From Nymphaea colorata (taxonomy: Eukaryota > Streptophyta > Magnoliopsida > Nymphaeales > Nymphaeaceae): a stretch of DNA of 64,000 nt. Below, one piece after another: positions 1 through 64,000 of the stretch; within the stretch, counting starts at the first letter, position 1, and each line of letters starts with the position of its first letter. The notes under the pieces are model-generated. The model saw only the letters and a program-made list of their open reading frames with translations. It had not been told where the DNA came from and made no database searches. The position numbers were made by a program, and so were the translations under genes. The stretch is from NCBI RefSeq assembly GCF_008831285.2, contig NC_045139.1, forward strand, positions 34,073,706 through 34,137,705. Direction: 5' to 3'.

Positions 1-222
1 GCTTCAACCTCTTTCCAACATTAGGATGTTCAAGAAACACTTGAGATGTCCATATATTTGAAATCAAAGGGGCACCAAGTGTCATATTATGTTATATTTT
101 CAAATACAATGAAAGATGATAAATGCTTGAAAATATCTGTAAGCAATTAAATTATTCCGTAAAGTGAAAATTTTGATTGGAAGGAGAAGGAGGAGAAGAA
201 GAAGAAGAGGTGGAATTAGAAC

Positions 223-315
223 CTTCAGGTTTTCTGCAATTGCTCCCAACACGAACGAAATGCAGCCAAATAGTGCAAGAAAGAGAGCAATCTTTGCAGT
301 TTGACTGAAACCCAT
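223..315 (-). CDS. DUF1218-like small membrane protein, first exon only (partial)
   Basis: The exon runs from an ATG at 315 down to 223 (31 codons) and ends at a possible GT donor (AAG|GTTCTA). It encodes a short N-terminus with one hydrophobic helix followed by AENLK. A start of the type 'FGxxSFxLGxxAENKK' followed by an intron is what I recall for plant DUF1218 proteins, four-helix membrane proteins that include regulators of wall lignin. The rest of the gene would lie beyond the left edge of the window, since no further exon is recognisable in 1-222. The call rests on one short exon, so a chance hydrophobic ORF remains possible. Confidence 0.42.
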
Positions 316-566
316 TGTGCCTGGTTGGTTTAACGTGACCAACTCACCCTTGAAGAAAAGGAAAAGGCAAAAAATGTTATTAGCATATCTTTTTTTAGTA
401 TAAAAAAAGAAAAGAGATAGAAACTTAGCTAAAAGTAAGAATATCATTGATCATGTTGATGGATATCAATCAACAGCTAGGAATTCTGTTGTCCTTTAAC
501 TTCGCTCTGATACCAATCAGCGATTAGGAGGATCTCTCAAACAATTCGGTAACAACTTGTACCTAA

Positions 567-986
567 GGGGCCGTTTGATGGCCTGGAATTTTGATTTTGG
601 AATCAAAATTCCATAACCAAAATTCCACCTCAAACTGCAATGGAAATGAAAATGCCAATTCTTGTTTCCCTTTGTATTTGATGTTGAGGAATTTCGATTC
701 CAGAATTGAAAATGGCTTGTTTGATGAAAGGAGATTTAAAATTTACAGAATTCATGAATCGAAACGTTCATGACTTGTGTCCCAAAGAGAGATAAAAAAA
801 AATTCTAGAATACTGGAACTGTAATTCCAACCCCTAGACTTAGGATCATAATTCTGGAATTTTGATTTCGGAATGAATGCATGGTTACAAAATCAAAATT
901 CTTTGTTTGATAATGCAATTCCTACACTCATCAATAATTATAATTTTAATTCTAGAATTCCATAATTCTAGCTGCATCAAAGCCCG
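567..986. mobile_element. Tourist-like MITE (PIF/Harbinger type)
   Basis: The left end reads GGGGCCGTTTGATGG. The reverse complement of the right end reads CGGGCTTTGATGCAG, giving imperfect terminal inverted repeats of about 30 bp. TAA lies directly outside both ends (564-566 and 987-989), which is the 3-bp target duplication typical of PIF/Harbinger elements. The inside is AT-rich with many AATTC/GAATT palindromes and has no coding capacity. Confidence 0.55.
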
Positions 987-989
987 TAA

Positions 990-2486
<1,497 letters not shown>

Positions 2487-2835
2487 CTTAACACCGGCTC
2501 CAAGGGATGTAGTGCAACGAGGAGGCAAGGCCATCCATTCAAAATGGAGTCTGCTATGAAACCCATGACTGCTGTCACTACTCTTGTAGACCACAAAGGT
2601 CCCAATGCAAGCTCTTTGAACCCCAGGCACAATGAGCATAGGAAAGAGGAGGCTATGGCTTCTCTTCTCTCTTCTATATGATGAAAAAAAAAACCGCTCA
2701 TCCGGACAAAATATATAAAGAAGGAGAAGTTCAACACTGATATAAAACAAAACGAAAGATGAGGTATTTGATTATACAAGAGAACGACAAGCAATATGCA
2801 AAATTTGTTCTATTTGTCAATTGTCATTTGACATT

Positions 2836-2873
<38 letters not shown>

Positions 2874-3370
2874 GAATTTACCCTCTTCTTCCTGTTGCAG
2901 AGGCAAGTGGTAACGCCACGACCAGACCGTGGAGAAGGCGTCGAGGAAACTGGAATATTATATAAAAACAATTAGCCAACTAGCACTCTGATATAGAGCG
3001 AGCATTCGGAGAGTCGGGACTGAGTTTGTTGAGGATCTTGTCACTTTTTGCTTTCCATTTTCTTAAATTAGACGGACGGTTTTCATATTGGTCCATGCCC
3101 CTCTGAATTTGGACACACCGTCAGCGGGTCCAGGCAGCGAGCCAAAAAAAATTGGTTGGTTGGATGGGCACTGATTTGGAAATACTCAGAGCACCTATAT
3201 ATATATATATATATTAAGTATAAATATTTTATCTAGGGTGCATCATTCGTTCGAAAATTGAAACTTAAACGTGTATCCTATCAGGATCATTTCATAATAT
3301 TATGATCACACAAGATATCCAAGGTAATGGGGATGTTGGCATTGAAGTTTTTTATACATTAAAGGGGAAA

Positions 3371-4090
3371 TAACTCTAAATTTAGGATCTAGGTATATGG
3401 TCTGAACCTTGAACTCGCTAACATTAGGACCATGCAACGCTATTTTAATTGGAATCTCATGAGATTTCCATTTAAGATAGGACACTCTCCCAGCGAAGGC
3501 AAATATTCGGATTCAAGGATTAGGCAGATTAAAAGAAAAAAAAAAATCCTAAATTTGAAATGATATCTAGGATATATATCTGAACCTTAAATTTGCGTCA
3601 CATTAAGACCATGTAACGTGCCTGAACATCAGACCAGCACAATATTTCCCAGCCAATGCATGGGCGAAGAGGTACCCATCACCCGGATGAGAGGCCAAAG
3701 CCTATCTCTACTCCCCCTAAGGTCCAGGGATGTAATAGAGTTTACGCAACCTTACGGTCAACTAGAATGTTGCGCTTGCTACCATTACTATTTGTAGTTC
3801 AGGAAAATAACACCTACACTGCTACAGATGACACACAATTAACATGCCCGCTAGCCTGACCTGATCAGTCATGCTGTGCCCCTTTGAGCCAGATATTGAG
3901 ATTCCATGTTTATAAATTAACTCTGAATTTGGAATATGTCAGCAACGAATGCAGGTATATTGAGGATATATTATCTGAACCTTAAACCTGTGTCACATCA
4001 AGACCATGTAACGCTATTATAGTCCAAACTGCGGACCAGCACAATATTAAGATCATATCCCAGCTAATGCAGATATTCGTAGTCATTTTA
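3371..4090. repeat. Three degenerate copies of a short direct repeat
   Basis: Three blocks, at about 3390-3443, 3570-3619 and 3960-4018, share the order 'TCTGAACCTT...ACATNAGGACCATGNAACG'. Copies two and three also share a downstream part (GACCAGCACAATAT) and 'CCAGC-AATGCA'. The unit spacing is irregular (about 180 and 390 bp), so this is a decayed duplicated element rather than a clean tandem array. I recognise no coding potential or family. Confidence 0.6.
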
Positions 4091-4149
4091 TAAATTAAAA
4101 AAAAAATCAACTTTTCATTTTTCCAGAAACCATTGCAATGGTATGTTAT

Positions 4150-4645
4150 TAGGCTTACACAGGAATTTCATCACATCCAAGTCGAATTCTTGCGTCCTGC
4201 TTTTCTAAATCATAGTGTCCCATGAGGCAGTTAGAGCAGCTGGAACCATAGGTATTTTGACATATAAATAGGTGCATTGCAAAAGCGTCATAAAGCAGTA
4301 AACTAATCGAGAGAACAGTAAGTAACCTTTTCTGGCATTCAAAATTCTGGTTAAGAGTTTGGTAGAGTTATGCAAACTACAAAAGAATCAAAATCTTTAC
4401 CCTATCAACCATTCTGATGATCTGCACAGAACTGCTATTTTGACAACCGAAATTCCGTGATTAGAGAATGCAGTGTTGTACATTCTTTAAACATAGATCA
4501 ATACCTTTTACAACCAATAGATGACCAAGGTTGACAGATTCCTTTCCTAAGGACATGAAGAGATACAGGCTGCACAACGTTTCAAGCCAGGCTTCACCAT
4601 TGATCATCATCACAAGCTTAAGCTGTGCCTTGCTCAAAATTGACC
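4150..4645 (-). other. Probable 3' UTR of the At5g58100-like gene
   Basis: This is the sequence directly downstream (minus sense) of the TGA at 4648-4646. It has no further coding similarity. The true poly(A) site cannot be fixed by eye. Confidence 0.4.
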
Positions 4646-7600
4646 TCAGTTGATCTTTGCCTTGGGCTTCCTTGGTCTAAGGACAAACCACAGCACCGCA
4701 AGAACAACCAAAAATGCAGGAACTGTGGATGCATCAACTTCAACATGCACATTTCGTTGCTTCGTGCAGTGGATTGGATGCAACGCTGCAATAGTAGCAT
4801 TTGCTGCTTCCATAAACCTGCAAAAAGAATCAGTTCAACAGTGCGATATTGGTGATGAAGCACAAAAAAGAAAGGTATGAAACCTTAAATTCACGAAGCT
4901 TCCAAATGGGAAAATATTAGTTCAATGTAGCTTTAATCATGTAAAACCACGACGCTTTCTCCTTCGAAAAAGGGAAAAGAGAACAGCAATCACGTACGTC
5001 TCCATTGTAACAATTATATAGTCAAATGATTATAATATCTGAATTAAGGCAACCACACAATACATCAAGTAGGATAAATGCAAGGACCAGTACCCAGTTG
5101 AATTTATTGTATAACATTCATCCCAGGATAAGCTAAAATTAAAACACAATTGAAGCCCACTCTAAGACAGACTAAAGAATGAAATTTTTTGTTCTGTATT
5201 TATGCAATTCCCAACCAGGATCTTTCTCTCTCAGATTATAATCAACCCAAGTTACTAGCCGGATCAAATGATATTATTATCATTATAATCGGCAACCCAA
5301 AATGGGATTCTGCTGACGCTCTTCAGAGATACCGAACTGACAATTAAATGCCAAACACTATATTGCTTAGTCAAAGTTGTAAACAATTTCATACGTCTAT
5401 GGAACTGACTAAGGTCATCAAGTAGGTGGGTGAAAATAAATCAAAAGAAGGCTGATCCAACCTCAATCCAAAGTGGTACAAGTGTCCAAAGCCAATTTTG
5501 TTCTGATTAATTACTTGAATTGGATCCTTAAATATGCGACATCTCTGGGTCAGAAAAAAAAAAGTGAAAGGAAACATAACTTTGCACCCACACCGGACTT
5601 TGAGCCAATGCAGTCTAAGTATGAACTACAATCCAATTCTGCAAATCACATATGAGTCCAGATATACATATTTTATTTTCAGTGATCTGAATATAAAGAC
5701 AATGGATTAGATCTAGAAAGGATACCAATAACACTGATCAATTTGCAAGCCTGATAAAACCAATAGGAGCTGGGTATCTCCTTGAGTAACATCAGTATGA
5801 CCCCACCAGGTTTTTCAGCAGTTATACTTGCAAGAGATAATAAACATATAAAAGGTGGCACATTGTTAACTATTGAACAGGCAGAAATAAGAAAACCACA
5901 TCCCGGACCATATGGAAAGAAAAAAACCATGTCTTAAACCACAAGGCCCGGAAGCTCCACCTTCTAGTTTTAGTATAAATATGGAAAGCAAGAACAAATT
6001 TCTCACCCTCTAGATGCACCCTCGAGCAGGGACAGGAGATTCACTGCATCCCGATACCGCAAATCACCAGTAGCAGTTGCAATCTGCAGTAGAATATCAA
6101 TGTCAGATCAAAGAAGATTTAAGCCACAAAAAGAACTGTGAAAGTCTTATAGTAGACTTACTCGTCTCCAAAAGCTAATGACAGAGTTATACTTGTATAC
6201 CAAGTTCTGCTCCTGTGATTTGAAGAGCTTAAAGGATTGGGCAGCTGACTTTGTTAAAGAATAACTATATGAGAGAGAAGGTTTCACAAGGTGGATGACA
6301 AAGTCTGCCTTTTTATTAACAGAGCCCCACATGCACTAATTTGGCAACAGATATAGCACATTTTTCTCATTTTAATTAACACAATCAAATTGTAATTTTT
6401 AGAAAAATGCACTAACTTCCTTTTACATGTTCCGTAACTATATAAGAGAGAAGGTTTCACAAGGTGGATGACGAAGTCTGCCTTTTTACTAACAGAGCCC
6501 CACATCAGTACTTTGGCAACACATATAGCACATTTTTCTCATTTTAATTAACATAATCAGATTGTAATTTTTAGAAAAATGCACTAACTTCCTTTTGCAC
6601 GTTCGGCTAACTTAAGAGAGAAAAGATTAAGACACAAAAGAAAGTCCTGTTTTATCCTGTTGTCAGGATATTTTGCGACCACATTCACATGGAAAAGAAC
6701 ATCTGAAGTGATACATCCTAAAACTAAAATCCAAGGACTCTGAGGTAGACATCTTGTCCACTAATTAGGACTACAGGCTTAGCCAAAAATATAAGAAACA
6801 ATCATCAAAAGTAATATCAGAAAAAATAAAAGGAAAACAAAGCCAGCAGGCACTACTTTGCTCAAACAGGAACCACCAACAAAAAAGACATGCTATTCCA
6901 CTCGTTCTACACCACACTCTACAGATTGAACGCAGCAAGCAAGAAATATGCACATTTCTAGTTAACTGTCTTGTTATTGGGAATGGCGCAATGCCTACAG
7001 GTCTGGTTTGCAATGTACGGAAGGATACTTGTCCTCTCCATGATAAGGAGACGGATGGCTGAGTTAATTAGCTGCAGTGACTCATCCAAAGCAGTCACAA
7101 TATAGCTCCTAGCAATTGTATCTGATTGGAAATGTGAAGCAAGCCAGCCTTGAGAAGTAATTGAATAAGGATTGCATCCAACAGACCATATCCAATCCTA
7201 CACAAGAATGCAAAAAAGGGTCACAATAGCTAGCTGCTTAAGTGGTAGCAAGATAATTAACTCTCATTACCTACAACCATAATATCGGTGAGAACTGGAA
7301 TAAAGAGAATATTTCACCTCAATCGCACTTTCATGAGCATGGCTGTAAACCAGGTGGAGAGGAAGCAATCCAGCTAGATGTTCAGCAGTGGCAGCTAAAG
7401 CCGCTTTAATAGGCAGTCTGTGAAGGATAAAAATGGTAAACTTCTTATATAAAAAAAGGGAGTTTTTTTTTTTCCTTTATTATAATGATAAGACTCCAAC
7501 CTTAAATCCCATAAAAGAGATTGTCCATTACACTGAAGATGGCTCTCCCAAGATGCAGAACTTGACTGTACAACTATGACCATGTCAGAAAGTGCCTTTG

Positions 7601-10600
7601 CCAGATAGTGCTTGTCCACTAACAGTGGATCGTTGTGTATAAACCAGAATATAGGAACTTCAATAGTAGTTTTGCTATAGGGATGTTTCTCTGCATACAT
7701 GGAGGCATTAGCAATGTCAGTCAAGGAATGAATGATTGGGGCATTTATGAGGATAAATTATGTTATTGAGGGAACCACCAAATGTGCCATGTCCATTTAA
7801 ACTCCTCAACTGATGCTGAAGAATTGAGGAGTCAAGATAGGATCGAACTGTTGATCTGTAGGTTCCATTCACAAGCAACAATGGGACAGCAGCTGCACGT
7901 CGTGCAACAGAGAAAGCCATTGCTAAAGCAGGATCATCTGAGAGAGTCAACCTGTAATTTACAGAACAGTTACAATTGTACAAGTGATTGTAGCGTAATT
8001 CATTCTCCATCTTAACAGTGAAATTTGAAGGATCTGTTAGAATGTATGTATCCCATATGTATACATATATACATTTATATATATCACATATATTAGTCAT
8101 CTAATATATGCTTTATATATATATATATATTTTATATTTTGGGTACTTAGGACACCTATGTAATTTTCACTTTCTTTATGTATTTTTTCTTTATGTATTA
8201 TTTTCTGTTTTCCCCTTTTATCCCTCTCCTTTTTCTATTTTTCATAGAGGGAGACTAGTCCCAACGGCTAGATTTCTAGCCGATGGGACTGCCTCCTCCT
8301 TCTTCTCTTTGGCCCTCTCCTCTATAAATAGGGCAGCTCTCCCATTGTTTTAGGCATGGCTTTTTAGCCTACTTCTTGTATCTCTTCGTGTGATTAATTT
8401 AAGTTCTTCTTCACCTCTTGTTTGAGGGTTTGTAAGATTGACTTGTTGGTGAAAGCTTCAAGGCTGATATTACTTGAAGAGGTTGTTTCTTTGGGCCTGA
8501 TTTACAGGATCCACATGTCAAACAAAACATGTAAACCACATCTCAACATGTATACAGACTTTAGGATACAGTCTAATATAAAACCAGCACTTTAAACCAG
8601 CATTTGATGTAAAACCAACTGGCTTGGGCTCAGATTTCTCAACACTCAAATCAATGGGCCAAAATCAGGGTCCACTGACACCTGGCTGAGCAATTGTCAA
8701 TCAGTTCCTGGACAACACTTTTCGAATGGATAGACTTGTGAGTGTTGATTGACAGTTTGCTTATGTGAACATAATATAATGCAACTAGTATTCAAAGGGA
8801 AACTCTTTAACCTGCGAGTTGTAAATGTACCAGAAAATGAACCACATTGAACCCAATTAACTTACATAGGACTATTGCAACCTACTGAAATTAAAAGAAA
8901 AAAAAACCAACTACTCACATATGTGGACTAAACTGAGGAGCCTGAGAAGGCAATAACAAAGATGAGAGACCATCCATTATAGACCGAAGATCTACTGGCA
9001 GTTTCTCTATCCGTGATACCTTCTGCAAGAAAAATAAAAATGATCAAAGTGAGCTGCTTACGGACACGAATGGGTCCATGACCAAGAACAAAGTTATAGT
9101 GCAGAAAAATACCTCTTGAGTGATGAAATAAAGTTGAAAAGATATCTTCTCATAGTGATGATATGCTCCATCGGCAGTCGAAGGTGAGATAACATGTCTC
9201 ATGGAACCCCACAGGGTAGCACCAAGATGAGCAAGAAAAGTATCCCTTGCAACAGTGTAATTATGAAACTCCTGTAGTGCAGAAAAAGAATGTCAAGAAA
9301 AGAGTATGCGCTTAAAAATAATGCCGTAAATATAGCTGAAAGTAGAGAGAATAAAATATTGGCACTTAAAATTTTTAACCAATCATTGACATTTCATCTA
9401 TATGCACCATCAAGTAAACAAAGGAAGTGAATGGTTACCTCTGGTGTTTCGCTAAATAGATTCCAGTTCTCCATTCGTTTTAATGCTTCAATAGCCTTTT
9501 TCTTATGGCTCTCATCGTATTCCTCACCTTCAAAACCTCGCAGCTCATTTTTTAGGTCACGCATCCTCTCTTCAAGCTCTAAATTAATGTTCAATTTTTT
9601 CAGTAAGTCAGCAATCCACCTTGGTTGGATGAACCTCACTAAAAAATTCAATAGTCTTCCAAAGCAAATAAAAGTCAAATGAAAGACAGAAAATGAGATA
9701 AAAGTAGGGAGACAAACAAACAGCCGTTGATATCTAAAGAAAAAAAAAAAAGCAACAGATCAATTCACAAATTTAAAAGGTTAAACCCTTATCACATTGT
9801 CCCTAATGAAAGATGACCCCATTAATCTTCAGGCATCAAAGCAAAGGCATGGCTGCATAAGCTCTGATAACTGTTGTCTGTGTTGAGTAGACAGAAGAAA
9901 CAGAGTCCTCAAATGCCTTTAATATCTACCATGTGGCAGAGTACAACCCTCATCAAGCACCAACAAACTTCATTCTTTTCTTGCCTCTACCACTTCAGTT
10001 CTCCAAGAGAACTCATAGCATACTCAAAAAACCCAAACCAATCTAAAACCTATTAAAAACCATAGACATGCTAGAAAAAGGAGTTGCTTGAAATTATCAT
10101 GGCCTTCTAATAATTTTTTTACCATCTATGATGTTCATGGCCAGTTTCTCTCTACCACTTTTCTTTTCAAAAATTATGCTTTTTCATGATTTAAGGAATG
10201 TCCTTGACTTCGTAAATCTTTTCACTTCTATGAACAAACAGAAGCTAGGAATTCTCACATTTACAGAGTCAACATAACTTACATTAGTAAAGTTCACTTA
10301 AGCCAGATTGTAGTGGACAATTCCTGACCATGAAAAGACAGGTCAAAGCCAAATGGAAAATGTTCAAAAGTATAAAGGATATGTACACAACAAGAAAAGA
10401 AAAGTCAGCTGATCAGATCTCAAAAGATGTGCAATATAGGATGACTGGAAGAGTGATCTGTAATCAAGAACATCATCTAGAAATTATCACCCAATTGGAA
10501 GATGGATGAGCTATGAGAAATTTCAGCATTGATCTTCAGATACTTCTAATAGAAGTAGGTAAGCATGAGGAACTACGACTTTCAATCAAGCTTTTGAAAA

Positions 10601-13600
10601 GAAAAAATGGATGAAGCAATGAATGAAGAGATAAGAGCAATATACAAGTGTTAAACTTGGGAGATGGCTCCAAACTTAAGGATAAGAATGTCGTTTGTTC
10701 AAACTTCAAAGTGGGTTTACAAGGTAAAATATAAACCTACTTGGTCCATAAAAAGATATAAAGTGAGGCATGTTGGAAAAGGCTATAAGTTATACACAAG
10801 AACATAAAGATGATCAAAAACATTCAGCCTAGCTATTAAGTTGTGTATTTGAGTTATTTTGTAACTTCTTGTTGATCATGATTGGCCTTCAAATCACTTA
10901 GACATGAAGAACGCTCTCCTATGTGGCGGGATAATCAAAATCCAGTAGGATCAAATGGTAGTTGACAAGTGAAAACATGTAGCCTACTAGCCTTAGAACA
11001 TTATTCATAAAGTAATCAAACAAAAAAATGCTCAAAAATCTGACCTATATTCAATCTATCTTCAAGTTTTCATGACAGTGAAAATCATCTGGGATGAGTA
11101 CTTAACATTTATCTAGAAAATGATAACTTATCTGGTAAATCATTATGTCAAGTCACTAGACTGTCTAGCAACAATGGTAATTTTATAGATTTTTACAGTA
11201 AGTCTATTAAAATGATAATCCCAAAACAGCTCCAGTTATTGCTTACTTCTTTAAAACTCAGATGACAACTTCGGCTGAAAGTCTCCTGACTTTAAATCAT
11301 AGTCACAGAAAAAGCTCTCACGTTTTAACCAAACAAGGTTTCCTCGGGTATAATATGGCGAACTTGAAAAGAAGGGGAAAATACGGTAAATTTAAAAAAA
11401 AAATTAAAAAAATCCTAAAAAATAGGAAAAAAACAAAATAAGTGAGAAACTAACAACACAAAGATCAAAAAATAAGTCAAATAAAAACTAGAAAATAACA
11501 AGCAGTCTGGCATTAAAAAACATGAAAAAGATGCCTAAAATGGAAAAAGGTGTTCTTTTCCGTGTTTGCTTTTTTTTTTTAACGGCTTTTTAAAAAAAAA
11601 AAAAACAACGGTTTTTTTATATTTAAACGCGACTTATTTATTGCATTTTACATAAATTTTTTTTCTTCAAAAAAATGCATTTTTTGTGACTATGATTTAA
11701 ATATATTTTCTCAAAAAAGGAAAATAAAATGAACTTGGAAATGATTGAAACGTCTCATTCATGAATGCTTTCATACGATGGACATATTATTCATTGATCA
11801 TTTCTCTACACACCACACTGGATTTTTTATTTCCTATTACGCTTTATACAGAAAGTTTTGCTTTAAGTGTGGTAGTTATTTAAATATTTAAAAGTTAGGG
11901 TTCTCTTTTGTTCTTTTAATAATTTAGTTGTCCTTCTTTTGTAAATGTCACAGCCGTGCCCTAATCTCTCTTTTAGTAGAGATTAGAGCACGATACGAAA
12001 TGGATCATTCACTGCCTCTCTCTCTCTCTTTCTCTCTCTCTCGTTCTCCCCTTCCTCATTATGCAACATGGTATCAGAGCCTCGACTAAAACTGCTGGCG
12101 TGACCGACTCGTCTCAAGCTGCTGACGTCATCGTCTCAAGCTGCTTGCGTGATCTGGCGTGACCGACTCGCCTCAAGCTGCTTGCGTGATCGTTTCTTGC
12201 ATCTCAGGCTTTTGCTGGCGTAATCTCTAATTTATCTCATATTTCTTGCTGCGTGGAGGAGGACCTGATCTCGCCTATGTGGAAGGCGTGATCAAATCCT
12301 CACGCGGAGTGTGTGGATTTTTTTTTTATGTGTTGTTCATGGATACTGTTTAAAGCGTTGAAGAGAAGTTGATATGCTGTTTGTAGTTGTGATTTAAGGG
12401 ATGATCAGAAATTTTGGTAAATCAAAATAGATGCAGAATTTATCTACGCAAGATGTGGAATGTTAGTAGCAGCGGCAGACTTCGTTTATAAGGATTTTTC
12501 AGCACGTTTATCCCTGTCCTGTCTTGTGTGCTTTCAGCAGAATTTTTTTTCCGGCAAGGTGTCCCCTTTTTTTTTCTTGTTTTTCCTTGTTGTTTGGGGT
12601 TGTTGAAAGAAGCTTGTGCACGTTTCTTTGTCTTGTTCCTGAAGTCTGCGTGAAGTTGTCTTGGTCTTCTCATTCTTGTTGTGATTTATTATGGCTGAGA
12701 ACCAAACATCGGAGAGTGGTAATGATCATAAAGGAGGTGGAAATCCCTTCTCCTATGGATCTACAGTTAAATTAGATGGACACAACTATGAACTGTGGTC
12801 TAGATCTTTTATGTTGTCAGTAAAAGGACATCGAAAGAGACACATAATTGAAGAGGATGAGCCTATTAACAAGACAGGGAAGTACATAACCTGGGAAAAG
12901 GACGACAGCATGGTTATGTCTTGAATTATGAATAGTGTCCAACCTCAAATTGCTTCTACTATTACTTACTATACTACTGCGAAGGAGATGTGCGACTTCC
13001 TTAGACAGACATATTCTCAAGATAAGAATGTGAGTAAAATCCTTCGAGTTGAAGAAGAGTTGCACAACCTCTGACAGGGAAATCTAGATTTATCTCAATA
13101 CTTTGCCACAGTGAAAGCTACTTATGAACGTCTGAAATTTTTGCGCCCTCCGTGCAAATCGTGTTATAAGTCTCACTTTAAACCTACTATGGTTGCAAAG
13201 TTTTTTGTTGGTCTCTCTCCTGAGTATGCTGCTGCTAAGGATCAGATGCTCACTGGAAGTGAAATTTCTGAGCTCTCTGATCCAAACAGGGCAAGAGCAC
13301 CACTCACTCATCTATGGGCTCTGCACAGATTGCCACTCCTACAGTGGAGGACGCTTCGTCTAGTACAGTGCCAGAGACAGTTACAGTTAGCATTGACAGA
13401 GTTGAGTATGAGCAATTTTTAGCACACAAAGCCTCACAGGCTTCAGCTTCTACAGCGTTGACTGATCGAGCATTCTCAGCGGGTCCTTCTACTTCTGACT
13501 CAGGAACTTTGTGGATATTGATTCAGGAGCATCGAGACATTTCTGCAGTAGCCCTGGGTCTTTTACTACTCTACATAAATTTCCCCAGCCACGTCATGTC

Positions 13601-16600
13601 AAAATTGCAGATGGTAGACTGTCACCCGTATTGGGCTATGGAGATGTGATACTTTTTCGGTCTATGTCTATTCCACATGTTTTATATGCTCCTGACTTTC
13701 CATCTCATTTACTCTCGGTTAAACAGTTGACTATTGATTTACACTGTCGTGTTATTTTTTACCCTGGTTCATGCTCATTTCAGGACTTGCAAACTGGGAA
13801 GACGATTGGTGGCGGCTATGAGAAAGGGGGTGTCTACATCCTGTCGGCTCCAATGGGTCTTGCTGCTACCTCTTCTACATCAGAGCCTACAGTCTTTCAG
13901 TGGCATCTCCGGCTTGGTCACCCTTCAGCACCCAAGCTTCGTTCTCTCCTACCTAATCTTTCAGTTCCAGAGTCCTTTCAGTGTGAGGCGTGTCAACTTG
14001 GCAAGCACACACATAGTAGTTTTCCTTCGAGTCTTAGTCCTTCAAGTCAAGGGTTATTTGATCTTCTTCATGTTGATGTGTGGGGGCCTAGCAGGGTTGC
14101 TAGCCGAGATAAGTTTAGGTACTTTCTTGTCGCTGTTGATGATTATTCTCGAGTCAGTTGGGTATTCCTGTTGAAAGAAATGTCTGAAGTAATTTGTATT
14201 CTCAAAAACTTGATTATTGAAATAAAGACTCAATTTAGTTCTGTGGTTAAGTGTATTCGAAATGATAATGCTCTTGAGTTCAAATCATCTATCTTAATGA
14301 CTTTTTATGCTGAAAATGGTATCTCTCCCCAATTTACCTGTCCTCATACCTCTCAACAGAATGGAGTCGCCGAACGAAAACATCGGCAACTTCTAACTGT
14401 TGCTCGTACCCTAATGCTTCATAATCATGTACCTGCATACTTATGGGGTGATGCCATTCTCATGGCTTGTTACCTGACCAATCGTTTGCCATCATCCTCC
14501 ATTGACAACAAAGTACCTGTTAAACTTGTTTATCCCAATCGAAGCTTGTTTTCTGTTGCACCAAAAATTTTTGGTTGTACCTGTTTTGTTCATATCCTTG
14601 GGCAAAAACGTGAAAACTTGCTGCTCAAGCCATTAAGTGTGTGTTCATTGGCTACCCTCGAAACCAAAAAGGGTACAAGTGCTTTGATCCGATAACTCAC
14701 AAAGAGTATATCAGTGCGGATGTCACTTTCTTTGAGTCTCGGTCTTACTTTAATCCTACCTCTGCATCATCTGAAATGCCATATCCTATCCCTTTACCTA
14801 TCCCTCCTATCCCGTTGCAATCATTTCCATCTCCTACTCTGACTATGAATAGATTTCAAGATCCTCCATTGGTCTACACTCGGCGACAAGATCCCTCTCA
14901 TGGTCGACCATCAGACTCTTCTCAAGATGTGAGCTCCACTGAAGTAAGTATACCTGATGTTGTTCCTTCAGATGACTTGCCTATAGCTCTGCGCAAAGGC
15001 AAGAGACAGTGTACCATGCATCCTATCTCTCACTTTGTTTCCACTGCCCATCTTGATGATAACTTACAACAGTTTCTTAAGGCTATGGCAGTTCATACTG
15101 TCTCAACTTGTCATCAACAGGCCTTACTAGATTGTAAATGGCGAACAACTATGCAAGATGAGATGGATGCTCTCGCACAACGTGATACCTGGGAGTTGGT
15201 CGATCCACCTGAAGATTGTGACATTGTTGGCTCCAAATGGGTATTTACAGTCAAATATCATTCAGATGGGTCATTAGAGCGATACAAGGCTCGATTAGTG
15301 GCTAAAGGTTACACTCAGACATACGGGGTTGACTTCTTTGAGACGTTCTCTCCAGTGGCAAGGTTGGGTACTATTCGTCTTATTATTTCAGTTGCGGTAC
15401 ACTCTGATTGGCCTATGTATCAGCTTGATGTGAAGAATGCCTTTCTGTATGGTGATCTTGAGGAGACCGTGTATATGCAGCAACCTCCAGGGTTCGAGAA
15501 ACAGGAGGAGTGTAGTAAAGTGTGTTGGTTGAAGAAGGCTATCTATGGACTTAAACAAAGTCCCAGAGCATGGTTCCACAAATTATCAGAGGTAGTTTCA
15601 CAATGTGGATTTGAACGATCTCCTTTGGATCATTCTCTATTCATCAAGAAGACCTCCACAGGTATAGTTGTCATGATAGTATATGTTGATGACATTATTC
15701 TGACAGGTGATTGTGGTCAAGAAATATCTGCTACAAAGGCCTTCCTTCAAAAGCATTTTGTCACGAAGGATCTTGGTCACTTGAGATATTTTCTTGGGAT
15801 TGAAGTTGTGGAGAACAAATTATTCATTGATCATTTCTCTACACACCACACTGGATTTTTTAATATTGTGCAAAAAAGTAACCTATTACGCTTTATACAC
15901 GATGCATACAGAGGTTACTTCAGCTAACACATGGAGAACTGTGTAATCTTATAGTGAGCATAAAAGGTCCTCAACTTTTCTGTAGGCATGAAAACTATAC
16001 AATGATTTCCTTCAAAACCAAAAGATATGTGTGTGTTGGGGGGTGGAGGGGGGGGGTGGTGCGCGCGTGCGTGTTGATAAAATCCTCAAGTTTGACAATA
16101 CACATCATGAGAAACATCAGTTTCATGATTTGACACTTACAAAAAAATCTAGACATTTGATTAGAAGTGAGAAACAATGTTACCTTCACAGAGGGCAAGT
16201 TTACTTTTCCTTCCCCTACAGTGTTTGAAGGCAAACAGCTCATATATATCAATCTCTGCTAAAAGGACGTCAATAGCTTGATGTTCTTGCTGCATTATAT
16301 TCAAAAGATACAATAATGGTATCAGCTTTAACACAAATCCTCACGTCTAGGTTCCCTATTAGATAATAGAAAACACAACCCAAAGGGAAAAGAACAGGTG
16401 TGGACGCAAATGCAGATGTGGGTGTGGGGTGTTTTGCATATGTATATAAAAATAAGTTTATATTCACAAAACCAAAAGAAATATATGCATCAAATTAGAG
16501 TACAAAATATAATAATAATCAATAATTAACAGCCACAGCCGGTGTAAACATAACTCAGATACAGCAGCCAATTTGCAGTGCCATGTGATATAGAATACAA

Positions 16601-16785
16601 GGTTACTTCAGTTCGTGAACCAAAAGAGGCTGAAAAGATAATGATACATGAAGAAAGGCAAAGCTAGCAATCTAATCTATGGCAGCTACAATCATGAATT
16701 TGATATTGACAACCAGCAGCATGCAGAAACCAGAAACTGAATGGCCAGTTTTTTTTTTTTTCTTCTATGGTGGCAGAGGGTACGT

Positions 16786-16832
<47 letters not shown>

Positions 16833-19800
16833 AAGAAAGGATTTTTCCTTCTTTGACTGCAGTAGAGCTAGTCAGGATGAACGACCAACCATGGTTGATA
16901 AATGATAAGGGGGTTGCCAGCAGACATGGACAAGACCCTGGTGGACACAGCCACCATGGACCCAAATCCTATGAGGGATCTTCAAGTCATTGTGTGCAAG
17001 TGTCCACCATGGGCCACAACTGGGCCTGATCTACGAGTAAGGACCAACAACATAAAGACTTTCAAGTAGGAACTAAATTTTTAAGCAAAGAAGTATGACA
17101 ACAAGCATGTTCCTTCAATTAGAAGAAAAATTATAAATTATAATGCCATGGAACTCATGAAGCTTGTACATACATCACCGAACACTGCAAATCTCTCCTG
17201 AATTGCATCTTGTAGCTTATTTTCTGCTTCTGTTTCAGTTATCTCTGAAGGTCCATCCAAGAAAGTTATCAATCAGCACATACCAGCATATTGGAGAAAC
17301 CATAGAATATCATCCACATCCACAAGCCAATGATAAACAATTCAATTTTTCTAAAATGAAACTAACATTTTATATAATGAAGAACATTCAGCAATATGTT
17401 ACAATCTTTCGAGCATCTGCTGAAAATTTAAGAAAGCATTTCAATAAAACCAACAATTTGCTACCTTCTCCCTAATAAAAAGCCAACGATCATGGCCAGT
17501 GCAGCATAGAAAGCTAATTTTTTGAACGCATATGTTCAATAACTAACACAAATATGCACTTTAATATTGTTTCTAGCAAGCATAATCTGCAATCCTGTAC
17601 TTCCTACAACAACCATGTGATAGAATCACATGGACCCAAACTCAGGAGAGAAAACCCATAAAAACAGAGGAACGTAACACATGAAACATGAAAACAAACA
17701 TAAGGCTTTTATATTTTCCGTAACTTGTAAGGATGATTAACCAACAAACTAAGTCACCTACCTACATCAGAACCTCAAAACTTGTCTAAAACGTAACCAG
17801 TGAAACGAAGCCTAACCACCACCCCCACCCACCCCCCCAAAAAAAAAAAAAAAAAAAAAAAAAACAAACCACCACCACCAACAACAACACACACACACAA
17901 AGATGCTCACAGTGAAGGGACAGAGATGCTCACAGTGAAGAAGACAACATGCCCCACCTTAGAAGATCCCAACGCATTCGTCATCCCATTCACAGGTGGG
18001 TTAGCTATGATTCTTTATCACTTGATTTTCAGTTATTCATGGCAAAAGTTGGCAAGGAGGAAGAACCTACTTCATTTGATCAAGCATCAAAATCACATCA
18101 TTGGAGAAAGGCTATGAAAGAAGAAATGGATGCCTTGCATGAATGTGGAACATGGGAGATCGTTCCGAGGCCACACGAAAAGAACGTAGTGGGCTCCAAA
18201 TGGGTATACAAAATTAAATACAAACCTGATGGCAGCATAGAAAGACACAAAGCAAGGTTAGTAGCGAAAGGGTTTACACAACAATATGGAGAAGATTATG
18301 ATGAGACATTCAGCCCTGTGATCAAAATGGGAACAATTCGCGTGATTATATCATTGGCAGTTGAATATGGATGGAGACTACATCAAATGGACGTGAAGAA
18401 TGCTTTTCTTCATGGTGATTTAAGGGAGGAAGTATATATGGAACAACCTCCAGGATACGCAAACCAATGTTATCCGTATCGTACGATACGGACGCGTATC
18501 GTACGATACGTATCGTCCGTATCATCATTTTCGATACGGTACACCTAATCAATACGATACGCGTATGTATCGTACGCGTATCGCACGATACGGGAGTAAA
18601 ATTAAAAAAGGGGCCGTCGGGCCCCTTTTTTGCTTCTTATTCTCAAACCGACGCTCCTCTCTCTCTCTCTTCTTGTTTCTCAACGCTGCCTGAGACGTGG
18701 GAGGGAGAGATTTTCTCCATTGCATCAAGATTTGCCGGTGAAGAAGCTTCATTCCTCGTTGTGGGGAGTCTTGGGACGGTGGGAAGCTTGGAGAAAGAGG
18801 GTTTTTTGGTTTTTAACACCAAGAAGGTAAGAAATAACTCATTTTTGCCGTTGAATCGTTCATTTCTCTTATTTCGTACATTTATTTGTATGTTTTTACT
18901 TGTTTTGTAAAGATATAATGTCGGATCCTACATGGCAGTGGTGTACAAGGGTGAATCCCAAAAATAGATTAAGAGTTAAGTGCAATTATTGTAAGCAAAT
19001 CATATCAGGAGGGATTTCTCGCTTTAAACACCATATAGCTGGTACACACAGCGATGTGGCTGCTTGCAATGGCTCCCAAGAGATCCCATTGCCAGCGTAT
19101 GTAAAGCACCAGTGTCAGCAACTTCTTGATGCAGTGAAAGCAAGTAGGATTGAAAAGGACATGGAAGATGCGGAGGAAGGATATGGGGACCCACATGAAG
19201 GAGAAGAAAGTGAAGGTGAAGATGTTCAACTTGAACAAGAAGATGTTGGTGTCAGTTTGGAAACAACTAAAGGGAAAGGCATCATGCATGGTGGTGGTTC
19301 TTCTGCAACCAGAAAAAGAAGAGGTGCAAGTGTAAGTTCAGTTTCACGAGGACGTGGCAGAAGTCAGGGTCGTACTGGTGGTGGTAGAGTACCTACTATG
19401 AAGTCGAGCAATATGTCTGGTTCGATCAAGAATTTTTTTCCCAATTATACTGCTGCTGGTGCTCAGCCTGAGATTCGTATAGCCATGCAATCAAAGGATA
19501 TTATTGAAGCAGCAGATGAAACCATAGGAAGGTGGTTCTATGATGCATCCATTCCCTTCAATGCAGCAAACTCTTATCATTATCAGCCTATAGCAGATGC
19601 GATTACTAGTGTAGGGCGAGGGTATAAAATGCCCTCTTTTCATAAATTGCGAGGTAAAATTCTCAACAATATAGTTAGAGATGTGAAGACATATTGTGAT
19701 GAACTAAAATTGAGCTGGAAAGCTACAGGATGCAGTGTAATGGCAGATGGGTGGACAGACATCAAGAACAGAACATTGGTAAACTTCCTTGTATATTGCC

Positions 19801-22800
19801 CTCTTGGTACTATGTTCTTAAAATCTGTTGATTTGTCTGATACTCCTAAGACTGCTGATGTGTTGTTTGGGATTTTTGATAAAGTTATAGAAGAAGTTGG
19901 GCCTGAAAATGTCGTACAATTTATCACTGATAATGCAGCAAATTATAAAGCTGCAGGTGAAATGTTAGCAGCACGATATGGGACATTTTATTGGAGTCCA
20001 TGTGCTGCTCACTGTGTAAATCTTATGCTTCAGGATCTTGGTGAAAGGGATGATATGAAGTTGACAGTTCACAGATGCCAAGAAATCACGAAGTTTATTT
20101 ACAATCATGCTTATGTCTTGAATTTGATGAGGAAATTCACAAATGGGGCTGAATTGATTCGACCTGCACAAACACGGTTTGCTACAAATGTTTTGACTGT
20201 GCAGGGTATAGTCAAGCAAAGAACTTCTCTCAGGCAGATGTTTTCAAGTGATGATTGGGCTGCATATCCACATGCCTATAAAAGAAAGGCTACGACAGTT
20301 GTGGATACCATCTTCGATGTTGACTTTTGGGAATCATGTGTGCACTTATTGAAGATTTGTGTACCTCTAGTGAAAGTCCTCAGATTAGTTGATAGTGAAG
20401 ATAGACCTTCTATTGGATATTTATACGAGTCTATGGATAGAGCCAAGGAGGCCATTAGAGATAATATGAAGGGAAAAAAGAAGTTGTACATGCCTATATG
20501 GAAGATTATAGATGAAAGGTGGTCTGGACAACTTCATCGCCCACTTCATGCAGCAGCCTACTACCTAAATCCTGCTATTAGATATCTTCCCACTTTTAAG
20601 AAGGACAGAGAGGTCGAGTATGGCATGTTGGATTGCATTGATGTGTTAGTAAGTGACAGTAAAGAACAAGACACTATCCATATGTCGATCAACAAATATG
20701 ATACGGCTTCTGGTACCATGGCGAGAGACACAGCAGTTCGATGCAGGACAACTATGCGTCCAGGTATTAGAAAAAGAAACTTTATACTTTTAGTTTTTGT
20801 TGTTTAACTTTTATTCTACCTTCTCATATATTTATTGCTGACAACATTTTTACTTTCCATCTGTTATTAGATTTGTGGTGGGAAAGGTTTGGGCCTGATT
20901 GCCCAGAATTAAGGAAGCTTGCAATTAGAATCCTCAGTCAAACATGTAGTGCAACTGGATGTGAAAGAAATTGGAGTGTATTTCAGCACATCCATAGTAA
21001 GAAGAGGAATAGGCTGGAACATAAAAGGTTGAATGACCTTGTTTATGTTCGTTATAATATGAAGTTGAGACAAAGGTAAACATTTGTTTTGTTATACAAG
21101 AATATCAAATTCTGATATATATTTTAATCTCTAACAATTTGTTAATTTTTTCTCTTGTTAGGCAACTAGAAACAACATCTACGAGGAAGCATCACAATCA
21201 ATATGATCCTATCTTCATTGACCATTTTGATATATTAGATTATTGGGTTGAAGAAGAACCAGCTGCAATACTTGATGAGGACGATCTTGATTTTTTGAAT
21301 GTTGAAGGAGCAGCAGAGATTGTTGAAGAAGGAGAGGTTGGGTCGGAGCAATGGAATGTTGGTGACATTCCATTTGCAACAGAGGGGATAGAAGAAGAAG
21401 TTATTGAAGAAAATGAAGATGATGATGAAGAATGAAGATGATGATGCAAATGACGATTGACGATGCTTTTTGTTTTGAGTTTTGAAAACTATGTCAATAT
21501 GTTCTGAGTTTTGACTTCTGAACTTATGAATTGTGATGTAATTGAATACTCTTAGGTTGTTTAGTATGTTATTTTGTTTTTTGAATGTTTGATTTCTTAT
21601 TTTGGAATGTCTTGTTCATATGCATACCTCATACTTCATAGTTCATATACATGAATGATGAATGTTCCTTTACTTTAAATACATTTTTCTTGAATTTTTC
21701 TGATTTTTACTAGTTTTTTCGGATTTTTTTAGATTTTTTCTGATTTTTTTCTATTTTTTATAAATTTTTAATATTTTTTACAAATTAAAAAATTAATTTT
21801 ACGATACGTTACGATACATTTACGCTACGTTACGATACAGCGTATAGGTCGGCCCGACCGATACACGATACGATACGGCAGTGATAACATTGACGCAAAC
21901 TAAGAAAATCTACTTGTGGACTTAAACAGGCCTCACGTTCGTGGTTTGACAGTTTCTCTTGCAAGATTCAAGAATGTGGTTTTCGGAGATGTCCTCTAGA
22001 TCACTCTCTTTTCATTTATCGAAAGGAAAACATATTTACTTTACTTCTTATATATGTTGATGATATTGTTATCACAGGCAATTCAGAAAAACACATAGAA
22101 GAATCTAAAGTTTTGATGATGCAAAACTTCAAAATGAAAGAGCTTGGTGATTTACGATTCTTTCTTGGAGTGGAGATTGATAGGCACAATAATCGCCTCA
22201 CATTGACACAACAGAAATACACGTTGGATCTGCTGAAAAAGTCAGGTATGTCTGATTGTAAGCCTGTTGGAACTCCTAGTGTTCTAAATCAAAGACTAAG
22301 TGCTCAAGATGGGGAGTTATATGAAGATCCTACGCAATATCGAAGTATTGTTGGGGCACTTCAATATCTTACATTTACTAGACCAGATATTATATATGCT
22401 GTGAATCAAGTATCTCAATTTATGCATGCACCTAGAGATACTCACATGGATGTTGTCAAAAGAATATTAAGATATCTTAAAGGGACAGCAGGAGATGGCT
22501 TAGTTTATGGTAAGAGTGAAAATATAACTACTGGACATCAACTTATGACATTCACAGATGCAGATTGGGCTGGAGATCCCGATCAAAGAAAGTCCATTTC
22601 TGGTTTTTGTATTTTCATTGGACGTAATCTTGTGTCTTGGAGTTGTCGAAAGCAAAAGGCAGTAGCAAGATCCAGCACTGAAGCTGAATACAGATGCATG
22701 GCTGCAGGTACTGCTGAAGTTACATGGGTTAGACATTTGCTAGAAGACATTGGAGAAAAGATTAAAACATCAATGTTAATGTGCGATAATCAAAGCGCTA

Positions 22801-23387
22801 TTAACATTGCCTTTAATCCCATACAACATGGTCGAACAAAGCACATTGAGATTGATCAACACTTTGTTAGACAAAAGGTGGAAGACAAGGAGATTCAGCC
22901 TATTTATGTTCATACAGATGAACAAGTTGCAGACTTATTTACAAAAGGATTAACAAAGGAACGATTCTGGTTTCTAAAAGGCAAGTTGTACATGGTGCAA
23001 AACCATGCACAACTTGAGGGAGGGTGTTAAAATATAAATCATTCACCAGCACGTTGAAGAGGAGTCTCTTAGGATTCCACCTCCTTGTAGAATGTATTAA
23101 AATATTTAATGTCCTTGTAACATGTGAAGAGTCTCATAGGATTCTATGTTGTAGTTAATATCCTTGTTATATGGGAAGTCTCCTAGAATTCTATGTTGTA
23201 GTTAATATCCTTGTAATATGTGAAGTCTCTTAGGTTTCTATGATGTAATTAATGTCCTTGGAGCTTGTGAAATCTCCTAGGATTCTACGATTGGAGACTC
23301 TTAGAATTCTGGAAATGGGATTATAAATAGAGGCCGTGCAAACCATTTTGGCTACGGCTTCTTCTCCTCAGTTTCTTCTTGTTTTCA

Positions 23388-23419
<32 letters not shown>

Positions 23420-26400
23420 ATCTCTATCTTCCTACGTGAGTGTTGTTTTCTGGTTACAGATATTGGTGCTAGATTTCTATCAAGTAGCAACAAATTCTGG
23501 TGAAGAAAACTTTTGTAGTATGTGGAAAAGGTGACATGCTAACAAGAGTTAAATTATATGCCACTGCCAACAAAATCACCTGCAACAGCACCTACGGTTG
23601 TCCCAACATTTGGCAAACTAAGTTCTGTACGAACACCCAGTCCACCAACAGCAGGACCCCATGTAAAAGGCCCAGCACTCAGATCTACAAATGCCCATCT
23701 GCCATAAATCATACACATAATAAATATAGAAGGAGAAAAGAAACACAATGCATAAATACTGAGACATTAACATAAAACAAATCTTATGTGATATCACAAA
23801 CCTGTCTCTTCCTATCCATGTATCAGTGAGACATTCAGGATGAAGACCATCAAGTTCTCCAGATTTAAGTTCCTTCTTAAACAGAAGCCTCAGATCCACA
23901 TTTGAACCATGCAGTATCTGGTCCACAACATGATCAAATTCAGGGGAATATGCTAAGCATCACATTTTCATAACTAAAAAATGGAAATATTAGTACCCTT
24001 TGACCAATGTTGTGGACTAGAGAAGCAGCATCCTTTCCTTGGTATAACTGCTCCATACTTTTTAAAACATCTGAACAAGCATTTGACCATTCAACCTGCA
24101 TTATGTAGGACATAATCAATACATAGACAATGCCGTACTCTCATTCTAATCTCTTTCCATCATTTAATAAATATATGACATTTAACCAAGTGGCACATGG
24201 ATAATATTAGCAAAGAGACATGCCATTAGAAGATACAAATACAACAAGCATGTTGTATTAGCAATGCCTAAAATAAATGGCACATCCAAGGCCATAAAAT
24301 TTAATAACTAAATTGTCAAATCAAGGTAGCTTATCAGAGACACAAATCAATCTAAAAAGAGAAGACTCACAGTGTCAACATCTTCTGTTGTAGTCCATGC
24401 AAACTTTAGCATAGGATGCTTCCCATAAAGTGGTCTCTTTCCCTTATCAAAATCTAGAAAACAAAGAACAGAGTAGACAGTTATTAGCTGAATAACATAG
24501 TTTTAGTCAAAGTGTGGCTATTTGCGCTAAGAACATTTACTCAGGACTACCATAGGTACACCAAAATTTTACCAAGGATGAATGATTGCTCATATAAAAT
24601 CCAAATGAAGTTAATGAACATACCAAAAAGATTTCCCCATGACTTTTCTGATTGCAGAATCCTAGAACGCAAATCCACATTCTAGAGAATAAGCTTCAGT
24701 ATATTAGTAAAATCATAGACATAAGGACAAGAAAAGCATTAAACAAAACAAGGAAATCTGAAAGAAAAAGGCCCGTCTAAAGAAGCCTATGTAATGTTCA
24801 TCAAAACTTTAAGCAGAAGAAAACACCAAAAGCATACCTCCTTAAGAAGATCTATTTCTGACTCTGATAGTCCTCTTCTGTACACAAGAACATTCTATAC
24901 CATCAGTTAATCTAGAAGAAATATCTAAATTGTGACATTGTCACGTGTTAACTTGTTTAACACTTGCACACCAGTCATGTAGAGACAACCATACCTATAG
25001 CCATAGCGAACTCTTTTCATGTTGCGCTTGGGGTTCAAAACAAAAATGTTATAAGCATTTCTAAGTTCAAGGTAATCAATTAAACTTGTGAAAAGATAGT
25101 CCATGACATCCATATCAACTTGCCAAAGGACTTGATCATCATCCCTGTGAAAACCAATTCCAAAAAGAATTAGTTGAGATAAACAACATCTGAGACAGAA
25201 GCTAAGTCAAAAAAAGCAACCAATCAACTTCACCAAGAAAAGAAAATGGAAGAACCAGCAACAGACAAAGACATAAAACATTACACATACATACATACAT
25301 ATATATAGCCAACCAACTACCAGACAACTGAAACACGCTTCTCTCTATCTCACAAGAGACAAAAGAAAGAAAGAGAGAGAGAAATTAATGATTAAATTTG
25401 TACAGCTATTTGAAAATATCAAATGTCTAGTACATGCATCAGATCTGTTCCTGAAAAGAAAGTGCAGGCATTATTTTTGAGGTCATTATCCAGAATATAA
25501 TGGGTGAACTTCCTTACTGGACACTCACTATGCAGAAATATAGGATTGCAAAATTGTCATTACGACCATTCTGTGTTGCTGTACGATAAATTTCAGGTAT
25601 TGAAAATCTGTTTGCTACATTTGCAAGCATCTTTAACAAAAAAAGCATTTTAAACATATTAAACTCCAATAGATGTAAAATATTTTGTCAGGGAGGCATC
25701 AAAAGCTACCTAGATGTCACAATAAACATTCATCAGCAAGCCGTAAACTGATCCATTACACTGTTCCCATTGTTGAAAAAAAAAGAGAGAGATAGAGAGA
25801 TTAAGAAAACAGCAGATATCCATGGATTTGAAAGCCAGTAACAGAACAACTCGAAGGATTGCATTGTCTATTGAGTACCCTTACACGTATAAGTACCAAA
25901 CAATAATATTTAAATTTTAAAATGTTGAGAATAGACAATGTTGTAGCCAAACTGCTAAGCATAAAGGGCTAATCCACAAAAAGTGGAATTAGATTCACAT
26001 CCTTGGTTAAGTTGCATGATTTACCTGGTATCTGATACATTATCTTTACGAGACAGAACTTCTATGGCATGCTCAAACACAGAAGTGACTTTCTCTCCCA
26101 TTTGTATAGCATGGACAGAGAAACTGCAAATAGTTTGCAAATCAATCACATCAACAACAAACAGATATAAAACCATGTCTGTAACCAAATATATATACAG
26201 TTAAGAAGGTCTAGATAAATTACTTGTAATTTACATGACTAAAAAGGGGGAGATGGTGGCTTGATTTTCCCTCTAAGCTGGACTTAGAAAAAGCATTTGA
26301 AGGCTCCTCAATCTGTGGAACTCGAGTATGCTCAAAAACATGATCAATTTTTGTAAACCACCTTTCTATCTCTTCAGGACCAAGCTTGAATTCTGTAAAC

Positions 26401-28640
26401 ATTAATGTCATCAAGGTCAAATTTGGAAACCATGCTGTGGAAGAGACTACAGTTTATGATTGGCTCCAGTTATAACACGAAGGTAAGTTAGATATTATAG
26501 CAAACACATGTAAGACGATGTAAACTTCACAAAAAGTTAATTCACATGACAGATACTATAGATAGACTGCACTAAATACTCACCATGGTTTCCCTTCCCA
26601 TCAAACCCTATGAAAATGAAATTCACAGGGATGGGAAGATACAAGGATTCAATTTCCGAAAGCTTCAAGTAGTTTGCAATGCTTCCTGAGACAAAGGAAT
26701 TAAAAGAAGTAAACATTCATGAATAAGTGAAGTGAAATTTTCAGAAACCATGTTAATAGAGGTAGTCAAAACCCTTATTCATCAAAATAAATATGCAAAG
26801 ATTTCACCAACGCAGATGCCATAGGCTGAGTAACCATCAAAAAGTTTTAGCAAGGAAAATGTCATCTATAGATTCTATACTTCATAAAATGTCAATAGCT
26901 AGTGAAGAACGCTTCTGCAAAGCACATCGTTGTAGACCAACAAAAGAAACACTTTCAGTAAGAAGATATACAGAGCAGCATTAGCCAGAGACACAAAATC
27001 AGTTGAATGAAAGATAACCAGTTTCCAGTTTTTTCTCCTTTGTTCCCATAAGAACCATGATTCATAAAGGAAAGGACAGAACAAGCTGACCTATATCCAG
27101 TTCTCGTGAAGAAACTTTCAACATATCAAGCTAAACCACATATCCCAAGCATCTACCTGATTTTGTGTAGTTAAGTAGACCCATCTTGCTGGAGCTCGAA
27201 GACTCCACACTTCCCAAATCATCAAAATCTGCAATATCAAGAGTATAAGAATAACAAAACTAATTAGTGCAGCAACAGTGCAACTGTTCAATTTTGGCAT
27301 GACCCACAGTCGTCACTTTGATATATTTTATGCTCAGTAACCTCATCCTTTCCTCCAATGGCATCTATTGGCACATTAACATAGATGTGCAGAAATCGAT
27401 GAATTAAGCCAACAAATGCAAGCGACTAAAGCTTGTTGTCATCAGCCAAAGGAATTTTCAATCAACAAAAGGTGGAGTTGATGTGTTTAGAAGCCAAAAC
27501 CATGAACCAATACGCTCCTGTCTTTGTAACAAAGCATACAAGGTGAAATGCAAGGTCTCTTCACACATTCACATGGTGCAAGATTTCTCAAATTTATGTC
27601 TTTAAATTAGCAATGTATTGCTTTTATATCTGCCAGCTCCATCCGTATAAGGAAGCATATTAACCATGTTCTAAGCCAGAGATTGGGACTTACAGGCTTG
27701 TGAAGTGCACAACTACTGCATTATATGAATACCTAGCTGAAGGTATAGAGAAAAAGCAAATCCATCTAAATACTTACCACCATGAATCACAGCTTCGTTC
27801 CAAAATTTGCTCTTCGCTCTGATGTTAAATAAGGAGAAAGCAGAAGATTTCCCACTTTTGCGGCTGCCCCAACCAGCTCCCACTACTGCAGCTACTAATA
27901 CCTGAAGGCCATCAGCCAAAGTCAGTGAAAACAACACCCTCTACAAAGTTTTAAGATTTAGAACATCGTTTCTTTTCAAAATTCGTGTACTGTACCACAT
28001 AGCCTTTACAGTTCATGACATCTTGCAACATGTTATGATGGTAAGAGCTTTTTCAATACCAAAACAAAGTCAAGAACATACCATGGATCATCTCTGACTT
28101 CACCAAACAATTACAAAAGTATAGCTCGTTAAGGAATGAAAATTAAGGTCCGCCGAAACAACTGATCTGAGTTTTTACTTAATCTGAAAAATTTCTAAGC
28201 TAGGACCATCATATAGACGCGTTTAATGCAAAATTAAACATCAAATTCGTTAGCCAATCAAACAATTATTGGAAAATAATTTGATTATCAATCCCTAGAT
28301 TGCAGTATTTGGAAGTCATCTTATTCGCTCTCCAGATTGTTTATGGCCCCTAATGACGAAGCAGTAGCGATGATACAACAAAACCCTAAATACTAAACTA
28401 CTGTTTAGTTGGTCTTTCCACTGTTCAGCTCTGCATGATCATCAGAATTAAGAGCATGATGAAGCAAGGAATCCGAAGATAAGAACATAAGACATATGCA
28501 GATGCAAAGTCTCGGAGAAACCCTGGAATTAACACAACGAAATGCGATTGTTTTAGGAATTTAGGAGATCTAGCAAGAAGAGTTACCTGCAATATTATCA
28601 CGGAGATTAGAAAGGACGCGAAGATCGAACGGCTCGTCAT
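4646..28640 (-). CDS. Large plant membrane protein, At5g58100 family (exine formation)
   Basis: I assembled 25 exons (minus): 28640-28587, 27901-27778, 27228-27157, 26685-26584, 26392-26224, 26123-26025, 25144-24995, 24877-24838, 24681-24624, 24453-24371, 24095-23997, 23917-23802, 23698-23580, 17244-17174, 16289-16184, 9578-9439, 9271-9113, 9022-8919, 7951-7779, 7690-7501, 7417-7318, 7197-7029, 6244-6162, 6083-6007, 4817-4646. All have GT-AG borders with matching phases, giving 2,829 nt and 942 aa. The product has an N-terminal signal-like hydrophobic segment (residues 4-25) and a C-terminal membrane helix ([15 protein letters not shown]) with a short Lys-rich tail. Blocks such as [35 protein letters not shown] and ESHLQCNG match my memory of Arabidopsis At5g58100, a protein of similar length linked to pollen exine formation. 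The biochemical activity is unknown. The introns carry several transposons but no exon is damaged. Confidence 0.88.
6262..6625. repeat. 173-bp tandem duplication inside an intron
   Basis: The block starting TAACTATATGAGAGAGAAGG at 6262 recurs at 6435 with few changes, and a short third start is visible near 6605. It includes 'GTGGATGACAAAGTCTGCC' and a long shared A/T-rich part. It lies in the intron between exons 22 and 23 of the large minus-strand gene, within 20 bp of the acceptor of exon 23. Confidence 0.85.
8035..8506 (+). mobile_element. Solo LTR (copia-type) with 5-bp target duplication
   Basis: The 472-bp block begins TGTTAGAATG and ends TTTACA (TG...CA). It contains a TATA-like CTCTATAAATAG near 8320 and is flanked on both sides by GGATC (8030-8034 and 8507-8511). 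No internal retroelement sequence is present. This is the standard product of recombination between the two LTRs of an inserted element. It lies in the intron between exons 18 and 19 of the large minus-strand gene, in antisense orientation. Confidence 0.82.
10580..11010 (+). pseudogene. Decayed copia reverse-transcriptase remnant
   Basis: Plus-strand translation gives fragments in the order of the copia RT domain: W-M-K-A-M-N-E-E near 10605, TWEMAP and KDKNVV near 10650-10690, a KV-KY-like stretch, and a later 'LDMKNALL' equivalent near 10900. Several stops and frameshifts interrupt it. It is far more eroded than the two copia copies nearby, so it is an older insertion in the same 6.6-kb intron. 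Confidence 0.7.
11868..12068 (+). repeat. Putative 5' LTR of the truncated copia element
   Basis: The right border is set by the PBS that follows immediately (GCAACA|TGGTATCAGAGC). The left border (TGTGGTAG at 11868) is inferred from the TG rule, because no second LTR exists for comparison. The 3' half is pyrimidine-rich (CT repeats). Confidence 0.5.
12069..12080 (+). promoter_or_regulatory. Primer binding site, tRNA-Met type
   Basis: TGGTATCAGAGC directly follows the LTR end. This is the usual PBS of plant copia elements, complementary to initiator tRNA-Met. Confidence 0.85.
12096..12225 (+). repeat. Leader repeats between PBS and gag
   Basis: The unit 'CTGGCGTGACCGACTCG' occurs twice (near 12097 and 12156), and 'CTCAAGCTGCTTGCGTGATC' or close variants occur three times. 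The unit is about 58 bp. The function is unknown; it could be a packaging or secondary-structure leader. Confidence 0.65.
12691..15820 (+). pseudogene. gag-pol of the truncated copia element (broken)
   Basis: The gag frame starts at 12691 and is interrupted by in-frame stops at about 12,922 and 13,072. The zinc-knuckle region is missing, and the frame shifts near 13,300 and 13,500. Protease retains DSGA (13,515). The GAG-pre-integrase motif (HLRLGH) and the integrase core follow, with DVWGP, a second Asp in RNDNA and Glu in AERKHR, so the D-D-E residues are present. RT shows the [17 protein letters not shown] and YVDDI motifs and ends after [12 protein letters not shown], where flanking sequence takes over. 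Integrase and RT sit in two overlapping frames (13511-14695 and 14641-15820). The element cannot move by itself. Confidence 0.85.
15819..15899. repeat. Right copy of the long direct repeat flanking the truncated copia
   Basis: Positions 15819-15862 are identical to 11786-11829 (44 bp) and 15882-15899 are identical to 11833-11850 (18 bp). The spacer between the two blocks is 19 bp on the right but 3 bp on the left, so the left copy has lost about 16 bp. Confidence 0.85.
16799..16832. repeat. (GT)n(GA)n microsatellite
   Basis: GT repeats are followed by GA repeats in the intron between exons 14 and 15 of the large minus-strand gene. Homopolymer T runs precede it. Confidence 0.85.
17812..17900. 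repeat. Low-complexity C/A-rich tract with poly(A)
   Basis: CCACC repeats, about 27 A residues and then CAC/CAA repeats lie directly before the truncated left end of the second copia copy. The apparent reading frame through it (poly-Lys, poly-Pro/Thr) is not a gene. Confidence 0.85.
17949..18464 (+). pseudogene. Copia pol fragment, RT N-terminal part
   Basis: The frame reads [13 protein letters not shown], then the RT motifs [41 protein letters not shown] and [12 protein letters not shown], and ends at EQPPGYA where a hAT element enters. Compared with the complete copy, 28 bp after GGATAC are missing, which shifts the frame even without the insertion. Confidence 0.88.
18457..18464. other. 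hAT target-site duplication, left copy
   Basis: ACGCAAAC, repeated at 21893-21900. The octamer straddles a pre-existing 28-bp deletion in the host copia (compare 44,195-44,235). Confidence 0.93.
18465..21892 (+). mobile_element. Complete hAT transposon, 3,428 bp
   Basis: The ends are inverted repeats: CAATGTTATC at 18465 and GATAACATTG ending at 21892. An 8-bp target duplication ACGCAAAC lies at 18457-18464 and 21893-21900, which is diagnostic for the hAT superfamily. Both subterminal zones (about 18475-18600 and 21800-21880) are crowded with GTATCG/CGATAC hexamers (about nine on the left, six on the right), the likely transposase binding sites. One transposase gene lies between them with an uninterrupted frame once two introns are removed. 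Everything needed for an autonomous element seems to be present. Confidence 0.93.
18918..21435 (+). CDS. hAT transposase (BED zinc finger, DUF659, hAT dimerisation)
   Basis: Exons 18918-20763, 20871-21075 and 21162-21435 have GT-AG borders and together give 774 aa. A BED-type zinc finger lies at residues ~15-55 (CNYCKQ ... HHIAGTH), followed by a Gly/Arg-rich linker. The RNase H-like catalytic core shows ADGWTD and, about 60 residues on, ITDNA. A CAAHC motif follows, and the Glu of ATGCERNWS lies in the C-terminal hAT dimerisation block, so the three acidic catalytic residues are present. The tail is very acidic (EENEDDDEE). The ATG at 18918 was chosen because upstream codons lead only into leader sequence; a 5' UTR intron (about 18827-18913) is possible. 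No stop or frameshift was found. Confidence 0.88.
21893..23030 (+). pseudogene. Copia pol fragment, RT C-terminal part and RNase H
   Basis: The frame runs through the YVDDI motif near 22,050 and FLGVEIDR, then into RNase H with [33 protein letters not shown], and the closing DLFTKGL. It stops with a TAA that overlaps the first bases of the 3' LTR. It is cut from its N-terminal part by the hAT element. Only a few residues differ from the copy at 43.1-44.2 kb. Confidence 0.9.
23025..23482 (+). repeat. 3' LTR of the truncated copia copy
   Basis: It starts TGTTAAAATATAAATC right after a purine tract (GAGGGAGGG) and ends TTTCTATCA. It is closely similar to the LTRs at 42635-43073 and 47602-48052 read on the other strand. 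Inside are four to five imperfect copies of a ~50-bp unit centred on ATTCTATGTTGTAGTTAATA. A TATA-like TATAAATAG lies near 23323. Confidence 0.92.
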
Positions 28641-29455
28641 CTTCAACAGTGACGAGAAGCGCGCGCAAGAGACCGCGCGAGCGAGTAAAAGGGAAGCGCG
28701 GAATGGCTATTTGCAGCCTGCAGGCCCACTAACTGGGTCGGGTTTGATGCGACCCGATTTGATAGTGATTCTATCATAATATAGAGAGTCAGATGAGGGT
28801 ACTTTCGTCATCACACTATCTCTCCCATAAAAGCTTTCCAAGCGCCATCTGCCTCGTCACTCTCTCGACGGAAGAAGGTGGGCGCGATTATTTCGACCGC
28901 ATGTTCAGTTTTTCTCTTTCATTGTGTTGAACTGTGAAATTGTTGGTATCGTGGTGTTTCTTGTGATAGATCTGTTTTTCTCTTTGCTTTGCGGGGATTT
29001 TCTCTCATTTTCCTCTTATCTTTTCTTCATCTTTGGGGGTAAATTTGGGGCGTTTCTCTTTCTAAATTTGTGCGCCTTCTATGGTTTTGAGGTGATTGTT
29101 TGGAGAAATCCGGCTATTTTTGACATCTCGTTCTCCATCTCTTTTGTGAGGCAAGATCTCGTTTTCTTCTTCTTCCCTTTCAGTGTTTTATCGAGGGTTT
29201 GAACGATTGTCTATCTGAGATCGTAAATTTCTGCCTTTTCTTTTGGTATAATTGGACAAGACTTGTGCCTCAGTGTTATTTTGCTCTTCGTTCGTCCGTT
29301 TAGGGTTTTGTATGTGCCCTTTCTTTGTTCGAGATTTCTTATTTTCCGGGGGCTTTTGTCGCACTAGGACTTTCTCCTAGGGTTTAGAGGAAAACTTTGT
29401 GAAGTTTTGAAGACTGATTTTTCTAGGGTTAGCTTGTAGGTTAATTTGCTCGAAG
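28641..29455. promoter_or_regulatory. Shared region between two divergent genes
   Basis: The start codons of the large minus-strand gene (28640) and the CWC21-like gene (29456) are 815 bp apart and point away from each other, so both promoters and 5' UTRs fit here. A near-palindrome GGGTCGGGTTTGATGCGACC lies near 28735. Telo-box-like TTAGGGTTT (about 29300) and two more AGGGTT words near 29377 and 29425 lie in the likely leader of the plus-strand gene, as is common in plant housekeeping genes. Confidence 0.65.
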
Positions 29456-32400
29456 ATGTACAACGGAATAGGATTGCAGACTCCTAGAGGGTCAGGAACA
29501 AATGGGTACATTCAGACCAACAAGTTCTTCGTCAGACCAAAGAGTTTGAAGGTCGAGACGAGAGAATTTCAGAGTGGTCAGGGAACCGCAGGGGTTAAAA
29601 AGGCGAATAAGGAGATTCTGGAGCATGACCGGAAGAGAGAGATTGAATTGAAGTTGGTCATACTCGAGGACACTCTTACTGAGCAGGGCTATACGGAGGA
29701 CGAGATTCTGGAGAAGGTTGAGGAGGCGAGGAAGAGCTTAGAAGCAGCACCTTTTGCTGGTGCTGAAAAGGGAGATGAGAGAATTGACGACGCAAAAAAG
29801 TAAGCAATTTTATTCTCCTGCTTTTTCGTCTGTAAATTCAATTAAGCACCACTTTTTTGTTGAAAGGTTGGATTGGTGATATGCGTTTCCTCTTTACTGT
29901 TCAAGTTCCATTCTTTTCTATGGCATTTAATGCATGATTAAGTATGGTTGTAGGTTGTGGCCCCATCTTAATATATGAATATGAGGGAAGTCGTTCTAAG
30001 GGGCAAAGAGACGGTCAAATGTCTCTGCAACGGGAAGTTGGGTTACTTGGATGAGAGGAGTGATTTAGCTTCTCTTGTGGTCATCCAGTTTGCAAATTCG
30101 ATGTTTTTTCTGTAATGAAGAAACCTGGCGTTTCCTCTACCATTTCATTCTTTTGGATGTTAATTCTAGGAAAAATTCGATGAAAGCCCCTTGTCTTTGT
30201 CTTCGTCTGGACTCTTCGTTGTCAGTGTGGGTCCTTACAACAGCTATTGGTGATTTGAAGGCCATGCGCTGTAGTTTTAAGAATTCATAGTTAGGGATTT
30301 TTGGGTGTTTAAACTTGTCTGGTTTGTTTATTTGGGGAAACTTTGATACTTTTTGTATCAACATGTTTATTTTGCTTTAAGAACGTATTATTGAATTTGG
30401 AATTCATTCAAATCTTGACCCTATTCCCTATGGATATTCAACCTGCTCACCAAATCGTGAACTTATGCCTTTTGAGCCTCATTCATTACAGAGTTCTCTT
30501 GTTGTCATTTCTTCAGTTTTCCATCAGTTTGTTCACAAGAATGTTTTATGTATGTAATGTGAAATCTATGCACACACGCGTATGTGTTTGGTTCTTCTGG
30601 TAAAAGGAGTAGCAGAAAAAGATGTGCTTGCAGCTTTCTAATAACGGTTGATTTATTTTGTCCAGGATTTCTGATACCCAGACTCACCAGATTGCTGCAA
30701 GAAAGGAAAAAAAATTGGAGACTCTGAGGGCTGCATTAGGTCTTGCTAAAAATGAACCATCTGAAAAGGATTTGGAAGAACAAAAAGTACAAGAAAAGAT
30801 GTCTCACGATGCCATAGATGAAGGGGATAGTGATAAGGAGAAACAAAGCAATGAGAGGATTGTGTCAAAAGAGAAGATAAAACATGAGAAGAGTGATGAT
30901 TTGCCCGACAGGGTTAGAGAAAAAGTTAAGGGTGAAAACTACAGGAAACATGATTTCAGGAGTGGAAGAGATGAGTTGTATTCAAAAAAGCATGACACAA
31001 ATGGTGAAGATAACAGGAGGAAGAGAAGGAATGAGAGTGATTCTGATAGTGATTATGAGAATAAAGATAACAGAGGAGAAAGGGAATCCCGAAAAATCAG
31101 CGGAAAGTATGACTCAGAGCAAGAGTTTGATGTCGGTCCCAGCAGGAAAGTTACTGAAAACAAATCTGAGAAGCAGCGGAAACATGCTAGGAGGCATGAT
31201 AGTGATGATGATCCTGACAGCTATAGCAGTGAGAAGCCAGACAGATCTAAAAGAAGCAAAAAATATGATAGTGCCAATGAATCAGACACAGACAATGAGC
31301 TCAAGTCCCAAAGGAAGTCTGTTGAGCATATCAAGCGGAGAGATCGGCACGATCTTGGGAATAAATCTGACAGCGTCAAAAAGTCTGCCAGCAAAGAAGT
31401 GGCTAAGCATCGAAAGCATCATAGGAGGCATGACACTGATGATGAGTCAGAGTCTGATGGTGATATTAAACGCAACAGAAGAGCAATTAAGAAAAGCAGG
31501 AGATGTCCTAGGCATGATAGCGAGGAGTCTGATGACTCATTGAGCAGTATGGGGAAAGGTGATAAAAATGTGCAAAAGAACGTCAAAGCAAGTGGTAGAC
31601 AAACTAAGGATGAGGAAATTGATTCCAAATTGCATAAGAAAGATCACAAGACTCGGATGGAGAATGTTAGAGTTAATAGAAAGCATGGTTCTGATGATGA
31701 TTCTGATAACTCAAGTGACAAGCTAAAACCCAAGAGGGGCATGGAGAAAAGAAGCAGAAGACATGACACTGATGATGATTCTGATAGCTTGGGTCGCAAG
31801 CAAAAATCTGATAGGACAGGGAAAGTAAACAGAACACATGACTCTGATGATGATTCCGATAGCCCGGATGAGAAGGCCAAGTCCAAACGCTCGACAGAGA
31901 AACTTGGCAAAGCTGAAAAGAAGCGCACCTTCCGAAAGGGTGAAAATGAAACTGACACTGATGACAGCTATAGTAGCAGTGAGAGTGACAGCAGCAGCAG
32001 TACTGAATCTACTGATAGTGACCGTAGCAGTAGTGATCATGGCATTCCTGACAAAAAGATGTCTAAGACTGATGGCAGAAAAGATAAATATGGATCTCTT
32101 AGTAAAAGCCATGACAAGGACATGTCTTCTTGCGCCCATAAGATTGTCTCTAGTGAGATTCATAAGGGAAATGATCGCTACAGAGGTGATGGTGAACGGA
32201 GTGGTCCTATGGATGAAAAGGCCTTGGCGAGAAAATTAGAGAAAGCCCACCACTCTGAGTCTAGAAGAGATGAAAAGGACACAAGGGACCAGAATCATGA
32301 GGGATTAAAGCGAAAGAGACATGTGGAAGATGAGGAACATAATGAGCACCCACACCTGAAATCTAGACACACTAGTAGGAATGGAGAGCGTGATTCAGTT

Positions 32401-32724
32401 AGACATGATTCCTATGAGAAACAAAGGGACCTTGGAGAGCCTAAGAGAGATCGTGAGCATAGGGAGAGCAGGGGCCACATTGGGGAGTATAGCAAAGGTC
32501 ACAGTGGTAGGGATGATCGGTCAAAAGAAAGAGCTGAAACTTCAAACAGGTATGGAGAAAAACAACAAGAGGCTTATGATAATCATGGCCATGGAAGAGA
32601 TAGGCGTGATAGAGACACAGATCGGCAGTTGAAGAGGAATGAGCGTGATGGTTATAACCGTGGAGGGAGTAGGCATGACAGAAGTCACGATGATTCCTAT
32701 GATAAGCGAAGACGCGGTTGGTGA
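29456..32724 (+). CDS. CWC21: CWC21/SRRM2-like spliceosome protein
   Basis: Two coding exons, 29456-29799 and 30666-32724, are joined by a GT-AG intron and give 800 aa. The N-terminus [18 protein letters not shown] and the cwf21 domain (about residues 50-100, with [11 protein letters not shown] and [15 protein letters not shown]) are the hallmarks of the Cwc21/SRRM2 family. In yeast and human these bind Prp8 and Snu114 in the catalytic spliceosome. The rest is a long, highly charged, disordered region. Residues ~290-510 hold about eight repeats of the form R-R-H-D-x-D-D-D-S-D-S, then a Ser-rich patch, and the last ~200 residues are rich in Arg/His/Asp/Ser. A nuclear location is expected. An ATG-proximal start in good family agreement supports the chosen start. 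Confidence 0.9.
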
Positions 32725-33533
32725 ATGGTGCAACAGCCTATGCATTATGTCTGAAAGGCAAGTCCAGAAAGCTAGCTAATTTTTTAAATGTGTTATCTCT
32801 AGGTTATTTTTAAATACGCTTCTATCTCCTTTTCTGCTATCAAAGGTTATATTAATGTTTTGAACTTTTTCATTTTTTCTGCACTCTCTGAGTCTGAGTT
32901 AATGTGCTTCATGATCATCAGGATCTGTGATCTGCATTCTGCTGCTCAGTATTATCTGCATTGGAACCCCACCCATGGCCGAAAGGGACGCAAGGCTTTT
33001 TATGTTGAACAAAGAATTTGTTTCTGTAGCGAACATATTATCAGCTCCTATTGGGTGAATTATGCGTGTGAAGACCTGTATTGAAGTATTAATGTAATCT
33101 GATACCTTTTACGTTGGGCAACTGATCAAGGACGAGTTGTTTATCCGGTTGTCACAAGCCTGCTGGCTGAGGCTTCAGAGCACATGACCTCATCCCCCCG
33201 ACCATTTTTTCTTGTTCTGCCATGGGCTTCTTGCAGTAGAGCTTCTGTGAGAATAGCAGGGACGACTTTCCCTTTGTTATATTGTGGAGTCATTGTAGCC
33301 TTGGATGGCTGTGTTCGGAGTGAGATACATGAAGGGTAAATGTTTTGCGCATGTCGATGTTGAACTGAGAATGCACATTGTTCGTCTAGTTTATCCCTTA
33401 CCGTATCGACTCTTGTTCACCATCGGAATTGGGTGGGGCGTTTTCTTGCAGAAAGGTTTTAAATTCCACATATGGTGGTCACGTTCGCTTTATGCCTGCT
33501 ACTTTAGTTGTACTTTGTACTTCAGTTTTTTCC
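32725..33533 (+). other. Probable 3' UTR of the CWC21-like gene
   Basis: This is non-coding sequence downstream of the TGA at 32722-32724. No poly(A) site can be set confidently. Nothing else is recognised. Confidence 0.35.
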
Positions 33534-33741
33534 CCTGCGTTCAGCGGTCATTCAGGTACCAAGTGGCTTTCTTCGACGCGAGCCGAACTTTCACCGTCTG
33601 GCACGGCAGAAACTTCTATGGAGCTGCAATCTGTACACCTGCGTTCAGCGGTCATTCAGGTACCAAGTGGCTTTCTTCGACGCGAGCCGAACTTTCACCG
33701 TCTGGCACGGCAGAAACTTCTATGGAGCTGCAATCTGTACA
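33534..33741. repeat. Perfect 104-bp tandem duplication
   Basis: The block starting CCTGCGTTCAGCGGTCATTC at 33534 is repeated at 33638 with no difference that I can see. It is GC-richer than the surroundings. Overlapping open frames across it arise from the duplication (104 is not a multiple of 3) and are not taken as genes. Confidence 0.93.
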
Positions 33742-34438
33742 CCTTGTTGTGCGGCTTTCGATGTTCGGATGACACATCGGTTGCCTGCACAATTTGGGGC
33801 ATTTAGCATGTGTGTTGTTGCTACGTTACAGATTTCTGTGTTGTGAAATAGTGAAAATTTGTGGCATTTGGAGCTGAGTCCAATTATTGGCGAATAGAAG
33901 GCATCAGATACAAGAGAAAATGGTATGCGGAGAAAAAAACATTTGTACCGACGCGAGCTTTCTGATCGTGTCAATCAAAATGTGTGCTAACTAAATATTT
34001 TAATGAATCGTGTTCCTATCATGTTAGTACATAGCATTTTTGGATAGATGTTTTGCAACATGATGTTCTTGCGACCGGCTTTTACAAATAACTGAGGTAA
34101 TTATCTCTTGATGCACTTTCAAAGGGGTTTTATATCTTTGCGAGTTAGAGGAAATATTCATTGTTTTGACTCTATCCATAATCTAAGTTGCTTTGGCAGA
34201 GTACGAGTTAGGGTCTGTTGTAACGACGGCCGGAAATGCTTTCCATGAGATTGAAGAGGCTGCGCATCCATAAAAGCATGGCTCCAGTATTGGAAAACGC
34301 ATAAGTGGAAGGCTGGAAGCTCTGCTCTTCTGCACAAAACAATTGGCAGGCCTCTTTTAATTGGACATTTCAAACAAAAGTGTAGGAAGCTGACGACCTT
34401 TTCCGATGTATTTCCATGGTCGACAGGTCTCACTCCCC

Positions 34439-35561
34439 AACATTTGCGAGATTTTTCGCAGTCAATGTTCCTTCCATTTCCATAAATTTTAACTCCAAAA
34501 TGAGGAAAAGGCATTAAATTCTTGTTTGATCAATTTAATCTTTAGAGAAAATTGACAGAATAAAGATGAAATTGTGAATCCAACTGAGCGTTATGCAACA
34601 GGAATACTAACATTGTCTTATGAATCTGAATCTGTTTCAAAATTATCGAAGACTGATGTTATGTAAACTTACCCTAATCTTGAGGACCTCTGTTAGTTCT
34701 TGTTGTCAAATGTAAACTTACCCAACATTTGGGGGATTTTTCGCAGTCAATGTTCCTTCCATTTCCATAAATTTTAACTCCAAAATGAGGAAAAGGCATT
34801 AAATTCTTGTTTGATCAATTTAATCTTTAGAGAAAATTGACAGAATAAAGATGAAATTGTGAATCTAACTTAGCGTTATGCAACAGGAATACTAACATTG
34901 TCTTATGAGTCTGAATCTGTTTCAAAATTATCGAAGACTGATGTTATGTAAACTTACCCTAATCTTGAGGACCTCTGTTAGTTCTTGTTGCCAAATGTAA
35001 ACTTACCCAACATTTGGGGGATTTTTCGCAGTCAATGTTCCTTCCATTTCCATAAATTTTAACTCCAAAATGAGGGAAAGACATTAAATTCTTGTTTGAT
35101 CAATTTAATCTTTAGAGAAAATTGAAAGAATAAAGATGAAATTGTGAATCTAACTGAACGTTATGCAACAAGAATACTAACATTGTCTTATGAATCTGAA
35201 TATGTTTCAAAATTATCGAAGACTGATGTTATGTAAACTTACCCTAATCTTAAGACCTCTGTTAGTTCTTGTTGCCAAATGTAAACTTACCCAACATTTG
35301 GGGGATTTTTCGTAGTCAATGTTCCTTCCATTTCCATAAATTTTAACTCCAAAATGAGGAAAAGGCATTAAATTCTTGTTTGATCAATTTAATCTTTAGA
35401 GAAAATTGACAGAATAAAGATGAAATTGTGAATCTAACTGAGCGCAACAAGAATACTAACATTGTCTTATGAATCTGAATCTGTTTCAAAATTATCGAAG
35501 ACTGATGTTATGTAAACTTACCCTAATCTTGAGGACCTCTGTTAGTTCTTGTTGCCAAATG
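34439..35561. repeat. Tandem array, ~285-bp unit, about four copies
   Basis: Units begin with AACATTTG at about 34439, 34724, 35009 and 35293 (periods 285, 285, 284). Each contains 'TTTTCGCAGTCAATGTTCC' (with small variants), 'GAAATTGTGAATC' and 'GATGTTATGTAAACTTACCC'. Copies differ by a few percent, so amplification was fairly recent. No ORF or known satellite is recognised. Confidence 0.93.
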
Positions 35562-35949
35562 CCCCTAAGTAGGTCCTATCGTGGAGTGTTTCACGCCATC
35601 CCAAAAAAAAGACTTCCACGATCATTATTTTTTTCCTTTTACGTAAATTAGCAGCTGCAGTTAACTTTGGGGAGAGGAAGAAACTGGAGGATATGGAGAT
35701 AAAGTTGTGGTTATCATGTTCGAGCCTCTTACAAGTGAGGATTCGAGTATATGGGGATATGGAACCCTCATTTTGACTTAAATTCCTTCAGCTCCAATGG
35801 CCTTAGTCTGATTCAAGCTTAACTGAAATTTGCCTGAACATGAAACTCCAAGCTCCACAGGCCGGCAAACACCAACTAAATCTCATTACAATGGAAAAAT
35901 TTATTCGGACGACAAATGAATACCAAAGGGGCATTTGGTAACAAGAACT
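35544..35949. mobile_element. Inverted-repeat pair, MITE-like
   Basis: 23 bp at 35544-35566 (TTCTTGTTGCCAAATGCCCC core) are the reverse complement, with one mismatch, of 35927-35949 (GGGGCATTTGGTAACAAGAA core). The same core also ends each unit of the neighbouring 285-bp array. No clear target duplication was found, so the element borders are uncertain. Confidence 0.45.
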
Positions 35950-36687
35950 TTCTGTCTTTTAAAATGCAGTTTTCCATGAGCGTGTCCAAAGACCTGGTAT
36001 GAATTATGATGGTGCAACCCTATCATCCAACCACCCGATTTGAACTTAAGAACACCAAAAGGAGAAACAAAATGAGGTTCATAACTGGGTGAGAGCCAAC
36101 CTCAAACCCCTCTGGCTTTTCAATAACTTTTGAAACATAGCCTCCTTTTGTGGAAAAGGCCTTATGCAGTCTTTAAAAATTGCAGAAAATATGAGTCAGC
36201 TTCTTTGAGTTTTGTAAACTAATTTTGTAAGAAATATGTCGCCCCTTTGAGTTTTGTTTCTGCCTTTCAGGGATGGAGTTAAACGTTATGTTTAAGCCAT
36301 TTTTTCACGCCCATTTGAGCCAGCTACGGCTCCTTCCAGAAGCCAAGGGGAAGAATCTATATAACCCAATGTGGTTCATCATCGTACAATGAGTTAAACA
36401 GGAACAAAAAATGGCTCGACAGAAAAAAGAGTGGCCACCAACAAGAGCCTTCACGTTAACCAGGTGAATTGCATATGACATCATATACTCAGTACATTGA
36501 TGTGCTCTTCAGATCTCATGGTTGGATATCTGGCTAAATTCAAACAGCCCATATACCTGAGGGGAGCATTAAGAACTAAAGTTTCAAACAGAAGTAAAAG
36601 AGAAACGGTACCTAGTCCAAAGACATGAGAACGTACATGAAAAGATACTATGTAGAAAATACTGTACATATATTTTTAAATTAACAA
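35950..36687. other. Intergenic stretch, no gene seen
   Basis: It lies downstream of the transporter stop (36688, minus) and contains its probable 3' UTR at 36,480-36,687. No other feature is supported. Confidence 0.45.
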
Positions 36688-39600
36688 CTATATGGTGTCG
36701 TTTAATGCACACCCTTTTGTCTCCTGTTGTAGAAGTAAAACAGCTACACCCGACGAAAATATTACTATCTCAAACAAAAAAATTGATAAGATTTGGTGGC
36801 AGGCATGCAAGAGAGAAACTGCCACAAGGGGGCATAGCATCCCACCAATTCTTCCCACAGAGCTAGCAGTTCCAAAGCCGGTGGTCCTGACCGTTGTTGG
36901 GTACACCTATGGAAAAGAACACACATTTACATAAATTAGCAACAAAAACCACAGTGAGGATGCCACATGGATAGACATTCACAAATATAGAATGGAACTT
37001 AATCAATCAGCCCTTCATAATTTTTCCTGTTACTTTGTCCAAAGGAAAAGGAAGGATTTCTTTTCAAATTCATTTCTAAGTAACTAATAGAACCTTTTTG
37101 TCCCAGCCGTATTTCTGTCGATGTTTTCATCCTTGCCTAGTGTTCTTAGTTAGTCCCTGAAGTTAAATTTGCCAACTAAATCTGTTTTTCTTTCAAAGCA
37201 ACACAAGTATCCTGAAAAAGGGAAAGACATAAGAAGCTAATAAAATAATAGATAAGCATTTTTCAAATGACATAAGCCATTTTGCTAGACCTTAGCAAGC
37301 TGCTAATAATGGTTAAAGTAATAAAATGATGAATGTGCCTTGAAACTGCAAATGTGAGGGACAGATTTGTTGATCGCAGTAAGGCAAGGACGGATGTATG
37401 AATTGCCATCAAGTTAGGTTTAAGTTTGTAAAAGATAAAAAAAATAAAAAAACAATGGAACCCACTTTCAACATGGATCATATTGAGACCAGATGGAGTA
37501 ATTTATCAGCTAGACTCAAATATCAATTCTGAATCTGACCCTCCAATTTAATTCAAGGATCTCCTTCTTAGTATATTACCCAGGCTGCTGTTTAATTTCA
37601 CTGAAAACACACTCTGAAGCCAAATTCAAGCTGAATTTCCTTACGAGCTACATAAGTACTCCAACAGTTCCTTAAGCGTGATCAAGCAATGCAATTATGG
37701 TGGAGATGAATGAAAGATGACAAGTTCAAACGGATATCATGCCTCTCAAATGATGTTTTAAAGTTTCCTGTTTCATATGTTGGCCATAAAATGTCAAGCA
37801 AGCTACACATGCAACCCATCTAATATTCACACAAAATCATGGGGGAGGGATGCCTATAAATGAAGGTGCAATATGATATCAGAAAAAAGGTTTCAGTTAC
37901 AAACCTCTGGCACATAAATATAGAGGATAGTGAAGCTTCCTGAAATAAATAAGCGAGCTCCAAACAGCAGGCAAGTGGTTACAAGCTCAGATTGGTGGAA
38001 TACCAGTGGAATAAGTAGGATACAACACATAAAAAGCATAGCTGACATTGAGAGCTTCCGCCCAATCCTATCTACCACTGCCATTGATAATAGAAGCCCA
38101 GGAAACTCTGCAGAAAATTCCCATTGTATTTTCAGCCACAAATTTTTGAGGAAATCAGTCTAGTTTACTTAGAGATTTTAGAAATAATAAACATGAGACT
38201 GAAATGGGAAAGAATTCTGTTTTCACAATAGTTTACCTGCGAAGCTTGTGACAAGAACATCTCTGTAAAGATTCTTGTTTTTTGAATCAATTTTGTGGAA
38301 GTCATTTGGTACACAGTTCCTGCTAGTGCTGCTCAACTCAGTGGTAAGCAGTACAAGGCCATAGTATGAAAATGCATGTGCGAAGAAAACCATCCATATC
38401 AAAAGAGTTGTTCTGATTAATTTTCGTGAAAGAAGCAGAGATAATGTTGTCATAGCCCCTACTTGGTTTTCTGCTTCTTCAATAACTTTGCCTTCTAATT
38501 TTCTCACTGACAGCAAGTGTAAGCCTTCTGTCTGACAAGTTTGTAATTCATTCTCAATAATATGATCAGAAACAAGAATGCCAGATGGGAGTTGCTTCTT
38601 GTTTATAACTGCAATATTCTCCAAAATATGAAGGGCATCAGCTGTCCTTCCTCTCATACAGAGATATCTGGGTGACTCTGGCACCATTCTGTAGAACAAA
38701 AGCAGGATAATCGAGGGGATAGAAGAAAGTGCAAGCAGCCACCTCCACCCAAGTGTTGGCATAATAAGCTGAGAGAGAAAGTGTGTGTGAGAGAGAACTT
38801 AGCTCTTATCAAACATATAAGGACAGCAATTTAATAACAAGAAGAAGTTTGGATAAATTTGACAATTAAGAGAATGAGCTAAACATATATTTACATATTG
38901 GATAGAGAAAATTTGCCAGGTCCCAAATTAAGTAAAAAATGGTAAACCTAACTAGGCATGTGTAGTTGACTAATGTCACCTGGTGTCCTGGCTAATAATC
39001 CAAGAAATATTGAAGCTAGTGCATGCTTTCATAAGAATAAGATACTCTCTCTCTCATTCTTTCTCTCTCTCATGAAGAATGACCCTTTCGCACCGAAATT
39101 GTGTTAGTTTAAGTTGTTTATCTAACCCTGCATTCTTGAAGATTGAGCCTTCGCACCTATAAGTTCCTGAACTTAGTGGATTCTGGCTTCCTCAAACAGG
39201 TAACTTTCATTCCCAAATCTCAGAAAATTTCCCTCAGCTGGTTAGAATACATAAATATTCAAAGCTGAACCTGTCAAAATTCAACCCATTCTGCCCCCCT
39301 GTCCGACCATCATCTAAAGAATCTGCATCTTCTTAAGCCCGAATATTTGGTCCTCAAATTTGGGTTAGAATGTCTATATACAGTGTTGTGTGTATTGACC
39401 CATACCATGCAATATGTTATGATATGTAATGTATTGGTTGAGAAACCATTTAGTTACACCCCTTGTAACAGTTATAGAGGTGTAATGTGCAATATCGTAT
39501 CATATGGTGTTGTATCGCATGATAACAGTGTTATATCAACAATCAGTGCAACCTGGTGCTGTATCATAAGATACAGTGCGGTATGCTCCGTAGCATCAGA

Positions 39601-42600
39601 CACAGGAGTGGCAAAAATGGGGATGCGGATATGATTTTCCATTTTCAGGTATAAATTTCCTGTCCTACTCGACTTCTAGACACTCTTAGGAGTTGTGTGA
39701 GGGAGATTGTCATTTTGAAGAAAACATTGATTTAAGCGTAGATTTTCATGTGAGAGATCGATTGTGGTTGAACAAAGAGGATTTCCTAACTTTCCTTCTT
39801 TTTGTGCATGAAAACCTATTCTACAATAAAAGGTATAAAATCTTTCACTTTTACCATATATTTCTAATCTTGCATGGCAATGGTGCTTAGAAAATTTGTT
39901 GAAACTAGCTGATATTAGCTTATAAGTCTTGTAAAAGAGATGCTCCAAATCTCTCTGCTAAAACATTTAGTTAGAATTCATGAAAATATGGACCTATGCA
40001 CCTATAGAGATATGCCAAGAGCTATGCATAGGCAACGTATGCAAATGGTTAAAGCTCTAAAAGCCAGATTGGGAGACATAAAAGAAGCTGAAATGAGCTC
40101 TTATGAGCCTTGGGAAGTGGAGAATGAGGATAATATTGAGCTTTGTATGTTTTATCTTATAGATGCTAATGCAAGATCAGATGTGGCTAGTTCAAGGTAA
40201 AAAGAGAATGCTAATGCATGCAAGAGGTAGGTCGAGTGCTTCTCCCTTAGAAATTTTTTCCTTCGCACACAATTCCAAATTCTCAACCTGAAATTTGAAC
40301 AACTATGTCCTAGGAAAATAAATGCAGTTGAGAGATGGCCTTATGATACATGTTCTCCACTTAATGTGACAAACTCATTTTGTTTTTATGCTATCACAAG
40401 TAGTTTCATTAGCCCCATGGTATAAAAGGAAAAATTCGTGAAGCAAATGTTAAAGAAGCAAGAACATCTTGTGATGAATTGAGATTGAGTTGGAAAGAAA
40501 TAGGTTGCAGTGTCATGGGAGATAGGTGGGATTCTTTCGGACTCCAAGTGTTAATTGCATCAATGTTATGTTTAAACATCTTGGCAGAATAGATGAGATG
40601 AAATCAACTAATGAACAATGTCAGGAGATGAAGAAGAATACATTTATAAATGTGCATACTATAAATGTGCATATGTATTGGGTTTGCTGCGAAAATATAT
40701 ATATGGAGGTGAAATGATCCAGCATACAGAAACTAGAATTGAAACAATTATTTTGGCAATACAGAGTACAGTAAAATAGGGAAATGCTTTAAGACATATG
40801 TGCTTAAACAATAAAAAGGTTGTCTCCATTCTCATAAGAGAAAGTCAAGGGAAGTTGTGGATATGTGGATATTGCATTCAATAGTCAATTTGGGCATCAT
40901 GCATCAAACTATTGGAAATCAGAATACCCTTGGCCTTGTTAAATTTTTGCAATTAGTTGACAGTGAAGATAGATAGGTCTGCCATCAGGTACCTCTATGA
41001 AGCTATAGGCCAAACAAAAAATGCTGTCAAAGAGAAAGAGAATGTAAAGAGAAAAAAAGAGTTATATCTAACTACATAAAGGATTCTGGGCAACTTCACT
41101 GGCTCTTCATGCAGTAGCATATTACTTAAATCCTACATTGAGATTTACTGCAACAGGTGTTTAGATATATGGTGGAATAGGTTTAGGCTGACTAGCCAAT
41201 CCTTAAGGCTTTGTAATTAAAAACTTTAGTCAGATGTGGAATGCAAGTGGACGTGAAAGACATTGAAGGGTTTTCCAATAGATCCACACTAGGAAGAGAA
41301 ATAGATTAGAATGTAAAAGGTTGAATGAATCTCCTCTCAATATTACATAAGAAAAAGTTCAAAGATTTGGATTATACCCATGCTAAAGAAGCCTCCAAAA
41401 TTGCACCAAGTGTCCAAAATCCAGAAAAGATGACCATCCAAGTTCCTCTACTCCGAGAAGGAACAAATTCCAAGAACCAAGAATTAAGAACAGGACCACC
41501 ACCCAAGCCAATTCCAACTATACAGCGGAAGGCAACCAATGAAATATAAGTTGGGGCAAAAGCACTCAGACACCCGACTCCACCAGTGACAAAAGCTGTT
41601 GCTAGAAACCCATTCCTGGCATGTACCACCAATCAAGATAGAAAGTGTTCAATCAGCACAATATATCAAAGCACAATTTGTAAGTAGTAGCATTTTTCCT
41701 TCATCAATTAAGTACAAAACGAAAAAATAACGACCCATGCAGATAACAATTGTAGTCCAAGGCACAAAATTACTGTGAACAGCAAGAATTTTCATATTTT
41801 ATCACTACTTGAATTTATATAAATGTCTATGTGTGTGTGTGCATGTGTGTGTATACTGTATATATATGTTGTTATGTGCTAGAACAATGCACAGTAATAT
41901 AGGTTGAATATGCAATTTTAATATTTATTTCTGTGTGTGTATTTATTTGTCTGTCTTAATTTTCCACTTTTTGTAAAGTTTGGTCTTTTGACCAAAAGGC
42001 TTGACTACCCATTGTTTAGTCAAATTGGTTCCGACTAGAACCATCGGGAATGGCCAACAGCTGGCTGACTCCTTGGCTAATTGTACATATAGAGGGTCTT
42101 TCCCTCTGGGGTAAACCAAAACATGTGGGTTGTTACAAAGGACACAAAACTAAATTAATGGCCAAGACTACAGACAAGAACATGGAATAGATTACAAAAC
42201 TTTTCTCCACATGGCTAGAATGTCCACCATTGGAACCCTTATAGCTGTGCTTTAATTGGAAATTGGAACTTTTACAAATGGATGCAAAGAAAGTGTTGAG
42301 GAAGTCTATATGGATGTTGTATCTTCAATGAAAACCAAAACTGGTAGGTTGTCACAACTCACAAGGACACAAAACTAGATTAATGGCGAAAAACTACATC
42401 CAATAACATGGAATAGATTATGATGAAACATTTACCATATGGCTAGAATGACCACTATTGGATCCATTATGGGTATTGCTTTATATGGAAATTGGAACTT
42501 TTTACAATTGGATGCAAAGAAAGAACTCTGGAATGGAAACCTTAATCAGGAAGCCTAAATGGATGCTTCATCTTAAATGAATGTGCCAAATGGTAAGGTG

Positions 42601-45600
42601 TTTAAGTTAAGAAAAAATTTTCTGACCTCATACCTGATAGAAATGTAGCACCAATATCTGTAACCCGAAAACAGCACTCACGCAGGAAGATAGAGAGAGA
42701 GAGAGAGAGAGAGAATGAAAACAAGAAGAAACTGAGGAGAAGAAGCCGTAGCCAAAATGGTTTGCACGGCCTCTATTTATAATCTCATTTTCAGAATTTT
42801 AAGAGTCTCCAATCGTAGAATCCTAGGAGATTTCACAAGCTCCAAGGACATTAATTACATCATAGAAACCTAAGAGACTTCACATATTACAAGGATATTA
42901 ACTACAACATAGAATCCTAGGAGACTTCCCATATAGATATTAACTATAACATAGAATCCTAGGAGACTCTTCACATGTTACAAGGACATTAAATATTTTA
43001 ACACATTCTACAAGGAGGTGGAATCCTAAGAGACTCCTCTTCAACGTGCTGGTGAAGGATTTATATTTTAACACCCTCCCTCAAGTTGTGCATGGTTTTG
43101 CACCATGTACAACTTGCCTTTTAGAAACCAGAATCGTTCCTTTGTTAATCCTTTTGTAAATAAGTCTGCAACTTGTTCATCTGTACGAACATAAATAGGC
43201 TGAATTTCCTTGTCTTCCACCTTTTGTCTAACAAAGTGTTGATCAATCTCAATGTGCTTTGTTCGACCATGTTGTACGGGATTAAAGGCAATGTTAATAG
43301 CGCTTTGATTATCGCACATTAACATTGATGTTTTAATCTTTTCTCCAATGTCTTCTAGCAAATGTCTAACCCATGTAACTTCAGCAGTACCTGCAGCCAT
43401 GCATCTGTATTCAGCTTCAGTGCTGGATCTTGCTACTGCCTTTTGCTTTCGACAACTCCAAGACACAAGATTACGTCCAATGAAAATACAAAAACCAGAA
43501 ATGGACTTTCTTTGATCGGGATCTCCAGCCCAATCTGCATCTGTGAATGTCATAAGTTGATGTCCAGTAGTTATATTTTCACTCTTACCATAAACTAAGC
43601 CATCTCCTACTGTCCCTTTAAGATATCTTAATATTCTTTTGACAGCATCCATGTGAGTATCTCTAGGTGCATGCATAAATTGGGATACTTGATTCACAGC
43701 ATATATAATATCTGGTCTAGTAAATGTAAGATATTGAAGTGCCCCAACAATACTTCGATATTGCGTAGGATCTTCATATAACTCCCCATCTTGAGCACTT
43801 AGTCTTTGATTTAGAACACTAGGAGTTCCAACAGGCTTACAATCAGACATACCTGACTTTTTCAACAAATCCAACGTGTATTTCTGTTGTGTCAATGTGA
43901 GGCGATTATTGTGCCTATCAATCTCCACTCCAAGAAAGAATCGTAAATCACCAAGCTCTTTCATTTTGAAGTTTTGCATCATCAAAACTTTAGCTTCTTC
44001 TATGTGTTTTTCTGAATTGCCTGTGATAACAATATCATCAACATATATAAGAAGTAAAGTAAATATGTTTTCCTTTCGATAAATGAAAAGAGAGTGATCT
44101 AGAGGACATCTCCGAAAACCACATTCTTGAATCTTGCAAGAGAAACTGTCAAACCACGAACGTGAGGCCTGTTTAAGTCCATAAATAGATTTTCTTAGTT
44201 TGCAAACCCATGCATGAGAGTCTCCTTTCGTGTATCCTGGAGGTTGTTCCATATATACTTCCTCCCTTAAATCACCATGAAGAAAAGCATTCTTCACGTC
44301 CATTTGATGTAGTCTCCATCCATATTCAACTGCCAATGATATAATCACGCGAATTGTTCCCATTTTGATCACAGGGCTGAATGTCTCATCATAATCTTCT
44401 CCATATTGTTGTGTAAACCCTTTTGCTACTAACCTTGCTTTGTGTCTTTCTATGCTGCCGTCAGGTTTGTATTTAATTTTGTATACCCATTTGGAGCCCA
44501 CTACGTTCTTTTCGTGTGGCCTCGGAACGATCTCCCATGTTCCACATTCATGCAAGGCATCCATTTCTTCTTTCATAGCCTTTCTCCAATGATGTGATTT
44601 TGATGCTTCATCAAATGAAGTAGGTTCTTCCTCCTTGCCAACTTTTGCCATGAATAACTGAAAATCAAGTGATAAAGAATCATAGCTAACCCACCTGTGA
44701 ATGGGATGACGAATGCGTTGGGATCTTCTAAGGTGGGGCATGTTGTCTTCTTCACTGTGAGCATCTCTGTCCCTTAGTCGTCGACTGTAGATAAGACCCG
44801 AATACCGATGTGCATCGTTGCTCTGTTCATTATTGTTTTCGTGATGACTTAATGACTGTGTTGGATCTTCTTGATTTTCACTTTGAGCCATATCCGACGG
44901 TTGTATTGCTCTCTCTGAATCTTCACTTTGAGGCACATCATTTTCTATAACAGGATCTGCATTGAATAACTGTGTACTGGTCCAGGGATCATAAGATTCA
45001 ATGGTCATAGGCATTTCATTTGTATTATCAAAACTATGTTCATCAAAAATGACATTTCTTGAAGTTTTGATACGTTTAGTTGTTGGATCATAGCATCGAA
45101 AACCTTTATATTCATCAGCATATCCAACGAATCTACATTGAATAGCTTTGTCTTGAAACTTGTTCCTCAAGGCAGCATCAACGTGAACATAGCATACACA
45201 ACCAAAACCTTCAAGTTCTTGTAATCAGGTTGTTTGCCTAAGAGTGTAAAATATGGCGATTTAGACATCAAGAGTGTCATAGGCAAACAATTTATTATGT
45301 ATACAGCAGTATGGAAGGCTTCAGTCCACAAGGAAATGGGCACATTAGTATCATGCATCATGCTCATGGCGCTTTCAACTATATGTCGATGTTTCCACTC
45401 AACTACACCATTTTGTTGTGGTGTGTAAGGGCAGGAAATTTGTCTAGTTATCCCTTTTTCACGTAGAAATTCAATAAAATCAAGCGAGGAATATTCTCCC
45501 CCTCCATCACATTGAAAATGCACCACATTGGATGAAAATTTAGTTTGAATCATGGCATAGAAGTTTCGAAATATGTGAGGTACTTCTGATTTGTGTTTCA

Positions 45601-47653
45601 TGAAGTAAATCCAGGTGAAACGTGAGTAAGAGTCAATGAATAAGACATAATATCTTGACCCAGAGATGGAATCAATAGGGGCTGGCCCCCATACATCAGA
45701 AAAAATAGTTTCAAAAGGTTTGGAAGCCCTTTGATTTATATTATGGAAAGGTAAAACATGACTCTTACAAAGTCCACAACTTGAACATTTTTTGACACTT
45801 GAAGTAAGAGGTAAACTTGATCTTGGAATGAGACTATCTGTGACAAGTTTTTCAATGAAATGTCGACCACAGTGTCCTAGCCGACTATGCCACAAATCAG
45901 ACTCCAAAAATTGGTTAGGGCCCCTTACTTTTGATTGAAAATGGCAAGAACTTGGCACTGATGACGCATTATGAGAAAGAGAAAATGTCTTCAATCCTAT
46001 ATCAAAAGTGGATGAATCCTTGGGTAGACATTCCTTGAGGACGTACATATTCCCTTGACGCTCCCCTCTAGCGAACATTTTCTTCGTTTGGAGGTCCTTG
46101 ACATAGACAGAAGAAGGTGTGAATTCAACAGAAGAGCTTGTATCATCAATGAGTTTAGAAATGGATATGATGTTCTTTTTGATATTGGGAGCAAGAACAA
46201 CATTAGACAGTGATAGAGACGAGGATGACAATGGAATATGTGCATTTCCAATATGTGTAATAGGATGAGATTTTCCATCACCTGTTATAATGCAACTTCT
46301 ACCGTAATGAGGGGATAAGTTAGTCAATTTACCTGCATTTCCTGTCACATGGGTAGCTGCACCTGAATCCAAGAACCATTCTCCCTGCTCATTTTGCTTT
46401 ATAGTCATCTTTGAGAATGCGGCCATCAATAGCTGTTGCATATCTTCAGCGGTGGATTTAGAACTTTGTCCTCCTTGTTTATAATCATGTCTTACCCCTT
46501 TGTTTTTATTTTGAGGATTAAACCAACATTGTGCCTTCATGTGTCCTTTCTTGTTGCACTGAAAACAAATTGGTATTTTTCTTGAAGTATCCAAAGGAGA
46601 CATACCTTGGTTATGTGGTGTTGGTAGAATGCCACGACCACTATGGTTGGAGTTCCCATGGCTCTTACCAAACTTTACATTCATAGCCAACACATTTTGG
46701 GAGTTCCCTTGATCAGTCCTTTCAATGACTCTTTTCATATTCATTTCATGTTGGAGAAGTTTACCTTGTAGTTCGTTGAAGGAAGGCAGAACAGGAAGGA
46801 CCTCAAGAGCTGTAATAAAAGCATGATAATCATGCCCAAGTCCATTCAAGGTTTGCTGCACCTTTTCCTTATCAGAAATGTTATTCCCTGAGGCAGCAAG
46901 TTGGTCTGCGACGGCCTTAATACGCCCCAAATAATCCATGATAGACGTTGAACCTTTGCTCAAATTCTGAAATTCTTTCTTTAAGTACATAATTCGAGCT
47001 TCTGATATTTGGGAAAAGGTATCAGCAAGGGTTTCCCATAATTCTTCTGCAGTACAATCATCAGAAACTGAAAGTAACACTTGTTGAGATAAAGTGGACA
47101 AAATATACGCAACCAGACTTTGATCACGTCTCATCCACATAGCATGTTCAGGATTGTTGTCTTCATGAACAGCAATAACTTCTCCTGCCTCATTTTTTAT
47201 TTCCTGTAAGACGGATATTGGTGGAGCCTTTGTTGAACCATCGAGATGTCCAAAGAGGCCTTGACTTCTTATGAAAGGCATGATTTGCCTTTTCCAGATC
47301 AGATAATTCTCATGGTTGAGTTTTTCGGTAATAAGGTGAGGAAGAAAACTTGAGGACATGCCAGAATGCGAAAGGTTTTCCATGACAGCAGAAAGGAATG
47401 GTATATAGGTAGAAGATGAGAGGGAAAGAAGACACGATATAACAAGATGTGTCCTTGGTAAGCAAGAAGAAAAAGGAACAAGAATTGCGCAAGGGAAAAG
47501 TAAATTCAGGATAGAGACAAGATGAGAAAAGAGTTCTAACCAGATCAGACTTGTTTGGGCATTTCGTTTGGTAGAGATAACGTAACCTGGCTCTGATACC
47601 ATGATAGAAATGTAGCACCAATATCTGTAACCCGAAAACAGCACTCACGCAGG

Positions 47654-47699
<46 letters not shown>

Positions 47700-49633
47700 A
47701 CAAGAAGAAACTGAGGAGAAGAAGCCGTAGCCAAAATGGTTTGCACGGCCTCTATTTATAATCTCATTTTCAGAATTCTAAGAGTCTCCAATCGTAGAAT
47801 CCTAGGAGATTTCACAAGCTCCAAGGACATTAATTACATCATAGAAACCTAAGAGACTTCACATATTACAAGGATATTAACTACAACATAGAATCCTAGG
47901 AGACTTCCCATATAGATATTAACTATAACATAGAATCCTAGGAGACTCTTCACATGTTACAAGGACATTAAATATTTTAACACATTCTACAAGGAGGTGG
48001 AATCCTAAGAGACTCCTCTTCAACGTGCTGGTGAAGGATTTATATTTTAACAATACCAACATGTAAAGCATAGTTTGATAGACTTAACAAAATTAATGAT
48101 GAAATGTAGGTTTAAATTTTGTTTTGCTAACATTGGCCTTCTTTCTTAAGAAAACTTATGCAGGGATTGTGATTTTGTTTCATCTTTCTATACATGGATG
48201 ACATGTTGGTAGCAGAAAGTGACAAAAAAGAACTAAGTTAAACATTTTTTTGGAAAAAAGTTTTAAAATTTACCAATTTCGGGTTTCTAACATATTCTCT
48301 GGAAATTGAATTTGCTTACTCATCATGAGGATGCATAATGTCACAAACAAAGCTTGTGTTAAATAAACTCCCAAAGGGATGAAAAGACCAAATGGCCATT
48401 TATAGAGCATGACTAGATCTGAGTTCATATCAGATCCAGGACCAGTACATAAGACACTGGAATAGCTCGACTTGACAACACATTGCTATACAGGGTGCAT
48501 TTTTACAGAGAGATGAGGGCCAAATGCTTTCTCTAGGAAGACTTTCATTCTCCATCAAGTGGGCAAAACTTTTGCCCTAAAAGAATGGTAAAAATGGGTA
48601 GTTTGCTGAAGATTCTGGCCTGTTGGATGACTCCTAGGACATGCACTTTTTGGTATGAAACATTTTCAATAGAAGCACTTACAAAGGCAATCAAAACTCC
48701 TTAAACACTTATTGGAAATAATTCAAGAACCTGTTCACTCATGGCCAAAGACCAGTCAAATCAGCAACATACTTACCCATGGTTGCAACTGGTCTGGTCC
48801 CAGGATCGAGGATTTGCAAATTTTAACTTTATTTACCCTACTCCATATATTCAGCTGAGCTGAGTCCAATTTTGTTTGTATCCCTGCTTTTACCTAGTTT
48901 TACTTTGGTTAAAGGCTAATCATAGTAAATTTCGTATTCTCACTTCTTGGACCTAAAAATGGACAGTGACTACGTATCTTTTGTACATTTTCTACACATT
49001 TACTATCATTTCCTTTGGAAATGCAGATGTCAAGACTAGTTGATATTTCATAGACATTTTTTCATCGACATGTAAAAAGAAAAGAAAGACACATCATTCA
49101 GAAATAGAGAACACATTCAAAAAATATTATAAAGTTGTAGTCCACAAAAGCCCAAGAATTTGTCTTGGGGTGTCTGCATGTCCAATTGCATATTTTTGTT
49201 AATTTTAATTTTGCATATAATATTTATAAATTTACAATATCGGCATATATATATAGCAAGAAAATTTTGTCTGGAATAGAATCAAACATGAAGAAAGTAA
49301 AATTGATCAGACGAAAGAAGCTAATCAACCAGAGAAAATAAAGATGTTAAGGATGAGATCTTGCCTTCTTCCATAGTTGTCAGAAACTATCCCCCAAGAA
49401 TATGATCCAACCAGCATTCCAGCAAAAACAACACTAGTAATCATGCTTTCTTGGTGGGAAGACAGGCCCCATTCTAACTGAACAGCTGGACCAACGAAAG
49501 AAAGAAGCATCACTTCCATTGCTTCTGATATCCATCCCATTCCAGCATAAGCAAGCATAAGTACTTGGAACTTTCCAAAACCAAGCACCAAAAGTGCATC
49601 ATCCACTGTATATGTTGAGGTATCACCTCCCAT
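36688..49633 (-). CDS. OCT7: Organic cation/carnitine transporter 7-like (NIAP-type MFS)
   Basis: Five coding exons (minus), 49633-49365, 41615-41378, 38768-38237, 38107-37905 and 36906-36688, give 1,461 nt and 486 aa, close to the usual ~500. The family is the plant OCT7/NIAP branch of the major facilitator superfamily, with nicotinate transport reported for Arabidopsis NIAP. Visible MFS signatures are DNYGRR after helix 2, FVPSRSRGTW after helix 4, PESPRYL in the central loop and VVDRIGRK after helix 8; twelve helices are expected. The product is probably a plasma-membrane protein. Intron 1 (about 7.7 kb) must begin with GC (AAG|GCAAGA) for the frame to continue into RNGFLA. It holds a young copia element. 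Intron 2 holds a decayed hAT. An AG acceptor sits directly before the ATG, pointing to a 5' UTR intron. Confidence 0.88.
39380..41370 (+). pseudogene. Decayed hAT transposon, related to the one at 18.5-21.9 kb
   Basis: Plus-strand similarity to the complete hAT runs in order. There is a left zone with GTATC/GATAC words and a CAGTGTTGTG start (39,380-39,600), a BED-finger remnant (39,950-40,080) and the 'TTGAGTTGGAAAGAAATAGG' match near 40,482. A stretch around 40,950-41,150 follows (GACAGTGAAGATAGA, GCATATTACTTAAATCC), then the dimerisation end near 41,220-41,330 (GGATGTGAAAGA-like, AGGTTGAATGA). Stops, indels and missing blocks are frequent. The remnant reaches almost to exon 2 of the transporter (41378). 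Confidence 0.75.
42080..42634 (+). pseudogene. Old copia RT remnant, left part (interrupted)
   Basis: Plus-strand translation shows broken RT motifs: 'TRLMAKNYIQ-HGIDYDETF' near 42,375-42,430 and 'QLD-K' like text near 42,510. An extra, shorter copy of the same segment lies at 42,125-42,290, so it is partly duplicated. It is cut at 42634 by the young copia and continues at 48053. Confidence 0.7.
42635..43073 (-). repeat. 3' LTR of the young copia element
   Basis: 439 bp, TG...CA. Read on the plus strand it starts TGATAGAAATG and ends TATATTTTAACA. It contains the same ~50-bp internal repeats as the other LTRs of this family. Confidence 0.96.
43068..47383 (-). pseudogene. Copia gag-pol, one frame break
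   Basis: The probable start is the ATG at 47383 (MENLSHSGMSS); the frame is also open upstream into the LTR. In order: a gag core (HENYLIWKRQI), a zinc knuckle CFQCNKKGHMKAQC, protease with LDSGAATH, GAG-pre-integrase HSRLGH, and an integrase core with SDVWGP, QCDGGGE and VVEWKHR. The residue after the catalytic Glu is Trp where Arg is usual. RT carries [21 protein letters not shown] and IYVDD. RNase H carries TDADWAGDP and SSTEAEY. The first frame ends at 45167 and the second opens at about 45,200. A single-base shift in a T-run between integrase and RT explains the split. The stop TAA overlaps the 3' LTR. Confidence 0.92.
43074..43085 (-). promoter_or_regulatory. Polypurine tract
   Basis: On the minus strand CTTGAGGGAGGG directly precedes the 3' LTR (TGTTAAAA). 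It primes plus-strand DNA synthesis in LTR elements. Confidence 0.85.
47586..47601 (-). promoter_or_regulatory. Primer binding site, tRNA-Met type
   Basis: On the minus strand TGGTATCAGAGCCAGG follows the 5' LTR directly. It is the same class of PBS as at 12069. Confidence 0.9.
47602..48052 (-). repeat. 5' LTR of the young copia element
   Basis: 451 bp. Apart from a longer GA tract it shows a single substitution relative to 42635-43073. A TATA-like TATAAATAG (minus strand) lies in the region complementary to CTATTTATA near 47752. Confidence 0.96.
48053..48480 (+). pseudogene. Old copia RT remnant, right part
   Basis: This is the continuation of the remnant at 42080-42634 after the young insertion. 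It shows a degraded YMDDMLVAESDKKE (the YVDD region) near 48,190-48,230, followed by LEIEFAYSS-like and 'MSQTKLVLN'-like text. It has many stops. Confidence 0.72.
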
Positions 49634-51700
49634 CTATTGTCAAAACAATGGTAAAAAAATAATAATCATAACCACAATAAAATTAGGAGGACCAGAAATA
49701 ATAATGTGAACAAGTAGACATTCATAATTGAACAATGAAACATCAAAATCTGAATTTTTATTCAACATTCAGGGGCATGATGTTCAGTCACCTTTTTCCA
49801 GTCAATAAAGGTTCATGCTTAACAAAAGAGAATTCTTTAAATTACATGATACAGGTCCTTGAAACCTGATACCAGCTAAACTTTTCACATACTTGAGAAA
49901 TGGTTCTTTCTTGTTATCAGGGCAAATTTTGTCCGTATGACTGGCCGCTAACTCCATACATGAGTTGTCATTGATCCCAGAAACCACCGTAAAATTCAGC
50001 ACAGGATAACTTACTTCTGAGAGCAGCCTATCACAAAAGATAATGTTTAGTTCTACTCCTCCTATGTAATTCCAGATTTTAACAGGAAGATGATAAATGA
50101 TAAATTCGTCTCTCCCTCAGGAATCAATAGTCACACAGTCTGATTTGAGCAGAGAATATTTAAACATCAGCATTATCATACTGGTCCTTTGAAAAATAAA
50201 AATAACCTTATACACCAATGCAGTAAGGGGCTATTGTATACTAGTCCCAACTTAAATATTGCTTTCCCCTGTCAACGTTCTTCAAATGCATAGGCCACAT
50301 TGCAAGCAAGATAACCAGATGAAGCACCTGGTAAACATGTGAAGTAAAATACATCAGAGATATATGAGCCAATCTGACAGGCATAGGTTGCATGTAAAGT
50401 AGCATTAAAGTGGTAAAAAGGATACAACATAAATCATCTTTCTCGTCTATCCACACCTGATGGAAGAACTTATGAACAGCTAAAAATGACAAGAGATAAA
50501 TGCTGGTGGAGTAACTTATACGATCAAGTTGACTAACACCAACTGGATTACTTGCATTTTTTGCAGAAATTTCTTAACCTCCTCCCCACTCCAACATTGT
50601 TGTTCTTGTCATCTGTTTTATTTCTATTTCCTTGTTTTGTGTAATTCACTCTTCTGTTTTGGTTTTCCTTTTTGAAAGTCGGCATTCATCACAGCGGCAA
50701 TTAAAAAACAATCTAAGGGATTACTAATGCAAGCATTTGTACTGTTTCGTGAAATATGAAATGGCACAGTATTGACATGCTCTTATATTTCTTGTCAGGT
50801 TTTGAGAGCAAGAAGGATAAGTCATGAAACTACAAGCAGTCTACCGCTTTCCATTTGAAGAATTTTGACCCAATGGCATTACAGCATCCCAAGTAGGAAT
50901 GCTACAAATGGTTTGTGAAATTCTTATTCATCATCCTTTTTTCTTCTTCGTTGGGACGCCTGGTCTGATTACCATGGGTTAAAATTGAACAACAAGACGA
51001 AGAAGAAGCTCTTTGTCCAGGCAGAAGCACGTCCATCTTAAAAATATGGATGAAAGTAATCTCAAAATTTCACATAAAAAACATGAACTCACTATGTCTT
51101 GAAAATGAAAGGCTTCAGCCTCGAGTTGACAATTTCACCTGCTAAGATGCAGTTCCCTTTTGAGAAACCAAGAAAAGCATAATCGTAATCCACAATAAGA
51201 AAAGGCCAAGCTATGTTATTAGACAATCTTAGTCCAAAATCCGCAGCACTAGGGGAAAAAAATTAAGGATCTCAAGAACTAGCTTTTCCGAACATTCAGA
51301 AAAGCATGAGTATAGAAACATAAATCAATCAAGATAAACGCATCTAACCACATAAGGTCAACGACTCAAGCCCAACAAACGCACAAGATAAACAAAAACC
51401 TTTTAAATTTCGCAGTAATTCAACCGAAAAAACCAAACCAGATCAGAACCCATTTGCGAGTCCAAAATGTCGACGCATATCGGAAATCGAAGACTTTAAC
51501 ACTGAAGAGAAAAAGAAAAATAACCTTCAATTCTGGATCGAAGAGATGACTTGATCGCGAATTCTATTCAAATAAAGAAAGCAAGATAGCATTGCAGATA
51601 AATTGTGAGAAAAATAAATCCTTGTGGGAGAGATTGAGAAAGGGAAGGAGAGTCTTCGCGCTCGCCCGCGCTCTTGATTCCGGGAAACCAGTTTCATGTT
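49634..51700 (-). other. 5' UTR and leader intron of the OCT7-like gene
   Basis: A splice acceptor (ACAATAG) abuts the ATG at 49633. A plausible non-coding leader exon ends at 51525 with donor GTTATT (GAATTGAAG|GTTATT). The roughly 1.9 kb between would be a leader intron; I see no coding exon in it. Confirmation needs transcript data. Confidence 0.5.
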
Positions 51701-51839
51701 CTCTCGTTAAGAAAATTTGGCTAGTGGGACCCACAACGGTCGGATTTCATCCAGGCAAAATAACGGAATGTTTCTGCTCTTTTTCACGCCTTATTGTCGG
51801 CGATATATTAATCCTGACAAGGCCAAGTCCTTAATTGGA

Positions 51840-52640
51840 AAATGACACGAGCACGAAGCCGGACCATTTCTTTGACCGTGGCAGCCGCCGGTTGGGAACC
51901 TCCGGGCCCTATGGTCGGTGGACTTCATTGTATTATGAACCAGATTTAAATCCAATTACCAAGTGCTTAGTAAAAAGATAAAATACATAGCTTCCGAAGC
52001 AAAGGGGGTTTTGGATTCGGATCAGATAAATGAATTGCAGGTGGGGTTGAAATTTGGAAACCTATATTTGGGGTGTGAATCTCAGATCCACTATGATCTC
52101 CATTCCTCTTTTTATGTGGATCATCCACAGGCGTTTGTTTGTATGTGGGTCTCAGATCCCCTATGATCCACGGTTTAAATAAAATGTGGATCTTTATACG
52201 AGCGAAAAGCGTGGATCTAAAATTCATGTTTGATCCCTACTGATTTGGGGACAACCGGGGAAGGTTTGATCTCAAATCCATTGATTTAAGATCCTTGAGA
52301 ATCTTAGATTGCCCGGAATATGAGATCCATTTTCCTTTTCAATTTATGGTTTAAATTGATGTTTGACCGTAACAAAAGCAATGGTGGAGAATTCTCTCTG
52401 ACTTTTTTGAACCTTTTTTTTTTGTTTTAATGCTGAAAAAAAAAATTTCCTTTTCAATTCAGCAATTTTTCATGATATTACTTCAAAAGTGCATTTATTT
52501 CCACTTCCTCTATAAGAGAAAGTGCCACAAGACAAGTGTAATTCAACTGACATTTTTTTTTAAAAAAAAAAGACAAATTGCTCACACTGGAAAATGTGGT
52601 TTGTGTGATTTTAGAAAATCACTGTTAGTTGCTGGAATAA
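51840..52640. other. Intergenic stretch with GATCC-rich repeat
   Basis: Between the divergent OCT7-like and Aha1-like genes. At 51,995-52,330 the words GTGGATC, CAGATCC and TATGATC recur many times, including a partial duplication (TCTCAGATCC near 52080 and again near 52151). This is probably a decayed MITE. No gene is seen. Confidence 0.5.
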
Positions 52641-52849
52641 CTGATTTTGCTAGGGGTGCACAGCACAATGTCATTTGGACAAAAGAAAAACAATGATACA
52701 AAGGTTCAGAGGAAGCGGGAGAAGTTTCTGGAAGGACTTGCTTTTTTTGACCCGTCGTCCTTCCTGCTTCGAAGCGGTTCCCCCGCGTCCCGCCCATCGC
52801 TTTCGCTTCTCCAGAAACTACACCAGAGAAACAATCTCTCTCGCTCGCC

Positions 52850-53095
52850 TGCTCTCGATTCATCCATCCGTTCATCCGTTCGTGATTTTTCTCTCCAGAA
52901 TCTCGATTTAGAAGCAGCGAAGTTAAAAAATCTCGGGTTTTTGAGGTATCAATCTTTATCGATTCGTTTATTCGTTTGACATTGTTCTGCTGATCGTAAG
53001 AACGGGGGAAAATTTGTGTTATTGGTGTGATTTACGCGATCCTGTTGTGAGTTTGTGATTTTTTATCTGGTCGATATGGTTATTAGCTTGGAGAT
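52850..53095 (+). other. Probable 5' UTR and leader intron of the Aha1-like gene
   Basis: A donor GAG|GTATCA at 52946 and an acceptor TTATTAG ending at 53086 would remove a short leader intron just upstream of the ATG at 53096. This is inference from splice words only. Confidence 0.4.
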
Positions 53096-56000
53096 ATGGA
53101 AAATGGAGTTGCAGAGGGGTGCAAGCAGTCCTCTTCCTATAGATATTGGGTTCGCGAATCCACCGACTCGGCGGCACCGCTACCTGTTCCTCGCAAGCTC
53201 TCTGCCGAGGACCTGTCGAAGCAGGAGCCGCGGGCGAAGCTCGGTTCCGCCTGGAATCATGTACGTCTTATTCTGTTCGATGAATCTCTTCCTTTACGTT
53301 CTTTCCATTCCGTGCTTCCATTTACTTTTTCTTTCCGAGTCATTCAGCGGATCAAAAATATTGGAATAACGATTTTATATAAGAGTGTAGGTTGTTTCCG
53401 GTCTAATTGGATAAAAGATAACGGTAGCTAAGGATATATTCACCATCTTGTGTTGAACCATTTTTGGTGCAGCTCAAATGATGTGCTTAATTTTAGCATT
53501 ATGAAACGGATTTTTCCTACAAATTTTCCTTGGAAACAAATAGAGTGATATTTTCGTGATTTTGCTCGCAGATCTTGCTATTGCGACGCTCGCTAGCGTG
53601 GCCAAACCGGATTATAGAGTGCAATGCGAGTACTTGTACTCTAATTAGTTCAAACATGGTGTTGGTGCCTTAATATTGTGTGTTAGCACCTCTAAAATTG
53701 CTTAGAGAAAATGACTGTATTAAATTATTTAATAATAATCTGTTTCTTGTACATTTCCATAGGCATGTTAGCATCTATATGATTAGAATCGGTGGTTAAG
53801 TCGGCCATATGGTTGTGGTTATCGTCACTATCATAAATCTGCAAAATGCGCTATAAAATTTTGAAACATGAGTTCGCATTACATATATGGCTGCAAGCTG
53901 CTAATGAGAACATTTAGAAGTGTTGAGACAGGTGAGAGCAACAGCAGCCATGCCTTCTATTGCTTTGCAGTGGTTAATTTATGCAATGATTAATTCTACA
54001 AATCTACAGTGTGTGTAATGCATATGACTGAGAATCAATGAATATTAAATGTGTCACATGAAGTAAAACAAAAAACGCAATGCAACATATAAAAGTAAAT
54101 ATGAACAAAAGAAGCAATGCAGCATATAAAAGTACATATAAATGAGTGACAGATTCCATTTACGTGCCTTTTCAGCATGAATATGAGAAGATAATGACAT
54201 ACTCTGCATGCATATCAAATATTGGAAAAAAAAAACAATTTTATTGTTGGAAGCTGACATCCTTAGCTGCAGACATAATGCAATGATAAGCCAAATTGCT
54301 GTCATCTTACCAAACCAATCACAAGAGGAGGATCTACTAATCCCCTGCACTGGACTATGTTGTCCTTATCAAGGGTGTTTATTTTCTCTATATTTCATAT
54401 TTAACTGTAATGTCAAATGTTTAAGGCCATCATTTCTAATCTTGACTTGTGCCGTAAATGTGTAACAAATTTTTTGCATGAAGCAAGTCAAGCTCTTTAA
54501 TAAGGACATGAATTGCCTACTTAAATGACTAGACTCCTAACTACTTTTTTCCCAGCTTACATTTTTCTTGTGCTGTTAATTTTTTTTTTGTGCATATCAC
54601 GAATGGTGTCTCCCCTTCTTTATGAAGTACTTAATGTAGCATTCGCTAAATTTGTGTTGCTTGAATGCTCTTGGTGCATTGGTATATGCTCTGGGCGGTC
54701 ATTATGCAATCTGAGTGCTGTGAAAACAATTATTGTTGGACTGATTCACTAGCATTATCCTAACAAATTTACAAGTTATTCTGCTTGGCAAGGAACCTTT
54801 AGTTTTTCTTTTTCTTTTTTTTGTTTTATTACATGGAAAAGCGTACCTAAATTGAGAAACTTAGTCACTTGCCTAGGGTTTTAAAATGTGTGGTCATTAC
54901 CCCTGCCGCGAGGCCCAGGGCCTATACATGGTTTGGCTTGTGCAGAGAGCTGACACTGATAGAGCTTAATACTGCAACTGTCCACTGTCCATCTAACAGC
55001 TGAGGCCCAATTTCTTTGCACCAAACCCGTTTGGCCTTGGGGCTGTAGGCAACATTCAGTTTCTATTTGATAACCTGATTTGACTTCCTGATGCTATAGT
55101 TTGCATCTGGATGAGGGAATTTCTTTGCGTGCACTCAATCACTCATTCTTCTATTACTTGTCTTTACTGATGTCTTTGCTTGTATTGGCGCTTCAAATAA
55201 CTGCTGATATTTTGTGCAGGCAGGAACTTGGGAAGAGAAAAATCTCAACACATGGGCAACTGGCAGGATAAAGGTTCGTGTGCAATGAGATGGCATAAGG
55301 AGATGCTAGGCTAAGAAGTCGTTGCAATTAAATCTTACTGATTCAGCTTCCCTTTCTTGTCCCTGGTATAGGAATTGCTTAATTCGTTGGACTCTTTAGA
55401 GTTTTCAGGAGGCAAAGCAAGCATTTCAGAAGTGTCAAAATGCACTGGAGATGTGAGTGTTGCTTTTTGAAGTTGCTCCTGTTCTACAGTAGTTGCTGCT
55501 TGATTTCATTATTGCATGTCTCCACATGGAAATAGCAAATTTTCTGTATTTATTTGTTTCCATGCTTATTGTATCCATAGGTTTGCTCTGTTATTTGGAA
55601 TTCAATCATGCATTTCTTGGTTGTAAGTTGTAACCCTTAATGTGGGATGTACCAATGTTCATGTGTCTGTCCATTTCCATCACATACATCATTGATACTG
55701 TCTGTCGCTGCTGTTATTCTTTACCCTTCACTTTCTCTACCTCTGTTCAGTGTTTGGGTTGTTTGGATGTCTGGAGACTTGAGTCATGGAAATGAATGGT
55801 TGAGCAACTTGGCCTCCTAGGCTTTTGAGTACATATATAACAGCTTGAGGTGCAGGCATGCTATGTCATCTATTTTTTGTTGGTGGCTGGGCAATCACAA
55901 TTATTCATTCTGTTTTATATCATGATAAAAAAGCTTATCCAGGTTTTGTCCACTTTCTGTTAGCAACTGCTAGTTTGGTCTTTGCCTGATAGTTTTTCTC

Positions 56001-56861
56001 AAATTTCTTCAAGCTAAAGGTTGCACCTTGATATTTTTCAGGCTTTTTTGGTGACTGTTAGAAATAAAAAGCGTGTTGGATATACTTACGAGATTACATT
56101 AGATTTTAAAGGTAAGTTGGTTTCCTTGGCAGAAAAAACATGCTGTATTTGTAATTTTGTTTCTCTACGTTATTCCTGATTATATTTAATATGCCAGGGG
56201 AATGGTTGATTAAAGAAGGAAAGAAAACTATCAAGGGCTCCATAGATATCCACGAGTTCTCCTTTGGTGAACTTGATGACTTACAGGTGTGCATTCTAAG
56301 GCTTTTAACTTTTGAATAATGCTCTGAGTATTTATTTCGTTAATCGAAGGAAGGAAAAAGGAGTTACTAAAAACTGTCATACTTTTGTTCTAAACCAAAG
56401 CTGATCCATGTTGCACTGTTAGTTGCTAAACAGAATATATATTTTCCTGTCTGCTGCAGGTGATTCATTTAGCATCTTCCGTAATAATCTTCATTCTAAG
56501 TAGTTCTAACAATAACTATTTTGCTTGCCATTCTTGAGAAAGTAGATGGGGCAGAAACATCATTAATGCATTCGTCTTTGCTGTGAGATAATCCCATTCT
56601 GGGCCACTGATATTTTTTAACTCAATCCTTCCGTTTGATTGTCAACTTTTAGTTTGAAATGCGCATCATTTTCTGCTGCACTCAAGATTTAGATAATTGT
56701 CAGCTAAGTTTCTGATCTTTTGACAGATGGAAGTTACGCTAAAGGAGGATAAGGGTCTTAGTGAAGAAGGAAGACAGAAAATTGTCAAGGATGTCAGGTT
56801 GTTCTTGCCGCTTATCCGCAATAATCTATCAAAATTTGAGGAGGAGCTGAAGGACAGATGA
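53096..56861 (+). CDS. Short Aha1 N-domain protein (Hsp90 co-chaperone-like)
   Basis: Six exons, 53096-53260, 55220-55273, 55372-55452, 56042-56111, 56198-56286 and 56727-56861, have GT-AG borders and matching phases and give 197 aa. Almost the whole protein is the Aha1 N-terminal domain: AGTWEEKNLNTW, ELLNSL, VRNKKRVGYTYEITLDFKGEW, IHEFSFGELDDL and a C-terminal helix ending KFEEELKDR. Aha1 binds the Hsp90 middle domain and stimulates its ATPase. Canonical Aha1 is ~350 aa with a second START-like domain; here the gene stops after the first, like yeast Hch1. The N-terminal NxNNWHW motif of classic Aha1 is absent. The product is probably cytosolic. Confidence 0.9.
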
Positions 56862-57480
56862 GAAGGCATGATTTGGTCTCTCTCGAGGCAAGGTTGTCAT
56901 TCTCTCCTGCAGCATTTGTATTGTTGTCTGTCATCCCACTGATTTAGATGATTACTTATACGCCAGTGCCATTGAAAAGCCAAAGGCATTGGGCAAATCT
57001 TGTGTTCTCTGCTACAATAGTGAATCCACCCAAATTAATTGACTTCCGGATCATATGCTGCAATATGTGTTCAAAGCAACACATTGTATGTGAACCTGGT
57101 AGTAAATTATGCTGTAATCTAGTTAGTGAACAAGTGTTTACTTTCAAGTTATTTGTTTCTATGTTTGCTTTAACTTAATGTGCTTGGGTGAAGTCTACAG
57201 TCCACACCTTGATGCTTTAAGTCGCAGACAACTCATGCTGCAGAACTGAGACTTGATCCAAGTCAATTAACTGGCTCTTTGTACACCATTTTGCCACCAG
57301 CATGTTTGGAAATCAGAATTTTGTTTAGGATTGAAAGTGAGGTAGTTGACATTAGAAGATAAACTGGGGGGTTTGACATCCTTATCTGTGTTAATTCCTC
57401 ATACATTTCTTTCTGTAGAGATCAAAGCTTTGACTCAGTTTCGTGATGTGGCTTTGTTCGTTGGTTGCTCTTAAACGCTA
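56862..57480 (+). other. Probable 3' UTR of the Aha1-like gene
   Basis: Non-coding sequence after the TGA at 56859-56861. The small overlapping frames on both strands here show no recognisable motif. Confidence 0.4.
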
Positions 57481-59904
57481 CGATTCAGTTTTCTTGTGGG
57501 GCGAAGGGCATTCTTTCGTGAAGCTTTCCTGTGTCCTAACGTCACGAAAACCACCTTTAGAAGGAGTCGTCGGAAAATTTATTGGAGCCTAGATAGGGTT
57601 TGTAGGGAACTGGTCCATTTTTTCGATTTATTGCATAGTCACTCCTAGTACGCGAGTCAGGTGAATGCGGTTGGTCTCTATTATGCTAACCTTCTTTGGG
57701 CCTTTCGTGGCATTTTAAATCCAAATCTGTGCAGTAGTCATCTCCGACTTTATTTCAGATCCGACCAGTAAGGTGCTCCTAGAGAGAGAAGATTGGGTAT
57801 CGGATATTGATCTGAGCGCTAAAATTTAAGATCTGAGCCTGAGTTGGATTGGGTATCGGATATTGATCAAATCAAAATACCTTGCTACGTGCCCACGCCT
57901 GGGGATATATCATATAAGGTTGAAGCTTGAACGAGAAAAAAGCCGACGCGTTATTAAGTTATTACGTAAACGGTTTCGATCCATTACAGCTAATGCATTT
58001 ATGATGCAAAAGAAATCGCGTGGCAAATCAAATTTGATACAACAAGAAATGAGTGAAACGTGTACCACATCCGACCCATTTGCATTCCAACTCAAATACG
58101 TAACGAAGTTTGAATTCAACTGATTTGATTAGGCAAACCAATAGACTAGGTCAACCATTTGAATAAAAAATTGGATTCAGATCCACCACGCTTCCTATCT
58201 AAATTAGAATCCGGACCAAATCCGAGTCCATGTAAGCCTCAATAGTTGGGCATAGCGAACGCAGAAGGGGAGCACTCGTAAATTGAGCATAAGATTTCTC
58301 TCATGATAGTGCAAATCAAAGGTGTGGTACTCGTTACGTCTACCCATTCTTTTGGCTCATAAAATTTTATCTACCCCATCTAAAAAATGTGGTTTATCAG
58401 TTGATTCTACATGGAAATCATATCTAAATAGATAAATTTGTAAAGAATACAACTGAAAGGAGGAAGGTTGGATCAGCCGAAATGAAAGGTCTCTGAACTA
58501 TTACGCACTCTTTCAAGGGTGGCTGTTTCTAGGCAAACCTCATGGTTGTCTCTGCACCCATACCTCCTTTATCACTGAGCAGTCATTTAAAGGCCTTAGC
58601 TGGTGATTCGGGCTGTTTCCCTCTCGATGATGAAGCTTATCCCTCATCGTCTCACTGGCCGACCTTGACCCCTGTTATTTTGTTTTGGGGTCATATCTAG
58701 TATCCCTCTCTCTCTCTTTCTCTCTCTTTGTGCTTCCCAAGTTTTGTGGCAAAGCAAATGGTAACTTGTTTGATCTTCAATGGAGGAACACTTTTCAATA
58801 TAATGGCGATGCCGACAGTAAGGAATCATCAGAAGAAGCAAAACGTTAGTTATGTAGTGCCATAATTTCATAAGTTTATTTATATATAGAATAGGGGTTG
58901 GTAAGTGGATGGTTGTCTTAGTTTATAACTTTTCGAAGGTTGAAACAAAAACTGTTAGAAGACATGTTAGAATCCATCAGACCAGGGCCCGAGTCCCCGA
59001 GTCCGGTGTATGAGTGGGCTGTGACTTTAAAAGTTCTATCTCTCTTTGTAATCAACATTCAACTAAAAAAGAAGAAGCCAAACTTTTGGGAGAAAGTGGG
59101 GGAAGGTGATTTTATGAACAGGACCAGAAATTACAAGAAGGGGAACCTTCTTGTCTTCTCTAATCATGTGACATTAGGTTTTAAAAATATAAGCATGGGG
59201 CCCTTACCAATAAGGTATGGAGCTAATAATACACCTCAGCTACATGTCGCTGTCTTTCCTTTTTGTTCAATTTGGCTGCTTTCTGCTCATCAAAGGAATT
59301 TGAATGGGTGGCCAAGATTCCTTATCACTAAGGACAGTCCACCATTCTTGGCTGCTACTTGATGCAAGCATTCTTGGCGACAGGCAGTTCAAATGGCAAA
59401 TTCTTCTGCTTTTGATTTCTTCTTGAGATTTTTCTTTTCTAGTTTTTATTTTTTTTTCTCATATTTTTACCAGTGGCGTCTTGATGGCATTGAACTTTTT
59501 TTTATATATAAAAATAAAAAATGAATCTCAAAAATACTGGAAAATGAAAAAAAAAACAGTCTCACAATAAATGAGAAGAGCAGAAATGAAAAGAAAGAAG
59601 TAAAAGCCTAATTGTTTTTGTTGGCACTCTAAATTTATGTAAGTTAAGGTCCTTTTTCAAATTTTGATTGTACAGAAGAAAAGGTTACTTTATTTCCATA
59701 GCAAGATAAATTTTAAAATATTTTTCAAATGTCTGCCTAAGATTCGACGAAACGAATTTAAGATGTTCACCAGATTGTTGGATGGCTACCCAATAAAGGA
59801 AAAATAATCTCCAGATGAGCAAGTACCTCGTTGGGAAATGTCACTATTTTTTAAAATATGTAACCTATATCTAATTAGTATAAAAAATTACTCTTATCGC
59901 CAAA

Positions 59905-59906
<2 letters not shown>
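57481..59906. other. Intergenic stretch, no supported gene
   Basis: A 140-codon open frame (58940-59362) has no recognised domain, no good start context and lies in AT-rich sequence with simple repeats, so it is not called. The phrase ATTGGGTATCGGATATTGATC-like occurs twice (near 57791 and 57849). A CT tract lies near 58708-58730. Confidence 0.5.

Positions 59907-59937
<31 letters not shown>
59907..59937. repeat. (CT)n microsatellite
   Basis: About 30 bp of CT repeats after AAAACCCT. Confidence 0.85.
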
Positions 59938-59938
<1 letters not shown>

Positions 59939-60696
59939 ATTTTGCTATAAGCATTAAGACTCTCACAGTTCTTGTTTCTTGTGATAGTATCTTTCTTTAA
60001 ATTAACTTTTTAGCCTGTGTAGCTTTTGAGCAAAGTCGAGCACCATCCATATATAGTTTAATGTAACATTTTCTTACTCATATTGAAGCTAAAATTTAAC
60101 TGATAAATGTAAATTATTATTATATTTCAAGTGAGCGAGAGGATTATTTACCACCCGAAAAAAAATGCTTAAAGGTCCATTCATTCTCCTTGCCTATAAA
60201 GTTGTAGCAACATTGACAATAACAATAACAACGGTACACCTTTCAACTTAGTTGTCGGATTCATCACTTAAGAAACAGTCCACGTCTATTTGGTTGGTGA
60301 GCCACTGAGAGTTTAAAGCATGAACAAAAGATGCCCAAGGAGGGTCCGGTAATACGTGGCCTTTCGGGTGCATTGGTTTGCCCCTGTGCAACACTGATCG
60401 TCCACTTTTCTGACATCAATATTTCGAATTTTTTCCAGTTCAAATTCCTTTCTTTTCTTACGTTGCATACTATGAAAACTAAGTTGATCGTGACATAAAG
60501 TGTGCCCTCCTTTTGAGATCCCCGGTGAAATGAAACCATTAAGGGTGTGTTTGATAGCCGCGGATCTCACATATGAAGCTGATCTAAGGCTCTTTTTGTA
60601 TGAGATTTACAATATAAACAAGCACCAGAAGATTTTGCTGCTAAGTGAAAAGAAGATTTGAGATCCTCAATTTATAGCTAAAACCTCATTTCTGAG
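59938..60696. other. Intergenic stretch, no gene seen
   Basis: AT-rich. A MITE-like left end (AAGGGTGTGTTTGATAGCC) occurs at about 60541 without a matching right end. Two overlapping minus-strand frames of 85-91 codons have no recognisable motif. Confidence 0.5.
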
Positions 60697-60988
60697 TAGG
60701 GGTGAACACCAGCCGAGTCGAGCCCGAGTTCAGTCATCTCGAACTCGGCTCGACTAATGAAACCTCGGGCTTGACAATAGCTCAACGGAAGCAGCTTTAA
60801 CCAACCCCTTATTTGCATAAAGTACAGAGTTTTCTTTTGGAACCTTGAGATGCCACTCTCATCATGGTTCAACTTGCATGTCAATTATTTCCCATATTGC
60901 AGCACAAAGAGTGGACTCGAGCTCGAGCCAACTTTGAGCTAAAACAAGAGTCAACCGAGCTCGAACTCTAGCGAGCATTGCAACCCTA
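60697..60988. mobile_element. GAGCTCG-rich small TIR element
   Basis: The left end TAGGGGTGAACACC and right end GCAACCCTA form a short imperfect inverted repeat (TAGGG-TG). Inside, both flanks are rich in CTCGAGC/GAGCTCG/CCGAGC words, a pattern common in small non-autonomous plant DNA elements. No convincing 8-bp duplication was found, so borders and superfamily are uncertain. Confidence 0.5.
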
Positions 60989-61677
60989 CCAAAAGTGTCC
61001 CAAACAGAATATCTATTTCTTGAAGAAATTAGAAGAACATACGAAGTCTTGAAATTATTTCAAAATTCGGCATAAAGTTTCAGCAAATAATAAGATTAGT
61101 CACAATCTTTTAAGATTGTAATAGCAACTTTAACTATTTTATATATGGTTGATCGAAATGCTTAAACAAACACAAAAATACAAATTAACTTGAGGGTGTT
61201 TGCATACTTTAACCAATTAACTCAACCTGCTAAGCAATACCCATGATAAATTAACATAAAGGTCACCTTTCAGTATCAGTGGAAAAGATTCTATACTTTT
61301 TAACAATATGAAAAAAACTTAGGTGCGTCCTTCATTATTGGTAAATCCTAAGTCTGCTTCCTAAAATCTCTTAATAAAAACAAGAGATAGCTACGTCTTC
61401 ATTATGCATCAGCTGCAATCATAGTGCTCATACTGGACTCTCTTATTGGTGCAACGATGTTGATTTGTTATGACATCATATTTTGTATACTTTACAATTT
61501 TTTTTCCTTTTGCACATAATTCATGGTCCAAGTACTTCTTGGCCAGAATATAAATAAAGGGACCCATGCATATTATATATGCATCCAAGCAGTCACATCG
61601 TAGGTGCTCCTAGAGAGAGAAGATACCCGAATAGGTTGAAGCCTCTTCTTTATTCTCCTTTTTTTTTCTCAAGGGTT

Positions 61678-61766
61678 AAGACTGATTTGTTTATCAACTC
61701 AAACTCAAAATAGCGTCTTCGGTTCAAGACTGATTTGTTTATCAACTCAAACTCAAAATAGCGTCT
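61678..61766. repeat. 48-bp tandem duplication
   Basis: The block AAGACTGATTTGTTTATCAA... (41 bp) at 61678 is repeated exactly at 61726. It lies near a 23-bp sequence (61602-61624, GTGCTCCTAGAGAGAGAAGA core) that also occurs at 57771-57793. Confidence 0.88.
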
Positions 61767-62169
61767 GCCGTGTTTTGTAGCTTATAGGAGTAACGCTAAC
61801 CAGAATCAAACTAATGACCGAACTTTCATCAGCCCATCAACCCAACCAACCGTGTTATGCCCCTTAAAACATACGCTCTTAGAGAGAGAAACAAATGCTT
61901 TTGTGAACACCAATCAAGAGAGAGAAAAGAAATGAGAATTCATTTCTTCTTTTCTTTTTTTGTCTTGTATTGACCCACTGCAGTTCAAAAGGCCAGAAAA
62001 GCCTTTAAAATAAATAAGATCATCTTCTCATGCTGCCAGAAAAGCCCTGGGCCATACAGCTGATGAAACAAAGATGAGCAGCCAAAGTTGGAAAAGAGTT
62101 TGGACTTGACATGGATCTCAGCAACAGCATCTCCTTGATGACAACTTTCTGCAGAAAATCCTGTATTAA

Positions 62170-62255
62170 TGTTGTAAATATCGGTATCTATATCGTATCA
62201 CTTTTATAAACCGGTATAGCGTTTCGGCCGATACGGGTATCGGCTCATGTTTATT
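62170..62255. mobile_element. hAT-like subterminal fragment
   Basis: A short patch dense in GTATC/CGATAC/CGGTAT words (ATCGGTATCTATATCGTATC, CCGATACGGGTATCGG). It resembles the subterminal zones of the complete hAT at 18.5-21.9 kb. No transposase or matching inverted end was found nearby. Confidence 0.45.

Positions 62256-64000
<1,745 letters not shown>

Follow-up and report, generated by a model that had tools for sequence, protein, structure and literature searches.

A recently active, probably autonomous hAT transposon family with asymmetric GTATCG hexamer arrays in the water lily Nymphaea colorata

The 64,000-nucleotide stretch of Nymphaea colorata DNA analysed here (the window) contains a complete element of the well-known hAT class at positions 18465–21892 of the forward strand (3428 bp). 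This element has recently multiplied and represents a new family of hAT; searches of an open-licence literature library listed no paper that describes it in its title or abstract opening. We consider it very probable that it is a recently active, probably autonomous transposon whose BED domain docks on GTATCG hexamers and whose enzyme moves deleted copies in trans.

The left and right terminal inverted repeats (TIRs), CAATGTTATC (18465–18474, + strand) and GATAACATTG (21883–21892, + strand), match at 10 of 10 positions, and the element is flanked by the 8-bp target-site duplication (TSD) ACGCAAAC at 18457–18464 and 21893–21900 (8 of 8 positions identical). Both the 10-bp inverted ends and the perfect 8-bp duplication reported in a preliminary description of this DNA are therefore confirmed. 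The insertion interrupts a truncated copia retrotransposon (17915–23486, + strand), which resembles the copia copy at 42627–48052, with 99.4% identity along 544 bp and 97.2% along 1592 bp. The left TSD lies across the junction of a 28-bp deletion in the host copia; one pattern search for a sibling empty site carrying this junction gave 0 matches. Elsewhere in the window, the end-like words at 62168–62535 were considered as a short copy and rejected, since by eye they have no matching TSD, and a degenerate relative at 40254–41329 shows no recognisable ends.

The transposase gene consists of three exons on the + strand: exon 1 (18918–20763) encodes a BED zinc finger, DUF659 and the catalytic-type residues D277 and D338, exon 2 (20871–21075) the hAT dimerisation region and the catalytic-type E647, and exon 3 (21162–21435) an acidic tail and the stop. 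Intron 1 (20764–20870, + strand) has GT-AG borders in 39/39 complete copies and intron 2 (21076–21161, + strand) in 37/39. Six splice combinations are open in the window copy; the model adopted, picked by eye as the closest to the usual GT-AG consensus, gives 774 amino acids plus stop, in agreement with the unbroken frame claimed earlier. Pfam matches over their respective cut-offs were obtained for zf-BED at the N-terminus (PF02892, 1.4e-05), DUF659 (2e-57) and, at the C-terminus, Dimer_Tnp_hAT (PF05699, E 2.4e-14). The residues C22, C25, H39 and H44, which by motif would be the zinc ligands, are retained in 37, 38, 39 and 38 of the 39 copies, respectively. hAT transposases have D, D and E catalytic residues in an RNase-H-type fold with an insertion domain. 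The three acidic motifs noted previously are likewise present; D277, D338 and E647, by motif the putative catalytic residues, are retained in 38, 39 and 38 copies. A PDB search with the exon 1 sequence gave no relative (a single chance match, E 1.8). Viral contigs likewise yielded no relative. Between two groups of intact copies dN/dS is low, at 0.50, with 0.28–0.35 in the core and dimer regions and 0.67, calculated from few changes, in the BED region. Inside group B and among old copies the ratio is 0.65–0.68, inside the youngest group it is 1.5, and values for the acidic tail exceed 1.

From the 408-Mb genome we read 39 complete copies, the truncated copies L041, L044 and L046 being left out of all counts on 39. 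A perfect 8-bp TSD flanks 34 of them, and three more have a single mismatch; the left TIR shows one changed cell across the whole set. The frame is open in 12/39 copies, while 27/39 fail the frame test. The clade of the window copy (13 copies) has a mean difference of 0.50%, and the tree is ladder-like with two end branches of length 0. The preliminary description had given the lack of any other copy above 98% identity as a refuting condition, and this condition does not hold: five open-frame copies with different perfect TSDs are 99.4–99.8% identical over aligned bases. By BLAST with gaps counted, the same comparison gives 97.6–98.8%, lower because the lengths of the terminal arrays differ. 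The window element is thus probably autonomous and was recently active. Its own left array is 59 bp shorter than the commonest one of its clade, that of L011 (10 versus 16 sites), which may reduce its mobility relative to that of the related copies.

Ac-type hATs prefer nTnnnnAn target sites and Buster-type hATs nnnTAnnn. Among 46 target sites, T was found at position 2 in 26, A at position 7 in 29 and both in 13, a central TA being present in 4; the sites tend towards the former pattern rather than the latter.

We found 11 short elements that lack a usable gene, all flanked by perfect TSDs: eight came from a set of 11 left ends retrieved to look for such copies, and three from five loci of the genome-wide dyad list, which were picked for readable orientation from the first places listed. 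One internal deletion (570/2989) is common to five short copies at five sites. Taken together, the missing gene, the perfect TSDs and the one deletion at five sites argue that these copies were moved in trans. Internally deleted elements with intact ends thus lie at independent sites, which, from their sequences, would make the family an Ac/Ds-type two-component system. Three other candidates (L071, L072, L075) were excluded from this count, as their match to the element runs unbroken through all of the sequence retrieved, so that the gene's start, at a minimum, is present; L096 looked short, and no matching ends were found for it.

The two ends carry different arrays of the hexamer. Directly behind the left TIR, the 16-bp palindrome CGTATCGTACGATACG (18475–18490, element bp 11–26) forms the first head-to-head pair of a left subterminal array (18476–18591) made of five GTATCG and five CGATAC, with dyads starting at 18476, 18496 and 18578; a 12-bp perfect inverted repeat, AAAAAAGGGGCC-GTCG-GGCCCCTTTTTT (18604–18631), lies on its inner side. 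The right array (21802–21876, − strand) has six hexamers in a single orientation and adjoins a T-rich stretch with a 10-nt period (21683–21782, + strand). The whole window contains 26 GTATCG/CGATAC words (expected 8.2; maximum 14 in 100 shuffles), 16 of them inside the element. The left 130 nt hold 10, compared with a shuffle mean of 1.25 and a maximum of 6 (2000 shuffles), and the right 95 nt hold 6 (mean 0.56, maximum 4). The earlier count of about nine and six is therefore exact for the right end and one short for the left. Back-to-back palindromes do occur, as had been noted, but "many" overstates them for the window copy, where GTATCG-NN-CGATAC dyads number three (shuffle mean 0.004), all on the left.

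This asymmetry recurs in the other copies: left ends bear head-to-head pairs separated by 2 bp, and right ends bear sites in one orientation, many spaced 10–11 bp. The exact bp 11–26 palindrome is present in 28/39 copies, and the 2-bp gap in 153/191 head-to-head pairs (six gap classes shown). GTATCG occurs in the last 130 bp of 0/39 copies. Left ends contain up to seven dyads, five in the commonest array, and most young copies have 6–7 right sites. Genome-wide, the dyad was found 2332 times, compared with 9 for a reversed control. The dyad GTATCGTACGATAC may be the target of the BED domain, and the terminal hexamers are most likely docking sites for the element's own transposase. This reading and the reading that the element may still move, both proposed in the preliminary description, are supported strongly, though indirectly; for the docking sites, the support lies in the constancy of the left hexamers and in site positions shared with a sister family.

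Within the family, the hexamers are the least-changing part of the left end. With the reservation that cell-change counts are biased by shared ancestry and by the aligner's tendency to place similar bases together, non-CpG hexamer cells at left bp 11–100 changed in 1/785 cases, compared with 245/1415 for the spacers; in the body, 2466/119,833 non-CpG and 186/3642 CpG cells changed. At the right end the contrast is weak or absent: when the window copy defines the hexamers, changes affect 6/783 non-CpG hexamer cells versus 55/1399 in spacers and, for CpG cells, 13/525 versus 13/437, whereas with hexamers defined from a majority string the non-CpG contrast is reversed (21/840 versus 27/1654).

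A sister family in the same genome, with 64–67% (about 66%) protein identity, shares the hexamer, the site positions, the left/right asymmetry and the gene plan; it differs in its terminal bases (TIR CAATGTTGTA or CAGTGTTGTA) and has its own copies and its own short derivatives. All 12 copies read have perfect TIRs and TSDs; 11/12 carry the exact bp 11–26 palindrome, GTATCG is absent from the last 125 bp of all 12, and 54/67 head-to-head pairs show the 2-bp gap. We compared L011 with the sister copy S_L050, chosen for the commonest dyad pattern, which occurs exactly in 10/39 and 4/12 copies of the respective families. Of their 16 left sites, 15 lie at the same position to within 1 bp. The left arrays are 70% identical with one gap column, exon 1 is also 70% identical, and the leader adjoining the array reaches 52% identity and has 32 gap columns. 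Base by base, hexamer bases are alike at 84/89 positions and spacer bases at 33/68, a count with some circularity, because columns belonging to a hexamer in both families are mostly bound to agree (24 one-family hexamer columns were set aside); we therefore rely on the site positions. A search for more families with the hexamer covered 12 extra DUF659 loci picked from 150 scored. Seven are sister-family copies (93.2–98.6% identical to L049 at the DNA level); L087 is sister-like but diverged and lacks a clean TSD; for the other four (34–40% protein identity), the ~1.1–1.3 kb read upstream contains no array. The hexamer is thus shown to be common to just these two families.

The preliminary description had pointed out that the self-complementary words could fold into hairpins. 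This holds for the left strand, whose folding is far stronger than that of shuffled sequences (z −5.8) because its sites stand head-to-head, and fails for the right, which shows no excess (z −0.44). Could structure then be what matters, palindromes extruding as hairpins or cruciforms that mark the left end in place of base-specific binding by BED? Besides the left-end folding, the region bp 46–78 speaks for it: the hairpins there, present in several of the older copies and in most of those of the sister family, are equal in length but differ in stem letters (GTATCGTATAGGTT.. versus GTATCGTATCGTTT..), resembling compensated change. Yet the right end carries hexamers without folding, the youngest clade spread without this longer bp 46–78 hairpin, and the letters of the left hexamers are themselves kept, beyond what pairing needs. 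We thus regard a mainly structural role as very unlikely, and the hairpin idea is weaker than the mobility and binding-site readings. Slightly more improbable still, in our judgement, is that the arrays are mutational by-products, arising by slippage or gap repair of short palindromes, their likeness between families reflecting descent with no function. Array length does vary among near-identical copies (L009 and L017 are longer, the window copy shorter), and between families the left array in its entirety shows no greater likeness than exon 1. Against this origin stand the left hexamers, which are far more constant than the intervening spacers, and the coincidence of site positions beside a leader full of gaps. 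Moreover, the ends keep a high CpG observed/expected ratio (3.2 and 2.7, compared with 0.44 in the body), although body CpG cells change faster than others, so that CpG-rich words should decay if neutral; finally, eight short copies retain their terminal arrays.

A different matter is whether the family moves today. It may have spread recently with no copy mobile now, all being silenced or broken, an account compatible with our main explanation except for its present tense. CpG is a target of plant methylation, and the ends are dense in it. A precedent comes from maize W22, where 18 of 19 assayed Ds2 loci are reported to show no excision despite intact ends (PMC12910297). Since 12/39 frames are open and two copies sit on zero-length end branches, we consider such a relic state rather unlikely, though a serious contender.

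In the mechanism that we favour, the three-exon gene would yield a 774-aa transposase with a BED zinc finger, DUF659, an RNase-H-type core (D277, D338, E647) and a dimerisation region. BED domains of a transposase multimer would dock on the hexamers, on the left at head-to-head pairs whose gap is fixed at 2 bp and the first of which immediately follows the TIR, and on the right at same-facing single sites, many 10–11 bp apart. The multimer would then pair the ends, cut at the CAATG tips and insert the element by an 8-bp staggered cut, and the same enzyme would move internally deleted copies in trans, in the manner of Ac/Ds. Binding of BED to the hexamer, the order of assembly and continuing movement are the parts of this model that we infer. 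More tentatively, and with somewhat less than even confidence, we suggest that the left end may be a fixed-geometry docking ruler of ~16 BED sites with 4–5 palindromic pairs, held in position across two families despite changed cleavage tips and spacers. A large transposase assembly would read the left end as a paired array and the right as a phased row of single sites, and the CpG in each site could let host methylation switch docking directly.

The family is a recently active hAT family in an early-branching flowering plant, and its many near-identical open copies with ready-made short partners make hAT end recognition testable outside Ac and Hermes. Site positions common to two families bear on the number and spacing of BED domains needed for the ends to pair. 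In Hermes, a house fly hAT, two BED domains are reported on a left-end quasi-palindrome at bp 11–27 and none on the right (PMC10368747). The likeness extends to the STR1/STR2 quasi-palindrome itself (bp 11–27 versus bp 11–26 here), the left/right asymmetry and the BED zinc finger in the transposase (PMC10368747). A head-to-head pair directly behind the left TIR and none on the right end is found here as well; unlike Hermes, the present family has multiplied dyads, the word GTATCG and sites also on the right end. Ac is not known to have such dyads or a DUF659 match. In maize Ac/Ds, clusters of the hexamer AAACGG in the terminal 200 bp bind the transposase and the TSD is 8 bp (PMC3260210), and both systems combine an autonomous element and internally deleted partners with terminal hexamer clusters and an 8-bp TSD. 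The water lily family differs from Ac/Ds in its hexamer, in its TIR and in having head-to-head dyads, spaced by a 2-bp gap, at just one of its ends.

The hAT transposon at 18465-21892 is a real and complete member of a recently spread family that has its own short partners; the family is ordinary as a kind, and what is unusual is the regularity of the sites in its ends. As the preliminary description had claimed, the element ends in perfect inverted repeats of 10 bp (CAATGTTATC/GATAACATTG), is flanked by a perfect 8-bp target-site duplication (TSD; ACGCAAAC) and carries a transposase gene that is open over two introns, giving 774 amino acids. The gene is on the plus strand, its introns are GT-AG, and its Pfam domains are zf-BED, DUF659 and the hAT dimerisation region. 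The frame is open with six choices of splicing, of which the one with the most usual borders was picked by eye. The hexamers (GTATCG or CGATAC) number 10 in the left end and 6 in the right end, far exceeding dinucleotide shuffles. By eye, a second word, GTCGGGCC, recurs close to each end (18616-18623, and ~34-42 bp from the right tip), with the same orientation as seen from either tip. No published description of this hAT family was found in the literature that could be searched.

The host of the insertion is a truncated copia retrotransposon (17915-23486). On the minus strand, the window has a near-identical copia copy at 42627-48052 (99.4% over 544 bp and 97.2% over 1592 bp against the host); it is nearly complete, with long terminal repeats of 447 and 460 bp that are 96.7% alike and two long open frames. 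Relative to this copy, the host copia is without 28 bp exactly at the hAT insertion point, and the junction left by this deletion (GGATAC fused to GCAAAC) is present in both copies of the TSD. Therefore, the deletion preceded the insertion and, for the same reason, it is very unlikely that the TSD arose by chance. A genome-wide pattern search for the empty site, i.e., the host junction without the element, gave 0 matches at up to three mismatches. Other repeats in the window are a 285-bp unit repeated in tandem about four times, with copies 96-97% alike (34436-35561), and a 107-bp stretch that is perfectly duplicated in direct orientation with a step of 104 bp (33534-33744).

Searching the assembly (407.8 Mb, 783 contigs) with the whole element yielded at least 55 matches; as the best 40 of 1494 candidates were scored, copy numbers are lower bounds. 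Another 39 loci were fetched; once two nested pairs had been separated and three truncated copies left out, the copy set comprised 39 complete copies including that of the window. The TSD is a perfect 8 bp in 34/39 and differs by one base in 3/39; the right tip is damaged at locus L017, and locus L033 has no matching TSD. In the larger TSD set scored for target preference, there is a tendency to T at position 2 (26/46) and to A at position 7 (29/46). At two loci, L015 (C14:11500600-11508300) and L021 (C11:12109200-12116920), a young copy is nested inside an older family member, in the latter's right part, with a perfect 8-bp TSD both times. The spliced frame is open in 12 of the 39 copies; in four more (L016, L018, L019 and L023) a length difference changes the frame, which ends at residue 759-761, and the frame is broken in the remaining 23. 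Intron 1 is GT-AG in all 39 copies and intron 2 in 37.

Near-identical copies elsewhere in the genome, for which the preliminary description had proposed to look, do exist: 13 copies including the window's differ on average by 0.50% of aligned bases (range 0.06-0.96%). In the tree the copies form a ladder, one spread following another; the window copy belongs to the youngest clade, which has 14 members, two of them with end branches of zero length. Comparing two groups of intact copies gives a dN/dS of 0.50 overall, with 0.28-0.35 for the core and dimer regions and 0.67, from few changes, for the BED region; in the dimer region of intact versus old copies it is 0.14. Within groups it is 1.5 in the youngest, from few changes, 0.65 in the second group and 0.68 among old copies, as expected if copies drift after insertion. 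The dN/dS above 1 in the acidic tail we attribute to frame differences and alignment, drawing no reading from it.

In the 39 copies, the hexamers face both ways in the left end and one way only in the right end, GTATCG occurring in the last 130 bp in 0/39. Neighbouring plus and minus sites on the left are mostly separated by 2 bp (153/191 pairs in the six gap classes shown), i.e., they form head-to-head dyads; the string GTATCG-NN-CGATAC occurs 2332 times genome-wide, against 9 for the reversed control. The first pair, CGTATCGTACGATACG, occupies bp 11-26 and is exact in 28/39 copies. The most frequent left array, present in 10/39 copies including 7/13 young ones, has its dyads at 12, 32, 123, 144 and 173, while the window copy keeps three dyads in an array 59 bp shorter than that of the copy L011. 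Between copies otherwise ~99.5% identical (window 18465-18594; L009, L017, L030) the left array varies in length by ~20 to 60 bp, and array length therefore turns over faster than the rest. Right sites lie mostly 17, 22, 29, 55, 65, 76 and 86 bp from the right tip, 10- and 11-bp steps being common.

With hexamers set by the window copy, non-CpG cells of left bp 11-100 are changed in 1/785 cases within hexamers and 245/1415 within spacers, and CpG cells in 28/784 and 36/410, respectively, counts which, like those of the body and the right end, come from an aligner that favours matching words and from copies with common ancestry. The element body has changes in 2466/119,833 non-CpG and 186/3642 CpG cells. 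Conservation is less clear at the right end: the same hexamer definition gives 6/783 versus 55/1399 for non-CpG and 13/525 versus 13/437 for CpG cells, and the non-CpG contrast is reversed (21/840 in hexamers, 27/1654 in spacers) when the hexamers of the majority string are used, among them a seventh right site absent from the young clade.

A protein search (best 71 of 1878 candidates scored) revealed a second family at 64-67% identity, here called the sister family, with the same hexamer and other terminal bases. In a sample of 12 copies, two read whole and ten via their ends, both the tips (CAATGTTGTA/TACAACATTG) and the TSDs are perfect in 12/12, GTATCG occurs in the last 125 bp of the right end in 0/12, and left dyads stand at 12, 32, 124, 145 and 174 in 4/12, with gains or losses in the others. 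Site positions were compared between L011 and the sister copy S_L050, picked as carrying the commonest patterns. At offset +1, 15/16 left sites coincide within 1 bp, and 14 at offset 0, against a mean of 2.1 (maximum 9) at other offsets and 2.2 (maximum 8) for random placement; the test holds at 1 bp, because at 2-bp tolerance another offset also gives 15. For this pair, identity is 70% with one gap column in the left array, 52% with 32 gap columns in the leader behind it, 62% in intron 1, 70% in exon 1 and 80% in the right 95 bp. Thus, between the families the tips changed and the hexamer word and its spacing were kept. Seven of 12 further DUF659 loci are sister copies with the array; none was found in the upstream stretch read of four distant relatives (34-40% identity). 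The window also holds an old broken transposase relative (39490-41340; 74-76% DNA identity in its best pieces), where GTATC-like remnants seen by eye at ~39490-39600 may be a decayed left array. A cluster of GTATCG/CGATAC-like words at 62168-62535, with an end-like TAATGTTGTA, AACATTG at its far side and no matching target duplication, is perhaps a decayed short sister-family copy.

Short partners were sought with the left 136 bp as query (best 40 of 494 candidates scored), and 11 left ends that matched nothing in the earlier copy lists were fetched. Three match the element unbroken across the stretch read; eight are complete elements of 969-1157 bp with most of the gene missing, intact tips and perfect TSDs. 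Their deletions are of three kinds, joining element positions 449/2790, 570/2989 or 358/2800. The 570/2989 junction is common to five copies, which have five different TSDs and differ mutually by 0.4-1.4%. Five loci of the genome-wide dyad list comprise three complete elements of 723-784 bp with perfect TSDs (sister-type tips in two, a window-type left tip in one), one longer sister-family copy and one locus that gave no matching ends. Copies without a usable gene thus occupy many sites, and the transposase therefore worked in trans on their ends.

Each hexamer contains one CpG, and the observed/expected CpG ratio is 3.2 and 2.7 in the ends, 0.44 in the body and 0.47 in the window. In maize, methylation of such sites is reported to be implicated in Ds control, although in one recent assay it was no predictor of movement (PMC12910297); by analogy, a methylation switch in the hexamers is possible. 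As to hairpin folding, which the preliminary description considered possible, the left strand folds strongly and the right one does not. A longer hairpin at element bp ~46-78 is found in several older copies (L033, L036, L047) and most sister copies, and is absent from the youngest clade; it is of equal length in the two families, with stem letters that differ between them and are mutually compensated. We regard hairpin formation as a by-product, a reading that is less sure for this longer hairpin.

By analogy with measured systems, BED domains would dock on the left dyads; a transposase multimer might then gather several dyads, capture the right end, cut at the tips and insert with an 8-bp stagger. 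Hermes is the closest measured model for such end recognition. Its BED domains bind a quasi-palindrome cooperatively at left-end bp 11-27, the contacts to the left end come from three protomers belonging to three dimers, and no BED domain is bound at the right end (PMC10368747). The transposase of maize Ac binds AAACGG hexamers cooperatively in the terminal 200 bp (PMC3260210). Like Hermes, the element has its palindrome in the same left-end place and the same left-right asymmetry; unlike Hermes, it repeats the site pair several times, and its right end also bears same-facing sites.
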